DNA of 55,592 nt. Origin: Gammaproteobacteria bacterium. GTDB taxonomy: Bacteria > Pseudomonadota > Gammaproteobacteria > Pseudomonadales > Halieaceae. Of this stretch, positions 1 to 55,592 are shown in pieces. A program made the position numbers and the translations under genes. The notes under the pieces were generated by a model. The model was not told the origin of the DNA, ran no database searches, and was given only the letters and a program-made list of their open reading frames with translations. The stretch lies in the NCBI GenBank assembly GCA_030426545.1, contig JAUHYL010000021.1, positions 1 to 55,592 of the forward strand, written 5' to 3'. The number at the start of each line of letters is the position of its first letter. Within the stretch, counting starts at the first letter, position 1.

Positions 1-196
1 CCTGCAAGTTCACTATGGCCTGTGTGTCTTCCACCGTGGCGCGCCTTTCCCTTTTGCCTTGCCTGAAAATGTGAGGAGGCTGGAAGAATACGGACTAACA
101 ACAGCGCTGGCCAGTGCCGTGGCGGGTGCAGAAAGCAGCCAGTACAACGCATTCGCGGCGCAGCCAGAACCGCGGCAACGCCGCAGGTTCATCGGG
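1..196. other. Window edge, no gene assigned
   Basis: This stretch lies downstream of the fabY stop codon. A plus-strand frame is open from base 2 and runs on into the antisense of fabY up to about base 421. A minus-strand frame is open from about base 152 to the left edge. Neither has a recognisable motif, and the plus frame owes part of its length to lying antisense to a GC-rich gene. I see no hairpin followed by a T-run. A neighbouring gene could end or begin here, but the window does not show which. Confidence 0.3.
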
Positions 197-2062
197 CTAT
201 CGCGAAGCGTCGAGCCGCATGTCGGCGTAGGGCGAAACGGTATCCAGCGCCACGCAGTGCTCGCCGATGCGCACATGGGCAGCGGACAGTTCCACGTCAG
301 CGTCATGCAGTACGCCGTGATCAAACTTGTACACCGGGTCGATGGTGCCTGCGATCATACCTTCATCGTAGTCTTGCTGGCGCTCGCGCACGCGCTCGTT
401 GGCACGCGCGTAATCCAGTAACTCTGACTGCGAATAGCGTGCGGCGAGCATTTGCGACGTCGCACCGGGGCTCATCAGCGTGGCTGAGGCATTGTTGCCA
501 CCAAACCCCTTGGAATTGATGATCGCGTAGTGAGTTTCGTCGGGATCGATGGTTCGATGCGCCGCGCTGAACGCGAGATTGTCCTGCGCCACATCGTCGG
601 CAATCGCGTCAATCGTAGCGATACCGGGGAGTACACCCTTTTGCCAGATGCCCAGGGTGGAGGCGATCTGGTCACCCGCAGCGGTGCCAATGGAGTGCCC
701 CAGATAACACTTCACCGCCGCCACAGGCCAGCTATCAATGCCAAAGGCCGCCGCCGCACGACTTAGAATCTGTGCCTCGGAGACACGGTTTTGGGGCGTG
801 CCGGTGCCGTGCGCCTGAACAAAACCGCGGGACATGCCCTGCTCGCCTACCAGCCCTCGCGCGGCAGCCATGGCCTTCGCCACGGTGAGGTAATTGCCCA
901 CGCCGGGGCCGGAGATGGACTTCTTGTGGCCGTCCGCATTCACAAACACATCGGTCGCGGCGCCAAACACTGTCGCACCCAGTTCCATCGCCAGTGCATC
1001 ATCGAACAACACGACCATCTGTGCGGATTCCGCAATGGTAAAACCGCAGTTGTTTGCGAAAGGCCGGCAGGCGCGACGAAAGTCAGGTGTTTCGTCCTCA
1101 CTCAATCCGTCCAGTTTGCGCAGGCCCTTCTCCGTTGCCAGCGCGCCCATGGCCGCGTAGCCTTCCATCACCTCGGGCGTAATCGGTGCCTCGGAGGTGC
1201 CGACGAACGCGACCCGCGAACGCCCACTGCGAATATCATCGATCCCGTTGCGCAGGTTGTAGAGAAACGAAGCACAGGCACCGAGACTCACCCCGGTGGA
1301 ACCGAAGCTGCCCAGGATGTAGGCGTTGATAAAATCCGCGGGCATCTCGGCAAAGCTCAACGGGCAGAACTTGGACGTTACGCGCTGCCCGTTGTACCGC
1401 GACTTGAGCATGCCGCCCGCGCCGGCGTCATCCAGTTGCCCCATGGCGCTGCCGGCATACACACTGATCTGATCAATACCGACCCTGCCCACAACGTCAT
1501 CCCACTGCAGGCCAAGATTGCCCAGGGCATCTGAAGCCGCATAGACCGTCATCTGCAAACCACGCGGGTGATTGCGCGAGGGATACAGCACGCCCGGCTC
1601 AAAACCGCTGGGCAACTGCCCGGCAGACTTGACCTCAAACTCGCGCTGCGTCGGCAGCAGGAAGTTCTGCTGGCCGAGAATTTTCACGTTGGAATGGGTG
1701 ACCGAAACCCGCGTTACCCGCCAGTCTGCAGGGATTACCTCGGGCAGGTACTTCGAATCAATATCGAAATTGATGGGCAAGCCGTTGCTTTCGGTGGGAA
1801 AGCGCTGATTCCAGCGCACCGCGCCCACATCGAAATGGCTCTCCTCGATGCGGCGAATCAGCGTGTGATCGAGGATGTACCGTTCGCGGTCTGGCGCATC
1901 GTCCACGCCCATCAACGCCCCGAGGGCGGACAAGGTACGCTGCTTGTCGCGCGCAGACAGCGCACCATAGGCGGTGCGCGCAAAAGCGTGATGGCCAGAC
2001 GACCTGCCGGCGGCATTCACACCGCCGAAACTGACAATAACCGGCAAACGCTGACCGCTCAT
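197..2062 (-). CDS. fabY: Beta-ketoacyl-ACP synthase, FabY type
   Basis: A 621-residue condensing enzyme of the thiolase superfamily, far longer than FabB/FabF/FabH (about 320-415 residues) and close to the roughly 630-residue FabY of Pseudomonas aeruginosa. FabY is known there to start fatty acid synthesis from acetyl-CoA and malonyl-ACP. The catalytic set is visible: nucleophile Cys263 in SLGACASF, His418 in AHGTGTP, and Lys451 with His456 in VKCYLGHSIG. The first 130 or so residues form an N-terminal extension typical of this long class. The protein should be cytosolic. It diverges from the AraC-type gene at 2181, with a repeat-rich 118-base gap between them. Family assignment is firm; the initiation role is inferred from the FabY resemblance. 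Confidence 0.88.
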   Translation of the reverse strand: MSGQRLPVIVSFGGVNAAGRSSGHHAFARTAYGALSARDKQRTLSALGALMGVDDAPDRERYILDHTLIRRIEESHFDVGAVRWNQRFPTESNGLPINFDIDSKYLPEVIPADWRVTRVSVTHSNVKILGQQNFLLPTQREFEVKSAGQLPSGFEPGVLYPSRNHPRGLQMTVYAASDALGNLGLQWDDVVGRVGIDQISVYAGSAMGQLDDAGAGGMLKSRYNGQRVTSKFCPLSFAEMPADFINAYILGSFGSTGVSLGACASFLYNLRNGIDDIRSGRSRVAFVGTSEAPITPEVMEGYAAMGALATEKGLRKLDGLSEDETPDFRRACRPFANNCGFTIAESAQMVVLFDDALAMELGATVFGAATDVFVNADGHKKSISGPGVGNYLTVAKAMAAARGLVGEQGMSRGFVQAHGTGTPQNRVSEAQILSRAAAAFGIDSWPVAAVKCYLGHSIGTAAGDQIASTLGIWQKGVLPGIATIDAIADDVAQDNLAFSAAHRTIDPDETHYAIINSKGFGGNNASATLMSPGATSQMLAARYSQSELLDYARANERVRERQQDYDEGMIAGTIDPVYKFDHGVLHDADVELSAAHVRIGEHCVALDTVSPYADMRLDASR

Positions 2063-2121
2063 ACCTACCCCGTAACCTCGAACAAGAGGCAGCCAGTGTA
2101 GCTATCCCGGCCAAACAGGTT

Positions 2122-2160
2122 TATGTCATTTCGGTCACTTTATATGTTACTTTGGACATA
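2122..2160. promoter_or_regulatory. Repeat cluster between fabY and the AraC gene
   Basis: Three near-identical direct repeats stand in the short divergent gap: GTCATTT at 2125-2131, GTCACTTT at 2134-2141 and GTTACTTT at 2146-2153. The cluster is bounded by an inverted repeat, TATGTC at 2122-2127 and GACATA at 2155-2160. Direct repeats one helical turn or so apart are the usual shape of an AraC-family operator, and an AraC-family gene starts 20 bases downstream. It could govern that gene, fabY, or both. The repeats are seen; the function is inferred. Confidence 0.45.
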
Positions 2161-2180
2161 CTGAGTCACAGGAACTCACC

Positions 2181-3206
2181 GTGTACCGAATCGCCGCCCT
2201 GCTCTACCCCCAGGCCCTGGCCACCAGCATCACCCTGCCCATGGAGATCATGCACGCTGCCAGCCAGATGGCCAGCGTTGGCGCTCGTGGTAACCGCCAG
2301 GTCAGCTTCCAACTCGCGGCACCCGACAAACGCCAGATGAAACTGGCCAGCGGCCTGACCCTCAAGCCAGACACTCGCTACCAGGATCTGCCAGCGCAGG
2401 ATCTGCTGCTACTCCCGGCCATCTGGCGCAACCCCTTACCTACGGTTAACCGCATGCGCCCCTGGCTGCCACTGATCCGGCGCCAGTTCGAACTGGGCGC
2501 CCGCATTTGCAGCGTGGGCACCGGCAGCTTCCTGCTGGCGGAGGCCGGCCTGCTGAACCACCGCGCGGCCACCACGCACTGGAACTACTTCCAGCCATTC
2601 AGCCGGCGCTACCCGGAGGTGGAACTGAAAACCCATCACCTGATCACGCAAAGCGACAACATCTACTGCGTAGGCAGCGTGAACTCTATCGCCGACCTCA
2701 TGGTGCACATCGTGGAGGAGTGGTTCAGCCACAACACCGCACGCGCTATCGAAAACCAGTTCTCGCCGGAGATCCGACGCAGCTTTCAGGACGCCGCCTA
2801 CCAGACGGCAACGAGCGCCCACCGCGACGAAACCGTGGTAGAGGCGCAACAGTGGTTGCAGGATCACCTGGCCACCCCTCTAAGTCTCACTACACTGGCA
2901 GCGGAGCTGGGGGTCAATCCACGCACCCTGCACCGCCGCTTTACCCGGGCCACTGGCGCCACCCCCATGGCGTACCTGCAGAATCTGCGTATGGCCACTG
3001 CCAAGGATCTGCTGCGCCACTCCAACCTCAGCATTGGTGAAATCGCCTGGCAACTCGGCCTGCAGGACGCCAGCTATTTCGCCAAACTGTTCAGGAAACA
3101 CGCCGCCATGACACCGCAACAGTATCGCGACGCCGTGCGCGGCAAGCTGTTCGACGCGAAAGGCACCAGCCGGCTTGAGCAAGCCCACACTCTCCCGCTA
3201 GAATGA
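2181..3206 (+). CDS. GlxA-like AraC-family regulator (DJ-1/PfpI domain)
   Basis: A 341-residue transcription factor with two parts. Residues 1 to about 195 form a DJ-1/PfpI class I amidotransferase-like fold, and about 225-315 form the paired helix-turn-helix DNA-binding domain of the AraC family (LTTLAAELGVNPRTLHRRF, then IGEIAWQLGLQDASYFAKLF). The fold's usual Cys environment appears as RICSVGTGSFLLAEAGLL, where the nucleophile elbow reads CSVGTG, so a Cys is present. The start is GTG, placed by the AGGAA box about ten bases upstream. Members of this group regulate choline, carnitine or arginine-related catabolism; the ligand here is unknown. It is the first gene of a plus-strand run with a thiolase. 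Confidence 0.85.
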   Translation: MYRIAALLYPQALATSITLPMEIMHAASQMASVGARGNRQVSFQLAAPDKRQMKLASGLTLKPDTRYQDLPAQDLLLLPAIWRNPLPTVNRMRPWLPLIRRQFELGARICSVGTGSFLLAEAGLLNHRAATTHWNYFQPFSRRYPEVELKTHHLITQSDNIYCVGSVNSIADLMVHIVEEWFSHNTARAIENQFSPEIRRSFQDAAYQTATSAHRDETVVEAQQWLQDHLATPLSLTTLAAELGVNPRTLHRRFTRATGATPMAYLQNLRMATAKDLLRHSNLSIGEIAWQLGLQDASYFAKLFRKHAAMTPQQYRDAVRGKLFDAKGTSRLEQAHTLPLE

Positions 3207-3270
3207 CGCCCCTTTTCCGGCCTCGCCAATCCACGCAGACCGCATCCCACCCAATCGCATGGAGAGTCAA

Positions 3271-4452
3271 ATGAACGAAGACTCCGTAGTCATCATCGAC
3301 GGCACACGCACCCCCATGGGCGGGTTGCAGGGTGCCCTGTCCCCGGTGCCCGCGCCCGAACTGGCCACCGCGGCGATCCGGGCCACCATTGAGCGCAGCG
3401 GAGTGGCGCCGGGCGATATCGACGAGGTCTACATGGGCTGCGTACTCCCGGCAGGCCTGAAGCAGTGCCCCGCGCGACAGGCCGCCCTGGGCGCAGACAT
3501 TCCCGCCTCCACCGGCGCCGTGACCCTGAACAAAGCCTGCGGCAGTGGCATGCAGGCTGCCATCTTCGCCCACGACAGCATCCTCGCCGGCAGCAGTGAT
3601 CTGGTCATCGCCGGTGGTATGGAGAGTATGAGCCGTGCACCGCACATGCTGCTGGGTGCGCGCGGCGGCGTTGGCACCGGCGAGACCGGCATGGTCGATC
3701 ACATGTTCATCGACGGTTTGGAAGATGCCTACACCGGGCGCGCCATGGGCAGCTTCGCCCAGGCGACCGCCGATGAACGCGGCATCACCCGCGAGCAGAT
3801 GGATGCCTATGCACTGGAATCCCTGCGCCGCGCCAGGCGTGCCATCGAAGACGGTGACCTCAGCGCCGAAATCGTGCCAGTCACTGTAAAAACAAGACGC
3901 AGCGAGCACACCGTCGAAGACGATGAGCAACCGCACAAGGCCGACCTGGAACGCATTCCCAAATTGCGACCCGCCTTTGACAAGAACGGCACCATCACCG
4001 CCGCCAACGCCAGCTCCATTTCCGACGGCGCCAGCGCACTGTTGCTGGCCCGCGCCAGCAGTGCAGAGAAAAAGGGCCTCACACCCATGGCACGCATGGT
4101 TGCCCACACCCGGCACAGCCAGGCGCCGGGCGAGTTCACGCTGGCCCCGATAGGCGCCATACGCAAGCTGCTGGAGAAAACCGGCTGGCAGGTGGCAGAC
4201 GTCGACCTGTTTGAAATCAACGAGGCCTTCGCCATGGTGACCATGCTGGCCATCGAAGACCTTGGCCTGGATCATGCCAAGGTGAACGTGAACGGGGGCG
4301 CCTGTGCACAGGGCCACCCTATCGGTTCCACCGGTTCACGTATTATCGTGACATTGATGCACGCGCTGAAAAAGCGCGGACTAAAACGCGGCGTGGCTGC
4401 GCTGTGCATCGGCGGCGGTGAAGCCACCGCCGTCGCCATCGAACTCGTTTAG
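3271..4452 (+). CDS. Acetyl-CoA C-acyltransferase (thiolase)
   Basis: A 393-residue thiolase with a complete catalytic set: acyl-accepting Cys90 in NKACGSGMQA, the NEAF loop (EINEAFAMV), His in GGACAQGHPIGSTG, and the C-terminal Cys in ALCIGGGEATAVAIE. It should reversibly cleave a 3-ketoacyl-CoA with CoA in beta-oxidation, or condense acetyl-CoA. An in-frame ATG twelve bases earlier (3259) is possible, but the GGAGAG box at 3261-3266 sits inside that version and is correctly spaced for 3271, so I chose 3271. It lies 64 bases after the GlxA-like regulator and 29 bases before ribB on the same strand. Substrate chain length cannot be told from sequence. Confidence 0.88.
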   Translation: MNEDSVVIIDGTRTPMGGLQGALSPVPAPELATAAIRATIERSGVAPGDIDEVYMGCVLPAGLKQCPARQAALGADIPASTGAVTLNKACGSGMQAAIFAHDSILAGSSDLVIAGGMESMSRAPHMLLGARGGVGTGETGMVDHMFIDGLEDAYTGRAMGSFAQATADERGITREQMDAYALESLRRARRAIEDGDLSAEIVPVTVKTRRSEHTVEDDEQPHKADLERIPKLRPAFDKNGTITAANASSISDGASALLLARASSAEKKGLTPMARMVAHTRHSQAPGEFTLAPIGAIRKLLEKTGWQVADVDLFEINEAFAMVTMLAIEDLGLDHAKVNVNGGACAQGHPIGSTGSRIIVTLMHALKKRGLKRGVAALCIGGGEATAVAIELV

Positions 4453-4481
4453 CACGCAGACAACCGCAAAGAGCAAACACC

Positions 4482-5597
4482 ATGGCATTGAGCAGCGTTC
4501 CCGACATACTCGACGACATTCGCGCCAGCCGCATGGTCATCCTCATGGACGACGAGGACCGCGAGAACGAAGGCGACCTGATCGTCGCCGCCGAGGCGGT
4601 TACACCGGAGATTATTACCTTCTTCTCCAGCGAAGCCTGTGGGCTTATCTGCATGCCCATCACCGAGGAGCGCGCGCGGCAGCTGCAACTGCCGCTGATG
4701 GTGCGCGATAACCGCTCGCAGCACGAAACCAACTTCACCGTCTCTATCGACGCTGCCGAACGTAAAGGGCCTGGGATTTCCTCCGTACAACGCGCTCACA
4801 CCGTGCTGCAGGCGGTTGCCCCGGGCGCAGGGCCGTCGGACATCGTGCAGCCGGGTCATATCTTCCCGCTGGTCGCCAAACCGGGCGGCGTGCTGCGCCG
4901 CGCTGGCCATACAGAAGCCGGTGTCGACCTCGCGCGCATGGCCGGCTTTGAGCCGGCGGCACTGATCGTAGAGATCATGAATGATGACGGCACCATGGCG
5001 CGGCGGCCACAACTGGAGGCCTTCGGTGAAAAGCACGGCCTGCGTATCGGGACCATTGCCGACCTGATCGAGTATCGCTCGCTGCACGAACAATCGGTAG
5101 AACTGCGCGACAGCAAAACCGTTACCACCGAGTTCGGCGAATTCGAACTGCATACCTTCCTGGACCTGATCGACAACACACTGCACTACGCGCTAACGCT
5201 GGGCGAACTCAGCGAAGAGTCCGAGACGCTGGTGCGGGTTCAGACGGTAAACACCCTGCGCGACGTGCTGGGTACGCAAATTGAGGGCGATGACAGCGGC
5301 TGGTCCTACCGTCGCGCCATGCAGCGCGTGGCCGAGGAGGGAAAAGGCGCGGTGGTACTGCTGGGCCAGACGGTAGACACCGAACAGCAACTCGCCGAGG
5401 TCCTGCAGTTTCCCGATGCGCCGCAGCTTGCGGGCCCAGGCAGCTCGCAGATCAATCAGAATTACCGCGTCATCGGCACCGGCTCGCAGATCTTGAAGCG
5501 CCTGGGCATCGGCAAAATGCGTCTGATGTCGGCGCCGCTGCGTTTCAACGCCCTGTCGGGTTTCAACCTGGAGGTGACCGATTTCGTGCAAACCTGA
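4482..5597 (+). CDS. ribB: 3,4-dihydroxy-2-butanone-4-phosphate synthase with degenerate GTP cyclohydrolase II-like domain
   Basis: A 371-residue riboflavin-pathway enzyme. Residues 1 to about 200 are the dihydroxybutanone phosphate synthase domain, with the acidic signature DDEDRENEGD near residues 23-32, which binds Mg and ribulose 5-phosphate. The C-terminal 165 residues have the position and length of GTP cyclohydrolase II but lack the three zinc Cys and the HSECLTGD-type motif that the real enzyme needs. Such a protein is known from pseudomonads and called RibBX. The first reaction should therefore work and the GTP step should come from a ribA elsewhere. It follows the thiolase closely and precedes slyD by 291 bases. 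Confidence 0.9.
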   Translation: MALSSVPDILDDIRASRMVILMDDEDRENEGDLIVAAEAVTPEIITFFSSEACGLICMPITEERARQLQLPLMVRDNRSQHETNFTVSIDAAERKGPGISSVQRAHTVLQAVAPGAGPSDIVQPGHIFPLVAKPGGVLRRAGHTEAGVDLARMAGFEPAALIVEIMNDDGTMARRPQLEAFGEKHGLRIGTIADLIEYRSLHEQSVELRDSKTVTTEFGEFELHTFLDLIDNTLHYALTLGELSEESETLVRVQTVNTLRDVLGTQIEGDDSGWSYRRAMQRVAEEGKGAVVLLGQTVDTEQQLAEVLQFPDAPQLAGPGSSQINQNYRVIGTGSQILKRLGIGKMRLMSAPLRFNALSGFNLEVTDFVQT

Positions 5598-5672
5598 TCC
5601 GACCAGGGCGCAGCCACGGCCCGAATATCGCCGAAGAACGGCGCATAACTGCACTTTTGTACCGCCAACGGT

Positions 5673-5701
5673 TTCCACACGCGGTGTGATCCCCCTATAA
5701 T
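5673..5701 (+). promoter_or_regulatory. Candidate sigma70 promoter upstream of slyD
   Basis: A perfect TATAAT at 5696-5701 is preceded 17 bases earlier by TTTCCA at 5673-5678, which matches four of six bases of the consensus -35. Transcription would start near 5708, leaving an untranslated leader of about 180 bases before slyD. The leader is GC-rich near 5800. Seen by eye only. Confidence 0.45.
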
Positions 5702-5888
5702 CGCCCCCAGCTTCTCTTGCCTCTATTTATGGTTTCACTCAGGTGCCGCCCCCGCGGGCCCTCCTGTCTCACATAGGTTTTGCCCGGAGCAGCGCACCCG
5801 CCGCGCGCGGCGTGCAACCAACCATCGACCAATTTGCAAACGGCGCCAGCAAGGCACAGCTCCCCCTCTGCCGCCGCACGGAGTATTT

Positions 5889-6362
5889 ATGTCACTACTG
5901 ATAGGCAACAACCTTGTGGTCAGCATGCACTACAAGCTGACCGACAACGACGGCGAAGTACTGGACAGCTCAGAAGGCCGCGAGCCGCTGACCTACCTGC
6001 ACGGCGCCGGCAACATTATCCCCGGGCTGGAAACCGCGCTGACCGGCAAGGTCGAGGGCGACAGCGTACAGGCCACCATCGCGCCGGCAGATGCCTACGG
6101 CGAGACGCAGGAAGAGATGATCCAGGTGGTTCCGAGAGCCGCTTTCCAGGGCGTCGAATCCATTGAGCCCGGCATGACCTTCACGGCCAGTGGGCAGGAC
6201 GGCGCAACGCAGCAGATCACGGTCACTGAGGTGCAGGGCGACGACATCACCGTCGATGCCAACCACCCGCTGGCGGGCGTTGAACTCAATTTCGACGTGC
6301 AGATTGTCGGCGTGCGTGAAGCCTCGGAAGAGGAACTCGCACACGGCCACGTTCACGGCTAA
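5889..6362 (+). CDS. slyD: FKBP-type peptidyl-prolyl isomerase, SlyD family
   Basis: A 157-residue FKBP of the SlyD class: a split FKBP domain with the insert-in-flap chaperone domain at about residues 70-125. Diagnostic pieces are LTYLHGAGNIIPGLE near residues 37-51, followed by DAYGE, as in SlyD and SlpA. It isomerises prolyl bonds and helps fold proteins in the cytosol. The C-terminus is short (EELAHGHVHG) with three His, so it lacks the long His/Cys-rich nickel tail of the Escherichia coli protein and metal storage is doubtful. It ends 25 bases before the stop of the convergent acylase gene. Confidence 0.9.
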   Translation: MSLLIGNNLVVSMHYKLTDNDGEVLDSSEGREPLTYLHGAGNIIPGLETALTGKVEGDSVQATIAPADAYGETQEEMIQVVPRAAFQGVESIEPGMTFTASGQDGATQQITVTEVQGDDITVDANHPLAGVELNFDVQIVGVREASEEELAHGHVHG

Positions 6363-6387
6363 ACCCGTGAACGCGCCGGGCGCAGGA

Positions 6388-8823
6388 TCATTGGGTAATG
6401 GTCATGCGCCCGATTTCTTTGGCCTCGATTTCTTCGGGGCAGAATGCCGCATCAATCCAGCCACTGTTCGCATACAACTCCGTCATGTCGGCGTAGTGCG
6501 GCGAAGCCGGGTCTGTGGATTGTGAGTAGGTGATGATGTTGTAGGCCACGGGGCAGTCAGTCTCATCCCAGGTCACGGCCTGCATGTAGCTGTTGCCATG
6601 GCGGATGTCGGAATAACCCTCACCCTCTACCAGGCCGGACGTGATCACGCTGAACATCATGTCACCCGAGCCGCCATGGATCGGGTAGCGTACGCCATTC
6701 TTTTCATCGAACTGCACCTCACCCCAGGGCGCATCCAGCGCTATTCCGGCGTCGGCCAGCGTCTGCACGCCCGCGGTCAGCGCATCTACCACCGCCTGGG
6801 CCACATCCGGGTTTTCAATATCCAGATCACGCGGTGTATTCACAGGGTCAGCGGGATCAAACGGCGTGGCCCACATATCGGCCGTACCGCGCATCTCGCG
6901 CCAGAACTCGTAGAAGACGTGTCCGCCCACGCTGTCTATGCGGTGATGCCTGTCCCAGGCGCTGAGGATGCTGCAGGCTTCCTGTACCGAAGACACGCCC
7001 GCCATGGGATCTTCAGGCAGTGTGCCACAGACAGTCAGCACCTCGTCCAGCACCAGGTCCGCTGTGTAGTTCTTCGCCTGGAAGGACAGTTCGCGCAGGT
7101 TATCGATGTTAAAGCCGGGCTCACCCAGACCGTCGCTGCCGGCCATGCGTTGTTCCGCCTGCACAAAGGTGGCGCGCGTACGCCGGCTCTGCTCCACACG
7201 CTCCAGGCCGATAATTTCGGGGAAGCCCTCCAGCAACTGCCGCGGGTTGGGCAGCCAGTAACTGTCGTTGGCGTTGGCGCCGTACTCGCGGGTTTCGAGT
7301 TTGGGCAGGTTGTCATAGCCAAACACACCGGCCACGGTGTCGTCATCCTGACCCAGCTCACAGGCAGAGTCGGAACCGTCCACCGTGAGGAAACCGGCAT
7401 CGGTCAGCGTTTGCTGCAGCAGTCCGCGCACGCAGTTTTCCACCAGTTGCGTCGACGCGTGCGGGTGGGCGGAAACGTCGCCGTAAAAGGCGTCGCCGTA
7501 GCGGTCAGCGGCGATGGTGTTCACCCAGGGAATCCCGATAGCGCGCAGCGCGTCTTTCAGTTCACCCAGGTTCTTCGCTTTGCCCATGTTTATCCACTGG
7601 TCCAGCCCGCGCAGGTTTTCGCGGTTGGCATCGCGGTAGGAGAGCACGGTTCCCAGCGCGTTGGGCCAACCGGCCAGCAGGTCGCTGAGCGCGCCGAGAT
7701 CGACAACGGGGCCAATGTGTGAAGCGTAGAACGTATGCTCCACGGTTTCGATACTGCCATCCTCGTTGCGGCGTTCAGCGGTCACTGTTTCCGCTGTGAA
7801 ATCGCGCAACTCGCCGTCGTACAGGTACTGCAGCGGATTTTCAGGGTTGAGCGTCAGCTCGTGAAAGGTGGTGCGCGGATTACCGGTGCTCACCGTGTGC
7901 GACCAGGCGACATCGCGATTGAACCCGATCACCGGAGCGGGCAGACCACCCAGCGCGGCACCCAGCACATCGTAGTCATCGCCCATGGTCACGTGGAACA
8001 TGAAGAAACGCTCCTGCCCCTGCCAGGGAAAGTGCGGATTGCCGAACAACAGGCCGGCGCTGCTCTGTGATGCCTGCTCGCCGATGGCGTAGGCGTTGCT
8101 GCCCATTTGTTCCACCGGCGGCATCAGGCCACCGGCAATGGCGTCCCGATCCAGCGAGGCCATGAGCACCTGTTTCGCATCCATGCCTTCAGGCACGGCG
8201 AGTGCGGCCACGGTGTCATCCGGCGCGGCAGCCACCATGAAGGCCGGGAACGACAGGCCGCTCTGTACCGCCAGGCCGCTGGCACGCAGCACTGTCTTGT
8301 GGATCATGCGCACCACATCGAAGACGTCAATTTCGCGTACCCAGGGTTCACCGCGACAACCCTCCTCGCCCTCGGCCAGGTTGTCGACACCGGTCTCGTT
8401 CAGGTAGCGGTTGATGCCGGCGGCATAACCGGTGAGGTTTTCTACCACGTATTCCGGCAGATCCTCATCCATAATGCGCTGTATGCGCGCATCGGAGTTG
8501 AACCACTTCACCACCAGATCGGTTTCGAAGTTACCCTCGTCGCCAAAATAGCGCGATGACTCCCCCGCCGACAGCACGTATTCGCGCATTACCGTGCAGA
8601 AATTTTCTCGCGCGTAGGCGTAGCCCACGCCGTAGCCCAGGCTGCCAAAATCATCCGCGCTGATATGCGGTACGCCGTATTCGGTATACACGATATCCGC
8701 CTGGTAGCCTGCGCCGGGAAGGCTGCTGAAGTCGTCGGAATCGTCCGAACACGCGGCGAGAAAAACGCTGGAAGACAACAGTACGACGGGCAGTAAACGC
8801 TTGCCGGGTGCATTGGTAAACAT
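6388..8823 (-). CDS. Penicillin acylase-family Ntn-hydrolase, lipoprotein
   Basis: An 811-residue precursor of the N-terminal nucleophile acylase family, which includes penicillin G acylase, AHL acylases and aculeacin acylase. These hydrolyse an amide bond to release a fatty or aromatic acyl chain. The N-terminus is a lipoprotein signal with lipobox LAAC (Cys25), so it should be anchored to a membrane facing the periplasm or outside. The alpha chain begins near YTEYGVPHISADD. After a spacer the nucleophile Ser242 follows in MGSNAYAIG, where self-cleavage would create the beta chain. ATG 8823 is chosen because GAGG lies just upstream and the signal peptide starts there, although the frame stays open further upstream. 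It is the last gene of a minus-strand catabolic run, 118 bases after a crotonase gene. A paralogue lies at 19707-22157. Acyl specificity is unknown. Confidence 0.85.
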   Translation of the reverse strand: MFTNAPGKRLLPVVLLSSSVFLAACSDDSDDFSSLPGAGYQADIVYTEYGVPHISADDFGSLGYGVGYAYARENFCTVMREYVLSAGESSRYFGDEGNFETDLVVKWFNSDARIQRIMDEDLPEYVVENLTGYAAGINRYLNETGVDNLAEGEEGCRGEPWVREIDVFDVVRMIHKTVLRASGLAVQSGLSFPAFMVAAAPDDTVAALAVPEGMDAKQVLMASLDRDAIAGGLMPPVEQMGSNAYAIGEQASQSSAGLLFGNPHFPWQGQERFFMFHVTMGDDYDVLGAALGGLPAPVIGFNRDVAWSHTVSTGNPRTTFHELTLNPENPLQYLYDGELRDFTAETVTAERRNEDGSIETVEHTFYASHIGPVVDLGALSDLLAGWPNALGTVLSYRDANRENLRGLDQWINMGKAKNLGELKDALRAIGIPWVNTIAADRYGDAFYGDVSAHPHASTQLVENCVRGLLQQTLTDAGFLTVDGSDSACELGQDDDTVAGVFGYDNLPKLETREYGANANDSYWLPNPRQLLEGFPEIIGLERVEQSRRTRATFVQAEQRMAGSDGLGEPGFNIDNLRELSFQAKNYTADLVLDEVLTVCGTLPEDPMAGVSSVQEACSILSAWDRHHRIDSVGGHVFYEFWREMRGTADMWATPFDPADPVNTPRDLDIENPDVAQAVVDALTAGVQTLADAGIALDAPWGEVQFDEKNGVRYPIHGGSGDMMFSVITSGLVEGEGYSDIRHGNSYMQAVTWDETDCPVAYNIITYSQSTDPASPHYADMTELYANSGWIDAAFCPEEIEAKEIGRMTITQ

Positions 8824-8941
8824 GGGTAACCTCACGTTATTGGAGTGATGGAGGGTGTGCCGCTCTGCACAGTGTAAAGCGACTGCACGAAAACGCCAGC
8901 CCTGAACCCGGCCGACGACCCGCTGGCAGGCACGGCAACCC

Positions 8942-9709
8942 TCACAGCTTGCGAAAATCGGGCTCGCGCTTTTCCATGAAGGCCATAATGGCCTCGATAT
9001 TCTCCGGCGAACCCGCCTGCCGCTCCATGGCGGCCTGCTCGGCATTAATCGCCGCATCGATAGCGGGTAGATGATGCAGGCGCAGCGTGCGCTTGATTTC
9101 ACGCAGGGCATTGACCGGCCAGCGTGCGATCTCGCTCGCCTTGGCCAGGGCTTCCTCGAACAACTGCTTGTCGGGAAAACTGCGCGCCGCCATGCCGCAT
9201 TCAACCGCCCTGTCAGCATCCACCCATTCGGCGGTATAAAACAGCTCAGCGGCACGCTGCGCACCGATATTGGCCTGCAACATATAACTTGAGCCCCACT
9301 CCGGCGCAAGCCCCAGGTTGGCGAAGGGCAGCCGCAGCCGCAGGCTCTCCCCCACGTACACCACGTCGGCGTGAAACAGCACGGTCGCCCCGCCGCCCAC
9401 CGCTGCGCCCTGGGCGGCGGCGACCAGGGGTTTGTCAAACTCTGCCACCGCGCGCGCGGCGGATTCGAAAGGATGTTCCTCGCCCTCTTCCAGCCCCTCG
9501 CCAAAACTGGACAGGTCTACACCGGAACAGAAATTCTCGCCCGCGCCGCAGAGCAGCGCGCACACGACCTCATCATCCTCAGCCGCCTGGCGGAACGTTT
9601 CGCGCAGCGCTATCCACATGGCCGTGTTGATGGCGTTTTTCTTTTCGGGCCGATTGAGGGTGATGACCAGCACACCGTCGCGGTTGTCCGTGAGAATCAG
9701 GTCGCCCAT
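8942..9709 (-). CDS. Enoyl-CoA hydratase/isomerase family protein
   Basis: A 255-residue crotonase-fold enzyme. The oxyanion-hole segments are visible as GAGENFCSGVDLSSF (about 55-69) and AAAQGAAVGGGATVLFHADVV (about 97-117). Only the second acidic position is filled (Glu137 in GLAPEWGSS); the first, usually Glu in GGxE, is not. One catalytic Glu fits a delta3,delta2-enoyl-CoA isomerase better than a hydratase, but this is inference. ATG 9709 gives the usual family N-terminus (DLILTDNRDGVLVITLNRPEKKNA). It starts ten bases after the stop of the nitroreductase gene and so probably shares its transcript. Confidence 0.82.
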   Translation of the reverse strand: MGDLILTDNRDGVLVITLNRPEKKNAINTAMWIALRETFRQAAEDDEVVCALLCGAGENFCSGVDLSSFGEGLEEGEEHPFESAARAVAEFDKPLVAAAQGAAVGGGATVLFHADVVYVGESLRLRLPFANLGLAPEWGSSYMLQANIGAQRAAELFYTAEWVDADRAVECGMAARSFPDKQLFEEALAKASEIARWPVNALREIKRTLRLHHLPAIDAAINAEQAAMERQAGSPENIEAIMAFMEKREPDFRKL

Positions 9710-9719
9710 GTCTATTGCC

Positions 9720-10394
9720 TCAGGAGTGAAAGTGCACCGCGTCGTCAGTCTCTGCGCGATCGGTGACGGCATTGCTGGAAGGATCATCCCTGTCGGGGTA
9801 GCCGAAAGAAATACCGAACAGCAGCTTGTTACTGGCATCTATGCCCAGTTGCTCACGCACATAGTCCGCCTGAAAGCTCAGCGCCGTCTGCGGACAACTG
9901 CCCAGACCGTGGGCGGTAAATGACAGCATCAGTGTCTGCGCGTACATCCCCAGGTCGGCCGCTTCGCGCAGGCCGAAAGGCTCGGGCAGGAACAGGAAGG
10001 CTACATGGGGGGCGTCGAAAAACGTGAAGTTGCGCATGAATTGCACGTGCCGCTTGTCCTTTTCCTCGCGCTTGATGCCGACCGCATCGTAGAGCACCTG
10101 CGCCGCGGCATACTGGCGCTCCTTGTACACGCCCTCGTAGCTGCCATCGTAGGGAAAATCCATACTGAAATTGCCCGACATAAAGCGGTCGGGCATTGCA
10201 CTGCGCAGGGCGTCGAGTTTGTCGCCGGACACCACGTGGGTGACCCAGGGCTGCGTGTTGCAGTTGCTGGGCGCGCGTTGGGCCACGGAAAATATCTGGC
10301 GCAACGTCTGTTCGTCTACCGCCTCGGGCAGGTAGGCGCGCAGGGAGCGTCTGGCAGCGACAATCTCTGCAAATGTTGTAGCACGATCTGTCAT
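9720..10394 (-). CDS. Nitroreductase family oxidoreductase
   Basis: A 224-residue FMN-dependent nitroreductase-fold protein. The N-terminal FMN-phosphate motif is ARRSLRAYLPEAV, and RAPSNCNTQPW near residues 45-55 is the family hallmark. The C-terminal LFGISFGYPDRDDP is the second signature. These enzymes reduce nitro groups, quinones, enones or iodotyrosines with NAD(P)H. Lying between two crotonases in an acyl-CoA gene run, it could reduce an unsaturated or quinone-like intermediate, which is speculation. The gap to the crotonase downstream is ten bases. Confidence 0.85.
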   Translation of the reverse strand: MTDRATTFAEIVAARRSLRAYLPEAVDEQTLRQIFSVAQRAPSNCNTQPWVTHVVSGDKLDALRSAMPDRFMSGNFSMDFPYDGSYEGVYKERQYAAAQVLYDAVGIKREEKDKRHVQFMRNFTFFDAPHVAFLFLPEPFGLREAADLGMYAQTLMLSFTAHGLGSCPQTALSFQADYVREQLGIDASNKLLFGISFGYPDRDDPSSNAVTDRAETDDAVHFHS

Positions 10395-10486
10395 GGTTGG
10401 TTTCTCCTGGTGTTCGAGCGGGCTATACCTTAGCCGAGGTACGCCAGGAATAAAAACCCGGGGGCTGCGAGGCCATCGGCCCCGCG

Positions 10487-11302
10487 TTACTGGCCGGTGA
10501 ATTGCGCTTTACGCTTTTCCTTGAACGCCCGCATGCCCTCTTTCGCATCACTGGAGGCAAATACAGGGTTGGCCAGTTCGTCGGACTGCAGCATTGCCTC
10601 GGCCTCTGGCACATCGCACTGAATGTCGCGCAGGGATTTGACAATGGCCTTGAGCGCCAGGGGGCCGGTTGCGCTGATCTGCTCGGCGATTTTCTTCGCC
10701 TCGGCCAGGGTTTCGCCCTTGGGCACCAGGCGATTCACCAGGCCCCATTCCAGCGCCTCAGCGGCGCTGATATGGCGCCCTAGGAGCAGGATTTCCGCGG
10801 CCAGGCAGTAGGGAATCTGCCGCGGCAGGCGAATGCTGGAACCCGCCATGGGGTACAGGCCACGCGCCACCTCGGTCACCCCGAAGATGGCATCTTCGGC
10901 AGCCACGCGAATGTCGGTACCCGCGAGAATTTCGGTGCCACCGGCCAGGGCATAGCCTTCAACGGCGAGAATCAGCGGCTTGTTCGGCCGATTGTCGCGC
11001 AGCAATGCCTGCCAATGCACGTTGGGTACGGTACCCATCAGCTCCATGAATTCATCCGTTGAGCGATGCCCCTCGGCCCCGGCCTTCAGATCCATGCCGG
11101 CGCAAAACGTGTCGCCGTTGGCGGTGAGTATCGCGCACATCAGGCTGTCGTCTTCGTCCAGCAGGCGCCAGGCCTTGTACAGACCGAGCAGCATCTCGGG
11201 GCTAAAGGCATTTTTTGCCTCGGGACGATTGAGGGTAACGATAAGCGTCGCGCCCTCCTGCTCAACGATGCAGTTTTTTGTGCTGATTTCCAGTTCTGCC
11301 AT
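10487..11302 (-). CDS. Enoyl-CoA hydratase (EchA19-like crotonase)
   Basis: A 271-residue crotonase with both catalytic acids in place, Glu124 in LAGGTEIL and Glu144 in GVTEVARGLYP, so hydration of a 2-enoyl-CoA is expected. Oxyanion segments are NGDTFCAGMDLKAG (62-75) and VEGYALAGGTEI. The start at ATG 11302 gives a normal N-terminus (MAELEISTKN). It follows the FadD19-like ligase by 78 bases on the same strand. In Mycobacterium tuberculosis a crotonase, echA19, likewise neighbours fadD19 in the cholesterol side-chain locus; I recall that arrangement and have not checked it. Orthology with EchA19 is a hypothesis. Confidence 0.82.
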   Translation of the reverse strand: MAELEISTKNCIVEQEGATLIVTLNRPEAKNAFSPEMLLGLYKAWRLLDEDDSLMCAILTANGDTFCAGMDLKAGAEGHRSTDEFMELMGTVPNVHWQALLRDNRPNKPLILAVEGYALAGGTEILAGTDIRVAAEDAIFGVTEVARGLYPMAGSSIRLPRQIPYCLAAEILLLGRHISAAEALEWGLVNRLVPKGETLAEAKKIAEQISATGPLALKAIVKSLRDIQCDVPEAEAMLQSDELANPVFASSDAKEGMRAFKEKRKAQFTGQ

Positions 11303-11380
11303 GTCTTTGCCTTGCCTGTGTAATGGGTTCCTTGCGCGCGAGGAGCGGTTGCTCAGGCCCGCGCGCACTGCCAGTCTGTC

Positions 11381-13015
11381 CTAGCCGACGAGGTAGTCCC
11401 CGCCCAGTGCGATCTCCTTCGCCTTCGGGTAGGCCGGTTTGCCACTGGGGGCTCGCGGAATTTCCGGCACCACGTGCAGTTCGCGCGGCACCTTGTAACC
11501 CGCCACGTGCTTGCGCGCCTCCTGTTGAATAGCATCCAGCGATACCGTGCAATTTTCACGGATTGCCACCACCGCGGTCACCTTGCTGCCAAAGCGCTCA
11601 TCGGGTGTATCGACCACCAGGCAGTCGAACACATCCGGGTGCGCCTTGATCGCCTCCTCCACTTCTTCAGGAAAGATTTTTTCGCCACCGGAGTTGATGC
11701 AGTTGGAGCCGCGACCGTACACGGTAATGGAGCCGTCTTCCTCGAGGCGGGATTCATCGCCGGTAAGCAGCCACACCTTGCCCTCTACCTCGACGAAGGT
11801 CTTCGCGGTTTTCACCGGGTCGTTGTAATAACCCACCGGGATATAGCCGGAGCGTGCAAAGATGCCCGTTTCTCCCGGTTTAACATGGCGATGTGGCTGG
11901 CCTTCTTCATCGGTGATCACATCCATGAAGTCGGATTGCTCCACGTTACCCAGACCCTTGGCCTCTGACTTCTTCTGCCCGGAGTCGAACCCCATATTGC
12001 CGGATTCGGAAGAGCCGAACGAATTCATGATGATGACGTTGGGGAAACGCTCCTTGAACTCCTGTTGTGACGACGCGGAGAACACGGCGCCACCGGAACC
12101 GACGCTGAACACACTGGAAAGATCCCAGCGATCAGGGTGCTCGCGCAAGGCATCGAGCAGAGGAATGGCCATGGCATCGCCGACAATAGACAGGGAATTC
12201 ACCTTCTCCCGCTCGACGATATCCCACACCTGGGCGCCGTTCAGTGACCGGCTGGGATTGAGCACCACGCAGTTACCGCCCAAAAGCTGGATGATCGCGT
12301 ACCACCAGCAGGCCCCGTGCATCAGGGGCGCCAGCGCCATGCCGACGATGGGAAAGTCACCGATGCGGCCGGCAATCTGCTCCGGCTCGGTGATCGGACC
12401 ATCCGGGTGAAACCAGCCACCACCGCCCAGCGCGGCATAGAACAGGTTTTTGTGCGGCCACATCACCCCCTTGGGCATGCCGGTTGTGCCGCCTGTGTAC
12501 AGCAGAAACAGGTCATCGTCGGCGCGCTCGCCAAAATCACGCCCCTCGGACTGCCCGGCCATGGCGCTCTCGTACTCCACCGAGCCAATGGTTGCTGGAT
12601 CGGCGCCGGAGTCATCGGTTACATGCACAAAGGTTTTCAGATCCGGCGCGGAGGCCTTCACATCGGCGATGTGCGGGGAGAATTCCTGGTGGTGTATGCA
12701 GGCCACCATATCGGCGTTATCGAAGATATACAGCAGCTCCTCTTCGACGTAGCGATAGTTCACATTGATCGGCACCGCACGAATCTTGAAGCAGGCCAGC
12801 ATGCCCTCCAGATACTCGTTGCAGTTGTACAGGTAGAGGCCGACATGGTCGCCGTCCTTCACGCCCTGGTCCTTAAGGTAATGCGCCAGCCTGTTGGCGC
12901 GCTGTTCCAGCTCCGCGAAGGTCGCGCGTTGCTCGCCGCAAACCAGCGCACTGCGACTGGGAACCTTATCCGCGACCATCTCGAAGAGGTCGGCGATGTT
13001 GAAGTGCTTTGCCAT
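11381..13015 (-). CDS. Acyl-CoA synthetase, AMP-binding (FadD19-like)
   Basis: A 544-residue adenylate-forming ligase that would activate a carboxylic acid to its CoA thioester with ATP. The P-loop is LLYTGGTTGMPKGVMWPH (about 170-187). The hinge and ATP-binding segments appear as NSFGSSESGNMGF, GDESRLEEDGSITVYGRG and the C-terminal catalytic lysine region SGKPAYPKAKEIAL. The N-terminus (NIADLFEMVADKVPSR) and the TGGTTGxPKGVMW loop resemble mycobacterial FadD19 and FadD17, which activate long, branched sterol side chains. Size also fits (FadD19 is about 548 residues). It starts a set of genes 16 bases after the Ltp3-like gene ends. Substrate identity is inferred from this context only. Confidence 0.87.
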   Translation of the reverse strand: MAKHFNIADLFEMVADKVPSRSALVCGEQRATFAELEQRANRLAHYLKDQGVKDGDHVGLYLYNCNEYLEGMLACFKIRAVPINVNYRYVEEELLYIFDNADMVACIHHQEFSPHIADVKASAPDLKTFVHVTDDSGADPATIGSVEYESAMAGQSEGRDFGERADDDLFLLYTGGTTGMPKGVMWPHKNLFYAALGGGGWFHPDGPITEPEQIAGRIGDFPIVGMALAPLMHGACWWYAIIQLLGGNCVVLNPSRSLNGAQVWDIVEREKVNSLSIVGDAMAIPLLDALREHPDRWDLSSVFSVGSGGAVFSASSQQEFKERFPNVIIMNSFGSSESGNMGFDSGQKKSEAKGLGNVEQSDFMDVITDEEGQPHRHVKPGETGIFARSGYIPVGYYNDPVKTAKTFVEVEGKVWLLTGDESRLEEDGSITVYGRGSNCINSGGEKIFPEEVEEAIKAHPDVFDCLVVDTPDERFGSKVTAVVAIRENCTVSLDAIQQEARKHVAGYKVPRELHVVPEIPRAPSGKPAYPKAKEIALGGDYLVG

Positions 13016-13031
13016 TTCCTGTCTCCCGGCG

Positions 13032-14195
13032 TCAGCCTTTTTCAGAGCCTACCACCCACATTGCAAAAAACTGCGCGCCACCACCGTAGGCGTGGCCCAG
13101 TGCAAGCTTGGCGCCCTCAACCTGGTGGTCACCGGCATCACCGCGCACCTGTCGCGCCGCCTCGGCGAAGCGAATCATGCCCGAAGCGCCAATGGGATTG
13201 GAGGAAAGCACACCGCCGGACGGGTTCCAGGGAATATCCCCACCCTCATCCAGTGAGGTAGCCCCCTCCATGGTCAGCTTCCAGCCCTCGCCTTCGGGTG
13301 CAAAGCCGAGGTTTTCCAGCCACATGGGCTCGTACCAGCTAAAGGGCACGTAAACCTCAGCAACATCCAGGTCCTTGCGCGGGTCCTTGATACCCGCCTG
13401 TTTGTAAACGTCCGCCGCACAGTCACGCCCGGCCTGCGGGTTCACTTCTTCGCGTCCGGCATACATGGTGGGCTCGGAGCGCATGGCCACGCCGCGTATC
13501 CAGGCCGGGGGCCTGGGTGCCTGCTCTGCCAGTTCCTCGTTGGCGATCACCATGGCGCAGGCGCCGTCTGAGGATGGGCAGGACTCCAGAAAGCGGATGG
13601 GATCCCACAACATGAACGACTCCTCCACCTCCTTCATGGTGATGTCGGGCTTCTGCAGGTGCGCCAGCGGGTTGCGCGCGCCGTGCAGGCGATCCTTCAC
13701 CGCCACCTTGATACCGACGTCGTAGGGCGCCTCGGAGCGCCGCATGTACTCGCGGATAATCGGCGCGAAGTAGCCGCCGGCGCCCGCATTCAGGTGCGTG
13801 GAAAACGGCTGCGGGTTAGACAGGGCCCACATCGCGTTGGACTCTGACTGCTTCTCAAACGCAACCGTCAGCACCCGCTTGAAGGTGCCGCTTTGCACAT
13901 GCGAAGCCGCTACCAGCGCGGTCGAGCCGCCGACAGAACCGGCGGTGTGCACACGCAGCATGGGCTTGCCGTTGCAACCCAGCGCATCCGTCAGATAGAT
14001 CTCCGGCATAATCACGCCCTCGAACATATCCGGCGCCTTGCCGACGATCACCGCGTCGATGTCGTCCCAGGTCAATTCAGCGTCATTGAGTGCATTGACG
14101 GCCGCCTCGCGCACCAGCCCGGCAATGGAAACGTCGCCGCGCTTGGTGGTGTAACTGGTTTGGCCGGTTCCGACCACTGCTGCCAAATTCGCCAT
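13032..14195 (-). CDS. Thiolase-fold lipid-transfer-type protein (Ltp3-like), triad lost
   Basis: A 387-residue SCP2-thiolase-type protein. It keeps the thiolase fold, but the catalytic Cys-His-Cys set is gone. The nucleophile segment reads GSVGGSTA (86-93) with no Cys, the GHP loop reads SNPIGASG (His replaced by Asn333) and the final CxGGG reads AYGGG with Tyr370. Members of the Ltp group with such changes act as side-chain retro-aldolases together with DUF35 proteins, as shown for Ltp2 of actinobacteria. Its ATG overlaps the TAA of the upstream Ltp4-like gene by one base (TAATG), so translation is probably coupled and the two may form one complex. Length is near that of mycobacterial Ltp3 (about 394). 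Function is inferred. Confidence 0.82.
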   Translation of the reverse strand: MANLAAVVGTGQTSYTTKRGDVSIAGLVREAAVNALNDAELTWDDIDAVIVGKAPDMFEGVIMPEIYLTDALGCNGKPMLRVHTAGSVGGSTALVAASHVQSGTFKRVLTVAFEKQSESNAMWALSNPQPFSTHLNAGAGGYFAPIIREYMRRSEAPYDVGIKVAVKDRLHGARNPLAHLQKPDITMKEVEESFMLWDPIRFLESCPSSDGACAMVIANEELAEQAPRPPAWIRGVAMRSEPTMYAGREEVNPQAGRDCAADVYKQAGIKDPRKDLDVAEVYVPFSWYEPMWLENLGFAPEGEGWKLTMEGATSLDEGGDIPWNPSGGVLSSNPIGASGMIRFAEAARQVRGDAGDHQVEGAKLALGHAYGGGAQFFAMWVVGSEKG

Positions 14196-15265
14196 TACGC
14201 GGCCTCCTTTGCTTGCTCGATCACGGTTACCAGGTTGTGCTGCAGGCAGGGGCCGGAAGTCGCATGGGCCACGCCGCGCTGCGCCTCTCCGCTGACGATG
14301 CGGTTGAACACCTCACCGATGCGGGACAAGCCCGAGGCCATCATCAGGTTACCCGCCAATACGCCGCCAGACGGGTTGACGCTGGTCGCATCGCCCAAAC
14401 CGAGCGCGCGGGCCAGGATGATTTCCTGGTGGCTGAAAGGTGCATACAGCTCCGCCACATCGACTGCGCCGTTGTGCACGCCGGCATTTTCGGCGGCCTT
14501 GCGGGTGGAGACGGAATCAGTGAGATCGCGCATCCCCGGATTGTGCGTTTCAATGCAGTGATCGATCCCGCTGATCACCGCGTAGGGCAGACCCCACTCC
14601 TTTGCCTTTTCTACCGTACAAATGACCATGGCGCTGGCGCCGTCGGAGACCGGGCAGATATCCGCCTTGCGCAACGGGGATACATACGTCTCCTGGGCCA
14701 GTACATCCTGCACCGACACGTCGCCGGCAAGTTGTGCATGCGGGTTGTTCAGCGCGTTGCGACGCGAGCGCGAAACCACTTCAGCCATGTCCTGCTCGCT
14801 GATCAGTCCCTTGTCCAGCATCAGGCGGGCCTGCATGGCCGCCAGCGAAATAGTATCCACCCACTGGGGTGCGAGGTAATACGGATCCAGTTGCTGTGAC
14901 AACACAATGGGCAACTCACCCGGCGACGATTTGCCGAAGCCATAGATCAGCGCCGAGTCGGCGTGACCCATGCGGATTTTCAGCATGGACTCGTACAACG
15001 CCCAGGCCGCATCCATCTCCACGTGGGATTCCTTGATCGGCGGCACCGCGCCCAGGGCATCCACGCCCATGACGAAGGCAAAGGCCGCCCCCTGCAGGTA
15101 GTCGCAACTGCCGGAACAGACAAAATCGACATCCTGGGCGTTCTTGATGCCCACCTGGTCATACACTTTGCTGATTACCGGGATGATCAGCTCGACTTCA
15201 TTGCAGGCGCCGGCATCGGACACCGCGTCGGACTGCTGGTAGCCCACTATTGCAATTTCTTTCAT
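14195..15265 (-). CDS. Thiolase-fold lipid-transfer-type protein (Ltp4-like), triad lost
   Basis: A 356-residue thiolase-superfamily protein, shorter than true thiolases. The nucleophile region reads ESHVEMDAAWALYESML with no Cys, the GHP loop reads GNLMMASG, and the C-terminal motif is SGPCLQHN rather than CxGGG. It is therefore unlikely to do thiolysis. The size matches mycobacterial Ltp4 (about 354 residues as I recall), and the partner gene matches Ltp3. It begins three bases after the stop of the zinc-ribbon DUF35 gene and overlaps the Ltp3-like start by one base. The tight packing suggests a heteromeric aldolase or acyl-binding complex. The pairing is seen; the reaction is inferred. Confidence 0.8.
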   Translation of the reverse strand: MKEIAIVGYQQSDAVSDAGACNEVELIIPVISKVYDQVGIKNAQDVDFVCSGSCDYLQGAAFAFVMGVDALGAVPPIKESHVEMDAAWALYESMLKIRMGHADSALIYGFGKSSPGELPIVLSQQLDPYYLAPQWVDTISLAAMQARLMLDKGLISEQDMAEVVSRSRRNALNNPHAQLAGDVSVQDVLAQETYVSPLRKADICPVSDGASAMVICTVEKAKEWGLPYAVISGIDHCIETHNPGMRDLTDSVSTRKAAENAGVHNGAVDVAELYAPFSHQEIILARALGLGDATSVNPSGGVLAGNLMMASGLSRIGEVFNRIVSGEAQRGVAHATSGPCLQHNLVTVIEQAKEAA

Positions 15266-15268
15266 AGC

Positions 15269-15796
15269 TTAGCCCTCCCACCCTTCAACCGGAATCTTGC
15301 CAATCTTCTCCACCGGGACATCCGGCTCGTCGAGCGGCTTGAAATAGCGAATATTGTCCATGGAGTAGCCCCATTCCTCTTGGGGCTTCCACACGCCCTG
15401 CACTCGCTGCCCGATGTGAACATCGGCGTTGTCGCACTCGCTCATCAGGTGAATGAACGAAATGTTGGCGCCATCCGGTACCAGATTGGCCACCACAAAG
15501 GGAGGCTCAATCGAGTTGCCGGGGATGGGGATGGAAACGATGGTGAAAGACTGCACGGTTGCCTTGTCCGACAGCACCACTTCCTCCTCAGTCGGCACGC
15601 CACAGGCGGCACAGGAGCCCCGCGGAGGTACGTACACCTGCGCGCACTGCGGGCAGCGCTGCCCGGTGAGTACCCCCTCTTTTACCTGCGTGAGGAATCG
15701 AGCGGGCGCGGCACCGGCGGTGAAGTTGTACTTCAGGTAGATCGGCGCTTCTATGCCGGTGATGACATCGGTATTTTCAGTGGTCTGTTCGCTCAT
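15269..15796 (-). CDS. DUF35 OB-fold protein with zinc ribbon
   Basis: A 175-residue Zn-ribbon/OB-fold protein. The ribbon Cys are at 48, 51, 62 and 65 (CPQC then CAAC with ten residues between), preceded by the family's amphipathic helix (PARFLTQVKEGVLTGQR). The OB-fold follows from about residue 70. DUF35 proteins partner thiolase-fold enzymes and are thought to bind or channel acyl-CoA; in Ltp2 aldolases the DUF35 chain is required for activity. The start at 15796 has a strong AGGAGG box. It sits three bases before the Ltp4-like gene and ten bases after the second DUF35 gene, which supports a shared complex. Confidence 0.85.
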   Translation of the reverse strand: MSEQTTENTDVITGIEAPIYLKYNFTAGAAPARFLTQVKEGVLTGQRCPQCAQVYVPPRGSCAACGVPTEEEVVLSDKATVQSFTIVSIPIPGNSIEPPFVVANLVPDGANISFIHLMSECDNADVHIGQRVQGVWKPQEEWGYSMDNIRYFKPLDEPDVPVEKIGKIPVEGWEG

Positions 15797-15806
15797 GGCC
15801 GGCCTC

Positions 15807-16247
15807 CTATACGCGTTCGAAACAACGGATGTCAGTGATGAAACCAATGGTTTCCTCCGCCCACACCGCCTTGACGCGCGCACCGGTAGAGACAGCGTCT
15901 TCGCTGTCGGCAGCCACGCAATGAATCATCGGCACATCGGCGCCGTCCAGCAGGATCATCGCCCAGGCGAAGGGCTTGTCGAAGGGATGCGCCTCACGCG
16001 GTTCTTTTACCCACGCGTAACTGACGATTTCGCCCTCCTGCCCCACGTCGACAAACTCGGACAGTTCCTCCGCCGTGTCCGGGTCATACTCCATCGGCGG
16101 GACAATGACGCGACCATCGGAGCCCTTGATGCCGACGATGTTGCGCTGTTTGAGTTCCGTGAGAAAACGACCCACTACCGGGCCGGTGGAGCGAGTGTAG
16201 GTAAAGCCAAGCTCAAAGGCCTGGTGTAGGACATCCGGTTGCGACAC
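15807..16247 (-). CDS. DUF35-like OB-fold protein lacking the zinc ribbon
   Basis: A 146-residue protein with the DUF35 layout: a helix (STGPVVGRFLTELKQRNIV), a loop, and an OB-fold ending GFITDIRCFERV. Where the ribbon should be it reads GSDGRVIVPPMEYDPDT, with the VPP of the ribbon kept but no Cys at all, so it cannot bind zinc there. The start is GTG 16247, nine bases from a good AAGGAGG box; another GTG at 16253 lies too close to that box. It is the first gene of the minus-strand run and probably the partner of the zinc-bearing DUF35 chain. In mycobacteria one longer DUF35 protein next to ltp4 may carry both kinds of domain (recollection, unchecked). Confidence 0.78.
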   Translation of the reverse strand: MSQPDVLHQAFELGFTYTRSTGPVVGRFLTELKQRNIVGIKGSDGRVIVPPMEYDPDTAEELSEFVDVGQEGEIVSYAWVKEPREAHPFDKPFAWAMILLDGADVPMIHCVAADSEDAVSTGARVKAVWAEETIGFITDIRCFERV

Positions 16248-16352
16248 GGTCACAGCCCTCCTTGCGGGGGATGAATTGAGGCAGGCCAGTATCTGTGAGG
16301 ACCCGGCCCTGCTCAATGACGCAATGGCTCATGTGGGAATGACATTTCTGAT

Positions 16353-16372
16353 CACCGGGTGAATTCCCGGTG
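16353..16372. promoter_or_regulatory. Inverted repeat in the DUF35 / dioxygenase divergent gap
   Basis: Perfect seven-base arms CACCGGG (16353-16359) and CCCGGTG (16366-16372) flank a six-base spacer. The repeat sits in the 286-base gap between two divergent genes. A second pair, GGGTGA at 16357-16362 and TCACCC at 16381-16386, overlaps it. There is no T-run, so an operator for a dimeric repressor (TetR type, for example) is likelier than a terminator. No regulator gene is adjacent. Confidence 0.4.
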
Positions 16373-16533
16373 TCCGTTGGTCACCCACCGCTTAGCCTAT
16401 TCAAGTGATGCTTCGGCGCGGCATGCGCACTATAGTCGCACTAGATGAACCACCGGCACGGGATTAGGGCCGCGCTTTCCGGCGCGGGCAAAATTCCCCA
16501 TAATCGGGCCCGCAAACCTACGAGGACAGAAAC

Positions 16534-17439
16534 ATGGCTATCTCAGCATCCGGCTACTTGAGAATTGCAGCAACCGACGTCGACGCATGGATGGACTTTG
16601 GCACCGGCGTGCTGGGGCTGATGGACGCGGCGCGTGAAGACAGCGCAGGCGCCCGCTTCCTGCGCATGGACGACCATCCGTTCCGTTTTATGATCGAGCC
16701 GGGCAGCGAGGACAAATTGCTTGCCACGGGGCTGGAATTTCCCGGCGAAGCGGCCTGGCAATCCACCCTGGATGCGCTGCAGGCGGCTGGACACACCGTG
16801 GAAAAGGGCGCTGACGATGAAGCGCAGCGGCGCTGCGTGACGGCCTTCGCAACCACCACTGACCCGGCGGGCAACACGCTGGAACTCTACTGGGGAAGAA
16901 AACTGGACTACACGCCGCTGGCGTCCCCGGTGGGCATCGACAGCTTCGTGACCACCTTCCAGCAAACCGGCGACCTGGGCTTTGGGCACCTGGTGCTGCC
17001 CGCGCCGGACATCGACGCCACAACCGCTTTCTACACAGAACTGATCGGCACAGGCGTCACCGATATTCTTTACCCCCCGGGCCTGGACGGCCTAAAGATC
17101 AACTTCATGCACGCCAATAACCCGCGGCAGCATTCACTGGCCCTGTTCAGTGGCCCGCACCCCCTGGGTGTTGTGCACATCATGGTGGAAGTGGAAACCA
17201 TGGACGAGGTCGGCCGCATGATGGATCGCGCCAAGGCTGCCGGTTCCCACTTTCTGGCCACGCTGGGGCGCCATGTCAACGACAACATGTGTTCCGCCTA
17301 TATACTGGCGCCGGGTGGTATCGCCGTCGAGTACGGCTACGACGGCCTGCTCATCGACTGGGAGAACCACGTCACTACCGTGTCCACCGAAGGCGATCTG
17401 TGGGGGCACGAGTACAGCTTCCCGGGCGTCAACGACTGA
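16534..17439 (+). CDS. Type I extradiol ring-cleavage dioxygenase (VOC family)
   Basis: A 301-residue two-domain vicinal-oxygen-chelate protein like BphC, TesB and HsaC, which open catechol rings next to the hydroxyl groups. All active-site residues can be aligned to BphC with constant offset: Fe ligands His152 (GFGHLVL), His215 (GVVHIMVE) and Glu266 (IAVEYGYDG), plus His200 (RQHSLALF), His247 (GRHVNDNM) and Tyr256 (CSAYILAPGG). It should therefore be a working enzyme rather than a generic glyoxalase-like protein. Substrate is unknown: a catechol, a biphenyl-type diol or the steroid seco-catechol are all possible. It diverges from the DUF35/Ltp run across a gap holding an inverted repeat, which suggests co-regulation. 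Confidence 0.86.
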   Translation: MAISASGYLRIAATDVDAWMDFGTGVLGLMDAAREDSAGARFLRMDDHPFRFMIEPGSEDKLLATGLEFPGEAAWQSTLDALQAAGHTVEKGADDEAQRRCVTAFATTTDPAGNTLELYWGRKLDYTPLASPVGIDSFVTTFQQTGDLGFGHLVLPAPDIDATTAFYTELIGTGVTDILYPPGLDGLKINFMHANNPRQHSLALFSGPHPLGVVHIMVEVETMDEVGRMMDRAKAAGSHFLATLGRHVNDNMCSAYILAPGGIAVEYGYDGLLIDWENHVTTVSTEGDLWGHEYSFPGVND

Positions 17440-17591
17440 GTTCAGAACGCTGCCACGGCGACCCGGCGATACCCGAAGAGGTTAGCGGCGCTGCCTTGCA
17501 GTGTGCGCGTACTGGCCTATTCTTTTACCACTGCGACTCGCCGCCGAGCGCCGCTGCGGCGCGTCGGCCAGGAAAGAGAGGATAGCCCGCC

Positions 17592-18416
17592 ATGGCAGAC
17601 GAACCCACCGCTGAAAACCCGACATCTCCTGAACAGCCCGCCCCCGCGGATGGCGCAAGCCCGCCACCCGCATCCCCGGGTTTCAGCCTTGGCCTGGTGA
17701 TAGAGCACGCGAAGCAGGTCATTACCAACCCCGTCGCGTTCTATCGCGCCATGCCCAAAACGGGCGGCATCAGTGAGCCGCTGATTTTCCTGCTGGTGAT
17801 GGGCGCCGTTTCGGGCGCGCTATTCGGGCTGCTCTCAATACTCGGCCTCACCGGCGCCGGTATGGCAGGGCTAGGCGCCATGGTTGTCCTGCCCATTGGC
17901 CTGCTTATCGGCGGCTTCATCAGCGCAGCGCTGCTGTTTGTCGTCTGGAAGCTGATGGGCTCACCGGAGAGCTACAGCACTGCCTACCGCTGCGTGGCGT
18001 ATGCCTGCGGCATTCTGCCGGTAGTGACATTGGTGAGCATCATCCCCTACCTGGGTACCGCTTTGCGCGTCGTCTGGGGCACCTGGTTGATGATCATCGC
18101 CAGCACCGAGGTACACGGTCGCAGCGAACAGTCGGCGCGAATTGTGTTTGGCATCCTGGGCGCGCTCGCCCTGGTGAGCGGCCTGAGCGGCGAGTACGCG
18201 CAACGCAATATCCAGGCAGAATTTGAAACGCGCACGGATGAAATCGAACAGCGCCTTGAGAAGCAGATGGAGTCACTGGAAGGGCTGGGCGTCAACGAGG
18301 ACGGCGAAATCGATCCGGAAAAAGTGGGCCGCGCCTTCGGGGAATTCATGAAAGGCATGGAAGAAGCGGTGCAGGAAGCAGAGAAAGCCGCCGCTGAAGC
18401 GGAGGCTGGCAAGTAG
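17592..18416 (+). CDS. Yip1-family membrane protein
   Basis: A 274-residue inner-membrane protein. A Pro/Ala-rich cytosolic N-terminus (1-45) is followed by the Yip1-type region with hydrophobic segments at about 62-90, 93-118, 133-158 and 165-185. A charged coiled-coil-prone tail follows (EFETRTDEIEQRLEKQMESL onward, to EAEKAAAEAEAGK). YIP1 proteins are poorly characterised in bacteria; no enzymatic motif is visible. It follows the dioxygenase by 152 bases, so co-transcription is possible but not obvious. It converges on the phosphotransferase gene. Confidence 0.75.
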   Translation: MADEPTAENPTSPEQPAPADGASPPPASPGFSLGLVIEHAKQVITNPVAFYRAMPKTGGISEPLIFLLVMGAVSGALFGLLSILGLTGAGMAGLGAMVVLPIGLLIGGFISAALLFVVWKLMGSPESYSTAYRCVAYACGILPVVTLVSIIPYLGTALRVVWGTWLMIIASTEVHGRSEQSARIVFGILGALALVSGLSGEYAQRNIQAEFETRTDEIEQRLEKQMESLEGLGVNEDGEIDPEKVGRAFGEFMKGMEEAVQEAEKAAAEAEAGK

Positions 18417-18452
18417 GCCACGCGCCCGGTCAGAAAAGGTAGGCGCCGGGAC

Positions 18453-19502
18453 TTACAGCGCTTCGCGGAGCGCTGACACAGACTGCAGGTGCTCTATTGC
18501 ACCGTGAATCTTCTCCAGCGCCGACAGGGCATAGCGCTGTGGTTGCCAGGCGTCGCCCATTGCGAACGTCACCGTGGCGCTGAGCCACACGTAGGTGGCG
18601 TGCCACTGCAACTGCTGCCAGAGTAACTGCTCCGAGGGTACGCTGACGCCACCGGCCTGCAACTGCTGCCGGTAGTAGCGCATCAGGTCGGGCAGTGCAT
18701 CGCGCTCGCCCTCCTCCAACGTTGCGGCCAGGAAATAACCGACGTCACGCATGCCCGGGGCGCGCGCCAGCACCGCCCAGTCCAGGAACCCGGGTTCCCG
18801 GCCATGCATGAACAGGTTGCCATCGTGGGCATCGCCATGCACCAGCGTTACATCACCCTCCCGCCACAGGCGGTGGACGCCGTCGGTTTCGGCGAGGTAC
18901 AACTCGGCCATAGCGCGAAAGACGGCAGGCAGGGAAGCGCCGTGCTGCTGCAGGGAACTGGTTACAAGCTGCGCCGCGATTTCGTGCTGCATCAGTGGAT
19001 CAATCCAGGCTAAATCCTGCGTGAATCGCGGCGCGTTCCAGTAGGCCGCGTGCAGTCGCGCGAAGGCCGCGAGCACACGCTTGATATAGTCCATCGATTC
19101 GCCGCTCGCCCTGGCGGTACTCGCGTTGCGGAACGTACAGCCGGAATCCTCGAGGTGCTCCATCAACATGATGTATTCCTCACCGCTGTCGTTGGCGACG
19201 GCGTAATAATTGCGCGGCACCCGCAGGGGCACTTCGTCCGATAATTGCTGGTAAAAAAGTGCCTCGCGACGGCCCATGCCGCTGGTCGTCACAAACAGGC
19301 GCTGCGCCGCATCGTCCGGCGGCAGCTTTACGAACAGGCGTTCAGGCAGGGTCGCGCCCTTTTCACAGCTGAGCGCTATTACCCCTCTGCCAGTAGTGCC
19401 CGCGTGCGCATCGACCACCCGGTGCCCTGTCACTGTCTGATCCAGCACCTCTGACAGCCACTCATCGGTGATCGAACTCAGACTGGCGGGAATCGGTAAC
19501 AT
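18453..19502 (-). CDS. Ecdysteroid-kinase-like phosphotransferase
   Basis: A 349-residue protein with an aminoglycoside/choline-kinase fold. The Brenner-type catalytic loop is LVHGDAHDGNLF and the Mg-binding Asp lies in PGFLDWAVL. The N-terminal lobe has LFVKLPPDD and EYIMLMEHLED. The general shape is that of the EcK-like group, which phosphorylates hydroxyls of small lipophilic molecules including steroids in insects; bacterial members are of unknown substrate. ATG 19502 is chosen for its GAGGAG box. It diverges from the second acylase lipoprotein across 204 bases. It is distinct from the ACAD10/11-type kinase at 46175. Confidence 0.78.
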   Translation of the reverse strand: MLPIPASLSSITDEWLSEVLDQTVTGHRVVDAHAGTTGRGVIALSCEKGATLPERLFVKLPPDDAAQRLFVTTSGMGRREALFYQQLSDEVPLRVPRNYYAVANDSGEEYIMLMEHLEDSGCTFRNASTARASGESMDYIKRVLAAFARLHAAYWNAPRFTQDLAWIDPLMQHEIAAQLVTSSLQQHGASLPAVFRAMAELYLAETDGVHRLWREGDVTLVHGDAHDGNLFMHGREPGFLDWAVLARAPGMRDVGYFLAATLEEGERDALPDLMRYYRQQLQAGGVSVPSEQLLWQQLQWHATYVWLSATVTFAMGDAWQPQRYALSALEKIHGAIEHLQSVSALREAL

Positions 19503-19620
19503 CGAACTTTCTCCTCGGGGCGACTGCAGGCACCTGCGAGCTAGCATAGCGTCGCGCATCAAACCTGCACAGTCATCCGCGGTTCAATAACTTACAGGCG
19601 GTCCACATTCCACCAGACAG

Positions 19621-19640
19621 GCGGCTTATAATAACGCCGC
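19621..19640 (+). promoter_or_regulatory. TATAAT inside an inverted repeat upstream of acylase 2
   Basis: TATAAT at 19627-19632 lies between the complementary arms GCGGC (19621-19625) and GCCGC (19636-19640), 75 bases before the acylase start. I see no good -35 at the expected distance. The arrangement suits a -10 element covered by a small operator, but evidence is weak. Confidence 0.28.
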
Positions 19641-19706
19641 GCGGTTTGCAGATACGCGCAAAGCCGCCATAATTACCACACAGAAACAATAACTCAGGCA
19701 ATAATA

Positions 19707-22157
19707 ATGACTTTAAGGCTTTTGCTCTCCTGCGCCCTCACCGCCACCCTCATCGCGTGCTCCAACGGCGGCGACAATTTCGACCCGGATACCGAGGAAA
19801 CGCTGCGCGCGGAAATCCGCCGCACCGAATACGGCATCCCCCACATCAAAGCGGATGACTGGAAGGGACTGGGTTACGGCTACGGCTATGCCTACGCGCA
19901 GGACAACTTCTGCGTCACCATGCGCCAGGTGGTGTTCGGCACCGGCAGGTCCGCGGAATTGATGGGCGAGGCAGAAGGCAGCGTGGAATCCGATCTGCTA
20001 TCGGTATTCATCAACGGCAGCAAGGAAGACTTCAAGCGGCAGATCGTCGACGAACTGCCACAGTTCGCCATCGACGTGGCGGAGGGCTTTACCGCCGGTA
20101 TGAACCGCTACCTCAAGGAAACCGGTGTTGAAAATCTGCCCGAAGGACCCTGGGGTTGCCGCGACGCAGAGTGGGTGTACCCCTTCGACAGTACCGACTA
20201 CTGGATGTTCTTGCGCAAGATCTCCCTCTGGGGCAGTTCCGACCAGGGTATCTTCCGTCGCGCGCTGCTCTCGGTTGAAGGTCCCAATGCCGCCGCTGCA
20301 GCGGCGATGCCCTCCCCCCAGGCACTGCTGGAAGCAGGCGCAGGACTGGAGTCCGCAACGGCGGAACTGCGTGACAGGGGCAGCAACGGCCTGGCACTGG
20401 GCGGCGACGCCACCACCAGCGGCCGTGGCATCCTGCTCGGCAACCCTCATCAGCCGTGGTTTGGCGACGGTGCCTGGTACCAGGTGCACCTGACAATTCC
20501 CGGCGAATACGACGTGGCCGGCGCAGCACTGCACGGCACACCCATTGTCGGCATTGGTTTTAACAAGGACCTCGCCTGGACACACACGGTGTCCTACGCC
20601 AACCGGTTCAGCCTGTACGAACTGCAGCTCAACCCCGAGGATCCGCTGCAGTACAACTACAACGGCGAATGGGTCAACCTGGAGAAGAACACCGTAGAGG
20701 TGCTGGCCAGACAATTGGATGGCAGCCTGGAACCACGCTCCTACACCTTCTACGTTTCACGCTACGGGCCCATCATCAACCTCAAGAGTGAGAACGAACT
20801 GCTGGACGGCTGGCCGATGTTCAACGGCGCCATTCTTGCCTTCCGCGACGCCAACCTGGATACAGGCCCGCGCTTTGTCGAACAGTGGAAGAACAAAGCC
20901 CAGGCGAGCACGCTGGGAGAATACGTCAGCGCACTGTCGCTGATAGGCAATCCGGTGTTCCACGACCTCGCGGCAGACCGTCACGGCGAAGCCTTCTACG
21001 GCGAAATTTCTGCCATCCCCTTCCTCACACAGGCACAACTGGACGACTGCAACCGCGGCCTGGTCAGCCAGACACTGGCGCAGCTCACCACCAACGTGAT
21101 CATCTCGCTGGACGGCTCCGACCCGGACTGTGCGTGGGGTGATGACCCGGACGCGCCCGCTGGCACCAACCTCTACGGTGCCGGGCAGTTACCGCAGATG
21201 CGCACCCGCAATTACGTCGGCAACAGCAACAACAGTTACTGGCTGTCTGACGCCAACAATCCGCTGGAGGGCTTTCCCACCATCATGGGGCCGGTTGGCC
21301 ACGAGCGCACGCAGCAGTTTCTGCGCACGCGGATCGGCCATATCCTGGTCGCCGAGAAGCAGGCCAGTGACAATCGCCTGTTCGACATCGCCGCGGTAAA
21401 GGCCCTGATGTACAACAACCGCGTGTACGGTGCAGAGGTGGTGCTGGATGACGTACTGGCAGTGTGTGCCACCGACGCCGCCTCCGGTGTGCAGGACGCC
21501 TGTGCCGCCCTTGCCGGCTGGGATCGCAAGGTGGATCTGGACAGCCGCGGCGCCCAGGTGTTCATCGAGTTCTGGGGCAGGATTCGCAGTGAGCTGGGCA
21601 ATTCGTTCCAGAACACCGTGGAGAGCGACGAGTTCTGGGAAGTGGACTTCGACGCCGACAACCCCCTCTACACCCCCGCCGGCATTGACCTGGCCGTCGA
21701 AGCCAACCACACCCGCGTCATCGATGCACTGGCAGCAGCCCGTGACCGCTTGTGGGATGCAGGCGTAGGGCTGGACCAGCCCTGGCGTGAAGTGCAGTAC
21801 CTGGAGCGCAATACGGAAAACGTCTCCATTCATGGCGGGCCTGGCACCTCCGGTGTTTACGGCGCCATCGGGGTGGGCCTGTCCAACGGCGGTTACATCA
21901 ACCCCGGTTCCGGCAACTCGTATATCCAGGTGGTCACCTGGGATGGCAGCGAGTGCCCTATCGCGGATGTGATTCTTGTGCCCTCCCAGTCTACCGACCC
22001 GGTATCACCCCACTTCGCTGACCAGACGCGGCTCTACTCCAACAAGCAATGGGTGCGCTGGCCGTTCTGCGAGGCGGATATCAGCGCGCAGCAAATCGGT
22101 GAGATGTTGATGATCGAGGAGCGGGTGCCCGAATACGCCCAGCGCAACGCAGACTAA
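19707..22157 (+). CDS. Penicillin acylase-family Ntn-hydrolase, lipoprotein (paralogue 2)
   Basis: An 816-residue acylase precursor closely parallel to the protein encoded at 6388-8823. The lipoprotein signal ends in LIAC (Cys18). The alpha chain starts IRRTEYGIPHIKADDW and carries GLGYGYGYAYAQDNFC, which is GLGYGVGYAYARENFC-like in the paralogue. The self-processing Ser is Ser226 in RGSNGLALGGD, again after Gly. Shared blocks later include the NSNNSYWLSDANNPLEGFP type and the SQSTDPVSPHFADQT end region. It would be exported and amide-hydrolysing. It stands alone between divergent and convergent neighbours, with a GC-rich hairpin just after its stop. Substrate could be an acyl-homoserine lactone, an acyl-peptide or a lipid amide. 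Confidence 0.85.
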   Translation: MTLRLLLSCALTATLIACSNGGDNFDPDTEETLRAEIRRTEYGIPHIKADDWKGLGYGYGYAYAQDNFCVTMRQVVFGTGRSAELMGEAEGSVESDLLSVFINGSKEDFKRQIVDELPQFAIDVAEGFTAGMNRYLKETGVENLPEGPWGCRDAEWVYPFDSTDYWMFLRKISLWGSSDQGIFRRALLSVEGPNAAAAAAMPSPQALLEAGAGLESATAELRDRGSNGLALGGDATTSGRGILLGNPHQPWFGDGAWYQVHLTIPGEYDVAGAALHGTPIVGIGFNKDLAWTHTVSYANRFSLYELQLNPEDPLQYNYNGEWVNLEKNTVEVLARQLDGSLEPRSYTFYVSRYGPIINLKSENELLDGWPMFNGAILAFRDANLDTGPRFVEQWKNKAQASTLGEYVSALSLIGNPVFHDLAADRHGEAFYGEISAIPFLTQAQLDDCNRGLVSQTLAQLTTNVIISLDGSDPDCAWGDDPDAPAGTNLYGAGQLPQMRTRNYVGNSNNSYWLSDANNPLEGFPTIMGPVGHERTQQFLRTRIGHILVAEKQASDNRLFDIAAVKALMYNNRVYGAEVVLDDVLAVCATDAASGVQDACAALAGWDRKVDLDSRGAQVFIEFWGRIRSELGNSFQNTVESDEFWEVDFDADNPLYTPAGIDLAVEANHTRVIDALAAARDRLWDAGVGLDQPWREVQYLERNTENVSIHGGPGTSGVYGAIGVGLSNGGYINPGSGNSYIQVVTWDGSECPIADVILVPSQSTDPVSPHFADQTRLYSNKQWVRWPFCEADISAQQIGEMLMIEERVPEYAQRNAD

Positions 22158-22181
22158 AGCGCGGCGCCAACTCGCCGCGCT
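22158..22181 (+). terminator. GC-rich hairpin after acylase 2 stop
   Basis: Nine-base perfect arms AGCGCGGCG (22158-22166) and CGCCGCGCT (22173-22181) with a six-base loop start at the base after the TAA. There is no T-run behind the hairpin, so it is either a weak terminator or a 3-prime-end stabiliser. A second inverted pair, CTTGAA at 22246-22251 and TTCAAG at 22272-22277, follows in the same convergent gap. Confidence 0.4.
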
Positions 22182-22283
22182 CGCGGAGGATTGAGCTGGC
22201 CGGGGCGAGTATCGATGTCACTGTTTGGCACGACGCCGCCAGACCCTTGAAGCATAGACGTTGGCGGGTTTTTCAAGCGCCCG

Positions 22284-23030
22284 CTAGCGCACCTCAACCG
22301 TCACCGGTATCCACCGGTTCAGGATATAGCGCAGGGTTCCATTGGCCTTCATGGCGCGCAACGCGCGATTCAGTTCTGCGGCCAGTGCATCGTCGCCGCT
22401 GCGCACCGCCCATGCCAGCTGTTCATCGGTCAGCGGACTGTACAGGCTGATCAGGTCGGCATTTTCACTGGATGTCGCCAACTGCCAGCTGGTGGGGGCA
22501 TCGTGCACGTAAAGATCGATTTCGTCTTCGCGCAAACCCTTGAAAGCCGCCTGTGGGTCATCGTAGAACTTGATCACCGCCTCGGTCAGCTCTTCAGCAG
22601 CGAACGTCGCACCGGTGGTATCGGGTTCCACGCCGATGCGTACGCCTTCACGGTACACTGACCAGGGCTGGGCGAAGCCGGCGATTTTGTCGCGGTGCGT
22701 AATCGCCATCTGGCCGATATTCATATAAGGCTCGATAAATGTGACCTTCTCGGCGCGCTCGGCGGTGATACTGAGACCCGACATCACCACATCGATCTCG
22801 CCCGCCTGCAAAGCCGGCAACAGGCCGCTGAATGGCAGCTCGACGAGCTTCATTTTCAGGTTCAGCATCTTGCCAACGGCACGGGCATTGTCAGCTTCGA
22901 TGCCGACGACCTCCCCGTCCTGCCGGTACACCAGTGGCGGGTAGTCCATGGACATGCCCACGCGCAGACTCTGCGCCGATGCGAGCGAACCTGCCAAAAC
23001 CAACAAAGCCACAACCAGACCACGTAACAT
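22284..23030 (-). CDS. Periplasmic solute-binding protein, amino-acid type
   Basis: A 248-residue extracellular solute-binding protein family 3 member. Residues 1-19 form a cleavable signal (cut before QSLRVG), and the mature part has the usual bilobal pattern: RVGMSMDYPPLVYRQDGEVVGIEADNA, GEIDVVMSGLSITAERAEKVTF, and DEIDLYVHDAPTSWQLA. No permease or ATPase gene accompanies it, so it could serve a distant ABC importer or act as a sensor or cyclohexadienyl dehydratase-like enzyme. ATG 23030 is chosen because of the GAGAGG box and because the signal peptide starts there. It diverges from the SDR gene. Confidence 0.83.
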   Translation of the reverse strand: MLRGLVVALLVLAGSLASAQSLRVGMSMDYPPLVYRQDGEVVGIEADNARAVGKMLNLKMKLVELPFSGLLPALQAGEIDVVMSGLSITAERAEKVTFIEPYMNIGQMAITHRDKIAGFAQPWSVYREGVRIGVEPDTTGATFAAEELTEAVIKFYDDPQAAFKGLREDEIDLYVHDAPTSWQLATSSENADLISLYSPLTDEQLAWAVRSGDDALAAELNRALRAMKANGTLRYILNRWIPVTVEVR

Positions 23031-23136
23031 GACAACCTCTCTGCGCAGGATAATGCCGGCTAATGAACCCGGCGGACAGCCAATGTAACATTGCCCCACG
23101 AGGCGAGGAAAGTTACCCGCCAGGCAGGAGGTGCCC

Positions 23137-23928
23137 TTGAATATCGATCTGCAAAACCACTGTGCGCTGGTAACAGGCTCCGACCGCAATACCGGCCGCG
23201 TCATCGCCGCCGCACTGGCTGACGCCGGCGCTTTGATTGTTGTGCATAGCAACGAGGAAGATGGCAGCGCCGCGCTCACCGCTGGCGACCTGGGCAGTGA
23301 CTGCTACGTGGAGGGCGACCTCGCCCTTGAGTCTGGCTGCGATGCCGTGCTGGCGCAGTTGCAGGAGCAGGGTCTGGACGTGGACATACTGGTGAACAAT
23401 TACGGCACCGCCAGCTTCGGCAAGTGGGGCGCCACCAGTACCAGCGACTGGCTGGACATGTACCAGAAAAACGTACTCTCCGCGGCGCGGCTGATCCAGG
23501 GCCTGCTGCCGGGGATGCGGGAAGCCGGCTGGGGCCGGGTCGTCAACCTGGGCACCATTGGCTCTCACCGCCCCGGCGCGATCATGCCCCATTACTATGC
23601 CGCCAAGGGCGCGCTGGCAACGCTGGGGGTCAGCCTGACGCAGGAACTGGCGGGTACCGGCATCACCGTCAACACCGTCTCACCGGGCCTGATCCACACG
23701 CCCGATCTGGAAGCAGGCTACCGTGCCCGGGCCGCGAAAAAAGGCTGGGGCGACAACTGGCAGGATATTCTGCGGCACATCGTGCAGGAGGACTTCCCCA
23801 ATCCCTGCGGCCGCCTGGCAACGCGCGAAGAGGTGGCCGACCTGGTGACCTTTCTGTGCAGCGAGCGGGCGGGATTTATCAACGGCCAGAATATACGCAT
23901 CGACGGCGGCGCTATCGCGTATGTCTAA
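23137..23928 (+). CDS. SDR-family oxidoreductase with altered cofactor motif
   Basis: A 263-residue Rossmann-fold short-chain dehydrogenase. The nucleotide loop reads TGSDRNTGR where TGxxxGIG is usual, so the second Gly is Asn. The catalytic Tyr and Lys are in HYYAAKGA, and the usual Ser thirteen residues before Tyr is Thr (LGTIGSH). The NNYG motif and the C-terminal NGQNIRIDGG are intact. Start TTG 23137 is five bases from a perfect AGGAGG; a GTG at 23131 overlaps that box and is less likely. Oxidation or reduction of an alcohol or ketone is expected; substrate unknown. It is followed by the SYLF gene 93 bases on. Confidence 0.8.
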   Translation: MNIDLQNHCALVTGSDRNTGRVIAAALADAGALIVVHSNEEDGSAALTAGDLGSDCYVEGDLALESGCDAVLAQLQEQGLDVDILVNNYGTASFGKWGATSTSDWLDMYQKNVLSAARLIQGLLPGMREAGWGRVVNLGTIGSHRPGAIMPHYYAAKGALATLGVSLTQELAGTGITVNTVSPGLIHTPDLEAGYRARAAKKGWGDNWQDILRHIVQEDFPNPCGRLATREEVADLVTFLCSERAGFINGQNIRIDGGAIAYV

Positions 23929-24021
23929 TCGGCCCCTGGCGGCGAGCGCTTGACCGCAAGAAGCGCCTTTGCGATGCTCACCGCGAGCAAGCCAACCCTC
24001 TACCGCACCCGGAGCTTTCCG

Positions 24022-24606
24022 ATGAAAAAATTTCTTTCGCACCTCCCCGCCTTTACCGCCGTCATTGCCCTGTTGCTGGCCGCCGGCGCCGCGCAGGCCG
24101 ACGAATACGATGATGCCGCGAAGGCCTTCCGCAGTGCCAACGAGAGCGCGGCCTACTTCGACACCGCCTACGGTTACGCGGTATTCCCAACCATCGGCAA
24201 GGCGGGCATCGGCATCGGCGGCGCCCACGGCAAGGGCAAGGTCTATGCCCAGGGCAAACCCGTGGGCACGTCCAAAATGACACAGCTGACCATCGGCGCG
24301 CAGCTGGGCGGGCAGGCCTACAGTCAGATCATCTTCTTTGAAACCGCTGAAGCGCTGAAGAGCTTTACCAGCGGCAATTTTGAGTTCGGCGCGCAGGCCA
24401 CCGCCGTGGCCATTACCGCCGGTGTTTCGGTGGAAGCGAATACTGGCGGTGGCGCATCCGCCGGGATCAGTGGCGGCCAGAATGACGCCGCCAATACCTC
24501 GGCGGGCTACCGCAAGGGCATGGCGGTCTTCACCATTGCCAAGGGTGGCCTGATGTACGAAGCGACGCTGGGCGGGCAGAAGTACAGCTACGAGGCGCTA
24601 AAGTAG
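24022..24606 (+). CDS. Exported SYLF (Ysc84-type) lipid-binding protein
   Basis: A 194-residue protein with a signal peptide (residues 1-26, cut after AQA) followed by a SYLF domain: AAYFDTAYGYAVFPTIGKAGIGIGGAHGKGKVY and a Gly/Ala-rich second half with KGGLMYEATLGGQKYSYE. SYLF domains bind phosphoinositides in eukaryotes; bacterial versions are small periplasmic or outer-membrane-associated proteins of unsettled function. ATG 24022 is chosen by the GGAG box and the fitting signal peptide. It converges on the GST gene with 76 bases between. Confidence 0.82.
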   Translation: MKKFLSHLPAFTAVIALLLAAGAAQADEYDDAAKAFRSANESAAYFDTAYGYAVFPTIGKAGIGIGGAHGKGKVYAQGKPVGTSKMTQLTIGAQLGGQAYSQIIFFETAEALKSFTSGNFEFGAQATAVAITAGVSVEANTGGGASAGISGGQNDAANTSAGYRKGMAVFTIAKGGLMYEATLGGQKYSYEALK

Positions 24607-24682
24607 CGGGCTGGAGCGACCGCTCACGGCATCCACGCCCTGCCACAGTAACGTCACAGGGCGCGGCTGCATGGCCAGCGTC

Positions 24683-25336
24683 CTAGCCAGGGCTATCCAG
24701 CCCCAGTGCGCTTTTTTCCCGCGCGACCAACGCCGCGACTTCCGGTATCGCACTGACCCGGGCGATGTAGGCCGCCAGGAGCGGCCATTGGGAGGCGTCC
24801 ACCTCGTAGTTTGCGTACGCGGCATTGATGAACGGGCTGACCAGCGCCAGATCGGCCATTTGAAAGTCACCGAAGAGAAATCCTTCCGCGGGCACCTGCC
24901 CCTCGAGATAATCCAGCTCCGGTGGCAATCGCTTCTCGATGATTTTTGCAATCAATTCCTCATCCGGTTCCTGCTGGAAAGCAAAGGGGCGCATAAAACG
25001 CTGAAAGAAAATGCCCGCCGTTAGCTCCGCCAGGCGCGTGGCGCCGTACTCCTCGTACCAGCGCGCGCGGGCTTTTGCCACCGGATCACGCGGGTACAGC
25101 GGCGGCTCCGGGTAGGCATCTTCCAGGTATTCACAGATGACCGTGGAGTCAGAGACCTGCAGGTCACCGTCCTCCAGCGCGGGAATCTTGCCCAGCGGGC
25201 TGAGTTTGCGGTACTCCTCACTGACCTCCATGAAGGGCATCTGCGGGATCTGTTGAAACTCAAGACCCTTTAACTCCAGCGCGATCAGCACCTTGCGCAC
25301 AAAGGGTGAGCCGTGCACACCATGAACCTTGATCAT
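24683..25336 (-). CDS. Glutathione S-transferase family protein
   Basis: A 217-residue cytosolic GST. The thioredoxin-like domain spans about 1-78 with VHGSPFVRKVLIALELKG at the start (Ser10 is a candidate for thiolate activation), the cis-Pro motif GKIPAL, and the glutathione gamma-Glu binder DSTVICEYLED. The all-helical domain follows, with the N-capping box in GFLFGDFQMADLALVSPF. It would conjugate or isomerise electrophiles with glutathione, for instance detoxifying reactive catabolic intermediates. It stands as a single gene and shares a 329-base divergent gap with the transporter. Confidence 0.85.
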   Translation of the reverse strand: MIKVHGVHGSPFVRKVLIALELKGLEFQQIPQMPFMEVSEEYRKLSPLGKIPALEDGDLQVSDSTVICEYLEDAYPEPPLYPRDPVAKARARWYEEYGATRLAELTAGIFFQRFMRPFAFQQEPDEELIAKIIEKRLPPELDYLEGQVPAEGFLFGDFQMADLALVSPFINAAYANYEVDASQWPLLAAYIARVSAIPEVAALVAREKSALGLDSPG

Positions 25337-25665
25337 AAGCTTTCCTTCCGTTTGTCCACGGCCTGATTATTCTCCGTGGCGATTTATCCTGTCTGGAGCG
25401 CGCGCTTTACCACGACGTCCAGCTGCACCGCACCCAGGCACCGCCCGCGCTGGCGTGCGACCAGTATGGAGCGAGACCGGGCATTAATACACCGCTGTGG
25501 CGTCAGGAAGCCGATGGTCGAATGACAGCGCGCTGTCGTCGCTGATGCCATACCGCCGCTGTACTTTGCCAGCCGCTGCCATGAAACTGTAGTCTATCAA
25601 TCACCACCGCCGACTCAATTGCGCAGCCACAGGGCGCCGGCACTACCCGGGAATACGATAACGCG
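25337..25665. other. 329-base divergent intergenic region, no gene
   Basis: No reading frame here has a start, ribosome site and family-like sequence. It must hold the promoters for the GST gene (-) and the transporter gene (+). On the plus strand TTGCCA at 25566-25571 and TGTAGT at 25588-25593 with 16 bases between form a weak sigma70 candidate. A 14-base perfect palindrome lies at 25524-25537. Confidence 0.45.
25524..25537. promoter_or_regulatory. Perfect 14-base palindrome in divergent gap
   Basis: GACAGCG followed directly by CGCTGTC, with no spacer. It lies 28 bases upstream of the candidate -35 for the transporter gene and could be an operator. Short GC-rich palindromes also occur by chance. 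Confidence 0.28.
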
Positions 25666-27093
25666 ATGCGCACACTCACCGCGCTGGAAAAGTGGTCCTA
25701 CGCCATAGGCAACATGCCCTACTCGGTGAAGGACGCCGCCTTCGTCAACTTCGTCGTTTTCTACTACACACAGGTGCAGGGACTTAGCGGACTCTATGCC
25801 GGGCTCGCGGCGTTTATTGCCATGTCCTGGGACGCCATTACCGACCCGGTAGTGGGCAGCTGGTCCGATACCCTGCGCTCGCGCTGGGGGCGCAGGCACC
25901 CGCCCATACTGCTCGGCGGTATTCCCTTCGCGCTGATGTTCGTGCCTCTATTTTCGCCACCAGAGGGGTTGAGCGAAGAAAGTCTGTTCATCTGGTTCAC
26001 CCTCGTGGCGGTGGCGTTACGCACGTTCCTGACAATCTACTTCATCCCGTTCTCCGCCATGGGCGCGGAACTGTCCACCGACTACGACGAGCGCACCGTG
26101 ATCGCGAAGGCCCGGGTGACCATGGGCTGGATCGCCGGCATGACATTACCTGCAGTAGGCCTGGGCCTGATCTTTCAGGGCAGCGGTGACAGCGACGGTC
26201 GATTGATCGCAGAGAACTACACGCAGTACGGCTTCGTCTCTGCCGCCCTGGCACTGGTCACGATTCTCATCTGCGTGTGGGGCACGCGCAGCGTCATCCC
26301 CAGGCTGCCGGTGGCGACCAGCAGCAGTCAGGGCCTCAGCGTCAGCAGGACGATCGCCGACTTGCGCTCGGCGCTGTCCAACTACAATTTTCGCGTCACT
26401 ATCGGCAGCAACCTCGCCTTTGGAATGGCCGCCGGCGTGTATTCCACCCTCGCCCTGTACATGGGCACCTACTTCTGGGAGTTCAGCACGGAACAACTGG
26501 CGGGGCTCATCGTGCCCACGGCCATCGGTTCCGTACTGGCGTTTACGATCACGGCGCGGCTGGGCGCCCGATTCGACAAGGCGACACTGCTGGCGGCGGC
26601 GAGCCTGGGCATCGCGGTAAACATGGTGTGGTTCATCGGCGCGCGACTGCTGGGCCTGCTGCCAGAGAATGGCCACCCGGTACTTTATCCACTGCAGTGG
26701 GTGGCCATTGTCCTGGGTGTTGTGTCCGTCGCCGGAGCGCAGATTGTCGGCATTTCCCTCACTGCGGACATTCTGGATGAGCAGGAACTGGCCACCGGTC
26801 AACGTCAGGAGGGTGTGTTCTTCGCTGCCGGTACCTTTGTGCAGAAAACCACCATGGGCTTTGGCACGCTGGTGGCCGGGATCGTGGTAGACCTGGCGGA
26901 TATCAAGCCGCAGACCCAGCCCGGTGAAGTTGCCGCCCAGAGCCTGACGCTGCTGGGCTGGTTCTCGGTGATTATTATCGGCGTACTGTCATTCATCGCG
27001 TTTCTGTTCGCACGCAAAATTCGCCTCGGGCGAAGCGACCACGGCACTATTCGCCAGGCCCTGGCAGCAAAGAACCCACAGGCCAGCGAGTAG
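25666..27093 (+). CDS. MFS transporter, GPH (glycoside-pentoside-hexuronide) type
   Basis: A 475-residue integral membrane symporter with about twelve hydrophobic segments. The GPH signature near residues 61-85 is clear (AITDPVVGSWSDTLRSRWGRRHP), and the middle loop carries YFIPFSAMGAELSTDYDERT. Classic members move sugars with Na or H ions, but the divergent group in marine proteobacteria occurs next to lipid, steroid or aromatic catabolic genes, so a hydrophobic acid is as plausible. It lies alone on the plus strand and ends at a strong bidirectional hairpin terminator. Confidence 0.85.
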   Translation: MRTLTALEKWSYAIGNMPYSVKDAAFVNFVVFYYTQVQGLSGLYAGLAAFIAMSWDAITDPVVGSWSDTLRSRWGRRHPPILLGGIPFALMFVPLFSPPEGLSEESLFIWFTLVAVALRTFLTIYFIPFSAMGAELSTDYDERTVIAKARVTMGWIAGMTLPAVGLGLIFQGSGDSDGRLIAENYTQYGFVSAALALVTILICVWGTRSVIPRLPVATSSSQGLSVSRTIADLRSALSNYNFRVTIGSNLAFGMAAGVYSTLALYMGTYFWEFSTEQLAGLIVPTAIGSVLAFTITARLGARFDKATLLAAASLGIAVNMVWFIGARLLGLLPENGHPVLYPLQWVAIVLGVVSVAGAQIVGISLTADILDEQELATGQRQEGVFFAAGTFVQKTTMGFGTLVAGIVVDLADIKPQTQPGEVAAQSLTLLGWFSVIIIGVLSFIAFLFARKIRLGRSDHGTIRQALAAKNPQASE

Positions 27094-27099
27094 CCGTTT

Positions 27100-27226
27100 G
27101 TTGAAGAAGTCGCTGGCGAGTGCAGTTTGAGGCGATTTCCTAAAAAAAAGCGCAGTGTACACGACAGTACTTGCGCATTTTTTTGAGGGAAGCAACGAAG
27201 AAATGTGCTGCCAGAGGTTTTTCAAC
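27100..27226. repeat. Candidate small inverted-end intergenic element
   Basis: The 139-base convergent gap is bounded by GTTGAA (27100-27105) and TTCAAC (27221-27226), with related flanks (GAAGAA and TTTTT). The hairpin terminator sits in the middle. The right end (GGTTTTTCAA, then CGCTAGCG near 27232) is very like 22268-22289 in another convergent gap. This suggests a dispersed palindromic element reused as a transcription terminator. Only two partial copies are visible in this window. Confidence 0.35.
27142..27184. terminator. Bidirectional intrinsic terminator
   Basis: Eight A (27142-27149), then GCGCA (27150-27154) and GTAC (27157-27160) pairing with GTAC (27167-27170) and TGCGC (27172-27176), then a run of T after a single A (27178-27184). 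The A-run serves as U-run on the minus strand and the T-run on the plus strand, so it can stop both the transporter transcript and the cyclase transcript that converge here. Confidence 0.8.
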
Positions 27227-27232
27227 ACGCCG

Positions 27233-28162
27233 CTAGCGAATCGCCACCGGGTTGATCATCATCTGCACCGCGCCGCGCACGCGAGCCTGACCCAGCACGA
27301 ACATGAACTCGTGCACATCGTCACGCACCAGCGGCCCGGTGTTCATGGTCTCCAGCAGGTAGATACCGTTTTCCTTCAGCAGTATCACGTGGCCCTGGAA
27401 GGTACGCGCCGGATCTGGCGACGGTGCCACATCAACACCCCAGGTGTCGGCACCCACGGCGACCACCCGCTTCGACGCCAGGTAGGTGGCGACTTCCTCG
27501 CTGATCCCCGGCTCACCGGAAGCCCAGGCGACCGGGTCACTGTCGAGCTTGGCGTCGGTCCAGCCGGTATGAAACAGCACGACATCGCCCTCACGCACCG
27601 GTGTACCCTGCGCTTTTTCCACCGCCTGCACATCCTTCACAGAAAACGATTCCCCGGCGGCAAGAAAGGCCTTACCCCGGTAGGCCGCCATGTCGAGTAC
27701 GATGCCGCGCGCGACCAGCGGCGGTACATTGTGTGTACCCAGTTTGGTCAGGCCTGAAATGTCGGAAATTTCCGTGCCCTTGAAACAGTTATAGAAATTG
27801 CCATCGGCACCGCCCATATGGCCCAGGCCATCCAGTTGCGAGCCAATACCGAACCAGCCGGTAAAGATGTCATCGTTGTACACCGCATTGGGAAAGGGAC
27901 GCTGGCCGAACTGTTGCCCGGGCTGCACCACCTGCAGGCTCATCTGCCGCGGCGGAAATGCCGGGGTGTTGCTGTCGATGGTAATACCCAATGGATAGGT
28001 TTTGCCCGTGGTAATCAGTTTACTGGCCGCCAGTACCGATGCCGCATTGATGAGGTTGGCGTTGCCAATTTCGTCCTCCGGGCCCCAGGGAGAGGGTTTG
28101 CACTCGGCGTGCACGAGGTTTGCACAAAGGAGTAGCGCAGCGACGGACAGGCTTGTCTTCAT
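27233..28162 (-). CDS. Exported cyclase-family (kynurenine formamidase-like) hydrolase
   Basis: A 309-residue protein of the cyclase/metal-dependent hydrolase family. Residues 1-19 are a signal peptide (cut after VHA), so it acts in the periplasm. The metal-binding motif is GSQLDGLGHMGG at 107-118, in place of the HxGTHxDxPxH of kynurenine formamidase; Asp111 and His115 are the surviving ligands, as in many members of this divergent branch. ATG 28162 is chosen for its AGGAGA box; the frame is open further upstream, antisense-free, but without a start signal. Amide or lactone hydrolysis is plausible. It is the last gene of a long minus-strand series, 134 bases after the MBL gene. Confidence 0.8.
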   Translation of the reverse strand: MKTSLSVAALLLCANLVHAECKPSPWGPEDEIGNANLINAASVLAASKLITTGKTYPLGITIDSNTPAFPPRQMSLQVVQPGQQFGQRPFPNAVYNDDIFTGWFGIGSQLDGLGHMGGADGNFYNCFKGTEISDISGLTKLGTHNVPPLVARGIVLDMAAYRGKAFLAAGESFSVKDVQAVEKAQGTPVREGDVVLFHTGWTDAKLDSDPVAWASGEPGISEEVATYLASKRVVAVGADTWGVDVAPSPDPARTFQGHVILLKENGIYLLETMNTGPLVRDDVHEFMFVLGQARVRGAVQMMINPVAIR

Positions 28163-28296
28163 GGAGTGTTCTCCTGGTTGTTTAGAAAATGTGTAGCGGC
28201 GGGAAATACAGTATAGGCCAATTAAGGCGGCTGACTTGAACGGGGTAATCTTCTGGCCGCGTGCCGCTATGCAGGTGTAAGCAGTGCGCGCAGCGC

Positions 28297-29244
28297 TCAC
28301 CCTTCCTGCAGGCCAGATTCGCGCCAGTGCAGCAGGCCCTGGGTATTCAATGGAATATCCTGCTGCAGCCACTGCTGCAAATCATCCTGCGCAGAAGACG
28401 GCGTATGCGCCTGCAACCGCGAAAGTGCATAGTCCAGTAGTGCCGCGGGCATCTCCTGCGGACCGACAGAAGTGTCCGCCGCGAGTGCCGCGTACTGCGC
28501 CACCTGGCTGGCCAGCAATTCGCTCTTGTCATCGGAATACGCAATGGCGCCGTAGTGCGTCAGGTACATGCGCTGCGGCGAGTAGGACGCCAACAGCGCC
28601 AGCGATGCGAGGTAAGCATCGGGATCAAACTGCGTCGGCGTGGTTGAGGGCAGTACGAAATCGCCCTCGGGAAAACGGAACCAGGGGTAACACACGCCGA
28701 ACATGTCGCCGGTAAACCAGCCGGCGCTCTGCTCATCCCAGATGCAGTGATGATGGCGCGCATGCCCCTCCGTAAAACGGAATTGCAGCTGCCTGGAACC
28801 GAGCTGCACGCAGTCGCCGTCGCCGGTGGCGAGAACGCGATCCTGGCTTACCGGCTGGATTTCGCCGTACAGTTTATGGAACGTGGACTCGCCGTACACG
28901 GCAATGGACGCAGCCACCAGACGCCCGGGATCGACCATGTGCCGCTCGCCGCGTGGGTGCACCACCAGTTGCGCCTCGGGAAAGGCTGCCATCATCGCAC
29001 CCGCACCGCCCGCGTGGTCCAGGTGAACGTGGGTAGGAATGACGTAGCGAACCTGCTGTGGCGCGATGCCGCGCTGATGCAGGTACTGCAATAGCAAGGG
29101 CACGCTGTGATTGGTGCCGGTTTCTATGACCGCGTAGTCATCGCCTGCCTGCACGAGATAAAAGCAGGCGATGCCGTGATCAATATACTGCGCATCGATG
29201 CAGGTGATGCCATGGCCCAGGTCTTCGAATCGCAGTGAATTCAT
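28297..29244 (-). CDS. MBL-fold metallo-hydrolase
   Basis: A 315-residue metallo-beta-lactamase-fold protein with the zinc motif THVHLDHAGG (His72, His74, Asp76, His77). Further metal ligands are likely in FTEGHARHHHCIWD and in LTHYGAI. It belongs to the glyoxalase II/lactonase side of the superfamily and would hydrolyse a thioester, lactone or phosphoester in the cytosol; no signal peptide is seen. It lies 57 bases after the DUF389 gene on the same strand. With the cyclase-family gene next to it, the pair could open and clear lactone or amide products, which is speculation. Confidence 0.83.
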   Translation of the reverse strand: MNSLRFEDLGHGITCIDAQYIDHGIACFYLVQAGDDYAVIETGTNHSVPLLLQYLHQRGIAPQQVRYVIPTHVHLDHAGGAGAMMAAFPEAQLVVHPRGERHMVDPGRLVAASIAVYGESTFHKLYGEIQPVSQDRVLATGDGDCVQLGSRQLQFRFTEGHARHHHCIWDEQSAGWFTGDMFGVCYPWFRFPEGDFVLPSTTPTQFDPDAYLASLALLASYSPQRMYLTHYGAIAYSDDKSELLASQVAQYAALAADTSVGPQEMPAALLDYALSRLQAHTPSSAQDDLQQWLQQDIPLNTQGLLHWRESGLQEG

Positions 29245-29301
29245 CGTTACAAGTCTGCCTTATTGATGCATCGCCCACGGCTACAGGCGAGGGATACCCT
29301 A

Positions 29302-31230
29302 CTAACGACGCAGATTGGACTGCACGTCCAGCACAATGGGCTCGCCCACGCGCTGGCTGATGAGTGCCTTCAACTCATCCACGTGCTCCGGCTCAAGCGG
29401 CGAGCCGGTACTCAGTACAACGCGCACCAGGTGCGGCTCACCCAGTCTCACGTCCGCCTGGCTGATTTCAACCACCTGGCCGGACAATTCCACTTCTCCC
29501 ACAGGCACCGACTCCAGGATGCGATCGCGGGTTACCAGGTGGGCAAAGGAAAGGGACAGCGGCAGGCTGATCAGCAACAGAATGACCGCGGTAACCCCCA
29601 TGCCCTTGCGCGCGCGGTTGAAGGGCGCAAAACCCAGCACCAGGAAGGTGGCACTGGCGGCGATGGCGATACCGACCAGGTTGGTAATCAACAACAGTGC
29701 TGCGCCGCCCGCCATCTGCCAGTCGCCCCAGCCCAGACCGACTCCCGCCACACTCAATGCTGGCACCAGTGCTACGGCAATGGCCACGCCGGCGAGACTC
29801 TTGGCAATTTCCTCCTTGGCATTCGCATAGGCGCCGGCAATACCGGATAACACCGCGACCATCAGATCCAGCAGCGTCGGGTGCATGCGCGCCTTCATCT
29901 CCATGGTCGGAATCTCCAGCGGCATCGCCCAGGCCATCAACACCGCGCAGGACAGCCCCCAGGCAATACCGGTGAGCATGGTGCGCCCGGAGGCATTCAT
30001 CAACAGGACATCGGAGCGCGCCAGCCCCATGGAAAAGGAGATGATAGGCGACATCAACGGCGCCAGAATCATCGCGCCAATGATGACCGGGGCGGAGTTT
30101 GCGTACATACCGCCCAGTGCCAGCATCACGCTGAGCACCATCAGCACCTTGTAGGACGAGGTCGCGGCGGCGTTGTCGCGCAGGGCGATGAACAGTTCGC
30201 GGTACTCATCCTCGGTGGCATGATTGAACAGCGGCAGGTGTTTTTTGATCAGGTGACCGGCGGTGGCGTCCACGGGGATATGGTTGAGGCGCACGGTTTC
30301 CTTATCGCCGTTTCTGGCTTCTTCCTTGCGCAGCACCAGGGCTGGCCCGGGCAGCACACGCAGTCGCTTCTCCTGTATCTGGAGCTCGATTTCCGAGGCA
30401 TGTACCGGCTTGCCGTCCAACAGATACTCCGTACCCTGGCGCGCGCTGATGTGCAGGCGATTGCTCTGGAAGAGACTGAGGGAGGCTGGCAGACGCGAGA
30501 GGTTGAGCTTGCGGGGCAGCAGCAAGCGCAACAGGAAAAACAGGTAGCTGACGATGCTGCGCGGCGCCAACGCCAGCAGCGTCAGGCGGCCATCGGACAG
30601 GCTCATTTCATCGGTGAAGGCGCGCTCGATCAGCTTGCTCTGCGTCTGGCCCATGACCACCATGCCCAGTGCCGCGAGTTTGATGCTGCGCTCCTTGCCG
30701 GTGGTCAGCGTATAGGGCAACAGAGTCATCTTAGCCAGACCTTTCAACGAGCCGCGCAGAAGGCTCCAGGTCGTTTGCTGACGATCCAGATCCCGCGGGC
30801 GCAATGCGAGCACTTTACCGATCACCACGGAGGTGAAGACCAGTTCATCGTTGCAGGTGAGCGCGTCGACCTCGATCACCGGCGCCTTCAGGAAATGCCG
30901 TATCATCGTCGGCAGGTCGCCTTTTACACCGAGGGCTGCACAGGCACGCTGCGCGCGCTGGTGCGGCAACACGCCCACCGCCCACTCGCGTTGCAACGCC
31001 AGCATCGAGATATCGCGTATCCTTTCGTCCCCCAGAAACACCAGGACATGCGCGCCCGGCGGAATCGTTTCACGCTCTTCCCAGGCCACCAGGCCGATGT
31101 GTTCCTCGGCACACAGTCGCGCTACCGCCCCAGTATCCAGTTCGGCATCGTGCACCAGAAAACGCAGCGGCGGTGCCGTAGCAGCCTCCCGGGATTGAGC
31201 AGATTCTTGCTGTTGCGCAGTGTCAGACAA
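29302..31230 (-). CDS. Lipid-kinase-like / DUF389 fusion membrane protein
   Basis: A 642-residue two-part protein. Residues about 20-320 look like a diacylglycerol/sphingosine-kinase-type region, with a small alpha/beta start and the beta-sandwich close (YLLDGKPVHASEIELQIQEKRLRVLPGPALVL), but the usual GGDGT nucleotide loop is not evident, so catalysis is doubtful. Residues about 360-560 form the DUF389 membrane domain, beginning SSYKVLMVLSVMLALGGMYANSAPVIIGAMILAPLMSPI. A soluble tail follows. The start is TTG 31230 behind AGGGAAG; no ATG is available nearby. DUF389 function is unknown. It lies between the SDR and MBL genes in a minus-strand series. Confidence 0.75.
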   Translation of the reverse strand: MSDTAQQQESAQSREAATAPPLRFLVHDAELDTGAVARLCAEEHIGLVAWEERETIPPGAHVLVFLGDERIRDISMLALQREWAVGVLPHQRAQRACAALGVKGDLPTMIRHFLKAPVIEVDALTCNDELVFTSVVIGKVLALRPRDLDRQQTTWSLLRGSLKGLAKMTLLPYTLTTGKERSIKLAALGMVVMGQTQSKLIERAFTDEMSLSDGRLTLLALAPRSIVSYLFFLLRLLLPRKLNLSRLPASLSLFQSNRLHISARQGTEYLLDGKPVHASEIELQIQEKRLRVLPGPALVLRKEEARNGDKETVRLNHIPVDATAGHLIKKHLPLFNHATEDEYRELFIALRDNAAATSSYKVLMVLSVMLALGGMYANSAPVIIGAMILAPLMSPIISFSMGLARSDVLLMNASGRTMLTGIAWGLSCAVLMAWAMPLEIPTMEMKARMHPTLLDLMVAVLSGIAGAYANAKEEIAKSLAGVAIAVALVPALSVAGVGLGWGDWQMAGGAALLLITNLVGIAIAASATFLVLGFAPFNRARKGMGVTAVILLLISLPLSLSFAHLVTRDRILESVPVGEVELSGQVVEISQADVRLGEPHLVRVVLSTGSPLEPEHVDELKALISQRVGEPIVLDVQSNLRR

Positions 31231-31314
31231 ACGAATACTTCCCTGTTAACCGCCCGTCACTGTAGCGCGCTGGCGGACGTTGTGTGAACGGTGAGCGTCC
31301 CGGCATCCCTGTGC

Positions 31315-32085
31315 CTAGCCGGAACAGGCCACCATGCCGCCATCGAGCACCAACATCTGCCCGGTCATCCACGCGGAAGCACGCGAGCACAGGTAGATGG
31401 CGGTGCCGGCGGCATCCTCGGGGCTGCCAATGCGGCCCAGCGGGATACCGGAGCCAATATCCAGTTCCGGGTCCAGCAGGTGCGCGGTCATCTTGCTGGG
31501 GAAAAATCCCGGCGCAATACCGTTTACGTTGACGCCCTGGGCTGCAAGATCCCCACCCAGGTGGCGCGTCAGGTGATGCACGGCCGCCTTGCTGGCGGAA
31601 TACGCGTAGTTGTTCATGTGGGGATGCGTGAGACCGTTGATGGAGCCAATGTTGACAATACGTGCCGGATCGCCGTCAGCGCTGGCCGCACGCAGCAGCG
31701 GCAGCAATTGCTGCGTGAGAAAGAACAGCGACTTCACGTTGAGATCCATGGTTTTATCCCAGCCGCTCTCGGGAAACTCGTCGATATCCGCACCCCAGGT
31801 CGCTCCGGCGTTATTGATCAGGATATGCAGCGCTTTTTCCCGGTCCGCGATCGCGGCGGCAAAGTCCTGCACGCCCTGCAGTGAGGAAAGGTCCGAGGGA
31901 ATCGCCACGCATTCACCGAGTGCTGACAGCTCATCGGCGGTTTCACGCAACTCCTTTTCGCGACGCGCGGTGATGTACACGCGCGCGCCGTTTTCGACGA
32001 AGCCACGGGCGATCATCGCACCAATCCCGCGCGAACCACCCGTCACGACGGCGACCTTGCCGCTGATATCAAACAAATTTTTCAT
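31315..32085 (-). CDS. SDR-family oxidoreductase
   Basis: A 256-residue classical short-chain dehydrogenase. Cofactor motif TGGSRGIG is at 15-22, with Arg41-Arg42 after the second strand pointing to NADPH. NNAG is at 91-94, the catalytic Ser148 lies in NIGSING, and Tyr162 with Lys166 are in YSASK. The RhlG/FabG-like layout suggests a 3-ketoacyl or ketone reductase. It begins 39 bases after the end of the AraC regulator gene and is on the same strand, so the two may be co-transcribed. Confidence 0.86.
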   Translation of the reverse strand: MKNLFDISGKVAVVTGGSRGIGAMIARGFVENGARVYITARREKELRETADELSALGECVAIPSDLSSLQGVQDFAAAIADREKALHILINNAGATWGADIDEFPESGWDKTMDLNVKSLFFLTQQLLPLLRAASADGDPARIVNIGSINGLTHPHMNNYAYSASKAAVHHLTRHLGGDLAAQGVNVNGIAPGFFPSKMTAHLLDPELDIGSGIPLGRIGSPEDAAGTAIYLCSRASAWMTGQMLVLDGGMVACSG

Positions 32086-32124
32086 AGCTAGCGTTTCCTT
32101 CTCAATAAAACAGGGGTGAATAGT

Positions 32125-33141
32125 CTATTGCTCTGCGCGCAGGCGGTATTCGGACGGTGCACAACCAAACCACAGCTTGAATGCGTTGGAAAACGACGCC
32201 TGATCGGAGTAACCAAGCAACAGCGCAATCTCCGTAATGGCCAGTCGAGGGTCGTCCAGGTAGCGGCAAGACTGCTCCTCGCGCACCTCCTGCAATATCC
32301 GCTTGAAGCTGGAACCGTGGGCGTTCAGCCGGCGCTGTAGCGTGCGTCGCGAGATACTCAACTCCTGCGCCAGGCTGTCAATGGTCAGCGCGCCGCCAGG
32401 CAGTGCACGCCGAATCGCCGCGCGCGTATCGCGCAGGAAGGGATCGCCTGCATCGGAGGCGGTAAACATGCCCGCAGGCCCCCGGCAAAAATCGCTGCTC
32501 AATTCGAAACTCAGGTCGATAAGCGGGTAGCGTACCACCTCGCGTGGAAAATACAGGCAACTCAGCTCGCAACCAAAACGCAGGTTGGGCCCGAAGGCGC
32601 GCTTCAGCGCACGCGTGTCATCGGGCAGCGCGTACGTGAATTCTGCGGCGCGCACCGGCACCGGGAGCGCACAGATGGCGTTGACGATATCGGTAGCCGA
32701 CTTCAGCATCTCATCCACAAGCGGACGCCAGGATGCCGTGCGCTCGTCCAGCGGGTGCCACTCCATGCGGATGTAATCGCCCTCGGCGCGAATGAGGATA
32801 CGCCCCATGTCGCCGCGCAGGCGCAGGGTGCTGGGAATGACGTTGAAGTACTCTTTCAGAGTGCGGCAGAACGTGGTCATGTACAGGTGCAGGTTGATGC
32901 CGCTGAAGTACACGATATGCCCGACGTACAGGCCCAGGTCCGGATCGCCACAGCGCTCCTGGGCTACGCGGTACAGGTTCAGGTAGGTACCCAGAGGAAT
33001 GCGTTCCGTGGCGTCCTGCAGCAGCTTGGGGCTGATTCCGACGTCGCGCAACAGTGCGTCGCCATTCACGCCCAACGCCGCGGCCGCCTGCACCACCGCG
33101 CGTGGCCCCAGCGCGAACACGCTGCCGCCGGAAGACTTCAA
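32125..33141 (-). CDS. AraC-family regulator (OruR/ArgR-like)
   Basis: A 338-residue regulator. An N-terminal arabinose-binding-like domain of the OruR type (about 10-215) is followed by the AraC helix-turn-helix pair at about 240-335 (IDSLAQELSISRRTLQRRLNAHG, then ITEIALLLGYSDQASFSNAFKLWFG). The start is TTG 33141, which overlaps the TGA of the carboxyltransferase gene as TTGA, so it is probably translated by reinitiation. An internal GTG at 33120 is the alternative. Regulators of this type often control the catabolic genes beside them. Such tight coupling to an enzyme gene is unusual. Confidence 0.83.
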   Translation of the reverse strand: MKSSGGSVFALGPRAVVQAAAALGVNGDALLRDVGISPKLLQDATERIPLGTYLNLYRVAQERCGDPDLGLYVGHIVYFSGINLHLYMTTFCRTLKEYFNVIPSTLRLRGDMGRILIRAEGDYIRMEWHPLDERTASWRPLVDEMLKSATDIVNAICALPVPVRAAEFTYALPDDTRALKRAFGPNLRFGCELSCLYFPREVVRYPLIDLSFELSSDFCRGPAGMFTASDAGDPFLRDTRAAIRRALPGGALTIDSLAQELSISRRTLQRRLNAHGSSFKRILQEVREEQSCRYLDDPRLAITEIALLLGYSDQASFSNAFKLWFGCAPSEYRLRAEQ

Positions 33142-34673
33142 GGCCCGTCCGCGGCCGCCAGTGCGCGGCGAATCACGTCCCGGGTCTCCGCGGGATCGAT
33201 CACCGCGTCAATCTCCAGGTAGGAGGCGGCCTCCGTGGCCTGCCCTATTTCGTACATCCGCGCGACCAGCTGCTCAAACAGCTGTTCGCGTTCCGCAGGA
33301 TCCTCCTTCGCCTCCAGTTCTTTTTTGAAGCCCAGTCGCACCGCGCCCTCCAAACCCATGCCTCCGAACTCACCGGTGGGCCAGGAAGCGGCGTAGACGG
33401 GACGTACAAAACTGCCGCCCGTCATTGCCATGGCGCCGAGGCCATAACCCTTGCGCAGAAATATGGCCACTACCGGTACACGCATCTTCGCCCCGGCAAT
33501 GAAGAGGCTGGACATACGCCTTACGGCGCCCGCCGCTTCGCTGGCCGGGCCGACCATGAAACCGGGCGTGTCCGTTAACGACAGTACTGGCAGACCCAGC
33601 GCATCACACTTACTCAGAAACTGTGCCGCCTTCTCGGAGGCTTCGGCATCCACCGCACCCCCCATTTGCTGGCAGTCGTTGGCAACCAGTGCCATGGGCT
33701 TTCCCGCTATGCGTACAAAGCCGGTGATCACGGCGCGCCCATAGATACGCTGCAGTTCAAGAAAACTGCCCTGATCAGCAATGGTCTCGATAATCCGCCG
33801 CACCGGGTAGCCCCAACGCCGATCTTCCGGAACAGCATCGCGCAGGCTCTCCTGGGGTGCCGCCTCCCAGTGCTCAAAATCGCCCTGAAAATAGGACAGT
33901 AACTGCCGCGCGAGGCGAGTGGCATGAGCCTCATCCTCCGCCACAATATCCACCACGCCGTTTTTTTCCTGCACCTCGATGGGCCCGATGTCCGTGGGAT
34001 CAAACTTTCCCAGCCCACCGCCCTCTATCATGGCGGGGCCCGCCATGCCGATCCAGGAACTGCGTGTGGCGATATTAAAGTCGGCGCAGCCGAACAGCGC
34101 GGCGTTACCGGCGAAGCAATAACCGTTATTTACCGCGATACGCGGTACCTTGCCGCTGAGCCCGGCCCAGGTGGCGAAAGACGAGATGTTCAGCCCCGCA
34201 ATCTGGGTGGTGACATCGGTATCGCCGGGGCGGCCCCCGCCCCCCTCGGTATACATCACCACGGGCAGCGATAGCTCGCCTGCCAGTTCGCACAACCTGT
34301 CCAGTTTCTTGTGATGAAAGTAACCCTGGGTACCCGCGAGTACGGCGTAATCGTTCACGATGACGCTGGCGCGGGCGCGGGCAGGGCCGACGGTGTCGGC
34401 GTTGATTGTGCAGGTGCCGGTGATCACACCATCGGCGGCGGTTTTCGACTGCAATTCTTCGTAGTCGTGGCGATTGCGCTGTGCGGCCACCGCGAGCTGA
34501 CCGTATTCCTGGAATGAGCCGGCATCGACAAGATCGTCGACGTTTTCGCGCGCGGTGCGATAGCCGCGCTGGTGGCGTTTGGCGCGCGCCTCCTCCCGCT
34601 GCGCGTCCAGCGTACGCTCACGACGCTCAAGCCAGGCCCTGTACTCCGGTCTGAAATCCTCTTCCACTGACAC
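33138..34673 (-). CDS. Acyl-CoA carboxylase carboxyltransferase subunit
   Basis: A 511-residue carboxyltransferase with the two crotonase-like halves of the biotin-dependent acyl-CoA carboxylases (propionyl-, methylcrotonyl-, geranyl-CoA). Oxyanion regions are visible as EGGGGRPGD in the N-half and TDTPGFMVGPASEAAGAVRR in the C-half. It would move CO2 from carboxybiotin to an acyl-CoA. No biotin carboxylase or biotin-carrier gene is in this window, so the partner must be elsewhere or the enzyme acts as a decarboxylase. The start is GTG; 34673 is given, but GTG 34667 is better spaced from the AGGGGG box. It ends in a four-base overlap with the AraC gene. Confidence 0.85.
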   Translation of the reverse strand: MSVEEDFRPEYRAWLERRERTLDAQREEARAKRHQRGYRTARENVDDLVDAGSFQEYGQLAVAAQRNRHDYEELQSKTAADGVITGTCTINADTVGPARARASVIVNDYAVLAGTQGYFHHKKLDRLCELAGELSLPVVMYTEGGGGRPGDTDVTTQIAGLNISSFATWAGLSGKVPRIAVNNGYCFAGNAALFGCADFNIATRSSWIGMAGPAMIEGGGLGKFDPTDIGPIEVQEKNGVVDIVAEDEAHATRLARQLLSYFQGDFEHWEAAPQESLRDAVPEDRRWGYPVRRIIETIADQGSFLELQRIYGRAVITGFVRIAGKPMALVANDCQQMGGAVDAEASEKAAQFLSKCDALGLPVLSLTDTPGFMVGPASEAAGAVRRMSSLFIAGAKMRVPVVAIFLRKGYGLGAMAMTGGSFVRPVYAASWPTGEFGGMGLEGAVRLGFKKELEAKEDPAEREQLFEQLVARMYEIGQATEAASYLEIDAVIDPAETRDVIRRALAAADGP

Positions 34674-34715
34674 CCCCTGCCCTGTCGAATCAGACAGTAT
34701 ACGGTAGGCGGCTGA

Positions 34716-35492
34716 TCAGGAGGACTGCTCCTTGCCGCGGGACTGCACGCCGGAGCGGCGCTGGGCGATGGCCGCACCTGAGACACGCGTGTTGACCGGG
34801 CCCATCACGTTGCGCTCCATAATCAATCCGGCACCGAGGTCCATCTCCAGGCCGTCGTTGACCATCTGCTTGTACACGCGCACGGTATCCGGCACGCATC
34901 CGGCAATATCCATCGCCACGCGGCGGCATTCGGGCAGCAGCGCCTCGGGATCGACGGTGCGGCTTACCAGTCCCCAGTCCTGGGCCTGCTCTGCGGTGAT
35001 AAAATTACCGGTGAAATGTGCTTCGCGCGCCCTGCTTGGACCGATAATGCGCGCCAGCTTTTGCGACAAGCCCCAGCCCGGCGCCAGGCCGACACGCGCG
35101 TGGGTATCGGCGAAGCGCGCAGCCGAGGAGGCAATCAGGATGTCGCCCATCAGGGCCAGTTCGAAGCCACCCGTGGCGGCGACACCGTTGACACCGACAA
35201 TAATCGGGCGATCGAAGTCCTCCATGGCGGCCACGATATCGTGCTCGCCATGAATATGGTAAACGCCAAGCCCGTCCTCGCTGTCACCCATGGCCTTGAG
35301 ATCCAGTCCCGCACAAAACGCCGTGCCGGCGCCGGTGAGGATAACCGCGCGCACGGTGCTGTCGTGTTGCAGTTCCCGGAAAACAGCGCAGAGGTCAACC
35401 AATAGCGGCGGCGACAGTGCGTTGCGCGCGTCGGGCCGATTGAGCGTAATTACCGCATAATGTTCGTCGCGTTCGATCAACAAGTCTGGCAC
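34716..35492 (-). CDS. Enoyl-CoA hydratase/isomerase family protein
   Basis: A 258-residue crotonase. Oxyanion segments are GAGTAFCAGLDLKAMGD (54-70) and VNGVAATGGFELALMGDILI (101-120), with Glu111 in the first acidic position. The second position reads GLAPGWG and has no Glu. A single acid fits some isomerases and lyases better than a textbook hydratase. The start is GTG 35492, eight bases from AAGGAG; an upstream in-frame ATG would overlap the next crotonase gene and lacks a ribosome site. It lies 42 bases before the carboxyltransferase and 41 after the next crotonase. Confidence 0.8.
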   Translation of the reverse strand: MPDLLIERDEHYAVITLNRPDARNALSPPLLVDLCAVFRELQHDSTVRAVILTGAGTAFCAGLDLKAMGDSEDGLGVYHIHGEHDIVAAMEDFDRPIIVGVNGVAATGGFELALMGDILIASSAARFADTHARVGLAPGWGLSQKLARIIGPSRAREAHFTGNFITAEQAQDWGLVSRTVDPEALLPECRRVAMDIAGCVPDTVRVYKQMVNDGLEMDLGAGLIMERNVMGPVNTRVSGAAIAQRRSGVQSRGKEQSS

Positions 35493-35533
35493 TGGCGTGA
35501 CTCCTTTTCGGATGACGCGGTTTAGCGGGGCGT

Positions 35534-36328
35534 TCAGCAACCCTTCCACTGGGGCGAACGCTTCTGCAGAAACGCGAGCGCGCCCTCAGTGGCATCCTCG
35601 CTGTTAATACAGATGTGCTGTAACTTTGCCTCGGCGGATATCATGTAATCTACCGGTTTCTCAATCGCATCGTTTACCGCCTGTTTAGCATAGCGCAGGG
35701 ACAGCGGCGCGCGCTGTGCCAGTTCGTCCGCCCAGGCCAGGGCTTCGTCCAACAACTTGTCTGCCGGAACCACCCGATTGCACAGCCCCCAATCCAGGCA
35801 CTTCTCGGCACGCAGTTTTTCACCGGTAGCGATAACTTCGTAAGCGCGCTTACGACCCAGGGTGCGCACCAGGTGCCACGTAGCGCCACCATCCGGCACC
35901 AGGCCAATCGCGGCAAACGCCTGGTAGATATAGGCGTCTTCAGCCATCACCGTCAGGTCACAGACCATACCGAAGGCGCTGCCGATGCCGGCGCAGGCGC
36001 CGTTGATCGCGCTGATCCAGGGTTTGCTGCTCTCCTGAATTTCCATCAGCGCGGGCTTGTACTCGTGATTGAGGTGATCCTCGACGCGGAATGTACCGCC
36101 GCCTTCACTGGCGGGCATTTCTTTCAGGTCCGCACCGGCACTGAACGCACGGCCGGCACCGGTTAGGACAGCGACGCGTACGCTGTCGTCGTCATTGACC
36201 TCGCGCACTGCCGATAGAATGTCGCGGCGCAGAGCCGCGTCAAATGCATTGAGCTGGTCGGGTCGGTTCAGACTCACCAGCGCGACGGGGCCGCGGCGTT
36301 CGATGAGTACAGTGTCATAGTCGCTCAT
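35534..36328 (-). CDS. Enoyl-CoA hydratase/isomerase (PaaG/PaaF-like)
   Basis: A 264-residue crotonase. Oxyanion segments are GAGRAFSAGADLKEMPA and INGACAGIGSAFGMVCDLTVM. Neither usual Glu is present: the first position has Ser/Ala and the second reads GLVPDGGATW, with an Asp. The LVPDGG signature is typical of the PaaG group, which shifts double bonds. The AGAGGA box supports the ATG at 36328. It follows the racemase gene by 105 bases and precedes another crotonase, so two crotonases of differing active site stand in tandem. Confidence 0.82.
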   Translation of the reverse strand: MSDYDTVLIERRGPVALVSLNRPDQLNAFDAALRRDILSAVREVNDDDSVRVAVLTGAGRAFSAGADLKEMPASEGGGTFRVEDHLNHEYKPALMEIQESSKPWISAINGACAGIGSAFGMVCDLTVMAEDAYIYQAFAAIGLVPDGGATWHLVRTLGRKRAYEVIATGEKLRAEKCLDWGLCNRVVPADKLLDEALAWADELAQRAPLSLRYAKQAVNDAIEKPVDYMISAEAKLQHICINSEDATEGALAFLQKRSPQWKGC

Positions 36329-36433
36329 TACCGAAAATCCTCTGCTGACCTTAGTGAAAAGTGCGTGAACCAGTTACTGCCGGCGAAGCGACTCCCGTTG
36401 CCGGAGCCGCTAACCGGTGGGCCGCGCGGCCCC

Positions 36434-37555
36434 TCAGGAAACGGCCCCGGAGGAGCGCAGCGCCTGCAGTTCCTGCTCGCCAAAGCCCATGGCAGACAGC
36501 ACGGCGTCAGTATCGGCGCCGGCATCGTGACCGCCATGTGCAACCGCTGAGGGTGTGCGGTTAAACCGTGGCGCGGGCGCAGGCTGCACCATGCCGTCTA
36601 CTTCAATATAGGTGTTGCGGGCCACATTTGCCGGGTGATTGGGCGCATCCATGAAGTTGAGAACAGGCGCAAAGCAGACATCGCTGCCTTCCATCAGCTC
36701 GCACCACTCCGCCTGGGTTTTACCCTTGAAAATTTCAGTGAGGCGCTCCTTGAGTGCCGGCCACAGCGCAGGGTTGTTCTGCTCCCCGAACTCCTCCTCC
36801 GACAGACCGGCCTTTTCCTTCAGCAGGGCATAGAACTGCGGCTCGATCGAGCCGATGGAAATGTACTCGCCGTCTGCGCACTCGTAGGTGTCATAGAAGT
36901 GCGCGCCACCGTCCAACAAATTTGATTCGCGCTCTTTCTCGTTCCACATGCCCATGGCCTGAAAGCCATAGAACATCCACATGAGTTGCGCTGCACCATC
37001 GACCATGGCCGCGTCGATGACCTGGCCCTTGCCCGAATTCGCGGTTTCCAGCAGAGCCGCCAGCACACCGGTAACCAGCAGCATACCGCCACCGCCGAAA
37101 TCGCCAACGAGGTTCAAAGGTGGCACGGGCTTTTCACCCTTGCGGCCAATGCCATACAGGGCGCCAGTGATAGAGATGTAGTTGATATCGTGCCCGGCAG
37201 CCTGCGCCAGCGGGCCGTCCTGCCCCCAGCCGGTCATGCGAGCGAACACCAGCCGCGGATTGCGCTGCAGACAGACATCCGGCCCGATGCCGAGCTTCTC
37301 ACAGACGCCGGGACGGTAGGGATCTATCACCACATCCGCGTTCTCAACCATACGCAGGAACGCCTCGATGCCCGCCGGGTCCTTGAGATTGATGACCACA
37401 GACTTCTTGCCGCGGGAGCTGACATCCTTCATGCCGCCGCTGCCGCGGTCGATGCGAATAACCTCTGCACCCATGTCGGCAAGCACCATGCCGCCCATGG
37501 GCGCCGGGCCAATGCCGGCCAGTTCCAGTACCGTATATCCGTTAAGGGGCCCCAT
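36434..37555 (-). CDS. Alpha-methylacyl-CoA racemase (CaiB/BaiF family)
   Basis: A 373-residue type III CoA-transferase-fold protein that fits the racemase branch. The catalytic residues of Mycobacterium MCR align: His122 in GHDINYISITG (MCR His126), Asp152 in GDFGGGGML (MCR Asp156) and Glu238 in GSIEPQF (MCR Glu241). The Asp of transferases at the equivalent of FRC Asp169 is not needed here. It would interconvert 2R and 2S methyl-branched acyl-CoA, needed before oxidation of isoprenoid, bile acid or sterol side chains. AGGAG precedes ATG 37555. It lies behind an intrinsic terminator that separates it from the SDR gene, so it probably starts its own transcript. Confidence 0.87.
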   Translation of the reverse strand: MGPLNGYTVLELAGIGPAPMGGMVLADMGAEVIRIDRGSGGMKDVSSRGKKSVVINLKDPAGIEAFLRMVENADVVIDPYRPGVCEKLGIGPDVCLQRNPRLVFARMTGWGQDGPLAQAAGHDINYISITGALYGIGRKGEKPVPPLNLVGDFGGGGMLLVTGVLAALLETANSGKGQVIDAAMVDGAAQLMWMFYGFQAMGMWNEKERESNLLDGGAHFYDTYECADGEYISIGSIEPQFYALLKEKAGLSEEEFGEQNNPALWPALKERLTEIFKGKTQAEWCELMEGSDVCFAPVLNFMDAPNHPANVARNTYIEVDGMVQPAPAPRFNRTPSAVAHGGHDAGADTDAVLSAMGFGEQELQALRSSGAVS

Positions 37556-37644
37556 GTGCGCACTCCTGCTTCCGGTTGATCGTTAAACAACTTGCCAGGT
37601 GACAAACTGTTCCAAAAAAGCTGTTTCGGAAAAAACGTTCAGAG

Positions 37645-37672
37645 AAAAAAACGCCGGGAAGAATCCCGGCGT
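37645..37672 (-). terminator. Intrinsic terminator, minus strand
   Basis: A perfect nine-base stem, ACGCCGGGA (37651-37659) and TCCCGGCGT (37664-37672), with a four-base loop. On the minus strand it is followed by a run of seven U (A at 37645-37651 on the plus strand). It lies 17 bases past the stop of the HSD10-like gene and 90 bases before the racemase start, so it ends the dehydrogenase transcript. Confidence 0.9.
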
Positions 37673-37688
37673 CGATCGACTCGCCAAC

Positions 37689-38462
37689 CTATCTCGGCTG
37701 CATGCGAATCGCGCCGTCAAGGCGCACACACTCACCGTTGAGGTAGTCGTTCTCGGCCATAAAGACCGCCAGGTGAGCAATTTCAGCTGCCTTACCCAGA
37801 CGCGGCGGATGCACTACCTGCGCTTCCAGCGCCTTGTACTGCGGCTCCGGCAGCATTGCGAACAATGGCGTATGGATCAGGCCGGGTACGATCGTGTTGA
37901 CCCGTACACCGTAGCTGGCAAGATCGCGCGCCATGGGCAGGGTCATGCCGACCACACCACCCTTGGTCGCAGAATACGCCACCTGGCCGACCTGGCCTTC
38001 ATAGGCAGCAACCGAGGCGGTGTTGATAATGACGCCGCGGCCGCCGTCATCGTTCACCGGGTCATTCTTGGCAATCTGCTCAGCGGCGAATCGCGCCACG
38101 TTGAAGGTACCGGTCAGGTTGATGTCGATCACCGGCTGCCACTGCTCCAGCGGGAAGGGGCCGTTCTTGCCCAGGGTTTTCGCCGCGCTGCCGATTCCGG
38201 CAAAGTTGTTGACGATATGCAGTGCGCCGAATTTCTCGACCACGGCTGCTACCGCTTCTTTGACCGCATTCTCATCGGCGACGTTGACACTCCAGAAAGC
38301 GACCTTGTCGTCACCCAGGTCATCGATGACGGCTTGTGCGCGATCGGCGTTGAGATCAAAAATCGCGACCTTGACGCCCTTGGCGACGTAGGCTTCGACG
38401 GTTGCCTGGCCAAGGCCGGAGGCGCCGCCTGTGACAATTGCTACTTTTCCTTGCAGATCCAT
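37689..38462 (-). CDS. 3-hydroxyacyl-CoA dehydrogenase, SDR type (HSD10-like)
   Basis: A 257-residue short-chain dehydrogenase resembling human HSD17B10. The cofactor loop is TGGASGLG (11-18), and Asp36 after the second strand selects NAD. The catalytic set is Ser150, Tyr163 and Lys167 (YSATK). The insertion NDDGGRGVIINTASVAAYEGQVGQVAYSA region is characteristic of the HSD10 group. It should oxidise a 3-hydroxyacyl-CoA or 2-methyl-3-hydroxyacyl-CoA, and HSD10 also acts on hydroxysteroids. It follows the acyl-CoA dehydrogenase by 63 bases, and its transcript ends at the terminator just downstream. Confidence 0.86.
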   Translation of the reverse strand: MDLQGKVAIVTGGASGLGQATVEAYVAKGVKVAIFDLNADRAQAVIDDLGDDKVAFWSVNVADENAVKEAVAAVVEKFGALHIVNNFAGIGSAAKTLGKNGPFPLEQWQPVIDINLTGTFNVARFAAEQIAKNDPVNDDGGRGVIINTASVAAYEGQVGQVAYSATKGGVVGMTLPMARDLASYGVRVNTIVPGLIHTPLFAMLPEPQYKALEAQVVHPPRLGKAAEIAHLAVFMAENDYLNGECVRLDGAIRMQPR

Positions 38463-38525
38463 GGGTTGTGTCCTCTATGGTTACATCGTTGCTGGAACGG
38501 GTTAATTGATCGGTTCGTTGAATTC

Positions 38526-39701
38526 TCAGAAATTGCGCGTATTGAACGGCACATAGTCATCTGACAGGCACTCACGGCTGATAATGATCTTCATCACCTC
38601 CGAGCTACCGGCATAGATGGTCGAGATTTTCGCGTCGGTATATTGCCTGCTGATGGGGTATTCGTCCATATAGCCGTGGCCACCGTGCAACTGCACGCCC
38701 AACTCGGCCACCCGCACCTGCAACTCGCTGGTAACCAGCTTGGCCTTGGCGGCATCGACCGCCGTCAGCTCACCGGCATTGAAGGACTTCACACACTGAT
38801 CCACGTACACCTGGGCCAGATCCAGCTCGGTGCGCATCTCCGCCAGTTTGAACTGCGTATTCTGAAACGCCGCCAGCGGCTTGCCAAACGCCTTGCGCTC
38901 GCGCACATAGTCCGCAGTAAGGTTCCAGGACAACTGCGCGCCGGCGATATACCCCACAGCGCCCAACAGTCTTTCCTCGGCCAGGCCTTCCATGAGGTAA
39001 ATAAAGCCCTTGCCAGGCTCGCCGAGCACATTCGTCTTGGGGATTTTCACGTCATTGAAGAACAATTCGGCCGTATCCTGGGCCTTCATACCCATCTTCT
39101 TCAGGTTGCGACCACGCTCAAAACCTTCCATGCCTCGCTCCACCAGGAACAGGGTCATGGCGTGAGGGTTGTTCTCCGGGTCCGTCTTGGCCGCCACCAC
39201 CACCACGTCGGCGTTGATGCCGTTGGAGATAAAGGTCTTGGAGCCATTCAATACCCAGTGATCATCCTTTTCCACGGCAGTGGCGCGCATGCCCGCGAGG
39301 TCTGAACCGGCATCCGGCTCTGTCATGGCGATCGCCAGGATGTACTCACCGGTGGCGCACTTGGGCAAAAATCGCGCACATTGCTCTTCGTTGCCAAAGC
39401 GGGTGATATACGGGCCTACCAAGCGACTGTGCAGCGTGTTGAACCAGTCGCCACAGCGGGCGTAGTTGGTTTCCTCGATAATGATTTGTTCGTAGCGGAA
39501 GTCGTACTCGCCCAGACCGCCGTATTTCTCATCCGGCCAGATCATCAGGAAGCCCTTTTCACCGGCTTTGCGGAAGGCCTCGCGGTCGACAATTCCAGCC
39601 TCACGCCAGCCCTCCATATGTGGCACAATCTCTGCGGCGAGAAATTTGCGGTAGGCGTCGCGAAACATCTGCTGTTCCTCGGTGAATTCGCGTTGCAGCA
39701 T
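38526..39701 (-). CDS. Acyl-CoA dehydrogenase (LCAD-like)
   Basis: A 391-residue flavin dehydrogenase of full family length. FAD and substrate signatures are AMTEPDAGSDLAGMRATA, KTFISNGINADV and LHGGHGYMDEYPISRQYTDAKI. The position of MCAD Glu376 reads YAGSSEV and has no Glu, while a Glu lies in the helix G segment GLAEERLLGA. That is how LCAD and isovaleryl-CoA dehydrogenase are built, so long or branched substrates are likely. It would make the 2-enoyl-CoA that the SDR's hydratase partner needs. GGAGG precedes ATG 39701. It is first in its transcript. Confidence 0.87.
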   Translation of the reverse strand: MLQREFTEEQQMFRDAYRKFLAAEIVPHMEGWREAGIVDREAFRKAGEKGFLMIWPDEKYGGLGEYDFRYEQIIIEETNYARCGDWFNTLHSRLVGPYITRFGNEEQCARFLPKCATGEYILAIAMTEPDAGSDLAGMRATAVEKDDHWVLNGSKTFISNGINADVVVVAAKTDPENNPHAMTLFLVERGMEGFERGRNLKKMGMKAQDTAELFFNDVKIPKTNVLGEPGKGFIYLMEGLAEERLLGAVGYIAGAQLSWNLTADYVRERKAFGKPLAAFQNTQFKLAEMRTELDLAQVYVDQCVKSFNAGELTAVDAAKAKLVTSELQVRVAELGVQLHGGHGYMDEYPISRQYTDAKISTIYAGSSEVMKIIISRECLSDDYVPFNTRNF

Positions 39702-39937
39702 GGCTACCTCCGGGTATGCATGGGGGTCAAAAAATGCGGGGCATCAGTATGGTAAGCGCCTCACACGCCAACAATGACCGGCCCCGACAAATAAATTGAC
39801 TGGGGATTACAGCGCCAACCGGGAAACCGACCGCGCCCGAAACCGGGCTGCGGAGACCGGCGCCAAAGCCAGGGTAAAAAAACACACAGAACCGGCTGCA
39901 GAACGCATTGCAGAAGTGTCATCACAATAGGAACGGC

Positions 39938-41110
39938 ATGGAACTGATTACCTCGCAGGACTGGGCGACAATCTACCTGGGGCTTATCTTCCTCATCACG
40001 GGCGCGCACATGGTCGTGCTGTACCTGCTCAATAGCGGCGGCAATCCCATTCCCGGACTGGGGCTGTACACGGTCTATCTCATGGCTGCCCTGCTCGGCT
40101 GGCTGTCCTATGCCCTGAAGCAGATCGTGGATATTCCGATGCCGGTGGACGTCCCCTCCGTTGCCGCGATACTCACCAGCTACATCCTGGTACTGGCCGC
40201 GGGCGCGCGCGCCGGAAGCACCCGCGGGCGCACCTTGCTGGGACTGCTGTGCGCCGCGGCCTGTTTCAGCGTGTTTTTTCTGTCGGCGGAGCGCATGTTC
40301 GTGGTGCAGTACCTGGCGGCAGGGCTGTTCTTCACCTGCACCGGGATTCTGGCACTGCGTCGGGCCTTTCAACGCAACAACGTGGGCGATGCCATCACCG
40401 GCGTCGGCGCCCTGCTGATGACCCTCGGGGTTCCAGTCGCTTTTTACCAGGCGCTGGTCGCCAACAACGAGGCGAGCGCCACCACCGCTGCCTTTGTCGC
40501 GTACAGCTGGGCCTATGTACTGGTGATCATCGGCTTCCTGGCGAGTGTGGTGATCGAGTATCAACAAAACCTCGACCAGCTCAACACCAAGGACCCGATG
40601 ACGCGTCTGCTCAATCGCCGCGGTCTGGAGAGCGCCCTGCACACGCCGCTGGCGCAGGCGGCGCGCCTGCGGCTGCCCACGTCGGCAATCATGATCGATA
40701 TCGACTCCTTTCAGGAAATCAACGACAACTTTGGCCATGACAGCGGCGACCAGGTGATTCTGCAGGTAGCAAGTTTCCTGCAACAGATGAGCCGCGGCAG
40801 CGACGTGGTAGCCCGTACCGACGGGGAGGAATTTCTGCTGGTCCTGCCACACACGGACCTGGAGGGCGCCAGGACCATTGCCGAGCGCATTCGAATTGCC
40901 ATCGCAGAACAGCCCCTGCCTGTGGACGGGCAGCGGATTCCAGTGACGGTCAGCATGGGCGTTGCCTCCATCATTGGCGAAGAGAGCCTGGATAAACTGT
41001 CCCAGGATGCCGACCGGGCACTGCAGCTGGCCAGACGAGGTGGAGGCAACCGGGTTGCCTCTGTCGAGAGCAAACCGGTGCACCTGAGCACGGTGAACCT
41101 CGAAAGCTGA
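39938..41110 (+). CDS. Membrane diguanylate cyclase-like protein with DGEEF site
   Basis: A 390-residue protein. About six hydrophobic segments fill residues 10-205, followed by a short linker and a GGDEF domain (about 216-380). Metal and guanine residues are in place (DIDSFQEINDNFGHDSGD at 254-271). The signature reads D295-G-E-E-F299, so the first Gly is Asp. The inhibitory RxxD site is intact as Arg286-Asp289, exactly five residues upstream. It may be a weak cyclase or a c-di-GMP receptor. Start ATG 39938 removes a short unsupported extension. It stands six bases before an AraC gene, so the two are surely co-transcribed. Confidence 0.83.
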   Translation: MELITSQDWATIYLGLIFLITGAHMVVLYLLNSGGNPIPGLGLYTVYLMAALLGWLSYALKQIVDIPMPVDVPSVAAILTSYILVLAAGARAGSTRGRTLLGLLCAAACFSVFFLSAERMFVVQYLAAGLFFTCTGILALRRAFQRNNVGDAITGVGALLMTLGVPVAFYQALVANNEASATTAAFVAYSWAYVLVIIGFLASVVIEYQQNLDQLNTKDPMTRLLNRRGLESALHTPLAQAARLRLPTSAIMIDIDSFQEINDNFGHDSGDQVILQVASFLQQMSRGSDVVARTDGEEFLLVLPHTDLEGARTIAERIRIAIAEQPLPVDGQRIPVTVSMGVASIIGEESLDKLSQDADRALQLARRGGGNRVASVESKPVHLSTVNLES

Positions 41111-41116
41111 CCGCTT

Positions 41117-42130
41117 ATGCGCGACCTGTCCATTTCCGTGCACTTCGTGCGCGCCACTTTGAAACACGCGGTCCGCCGTGGGCTGGACCCTACTGCGCTG
41201 CTGCGTCAGAACCGTATCTCCCCGCGTCTGCTCAAGGAGAGCGACGCGCGCATCTCGATCGAGCGTTATGCCGACCTTCAGGTAAGCACCATGCTGGCCA
41301 TGCAGGACGAGGCCCTGGGGTACTCGAGTCGGCGCATGCCGGTGGGCTGCTGGGCCATGATGTGCCACGCGGTAATGGGCTCGGACACACTGGGACAGGC
41401 CATCAGCCGCTACTGTCGCTTTTTCCAGCTGTTCGAGTTCGATTTCCAGCCCGTGCTGCTCGAGGACGGGGACGAGGCCCGGGTTCGCCTCGAGGCAGTG
41501 GGAGCGGACGATAGCCAGAGCGGCGGCATCGACCCCTTTCTCTCCGAGGTAGTGCTGTTCAACACCCACCGGTTCGCAAGCTGGCTGGTGCAGGAACACC
41601 TGCCTATACAGGTCGTTCAACTCACGTCGCCGCCCTCGGCCGAAGCGCAGGACTATCGCCGGATGTTCCTCGCCAACCCCGTGGAGTTTGAACAGGCACA
41701 GACGCAACTGGTGCTGGCACGCAGTTTACTGGACAAACGCGTGACACAGAGCGAGACCTCCTTGCGCCACTTCCTGCGCCACCCCCTCCTGATCATGCTG
41801 ACGCAGGATTACGCCACCAATAGCTGGACTACCCGTGTTCGTCACATTTTGCGGCGTCGATTGCTGGAAATGCCGGAGCTCAATGATGTAGCGGTGGATC
41901 TGGACATTCACCCTCAAACCCTGCGGCGCAGACTCTCCACTGAGGGAACAACCTTCAAGGAGATCAAAAACCAGGTGCGCAGGGACACCGCACTGCACTT
42001 TCTCGGCAAACAGGGGCTGTCGATTGAAGAAATTGCCCACCGTGCGGGATTCTCCGAATCCAGCGCGTTTATCCGCGCGTTCAAGGGCTGGACGGGTGTG
42101 ACGCCCTACAGCTACCGGAAGGGCCTTTAA
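41117..42130 (+). CDS. AraC-family regulator (OruR-like)
   Basis: A 337-residue regulator with an N-terminal OruR-type ligand domain (about 10-210) and an AraC DNA-binding domain at about 240-335 (LNDVAVDLDIHPQTLRRRLSTEG, then IEEIAHRAGFSESSAFIRAFKGWTG). It begins six bases after the GGDEF gene and lacks a clear ribosome box, so it likely depends on translation of the gene before it. Physical linkage of a membrane GGDEF protein to an AraC factor suggests the two share a signal. Its targets are not shown by this sequence. Confidence 0.83.
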   Translation: MRDLSISVHFVRATLKHAVRRGLDPTALLRQNRISPRLLKESDARISIERYADLQVSTMLAMQDEALGYSSRRMPVGCWAMMCHAVMGSDTLGQAISRYCRFFQLFEFDFQPVLLEDGDEARVRLEAVGADDSQSGGIDPFLSEVVLFNTHRFASWLVQEHLPIQVVQLTSPPSAEAQDYRRMFLANPVEFEQAQTQLVLARSLLDKRVTQSETSLRHFLRHPLLIMLTQDYATNSWTTRVRHILRRRLLEMPELNDVAVDLDIHPQTLRRRLSTEGTTFKEIKNQVRRDTALHFLGKQGLSIEEIAHRAGFSESSAFIRAFKGWTGVTPYSYRKGL

Positions 42131-42269
42131 ACCCACTGGCTGAGCGAATCATCGTCAATCGCAATACAGCGTGTTGTAACAGGACTGCAAAATCCCGGTG
42201 ACCGATTTGGGTCGCGGTCCCGCTTCAACTACACTTCGCTGTCCCACCCCGACCAAAAGGAGTTTTAAG

Positions 42270-45209
42270 GTGCGATCCATCCTGCGCGCCCTGGCCATTG
42301 CCTACGGTGTCTATCTGGCGTTGACTTTATTGATCGTCACCCCGGCGCTGAATCTGCTGCCGGCAAAGTATGTACAGGACAACTACGGCCGCGAACTGCA
42401 GACAGAGTGGGTAGTACTGAACCCCTTCAAGCTGAGCCTCGACCTGAAAAGCCTTGCGCTCAGCGAACCGGACGGCTCGCATTTTTTCGGACTGGGAGAA
42501 AGCTCGGTCAACCTGTCCCTGGCCAGCTTATGGCATCCGGGCGTGGTCTTCGACGAGATACGCGCCCACGATATCGCCGCACACATCGTCCACCTGGGCG
42601 ATGGGCAATTCAACTTCAGCGACCTGATCCCGCCACCAGGCGAGGAACCGGCGGCCGATGAGGAAGAAGAGCCGATGGGTGTCACCGTGCGTCAGCTGGA
42701 CGTGCGCGCCAGTGAACTCGTGCTGGAGGACCGCGGCCGCGAGGAGCCGTACCAGAGCCGCTGGAATGACCTGAACATCGTGGCGCAGGATCTATCCACC
42801 GTGCACACGGAAGGCAAGCCCTACAGTTTTGCCCTGCGCGGGCCCGAAGACGGTAAATTGACCTGGGCGGGTGATGTCTCACTCGCCGCCGGAAACAGTC
42901 GCGGACGACTGACCATCACCGACCTCAGCCTCGCCAACCTGGGTCAGGCGGCGAAGCCCTGGCTACCCCTGCACCTGGCCAGGGGCCGCCTGGGTATCGC
43001 CGGCGACTACGAGATCGACTGGTCCGCAGCACTGCGCTACAGCATCGGCGCGGGCAAGCTCAGCGTCAGCGATCTCGAACTGCTGCCCTACGACCCGCAA
43101 GCGCTGCGCGACACCAGCATTACGCTGAACGCGTTCAGCGTGGACGACATTCGCGTCAGCAGTGAACAGCAGCGGGCGGATGTTGGTGCGGTGACGATCA
43201 ACGGCTTCGCTGCAAACGGCTGGATGGAAGATGAACGCATCAGCCTGATGGAGATGCTCACCGGCCCGGCAGCGGCTGAGGAAGAACCAGCGCCTGCCGA
43301 GGAGACGTCGGAGGACGCCGGTTGGAGCGCCGCTATCGCCAGCGTCAACATCGACGGCAGCGCAGTGAACTTTCGCTCAGCGTTTACTGAACCGGGTTTG
43401 CTGCAGATCAGCCCGATTTCCGCCAGCGTTAAAAACCTGAACTGGCCGCTGCAGGGCGCAAGTCCGGTACAGCTCGCTGTCACCCTCAATGAGCAGGCGG
43501 ACCTCACCGTCGCTGGCAGCCTCAGCCTGGACAGTGGCAGCGGAGAGCTGGATTACTCGCTACAGAACCTCGCCCTGCCCTGGTTCAATCCCAACCTGCC
43601 GGCCGCTCTGAAGGCGACGATAACCGATGGCGCGGTCGCGGTGAAAGGCAGCGCTTCCCTGCAGGAATTTGCACCGGCCACGATCGCGCTGGATGGCGCA
43701 ATCACCGATTTCGCGGTGCAACTGCAGCAGGAACTTGAACAGGGCGAGGGTGAGGAAACGATTCGCAACGGCTGGAAATCGGTGCGCATTGCTGGCCTCG
43801 CTGTTAACACCGTTGACCGCAGCATCGCCTTGAAGCGCATCGCCATCGATGACCTGGTGGGACGGGTGCACATTTTCGCTGACGGCTCTGTCAACGCGTT
43901 GAGCGCCTGGGAGGAGGAAGCCCAGGCTAACGAAGCGTCTGCCGATGAGGCCGGCGCCGCGACCCCGCCTACAGCGGGCGCAGAACAGGACGCCGGCAAC
44001 ACTACCGGGCAGACTGAGCAGCCCGGCGACGGGACAGAAGTCACCGACGCAACTGCGGCAGAAGAAGAGCGGCCATGGTCGATCGATGTGCCCGAGATCA
44101 CGCTGACGGACAGCCAGATCGATTTCATGGATCAGTCACTGCCGATTCATTTTCGCACTGTCATAAGCCAGTTGGACGGCAAAATTCTCGGCCTGGGCAG
44201 CAGCGCCGAGAGCAACGCCACGGTGGACATCAAGGGGTCGGTGGACAACTACTCGCCCGTCACCCTGGCCGGCACGCTCGCTCCGCTGCGTGAGCCACCG
44301 GCGCTGAACCTGGACCTGAAGTTCAAGGGCCTCGACATGGCTCTGCTCAGCCCCTATTCAGCCACCTATGCCGGGCGCAAAATCGAGCGCGGGCTGCTCG
44401 ACCTCGAGCTTGGCTACGCACTGGAGGAAAACCGCCTGAAAGGCAATAACCGCATTCGAATGGATCAGCTCAAACTGGGCGAGCAGATCCAGAGCGACAA
44501 AGCGGTTGATCTGCCGCTGGACTTCGCGGTGGCGGTGATGACCGACTCCAGCGGGGTTATCGATATGAAAGTTCCAGTGAGCGGCAACGTGGATGACCCG
44601 AGCTTCTCCCTGGGCAGCGTCATCGGTACCGCGCTGGTCGGGCTGATTCGGGAGGTGGTAACCGCCCCCTTCAAACTTCTGGCCAACCTCGTGGGCAGCG
44701 ATGCAGACTTCCAGCACATCAACTTTGCCGAGGGATCAGCGCAACTCGACGCCGCCGGGGTCGAAAAGATCACCTCCCTGTCGACCGCCTTGTCACAACG
44801 GCCCAAACTCAAACTCGTGATCGCGGGTTCCGTAGATGCCGAGACAGATCGCTTGCGCCTGCAAAAGAACGCACTGGCCGCAGCACTGATAGAGGATGGA
44901 CTCACCGAAGCCGACGTCAGCTCCAAGGACGAACGCTGGGAGCGCGCGATTGAAAAACGCTTCGACGATTTACCCGCAGCCGGGGAAGATGCAGAAACAC
45001 TCACCATTCGCGACAAATACCTGCAGGTGGCAGCGGCAATCACAATCAGCGACGAGCAATTGCTTGCACTGGCCACGCAGCGCGCTGTGGCAGTGAAAAC
45101 GGCTTTCGTTGAACAGGGCGGCATCGAGGCGGAGCGCGCCGTTGTGGGACAGTCATCGCTGGACGCGGATGACAGCCAGTTTGGTGGGGTTACCCTGGAA
45201 ATCAAGTAA
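42270..45209 (+). CDS. DUF748/AsmA-like envelope protein
   Basis: A 979-residue protein anchored by an N-terminal membrane segment (about 4-28). It continues as a long beta-rich periplasmic region of the DUF748 type, related to AsmA and TamB-like lipid-transfer proteins. Two acidic low-complexity stretches interrupt it (near residues 130-140 and 560-590). The end (FAEGSAQLDAAGVEKITSLS onward) has the OmpA-like pattern found in this family. The start is GTG 42270, placed by AAGGAG; the frame is open 24 codons further up but without a signal. Such proteins probably help lipids across the periplasm. It follows the AraC gene by 139 bases. Confidence 0.83.
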   Translation: MRSILRALAIAYGVYLALTLLIVTPALNLLPAKYVQDNYGRELQTEWVVLNPFKLSLDLKSLALSEPDGSHFFGLGESSVNLSLASLWHPGVVFDEIRAHDIAAHIVHLGDGQFNFSDLIPPPGEEPAADEEEEPMGVTVRQLDVRASELVLEDRGREEPYQSRWNDLNIVAQDLSTVHTEGKPYSFALRGPEDGKLTWAGDVSLAAGNSRGRLTITDLSLANLGQAAKPWLPLHLARGRLGIAGDYEIDWSAALRYSIGAGKLSVSDLELLPYDPQALRDTSITLNAFSVDDIRVSSEQQRADVGAVTINGFAANGWMEDERISLMEMLTGPAAAEEEPAPAEETSEDAGWSAAIASVNIDGSAVNFRSAFTEPGLLQISPISASVKNLNWPLQGASPVQLAVTLNEQADLTVAGSLSLDSGSGELDYSLQNLALPWFNPNLPAALKATITDGAVAVKGSASLQEFAPATIALDGAITDFAVQLQQELEQGEGEETIRNGWKSVRIAGLAVNTVDRSIALKRIAIDDLVGRVHIFADGSVNALSAWEEEAQANEASADEAGAATPPTAGAEQDAGNTTGQTEQPGDGTEVTDATAAEEERPWSIDVPEITLTDSQIDFMDQSLPIHFRTVISQLDGKILGLGSSAESNATVDIKGSVDNYSPVTLAGTLAPLREPPALNLDLKFKGLDMALLSPYSATYAGRKIERGLLDLELGYALEENRLKGNNRIRMDQLKLGEQIQSDKAVDLPLDFAVAVMTDSSGVIDMKVPVSGNVDDPSFSLGSVIGTALVGLIREVVTAPFKLLANLVGSDADFQHINFAEGSAQLDAAGVEKITSLSTALSQRPKLKLVIAGSVDAETDRLRLQKNALAAALIEDGLTEADVSSKDERWERAIEKRFDDLPAAGEDAETLTIRDKYLQVAAAITISDEQLLALATQRAVAVKTAFVEQGGIEAERAVVGQSSLDADDSQFGGVTLEIK

Positions 45210-45281
45210 CCACATCCTGTGCGGCGCTGACAGACAGATCCGGGCTGAGCTGGGCGGCGCGTTAGTCCCTCGTCCCGCCTT

Positions 45282-45800
45282 TCAGCCCGGTGCGTAAATC
45301 AGCAGGCTGTCGCAGTAGCGGCACAGGTACTCGCCGCGCCTGCGCTGCACGCGGTTGTGTCGCGTGGTCGACAACTCGTGCAGGCGACAGTCACAGCGGT
45401 AGGGGTGCGTACGCTGGCGACGCTGGGGGACTCCCTCCAGATCCATATTGAACGTCACACCGGGGTCAGCCCCGAAACAGGTCATGAGGTCGCGCCACTG
45501 CTGGCCGTGGGGTTTGATGCCCTGATCGCCAAACGTGGCATAGATTATGTAGTGGGCCACTTCGTGCGGCACCGTATCGCGCAGGTTTTCCTCGAAGTAC
45601 TTGGCAAATATCCAGGGGTTATAGCGGATTTCGCGCCGCCTGCCGTGCAGCCTGAACATACCCGCAGTCGTGCCGCTTAGATCGAACAGCACCGGGATTC
45701 GCTTGAACCTGCGCTCAAAAATATCCTCCGCCTGCTTAACGAAAAAGTCCGTGTGCGCCAGCACCAACTGGCGCTGGCTGTTTCCGATAGGCTCGATCAT
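45282..45800 (-). CDS. sprT: SprT-family zinc metalloprotein
   Basis: A 172-residue SprT-like protein. The zinc metalloprotease helix is VPHEVAHYIIY (HEVAH), with a third ligand His in KPHGQQWRDLM. A C-terminal zinc ribbon is formed by YRCDC and LCRYC. Bacterial SprT is a predicted DNA-protein or protein quality-control metallopeptidase; no substrate is established. ATG 45800 matches the family N-terminus; the frame extends upstream to 46028 but that part has no similarity and contains a long hairpin. It is transcribed away from the ACAD10/11-like operon. Confidence 0.88.
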   Translation of the reverse strand: MIEPIGNSQRQLVLAHTDFFVKQAEDIFERRFKRIPVLFDLSGTTAGMFRLHGRRREIRYNPWIFAKYFEENLRDTVPHEVAHYIIYATFGDQGIKPHGQQWRDLMTCFGADPGVTFNMDLEGVPQRRQRTHPYRCDCRLHELSTTRHNRVQRRRGEYLCRYCDSLLIYAPG

Positions 45801-46174
45801 ATTGCGCCTGTCTCCCCTGGCTGGCTCTCCTGCTGTCTCGATTGCATCTGCTGCCCGTGCGGGCACGATCTGCCGGCTGGACGCGCCTGCGCTCAAGCAC
45901 GGGCGCGTCCAGCCGGATCCGACGCAGGTGAAGCTCGCGTACCCCCGAGAGCCTGCTACAATTCCAACAGCCAACGCAGCATAGCCCCTGGCATCGAGCG
46001 ACTCAATAACGGGCATTAATCGGCCCACGCTCAGGTACAGTCGGCGCCTTCCGGCGCAGGACCCCTGTCAGTTCCGGTACATAAATTTGTTGCGATCTGC
46101 CATTGTCCGCGGCACACCCAGCCTCCAGACTCTGGCTCGTTTTATTTTGTCGCAGGAGCAGTGCAGAAGACACC
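45801..46174. other. 374-base divergent intergenic region, no gene
   Basis: The gap between sprT (-) and the kinase gene (+) holds no convincing coding frame. It must contain both promoters. Its main landmark is a 15-base-pair stem at 45873-45916. The plus side near 46080-46150 is richer in A/T (ATAAATTTGTTG, TTTTATTTTG) and is the likeliest place for the operon promoter, though I see no clear -35/-10 pair. Confidence 0.45.
45873..45916. repeat. Long perfect hairpin, 15-bp stem
   Basis: CCGGCTGGACGCGCC (45873-45887) pairs perfectly with GGCGCGTCCAGCCGG (45902-45916) across 14 bases, and TGC/GCA in the loop could extend the stem with a small bulge. There is no T-run on either strand. It could be a leader structure of sprT, a site for a large dimeric regulator, or a solitary palindromic repeat. 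Confidence 0.55.
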
Positions 46175-47203
46175 ATGAGCACGCAAGAACTCGATACCAG
46201 CACACTCAGTGACTATCTCCAACAGCAGATTCCCGGGTTCGCAGGCCCGCTGACTGCCGAGAAGTTTCCCGGCGGCCAGTCCAATCCCACCTTCAAGCTG
46301 ACCGCTGGCGAAGGCGACGCCAGGCAGCACTACGTACTGCGCCGCAAGCCACCGGGTGAACTGCTTAAGTCTGCCCATGCGGTGGACCGCGAGTACCGCG
46401 TTATCACCGCACTGGAAGAGACCGAGGTGCCGGTGCCCAAAACCTACGTGCTGTGCGAGGACGAAGCCGTTATCGGCTCCATGTTCTACGTGATGGAATA
46501 CAAGGAAGGGCGCATCCTGTGGGATCCGCTGCTACCGGAAGCCGCGGACAACGCTGAACGCAGCGCCATCTACGACGCCATGAACAAGACCATGGCCGCG
46601 CTGCACAACGTCGATGTCGACAGTGTCGGCCTGTCCGATTACGGCAAGCCCGGCAACTACTTCGAGCGCCAGCTCAGCCGCTGGAGCAAGCAGTACCGCG
46701 CCTCTGAAACCGAGCGCATAGAGGATATGGAAACCCTGATGACCTGGCTGGAAAAAAACATGCCCGAGGATGACGGCACCGTCAGCCTGGTACATGGCGA
46801 TTACCGCCTGGACAACATGATGTTCCACCAGGACAAACCCGAGGTGATCGCCCTGCTCGACTGGGAACTGTCCACACTGGGCCACCCGCTGGCAGACCTC
46901 GCCAACCAGTGTATGGCCTGGATGCTGCCCCGCGACGGCCGCATCATGGGTCTGGCGGGTGTGAACCGCGCGGACTACGGCATTCCCAGCGACGAGGACT
47001 ACATCGCCCGATACTGCGAACGCACCGGCCGCGACAGTATCGCCAACTGGAATTTTTACCTGGTGTTTTCCCTGTTTCGCCTGGCGGCGATTATCCAGGG
47101 CATCGTCAAACGCGCACAGATTGGCACCGCCTCCAGCTCCGAGGCCCACTCCAGCACCGAAGGTGTGCGCGGGCTCGCCAGTCTGGGCGTTGCACATCTC
47201 TGA
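46175..47203 (+). CDS. ACAD10/ACAD11-type phosphotransferase (APH fold)
   Basis: A 342-residue kinase-fold protein that matches the N-terminal APH domain of animal ACAD10 and ACAD11: YVLRRKPPGELLKSAHAVDREYRV at about 53-76, catalytic HGDYRLDN (His207, Asp209, Asn214) and the Mg-binding LLDWELSTLGHPLADLA (Asp229). In animals this domain is known to phosphorylate the hydroxyl of 4-hydroxyacyl-CoA. Bacterial LvaA does the like in levulinate breakdown. ATG 46175 is chosen over the upstream frame. It opens an operon with crotonase, thiolase, a small protein and the ACAD10/11-type dehydrogenase. Confidence 0.87.
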   Translation: MSTQELDTSTLSDYLQQQIPGFAGPLTAEKFPGGQSNPTFKLTAGEGDARQHYVLRRKPPGELLKSAHAVDREYRVITALEETEVPVPKTYVLCEDEAVIGSMFYVMEYKEGRILWDPLLPEAADNAERSAIYDAMNKTMAALHNVDVDSVGLSDYGKPGNYFERQLSRWSKQYRASETERIEDMETLMTWLEKNMPEDDGTVSLVHGDYRLDNMMFHQDKPEVIALLDWELSTLGHPLADLANQCMAWMLPRDGRIMGLAGVNRADYGIPSDEDYIARYCERTGRDSIANWNFYLVFSLFRLAAIIQGIVKRAQIGTASSSEAHSSTEGVRGLASLGVAHL

Positions 47204-47248
47204 TTCGACCCGTTCCCCCCACTCACCCAGATCAAAGAGGACACAACC

Positions 47249-48013
47249 ATGGCAGATGAAGTACTGGTAGACGTAGCCGACGGCATCATGACCGTTACCC
47301 TGAACCGCCCCGAGGCCAAGAACGCGGCCAACAAGGCGCTGGCCGAGGGCGTGGCCGCGGCCATGGATGAATTGGACAGCAACGATGACGTGCGCGTTGC
47401 CATTCTTACCGGCGCCGGCGGCACCTTCTGTTCCGGCATGGATCTGAAAGCCTTTGTCTCAGGCGAAACACCGCAAATTGAAGGCCGCGGGTTTGCCGGC
47501 CTCACCGAAAAAGGCCCGCGCAAGCCGCTGATCGGCGCGATTGAGGGCTATGCGCTGGCCGGAGGCCTCGAGGTGGCGATTTCCTGCGACCTGCTGGTTG
47601 CAGCGGACAACGCCAAGTTCGGCATTCCGGAAACCAAGCGTGGCCTCGCCGCTGCGGCAGGTGGCCTGATGAAACTTCCGCGCCAGATTGCACCGCGCAT
47701 CGCCATGGAACTGGCACTCACCGGTGAATTTATCGACGCGCAGCGCGCGCTGGAAATCGGCCTGATCAACCAGGTCGTTGCTGCCGGCACCGCGTTGGAT
47801 GCAGCGAAGGAACTGGCGGCCAAGATCGTCGCCAACGGGCCGCTGGCCGTGGCGGTGAGCAAGCAGGTGATACTCGAATCCGCCAACTGGTCCGAAGCGG
47901 AGATGTGGAAGAAGCAGGGCGAGCTCGTGATGCCGGTGTTTGGCAGCGAGGACGCTATCGAGGGCGCGACCGCCTTCGCCGAAAAACGCGCACCGAACTG
48001 GAAAGGCAAATAG
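47249..48013 (+). CDS. Enoyl-CoA hydratase
   Basis: A 254-residue crotonase with both catalytic Glu (Glu108 in LAGGLEVAIS, Glu128 in GIPETKRGL), so it should hydrate 2-enoyl-CoA to 3-hydroxyacyl-CoA. Oxyanion segments are GAGGTFCSGMDLKAF and IEGYALAGGLE. AAAGAGG lies ahead of the ATG. It is 45 bases after the kinase and 30 before the thiolase. In the ACAD10/11 route a hydratase must rehydrate the enoyl-CoA that forms after phosphate elimination, and this gene is well placed for it. Confidence 0.86.
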   Translation: MADEVLVDVADGIMTVTLNRPEAKNAANKALAEGVAAAMDELDSNDDVRVAILTGAGGTFCSGMDLKAFVSGETPQIEGRGFAGLTEKGPRKPLIGAIEGYALAGGLEVAISCDLLVAADNAKFGIPETKRGLAAAAGGLMKLPRQIAPRIAMELALTGEFIDAQRALEIGLINQVVAAGTALDAAKELAAKIVANGPLAVAVSKQVILESANWSEAEMWKKQGELVMPVFGSEDAIEGATAFAEKRAPNWKGK

Positions 48014-48043
48014 GCCGCTAACAGACACAAAGGGAGAGTCACA

Positions 48044-49279
48044 ATGTCAGAAGCATGGATTATCGATCACTGTCGCACCCCACGGGGCATTGGTAAAAAA
48101 GGCAAGGGGTCCCTCGCCGACCAGCACCCGCAACATCTGGGAGCCACGGTGCTCAAAGCCATCGCCGAACGCAATGACCTTAACACCGCCGATGTCGACG
48201 ACGTAATCTTCGGCACCAGTTCGCAGCGTGGCCGCCAATCCGGCGACCTCGCGCGTATGGCGGCGCTGGAAGCGGGTTACGACATCCGCTCCAGCGGTGT
48301 GACCCTGGATCGCTTTTGCGGCTCGGGTATCACTTCAGTCAATCTCGCCGCGATGAGCATCATGTCCGGTACCGAGGACCTGGTAATCGGCGGCGGCGCC
48401 GAAATGATGTCGGTCTACGGCGAAGAAGGGGCAGCCATGAGCCCACTCATGGACAACGGCAACCTGGTACTGCGCGAGATGCACCCGCAGCCTCACCAGG
48501 GCCTGTGTGCCGATGCGATTGCCACCCTGGAGGGCATAGAGCGCGAAGCGCTGGACGCGCTGGCGCTGGTTTCGCAGCAACGCGCGGCCCATGCCATCGA
48601 GAACGGCCACTTCGCCAACAGCCTGGTGCCGGTGTACTCCACCGATGGCACACTGGCACTGGATCACGAGGAATTTCCCCGCCCGCAGACCACCGCCGAG
48701 GCGCTCGCTGAACTGCAACCCTCCTTCGGCGCTCTGGCTGACTACCCCCTCGACGAGGCAGGCACCACCTACCGTTCACTGATACTGAAAAAGTACCCTG
48801 GACTGGACATCACGCACGTACACCATGCCGGTAATTCCTCGGGCGTCGTCGACGGCGCCGGCGCCGTACTGCTGGCCTCTCCCGAGTACGCCAAAGCCAA
48901 CGGCCTGAAGCCGCGGGCGCGGGTGCGCGCCATGTGCAACATGGGCGACTGCCCTACCCTGATGCTGAATGCGCCGGTCCCGGCAGCCAGGAAGGTGTTG
49001 GACAAGGCCGGCCTGAGCGTGAATGACATCGACCTGTTCGAAATCAATGAGGCCTTTGCCGTGGTCGCGGAAAAGTTCATTCGCGACCTTGACCTCGATC
49101 GTGACAAGGTCAATGTCAACGGCGGCGCCATGGCGCTGGGCCACCCGATTGGCGCTACCGGCTCACTGTTGATTGGCACGGTACTGGACGAGCTGGAACG
49201 CCGCGACCAGACGCTGGGCCTGATCACCATGTGTGCGGCGGGCGGCATGGCTCCTGCTATCGTGATCGAGCGCATCTAG
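48044..49279 (+). CDS. Acetyl-CoA C-acyltransferase (thiolase)
   Basis: A 411-residue thiolase with all active-site parts: nucleophile Cys92 in LDRFCGSGI, EINEAFAVV, His in GGAMALGHPIGATG and the terminal Cys in ITMCAAGGMAP. It would release acetyl-CoA or propionyl-CoA from a 3-ketoacyl-CoA. GGGAGAG precedes the ATG. It follows the hydratase by 30 bases. Unlike the two Ltp-type proteins near 13-15 kb it keeps its catalytic triad, so it is the working thiolase of this operon. Confidence 0.88.
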   Translation: MSEAWIIDHCRTPRGIGKKGKGSLADQHPQHLGATVLKAIAERNDLNTADVDDVIFGTSSQRGRQSGDLARMAALEAGYDIRSSGVTLDRFCGSGITSVNLAAMSIMSGTEDLVIGGGAEMMSVYGEEGAAMSPLMDNGNLVLREMHPQPHQGLCADAIATLEGIEREALDALALVSQQRAAHAIENGHFANSLVPVYSTDGTLALDHEEFPRPQTTAEALAELQPSFGALADYPLDEAGTTYRSLILKKYPGLDITHVHHAGNSSGVVDGAGAVLLASPEYAKANGLKPRARVRAMCNMGDCPTLMLNAPVPAARKVLDKAGLSVNDIDLFEINEAFAVVAEKFIRDLDLDRDKVNVNGGAMALGHPIGATGSLLIGTVLDELERRDQTLGLITMCAAGGMAPAIVIERI

Positions 49280-49359
49280 AGCCGCCTGTGACTGTCGGAG
49301 GCAAAGCTGACTGTTAGCGCCAGCGCAGCACCGGCCAGCACCCGCGTGAGGGGGTACTG

Positions 49360-49701
49360 ATGGGTGCTGCCCTCCATTCACTGCTGTTGGGGCTGGCCGC
49401 ACTGATGGCAGGGGTGCGCCTCTTCGATCAGTCCCAGGCCCTTTATATACGGGCTCTCAATGCACAGCCTGAGGGTATTGGCCTGTGCCGGGTGTATGTC
49501 GGCCTGGCACATACCGAGTTTCACCGCGGCCATTTCCTGAACTCCAGACACTACGCCAAACTGTGCCTTGAACTGATGGCCGAGGGCGCGGTGGACGAAC
49601 AGGAGCCCAAAGCGCTGCAGTTACTGGAAAAGGCCAGCGGCTACTACGAAGCCGCGGCCGATGAAGCGCGCAACGCAAGGCGCCGTGACCTGCCGCAGTA
49701 G
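49360..49701 (+). CDS. Small hypothetical protein, TPR-like
   Basis: A 113-residue protein without a recognised family. Residues 3-19 are hydrophobic. After that, alternating helices with small and aromatic residues (QALYIRALNAQPEGIGLCRVYVGLAHTEF, then HYAKLCLELMAEGAVDEQEPKALQLLEKASGYYEAA in pieces) look like two or three tetratricopeptide-type helical hairpins. GAGGGGG about five bases before ATG 49360 supports translation. It sits between thiolase and dehydrogenase, 80 and 73 bases from each. The antisense frame over it has no ribosome site. Confidence 0.5.
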   Translation: MGAALHSLLLGLAALMAGVRLFDQSQALYIRALNAQPEGIGLCRVYVGLAHTEFHRGHFLNSRHYAKLCLELMAEGAVDEQEPKALQLLEKASGYYEAAADEARNARRRDLPQ

Positions 49702-49774
49702 CACCCCGATACAGACCGCCAGGCGTTGGCACCGCCACACGCGGCGTAGATTCATATGACCGGAGACCCACCCC

Positions 49775-50998
49775 ATGCTTGAGTTCAGTGAACAATCACG
49801 CAGATACCAGGAACAGCTATCGGCGTTCATGGACGAGCATATCTACCCGAACGAGCAAGCCTACGCGCGCCAGTTGCACGACGCAGCCGACCGACACAGC
49901 TACCTGCCGCTGATGGACGAACTCAAGAAAAAGGCGCAGGCAGCCGGATTGTGGAACCTGTTCATTCCGCCCTCACTGGCAGAGTTTGCCGACCACGACG
50001 GCATGAGCAACCTCGACTACGCCCCGCTGGCAGAAATGATGGGGCGGGTACTGTGGTCGCCGGAGGTATTCAACTGCAACGCGCCGGACACCGGGAACAT
50101 GGAAGTGTTCATGAAGTATGGCACCCCCGCCCAGCAGGCGCAGTGGCTGACGCCATTGCTCAACGGTGATATCCGTTCCTCTTACGCCATGACCGAGCCC
50201 CAGGTCGCCTCGTCGGATGCCACCAACATCGAACTCAGTATCCAGCGAGACGGGGATGAATGGCTGCTCAATGGGCGCAAATGGTTCATCACCGGCGCGC
50301 TGTATGAGCGCTGCGGGATTTTCATCGTCATGGGCAAGTCGGATCCGGACAATCCCAATCGCCACCAGCAACAGACCCAGGTGCTGGTGCCCAAAGACAC
50401 TCCCGGGGTAACACTGATCAGGCCGCTGACCACGCTCGGTTACGATGACGCGCCTATCGGGCACGCGGAAATGCTGTTCGACAACGTTCGCGTCCCCCTG
50501 GACAACGTGCTGCTGGGCGAGGGACGCGGCTTCGAGATCGCCCAGGGGCGTCTTGGCCCCGGACGCATCCACCACTGCATGCGCCTGATCGGCTCTGCGC
50601 AACGCGCGCTGGAGCTGGCGTGCGAGCGCGTGGAGTCGCGCTCTACCTTCGGCCGCACCCTGAGTCAGCACCAGTCAGTGCGCGAGGATATCGCGCGCAG
50701 CTTCTCCGAAATCGAGATGATGCGTCTGTTGGTTTACAAGACCTGCGCGCGAATGGATGCGGTGGGCGCCAAGGAAGCCATGGATCTGATCGCTGCCAGC
50801 AAAACCAGCATCCCGCTGATGGCGCAGACCGTCATCGACCGCTGCATGCAGATGCACGGCGCCGGCGGTCTAACCGAGGATTACCCGATGGCGGAGGCGT
50901 TCAACTACGCGCGTTGGTGCCGCCAGGCAGACGGGCCGGATCAGGTACACCTGATGGCCCTGGGGAAACAGGTCATTCGGCGCTACGCCGGGAGCTGA
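49775..50998 (+). CDS. Acyl-CoA dehydrogenase, ACAD10/ACAD11 type
   Basis: A 407-residue acyl-CoA dehydrogenase that resembles the C-terminal domain of ACAD11: NAPDTGNMEVFMKYG (102-116), MTEPQVASSDATNIELS (139-155), GRGFEIAQGRLGPGRIHHCM (250-269). The MCAD Glu376 position reads ADGPDQVH with Asp386, as in ACAD10/11 rather than YEGT. Animal ACAD10/11 uses this domain to eliminate phosphate from a 4-phosphoacyl-CoA. With the kinase at 46175 the complete pair is present as separate genes. GGAG precedes ATG 49775. It converges on the M48 gene with 13 bases between. Confidence 0.88.
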   Translation: MLEFSEQSRRYQEQLSAFMDEHIYPNEQAYARQLHDAADRHSYLPLMDELKKKAQAAGLWNLFIPPSLAEFADHDGMSNLDYAPLAEMMGRVLWSPEVFNCNAPDTGNMEVFMKYGTPAQQAQWLTPLLNGDIRSSYAMTEPQVASSDATNIELSIQRDGDEWLLNGRKWFITGALYERCGIFIVMGKSDPDNPNRHQQQTQVLVPKDTPGVTLIRPLTTLGYDDAPIGHAEMLFDNVRVPLDNVLLGEGRGFEIAQGRLGPGRIHHCMRLIGSAQRALELACERVESRSTFGRTLSQHQSVREDIARSFSEIEMMRLLVYKTCARMDAVGAKEAMDLIAASKTSIPLMAQTVIDRCMQMHGAGGLTEDYPMAEAFNYARWCRQADGPDQVHLMALGKQVIRRYAGS

Positions 50999-51011
50999 CA
51001 GCCAGCGAACG

Positions 51012-51986
51012 TCAGGGGCCGGACTGGTTGCCCCCGCCCCCGGGGCAAGCGCCTGGCGATAGTTGCGCGGCGTCGTCCACCGCGACCTCTGCGCTGCACG
51101 CCCGGTCCGCGGCAATGTTCTGCAAGGCGGCAGGCAATTCGCGCAGGGGCTGCTGTACCGTAGCCGCGGCCATGGCCTGGCGAATCAGCGCAAGGCGCCG
51201 CTCCGTTGCCGGGTGTGTGCTGACAAACTCCAGCCACTGCGCGCCGTCCTCAGTCGCGTCCATCGACTCGAAGAATTCGTCTGCGCCGCCGAGATGCCCG
51301 TAATGCGCTCCCAGCAGTGCCAGCGCGCGTCTATCAGCGGCCAGTTCCATGTCGCGGCTGAAGCTGAGCAGCGTAAGCAGGCCGCCGCTGGCCAGGGCGC
51401 CACCCAGCGCACTGTTGTCAGTACTGCCCGTCACCACACTGAATACCAGCTGCAGCACCATCCCCCGCCCCAGCGATTCAACCGGGTGTCGCAGTTGCAC
51501 ATGGGCGATCTCGTGCGCGATCACCATGGCCAGGCCGTTCTCGCTGCGCACGTGACCAAGCAGGCCCTCGGTTACCAATACATTGGCGCCCAGTGTGGCA
51601 AACGCATTGGGCTGGGGATTTGACAGCAGGTGAAAGCGAAACGCCTGTGGCGGGACTACTTCCGCGGCGGGTCTGTCGCCAACGGGCAGACGCAGGCTCG
51701 ATTGCAGCAGTGCCGCAGACAACTCATCCAGTGCAGCGCGAGCGGCGGCGTTAGCGTCCTGCACATCCTGTGAGTCCAGGAAAACATCGACCGCCGCGCT
51801 GGCACGCTGCTCCCAGCTGAAGGGAATGAACGGGGCCAACCACCTCGCCGAGAGACTGAGTACCAGCACGAAAGCAGCCAGACCGAGCAGCAGTGCGCCC
51901 GCCAGCCAGGCGAACTCCAGCAGCGGGTTCTCCTCGCTGGCATTGATACCTTCGGGAATCCTGGGATTGCCTCCCGGCAGGCTCAC
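51012..51986 (-). CDS. M48-family membrane metallopeptidase
   Basis: A 324-residue zinc protease. An N-terminal membrane segment spans about 24-48. HEIAH (158-162) binds zinc, and the third ligand Glu214 lies in SRDMELAADRRAL. The layout matches M48 peptidases such as HtpX/Oma1-like and BepA-like proteins, without a clear C-terminal TPR. It probably degrades misfolded membrane or periplasmic proteins. The start is GTG 51986, which overlaps the TGA of the YbjQ-type gene upstream as GTGA, so the two are translated together. It is the last gene of a three-gene set. Confidence 0.85.
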   Translation of the reverse strand: MSLPGGNPRIPEGINASEENPLLEFAWLAGALLLGLAAFVLVLSLSARWLAPFIPFSWEQRASAAVDVFLDSQDVQDANAAARAALDELSAALLQSSLRLPVGDRPAAEVVPPQAFRFHLLSNPQPNAFATLGANVLVTEGLLGHVRSENGLAMVIAHEIAHVQLRHPVESLGRGMVLQLVFSVVTGSTDNSALGGALASGGLLTLLSFSRDMELAADRRALALLGAHYGHLGGADEFFESMDATEDGAQWLEFVSTHPATERRLALIRQAMAAATVQQPLRELPAALQNIAADRACSAEVAVDDAAQLSPGACPGGGGNQSGP

Positions 51987-52438
51987 GGCCGAATCATGGC
52001 GGTGCCGTAGGCCAGCACCTCCACCGAGCCAAGCGCCTGGCCGGCGTTACCGGATACCCGGCTGGTCTCGAATTTGATATTGATGACCGCGTCTGCCCCC
52101 AGCGACTCGGCCTCTTCCTGCATGCGCAATACCGCTTCACGCCGCGCCCGGTCCAGCAGTGACTCGTAGCTACTGATATTGCCGCCGACAAGGTTGCGTA
52201 ACGCAGCGACGACGGTTTTGAAATAATCTACCGATACAACGACATTACCGCTGACCAGCTGCGTACCATGGCGCAGCAACTCGGGCGGGGGAAAACGCTC
52301 GCTGATCACCACCAGGGAACGCAACCGGTCTTCACGCTCGCGGATACTCCTGTAATGCTTCTGCTCGGCGCGCCGGCCAAAAAAGTAGCCCAGTGCGAGC
52401 AACAGGAGAAAGACACCCAACTGGATAATGACGTCCAC
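51983..52438 (-). CDS. Membrane-anchored YbjQ-type protein
   Basis: A 151-residue protein. A membrane segment (about 3-19) and a basic stretch come first, followed by a YbjQ/UPF0145-like domain: GNVVVSVDYFKTVVAALRNLVGGNISSYESLLDRARREAVLRMQEEA and ADAVINIKFETS, ending EVLAYGTAMIRP. YbjQ proteins form ring-like oligomers and are of unknown function. The start is GTG 52438, preceded by GAGG. It overlaps the peptidase gene by four bases and follows the soluble YbjQ gene by ten. Pairing of membrane and soluble forms suggests a complex at the inner membrane. Confidence 0.8.
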   Translation of the reverse strand: MDVIIQLGVFLLLLALGYFFGRRAEQKHYRSIREREDRLRSLVVISERFPPPELLRHGTQLVSGNVVVSVDYFKTVVAALRNLVGGNISSYESLLDRARREAVLRMQEEAESLGADAVINIKFETSRVSGNAGQALGSVEVLAYGTAMIRP

Positions 52439-52448
52439 GGTCGGCGCC

Positions 52449-52769
52449 TCAGGTGTCCTGCACAACCACGGCGGTACCGTAGGCCAGTATTTCTGACGCG
52501 CCCGCGGCAATCGCGGACGTTGAAAAGCGCACGTTGATCACCGCGTTGGCACCAATGGCCTGCGCCTGCTCCTGCATGCGCTGCACGGCCTCGTCGCGGG
52601 ACTCCTGCAGGAGCTCGGTGTAGCTGCCCAACTCACCGCCAAAAATGTTCTTGAAGCCCGCCATAATGTCTTTGCCCGCGTGCTTGGCGCGCACGGTGCT
52701 GCCCTGAACAAGACCAAGATGCTCCACCACGCGCTTGTTGGGAATGACTTCGATATTGCTTATCAGCAT
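52449..52769 (-). CDS. YbjQ/UPF0145-family protein
   Basis: A 106-residue soluble protein, full length for the family. It has the early VVEHLGLVQGSTVRAKHAGKD, then FKNIFGGELGSYTELLQESRDEAVQRMQEQA and INVRFSTS, ending LAYGTAVVVQDT. Function is unknown; family members bind each other in a pentamer or hexamer. GAGG stands eight bases before ATG 52769. It is first in the set with the membrane-anchored form and the M48 peptidase. Confidence 0.85.
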   Translation of the reverse strand: MLISNIEVIPNKRVVEHLGLVQGSTVRAKHAGKDIMAGFKNIFGGELGSYTELLQESRDEAVQRMQEQAQAIGANAVINVRFSTSAIAAGASEILAYGTAVVVQDT

Positions 52770-53030
52770 GCTCTTACCTCGCACAGGTTGATGCGAATAC
52801 TCTAACACGACAGAGGCAATAGCTGACATCCAGTCGGTTGCCGGCGCTCGTTCAACAACGCGTCAAACTGGTAAGATGCCAGACCAGGAATGCCTCCGTG
52901 TGCACCTGCTGGAACGTTGCACGACCAGACCCACCGGTGGCTACCGATTGGCAGAAAAAAACCCAGACCTTGAGCGGAACCCGCAGGGGGCATCGATCAG
53001 GGCACCGCAGGCACTCAGGAACCGGCTTTA

Positions 53031-53891
53031 ATGACAGCAAAGGTAAGAATCGATTTTATGGTGGCCGGCTTCGCCAAATGCGGCACCACCTCCGTTTGCG
53101 CTGCACTGGCCAGGCATCCGGATATCTTCATGTCGGATGTAAAGGAGCCGCGCTACTTTTCCAGCCGCGAGTTTGACCAGCGGCATCGCTACTACGAAAA
53201 GCTGTATGAAAACGCAAAGCCGGGACAGAAGCTGGGGGATGGCAGTCCTTCCTACAGCGGCGCTGCCAATGCCGAGGTGTCGATACAGCGGATCAAGGCA
53301 AACAACTCCGATTGTCGTTTCATCCTTATTGCGCGTAATCCGCGCAAACGCATCGAGTCGTTCTACCGCGAACTGCACCACAGTGCGTCGCGCTGGGGCG
53401 TGCTGCCACCCTTTGCAATGCAGGACTTCCTCGAGGCGCACCCCGACGCCTGGGAAAACGCAATGTTCTACGACCGGGCCGACGCCTTCATACAGGCCTT
53501 CGGAGCTGATGCAGTGTTGCCAATCCTGTTGGAGGACTTTCGCGCCGACAGCGAAGGTGTGCTGCGCAGCTGCTGCGAACACATCGGCGTCGATCCGGCA
53601 CGACTCCCTCCCCCCGAGGCAGTACACCTGAATGTCGGTACGGAGAAATATCACGATACGCAGTTTCTGCGCTGGTTGAAGCGCAGCCGTCCTATCCGGC
53701 GTACGATTACGCGCATGCCCCTGCAACGACAGAACAACGTACTGGGTGCCTTGAGACTGAGGGTGCCCTTTGGCGACAAACCCCTGCCGTGGGATGAACC
53801 GTCAGAACAGCTCTACAGGGATCGGGTGGTACCGCAGGCACGCCGGTTTCTAGAACTGTGCGGGAAACCGGCGGACTACTGGCAGTTATAG
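53031..53891 (+). CDS. PAPS-dependent sulfotransferase
   Basis: A 286-residue sulfotransferase. The 5-prime phosphosulfate loop is GFAKCGTTSVCAALARHP (about 13-30) with the KEPRYF motif after it, and the 3-prime phosphate binder is FILIARNPRKRIESFY (about 97-112). It would move sulfate from PAPS to a hydroxyl or amine; carbohydrates, polyketides and fatty alcohols are known acceptors for bacterial members. No PAPS-making or export gene is nearby. A gap of 261 bases separates it from the YbjQ set, and AGGA lies about ten bases before the ATG. Confidence 0.85.
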   Translation: MTAKVRIDFMVAGFAKCGTTSVCAALARHPDIFMSDVKEPRYFSSREFDQRHRYYEKLYENAKPGQKLGDGSPSYSGAANAEVSIQRIKANNSDCRFILIARNPRKRIESFYRELHHSASRWGVLPPFAMQDFLEAHPDAWENAMFYDRADAFIQAFGADAVLPILLEDFRADSEGVLRSCCEHIGVDPARLPPPEAVHLNVGTEKYHDTQFLRWLKRSRPIRRTITRMPLQRQNNVLGALRLRVPFGDKPLPWDEPSEQLYRDRVVPQARRFLELCGKPADYWQL

Positions 53892-53913
53892 CTTCCGCGG
53901 TGTTTTTCCTGGG

Positions 53914-54093
53914 TCAGCGAGCAGCCTCTGCGTCCACCTGCTCGAAGTCTTCCTTGTAGCGCACTGCACAGTCCGGGCAGGTGAACGTTTCCGGCAAAGA
54001 TTCAAAGGTCGTGCCAGGGGCATAGCCTTCATGGCTATCCCCCTGTTCCTCATCAAAGGTGTAGCCACACCCGGGGCAGCGGTATTTGCCCAT
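53914..54093 (-). CDS. Rubredoxin (AlkG-like)
   Basis: A 59-residue protein easily missed for its size. Four Cys at 6, 9, 39 and 42 in CPGCG and CPDC bind one iron. The aromatic set is Tyr4, Tyr11 and Phe50, as in rubredoxins. An acidic insert follows the first knuckle (DEEQGDSHEGYAPGTTFESL). It is the usual electron carrier to AlkB. It starts 14 bases after the alkB stop with GAGAGGAG upstream, so the two are one transcript. No rubredoxin reductase is in the window. Confidence 0.93.
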   Translation of the reverse strand: MGKYRCPGCGYTFDEEQGDSHEGYAPGTTFESLPETFTCPDCAVRYKEDFEQVDAEAAR

Positions 54094-54107
54094 GCGCGGT
54101 TCTCCTC

Positions 54108-55310
54108 TCAGGCCGGCACAGCCGTAGTCTGTTGCTGTCCGTATTTCCGCACGATGGCATCGCGCTGGTCAGGATCAATGTTCACCTTGCTCAGGTCACC
54201 CTGGATGTGCGGCAGTTCCAGCAGGCGCCGGTCCATCACGCGATACCAGAGCCAGGGTATGTAGGCCAGCAGGTACATGCCGTAGTAACCGTTGGGCAAC
54301 TGCGGCAGGCCGTCGAAGTTGCGCAGGCTCTGGTAGCGACGCGTGGGATTCGCGTGGTGATCGGAGTGGCGCTCCAGGTGGAACAACACGAGATTGCTGA
54401 AAATGTAATTGGCGTTCCAGCTGTGGTGCGGCTGACAGCGCTCGTAGCGGCCGCTGGCCTCCTTCTCACGCAGCAGACCGTAGTGCTCAATGTAGTTGGC
54501 GCTGGTGAGCTGAAACCACGCCCAGAAGTTATGCAGGGCCAGGAAGGGAAGCATGATCCAGCCGAAAGCGATAATCAGCCCGCCCTGCAACACCGCACTG
54601 ATGGCGAACGACTGCAGAATATCGTTGTGCACACTCCACACAGACTTGTTCTGCCGCGCCAGGCGCTCTTTCTCCACCGCCCAGCCGCGCCGGAAAGCAC
54701 CGGGAATTTCGCGCAGCACAAATTTGTAGATGGATTCACCCATGCGCGAGCTGGCAGGATCTTCCGGGGTGGCAACGTCCTTGTGATGGCCGCGATTGTG
54801 TTCAATGCAGAAGTGTCCGTACGTCGGCACTGCCAGGACAATCTTTGCCAGCAGGCGTTCAAACTCGGGCTTCTTGTGGCCGAGCTCATGCGCCGTGTTA
54901 ATACCCAGACCACTGTAGCTGCCCGCGGTAATCGCCAGCACCAGCACCGACCAGACGGTCAGCGGCTGAGTGCCTACAAACCAGGCGATGGCGATCAACA
55001 CAATGAAATGCATGGGAATCGTGAACCAGGTCAGCAGGCGATAATAGCGATCCTCCTCCAGCTGCGGCACGATCTCCTCGGGCGGGTTGTTTTCGTCGGC
55101 ACCGATCACGTAGTCCAGCAGGGGGATAACAAAATAGGAAAACAGCAGTGGGATCGCCAGTGCCCACTGGGTATCGAATGCGAAGTACAAAAAGATACCC
55201 AGCATCGGGAACAGTGGCATGAACAGCGAGGACATCCACAGGTAACGCTTGCGGTCACGGTATTCGATGCGTCCCTTTTCGGGGTGGTCCAGCACGTAGG
55301 TGGTCGTCAT
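54108..55310 (-). CDS. alkB: Alkane 1-monooxygenase
   Basis: A 400-residue integral-membrane non-heme diiron hydroxylase, the size usual for AlkB. The His clusters are AHELGH (His141, His145), EHNRGHH (His171, His175, His176) and LERHSDHHA (His315, His318, His319), with the further His276 in NYIEHYGLL. Six membrane segments can be placed, at about 26-44, 50-68, 95-112, 118-137, 235-254 and 258-270. It turns n-alkanes to 1-alkanols using electrons from rubredoxin, encoded just downstream. A divergent AraC-type gene begins across a 120-base gap. Chain-length preference cannot be fixed by eye. Confidence 0.95.
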   Translation of the reverse strand: MTTTYVLDHPEKGRIEYRDRKRYLWMSSLFMPLFPMLGIFLYFAFDTQWALAIPLLFSYFVIPLLDYVIGADENNPPEEIVPQLEEDRYYRLLTWFTIPMHFIVLIAIAWFVGTQPLTVWSVLVLAITAGSYSGLGINTAHELGHKKPEFERLLAKIVLAVPTYGHFCIEHNRGHHKDVATPEDPASSRMGESIYKFVLREIPGAFRRGWAVEKERLARQNKSVWSVHNDILQSFAISAVLQGGLIIAFGWIMLPFLALHNFWAWFQLTSANYIEHYGLLREKEASGRYERCQPHHSWNANYIFSNLVLFHLERHSDHHANPTRRYQSLRNFDGLPQLPNGYYGMYLLAYIPWLWYRVMDRRLLELPHIQGDLSKVNIDPDQRDAIVRKYGQQQTTAVPA

Positions 55311-55375
55311 GGGGTGTGCCTCCTCCAGTTGATGCGTACAGACTACCCGCTCGCGGTGCGGACGCCATTTTCATA

Positions 55376-55398
55376 AAATGACCTTTTTATAGTCATTT
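55376..55398. promoter_or_regulatory. Inverted repeat in the alkB / AraC divergent gap
   Basis: Perfect seven-base arms AAATGAC (55376-55382) and GTCATTT (55392-55398) with a nine-base spacer, so the centres are one and a half helical turns apart. A further GTGAC follows at 55400-55404. The site lies 66 bases upstream of alkB and 33 bases ahead of the regulator start. It is a good candidate for binding by the neighbouring regulator. Its GTCATTT arm equals the first repeat in the gap at 2122-2160. Confidence 0.55.
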
Positions 55399-55430
55399 AG
55401 TGACATAATGGGCGTCTCCAGGAGGCTGTC

Positions 55431-55592
55431 TTGCACAGAAAGCCCGAAATTTCAGCAACCTACGCCCGGCTGGTGTTGCAATCAGGCCGTGTCGACGCCG
55501 CCGCGCTACTCAACGGCGTTGCGCTGACGGCAAAGGAGCTGTTCGCGCGCGAATTTGTCGACGCCTCGGATCTGGCGGTGTTGTTCCGCAAT
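55431..55592 (+). CDS. Regulator fragment, probably AraC family (partial, 3-prime end outside)
   Basis: Only the first 54 codons are in the window. The frame starts at TTG 55431, five bases after a perfect AGGAGG. The sequence HRKPEISATYARLVLQSGR, then VDAAALLNGVALTAKELFAREFVDASDLAVLF, has the N-terminal pattern of OruR-type AraC regulators such as the one encoded at 41117 (a short helix, then a loop LLxxxGL-like with a basic-acidic pair). It diverges from alkB, where AraC-type activators of alkane genes are common. Family and role are inferred, since the DNA-binding end is missing. Confidence 0.6.
   Translation, partial: MHRKPEISATYARLVLQSGRVDAAALLNGVALTAKELFAREFVDASDLAVLFRN

Follow-up and report, generated by a model that had tools for sequence, protein, structure and literature searches.

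Does a bacterium that encodes the two halves of ACAD10/ACAD11 as separate genes, with genes typical of beta-oxidation in between, carry a route for the degradation of 4-hydroxyacyl-CoA, and how much of that route lies in one place? In mammals the kinase and the acyl-CoA dehydrogenase (ACAD) form one fused protein, whereas here, on contig JAUHYL010000021.1 of a Halieaceae genome (the window, 55,592 nt in length), they are two genes with hydratase and thiolase genes between them. The ACAD10/11 chemistry itself was assigned in two papers of 2024 and 2025 (PMC11342911, PMC12440821).

Results

Organisation of the gene run

According to the list of open reading frames, the run comprises five ORFs, all on the + strand, in the following order:

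46175 to 47203, + strand: kinase of the APH/PKL fold, homologue of the ACAD10/11 kinase domain with a LvaA-like role; predicted 4-hydroxyacyl-CoA kinase
47249 to 48013, + strand: enoyl-CoA hydratase of the crotonase family (NCBIfam PRK08252), with two Glu
48044 to 49279, + strand: thiolase (NCBIfam PRK06025, acetyl-CoA C-acetyltransferase), catalytic residues intact
49360 to 49701, + strand: 113-aa ORF, lineage-specific, no part of the conserved cluster
49775 to 50998, + strand: ACAD10/11-type (LvaC-type) ACAD, predicted to convert 4-phosphoacyl-CoA to 2-enoyl-CoA and phosphate

The intergenic gaps measure 45, 30, 80 and 73 nt, in order, and a pattern scan of 46175 to 50998 detected neither a promoter-like site nor a + strand terminator-like site. 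The initial annotation had recognized the first and last genes of this run as the two halves of ACAD10/ACAD11, and both the ORF coordinates and the alignments with ACAD11, which span almost all of either protein, agree with this assignment. Since the starts of the kinase and ACAD orthologues lie no more than 4 kb apart in 15 of the 16 genomes of the genus, the gene order goes beyond what chance would produce; in the 16th genome, the kinase match is partial, seemingly cut by the contig end.

Kinase and dehydrogenase carry the diagnostic residues of ACAD11

Scanned from a longer TTG start at 46103, the kinase matches Pfam PF01636 (APH, E=6.9e-54), and in a PDB sequence search its residues 5-339 align with residues 16-350 of mouse ACAD11 (8v3v, E=3.5e-83), with a further match to 3dxp. 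It displays the motifs GGQSNPTF (33), HGDYRLDN (207-214) and DWEL (229), and, as an APH/PKL-fold kinase homologous to the ACAD11 kinase half, contains both the catalytic Asp (D209) and the following Asn (N214). As read from the printed alignments, D209 corresponds to D220 of mouse ACAD11, a residue whose importance is reported from mutation (PMC12440821). Under a strict pattern, the catalytic motif is kept in all 74 kinase loci that cover it, the remaining 4 of the 78 loci being partial.

The dehydrogenase contains the Pfam domains Acyl-CoA_dh_1, _M and _N, and its residues 6-402 align with residues 372-768 of mouse ACAD11 (8v3u, E=3.3e-116; PDB sequence search). Its best PDB matches, at 382-392 bits, are mouse ACAD11 (8v3u/8v3v), 4hr3 and human ACAD11 (2wbi), and the next ACAD after the ACAD11-type matches scores 132.5 bits. 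The motifs are APDTGN (103), R259, HCMR (267-270) and D386; the first aligns with APDTGN of mouse ACAD11, and we take its proline, P104, to be Pro463 of human ACAD11. Pro463 is described as the conserved Pro of an expanded active-site motif (PMC11342911). In the printed alignments, R259, H267, R270 and D386 correspond to R626, H634, R637 and D753 of mouse ACAD11, all four of which are reported to be important by mutation (PMC12440821). In having Asp at the catalytic position together with R259 and HCMR, the enzyme agrees with ACAD10/11 and differs from three aligned ordinary ACADs of the same genome. Judged by these residues, the enzyme is very probably of the phosphate-eliminating kind, and the match to ACAD11 likewise backs the earlier proposal that the two halves act by phosphorylation and phosphate elimination.

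The same residues bear on an alternative reading, in which a conventional FAD-dependent ACAD belonging to a beta-oxidation operon lies next to a kinase acting on an unrelated substrate. An ACAD, a hydratase and a thiolase do form the usual beta-oxidation set, and in 77 of the 84 family genomes outside the genus, some of which are fragmented or devoid of one of the genes, kinase and ACAD show no linkage. The residue pattern argues against this reading, as do the match of the kinase to the kinase half of ACAD11 and the adjacency of the kinase and ACAD genes in Alteromonas, Pseudomaricurvus and Ruegeria, where the Ruegeria ACAD likewise carries HCMR; we regard it as extremely unlikely. Of the 28 ACADs scoring above 300 bits in loci L009-L086, 26 show every residue of the pattern and have a kinase no more than 6 kb away; the two exceptions are L021, which is cut off, and L057, which has DGS instead of DGP with the Asp retained. 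Of the internal stops considered for the ACAD genes of genomes G082 and G089, the one in G082 was dismissed, the position being the normal gene end in L083, which was taken as the same contig as in G082, the coordinates agreeing. The genome yields 55 ACAD matches in total, and three further ACADs of the ACAD10/11 type reside on contigs with no kinase match.

Hydratase, thiolase and the steps encoded elsewhere

The hydratase matches Pfam ECH_1 (E=1.7e-54) and NCBIfam NF006100 (PRK08252) with 390.7 bits, against a cut-off of 282; its second NCBIfam match, the EchA19 model, falls under the cut-off of that model. Glu is present at E108 and E128, presumably the two catalytic glutamates. The thiolase matches Pfam Thiolase_N (E=6.7e-47) and Thiolase_C (E=8.6e-43) as well as NF004682 (PRK06025; 752.9 bits against a cut-off of 568), and contains C92, N335, H367 and C397, which we assume to be the nucleophilic Cys, the Asn of NEAF, the His of GHP and the second Cys of the catalytic site. 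The two-Glu hydratase and the intact thiolase, previously noted between the two halves, are thus both present with these residues.

The broader statement of the initial annotation, that one operon holds the entire route from 4-hydroxyacyl-CoA, does not hold. A Pfam scan of the five genes found neither a 3-hydroxyacyl-CoA dehydrogenase nor a CoA ligase; because the former is missing, the route in the run is incomplete. The genome has candidates for both enzymes elsewhere: its seven PF02737 matches all sit on other contigs, and contig C96 bears the best match to the ligase that adjoins the kinase in relatives.

A modular cluster within the Halieaceae

We surveyed 100 family genomes, 16 of the genus and 84 outside it. 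The kinase is matched in 91 of them (E<=1e-100, a cut-off that admits three partial matches, in G059, G069 and G082, as well as G005, whose only copy is at 57%), the ACAD orthologue in 90 (matches down to 617 bits) and both in 84. With a thiolase cut-off of E<=1e-185, with one further ACAD match in G040 at 556 bits included, and with short contigs possibly hiding links, genes lie within 6 kb of each other in 34 genomes for kinase and thiolase, 27 for ACAD and thiolase, 22 for kinase and ACAD, and 19 for all three. In another 38 genomes a thiolase passes the cut-off but none of these gene pairs is linked, and in 19 both such a thiolase and any linkage are missing. Of the 84 genomes outside the genus, 7 show a kinase-ACAD link, one of them via second copies (6/84 without the 556-bit match in G040).

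Of the 78 kinase loci, 36 have no hydratase or thiolase gene immediately downstream of the kinase and 2 have only a hydratase there, with 10 loci not judgeable and L058, in which the genes overlap, counted without its upstream ACAD. In 26 of the 78, the kinase or the ACAD-kinase pair has a CoA-ligase gene as its neighbor: in 23 of these the ligase gene is divergent and lies upstream of the kinase at a distance of 125-237 nt, and in the other 3 it is upstream of ACAD-kinase; in L057 the order is ligase-ACAD-kinase-hydratase-thiolase. Hence linkage of the hydratase and thiolase to the kinase/ACAD pair recurs in part of the family. The cluster is modular within the Halieaceae, and the run described here is a modest operon variation.

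These counts also help to assess whether the kinase and ACAD are a functional pair, with the hydratase and thiolase as bystanders from a different pathway. The 36 loci devoid of both downstream genes favor such a separation, and so does the number of thiolases in the genome (17 matching stretches, counted as about 13 genes); given this number and the many ACAD matches, the hydratase and thiolase need not be dedicated to the pathway. Yet in 6 of the 84 genomes outside the genus the only link is between ACAD and thiolase, with the kinase elsewhere; because the thiolase is linked to either half, hitch-hiking is hard to invoke for it, and we consider the bystander status rather unlikely.

Comparison with the lva operon and other known systems

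The split into two bacterial genes, one for the kinase and one for the ACAD, is already known as the lva arrangement (PMC6692424, PMC12440821, PMC11342911). In Pseudomonas putida, the lva operon encodes the kinase LvaA, LvaB, the ACAD LvaC, the SDR LvaD and the ligase LvaE. Like the run described here, it has separate kinase and ACAD genes with the same expected chemistry (PMC6692424, PMC11342911, PMC12440821), but it includes lvaD and lvaE, counterparts of which are both missing among the five genes of 46175 to 50998, where a hydratase and a thiolase are added instead. An SDR gene is found at 37689-38462 of the window, on the opposite strand and in a separate cluster.

Could the run nevertheless be a local lva operon for levulinate and 4-hydroxyvalerate, with the 113-aa ORF in place of LvaB? 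LvaB is reported as a 12-kDa interaction partner of LvaA, required for growth on levulinate (PMC6692424), and by the gene numbers PP_2792, probably lvaB, would lie between lvaA (PP_2791) and lvaC (PP_2793); the 113-aa ORF is similar in size and, in much the same way, sits directly upstream of the ACAD. However, the run has neither SDR nor ligase, the ORF is present in 3 of the 100 family genomes as opposed to the 91 with a kinase match, and LvaB is not mentioned in the main text of the paper that used a Burkholderia orthologue (PMC11342911). We find this identity very unlikely.

The three genomes with the 113-aa ORF all belong to this genus, each copy lies just upstream of the ACAD, and the copy described here shares 39% and 51% identity with the two others; with this distribution, the ORF was rejected as a required part of the cluster. 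It has no Pfam or NCBIfam match at E<=0.001, and the best hit of a PDB search has E=0.33. By eye only, the protein appears TPR-like.

Other systems share the central pair. Both genes align with the halves of mammalian ACAD11, the catalytic and phosphate-binding residues being kept; the HAD domain of ACAD10 has no counterpart here. The Burkholderia LvaA/LvaC orthologues, also a separate bacterial kinase and ACAD, are described as resembling ACAD10 more closely than the P. putida pair does and as active on 4-hydroxyhexanoyl-CoA, and bacterial orthologues could substitute for either ACAD10 half in vitro (PMC11342911). A plasmid cluster of Azoarcus sp. KH32C unites a kinase (57%) and an HCMR-type ACAD (50%) with a thiolase in one run, but also holds an AMP-ligase, an SDR, a histidine phosphatase and a second ACAD, with no hydratase annotated. 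Among the matches listed from the open-licence literature, none describes a kinase-hydratase-thiolase-ACAD cluster in its title or abstract.

Discussion

Collectively, the evidence makes it highly likely that the run is an entry module through which 4-hydroxyacyl-CoA joins beta-oxidation. We infer its two unusual steps, phosphorylation and phosphate elimination, by analogy with studied homologues, and the roles of the hydratase and thiolase only from family and linkage. The kinase would phosphorylate the 4-hydroxyl of 4-hydroxyacyl-CoA at the expense of ATP, and the ACAD10/11-type enzyme would eliminate phosphate to yield trans-2-enoyl-CoA, while its FAD would cycle within the reaction instead of being drained to ETF. 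The neighboring hydratase would then form 3-hydroxyacyl-CoA, which a FadB-like dehydrogenase encoded elsewhere would oxidize, and the neighboring thiolase would cleave off acetyl-CoA.

Although the chemistry itself is already known, the gene set helps to define its bacterial version. The cluster, whose two halves are separate, tractable and accompanied by a hydratase and a thiolase, offers a simple system in which to test a phosphate-eliminating ACAD and to look for the 4-hydroxy acids that marine bacteria use naturally. The lactone-derived or gamma-hydroxylated lipids proposed by the initial annotation are candidate substrates. Two more kinase-ACAD pairs are encoded in the genome, in which HHATR and HHAMR take the place of the HHCMR of the ACAD described here. 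We tentatively suggest, as a possibility less likely than not, that kinase-dependent degradation of 4-hydroxyacyl-CoA is near-core in this marine family and relies on interchangeable modules (ligase, kinase, ACAD, hydratase and thiolase) that are gathered into one operon in some genera. If so, the two other pairs would serve different hydroxyacyl-CoAs, and 4-hydroxy acids, e.g., from lactones or oxidized lipids, would be a common carbon source at sea.

Counterparts of the two ACAD11 halves in a five-gene run

Contig C137 (1-55592), one of 141 contigs of a 4.35-Mb genome, carries five ORFs of the same direction, separated in order by gaps of 45, 30, 80, and 73 nt:

46175-50998, + strand: kinase, enoyl-CoA hydratase, thiolase, 113-aa ORF, and acyl-CoA dehydrogenase (ACAD)

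Pfam and NCBIfam gave matches for the kinase, hydratase, thiolase, and ACAD, and none for the 113-aa ORF. A pattern scan detected no terminator-like site on the + strand within the run, which cannot prove a single transcript.

Among solved structures, the four best matches to the ACAD were mouse ACAD11 (8v3u and 8v3v), 4hr3, and human ACAD11 (2wbi), all scoring 382-392 bits. After them the score drops to 132.5 bits for the next ACAD. The kinase aligned over nearly its full length with 3dxp (404.5 bits) and the kinase half of mouse ACAD11 (282.6 bits). Work on the mouse protein names R626, H634, R637, and D753 of the ACAD half and D220 of the kinase half with support from mutants, and kinase N225 from modelling (PMC12440821); the counterparts read off pairwise alignments are R259, H267, R270, and D386 of the ACAD and D209 and N214 of the kinase. 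When three ordinary ACADs encoded by this genome were aligned, none of them showed this R/H/R/D set. Separate bacterial orthologues are described as able to substitute for either half of ACAD10, and the ACAD10 reaction is reported to have proceeded with no electron acceptor (PMC11342911). Given the retained residues and the tested homologues (PMC12440821 and PMC11342911), we infer that the kinase and ACAD of the run would perform the two unusual steps, phosphorylation and phosphate elimination.

Linkage across the Halieaceae

In 100 family genomes, each at least 85% complete, a kinase match was present in 91, an ACAD orthologue (at least 617 bits) in 90, and both in 84. Within the window's genus, the kinase and ACAD start at most 4 kb apart in 15 of 16 genomes, the kinase of the 16th being seemingly truncated at a contig end. 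Among the 84 genomes outside the genus, the kinase lies within 6 kb of the ACAD in 7 (one via second copies) and of the thiolase in 19, and the ACAD lies equally close to the thiolase in 11; over all 100, the corresponding counts are 22, 34, and 27, and 19 genomes combine all three. On the opposing side, 38 genomes show no link although their thiolase exceeds the cut-off, and 19 have neither such a thiolase nor a link. If two genes were placed at random in a 4-Mb genome (approximate size), we estimate that they would fall this close together in well under 1% of genomes.

Gene order was surveyed in 78 kinase loci taken from named records, 10 of which could not be judged. The order kinase-hydratase-thiolase recurs in 30 loci, followed by the ACAD in 14 of them; 2 have the hydratase alone downstream, and 36 have neither gene directly 3' of the kinase (10 of these with an ACAD at most 2 kb upstream). 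In 23 loci the kinase is preceded, at a distance of 125-237 nt, by a divergent AMP-ligase gene, and in 3 more an AMP-ligase gene stands upstream of ACAD-kinase. Candidatus Litorirhabdus singularis (L057) has the order AMP-ligase, ACAD, kinase, hydratase, thiolase. Judging from this recurring but varied linkage, the ligase, kinase, ACAD, hydratase, and thiolase behave as a module, the members of which join and separate between genera.

The 113-aa ORF has matches in only 3 of the 100 genomes, all of the window's genus and always immediately upstream of the ACAD, and is thus not a conserved part of the cluster. Since the frame is open in both other copies (39% and 51% identity), it is probably a real gene. 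Its likeness to LvaB, the 12-kDa partner of the kinase LvaA in Pseudomonas putida (PMC6692424), is one of position only.

The split arrangement is already known, and the run is an additional example: the lva operon established separate bacterial kinase and ACAD genes, with homologues reported in Alpha-, Beta-, and Gammaproteobacteria (PMC6692424). Plasmid records of Ruegeria (LysR, kinase, ACAD) and Azoarcus (ligase, thiolase, histidine phosphatase, kinase, SDR, ACAD) encode ACADs with HCMR and the Asp motif. The hydratase and thiolase between kinase and ACAD are a modest variation common to the window's genus. A histidine phosphatase gene adjoins ACAD-kinase or shares its run in L065 (6045-6725), L067, L068, and Azoarcus L101 (5306-5974), as judged by PF00300 in L065 and L101 and by similarity in L067 and L068; the same association is described for P. 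citronellolis LA18T (PMC6692424).

Steps encoded outside the run

To degrade a 4-hydroxy acid completely, a CoA ligase is required, as is a 3-hydroxyacyl-CoA dehydrogenase acting between the hydratase and the thiolase. The five genes encode neither enzyme, so the initial annotation's claim of an entire route in one operon falls short by the in-route dehydrogenase, as well as by the activating ligase that precedes the route. The genome has seven PF02737 matches, all on contigs other than C137; four are strong, in frames of 679-774 residues, FadB-like as judged by size. The best match to the ligase adjoining kinases in relatives is C96:11557-13230 (60% identity).

The neighbouring genes give no firm hint of the substrate. 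Other features of the contig are as follows:

3259-4452, + strand: second thiolase-like gene, at the window's opposite end; two stretches match, at 3289-4446
32125-39701, - strand: AraC regulator, carboxyltransferase, two crotonases, CoA-transferase III, FabG-like SDR, acyl-CoA dehydrogenase
41117-46028, upstream of the kinase: AraC regulator, DUF748 protein, SprT-like protein
53031-53891, + strand, near the run: sulfotransferase
54108-55310, - strand, near the run: fatty-acid-desaturase-family protein, AlkB-like to our eye

The order at 41117-46028 is repeated in many related loci, and these genes look unrelated to the pathway.

Paralogues in the same genome

The genome encodes two further adjacent pairs, as well as three ACAD10/11-type proteins whose contigs gave no kinase match:

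C28:15867-18031 (L094): kinase and ACAD10/11-type pair, HHATR
C123:28662-30868 (L096): kinase and ACAD10/11-type pair, HHAMR
C139:9683-10858 (L093): ACAD10/11-type protein, HCMR kept
C119:21642-22808 (L095): ACAD10/11-type protein, HCMR kept
C131:10086-11276 (L092): ACAD10/11-type protein, QYAMG instead of HCMR

The C139 gene adjoins an AMP-ligase and genes that we read as TonB receptors. Both paired kinases share 34% identity with that of the run, and their partners differ from the window type, which reads HHCMR. Together, the additional pairs and the ACADs without a kinase on their contig suggest that this bacterium may act on several hydroxyacyl-CoA substrates or share kinases among its ACADs.
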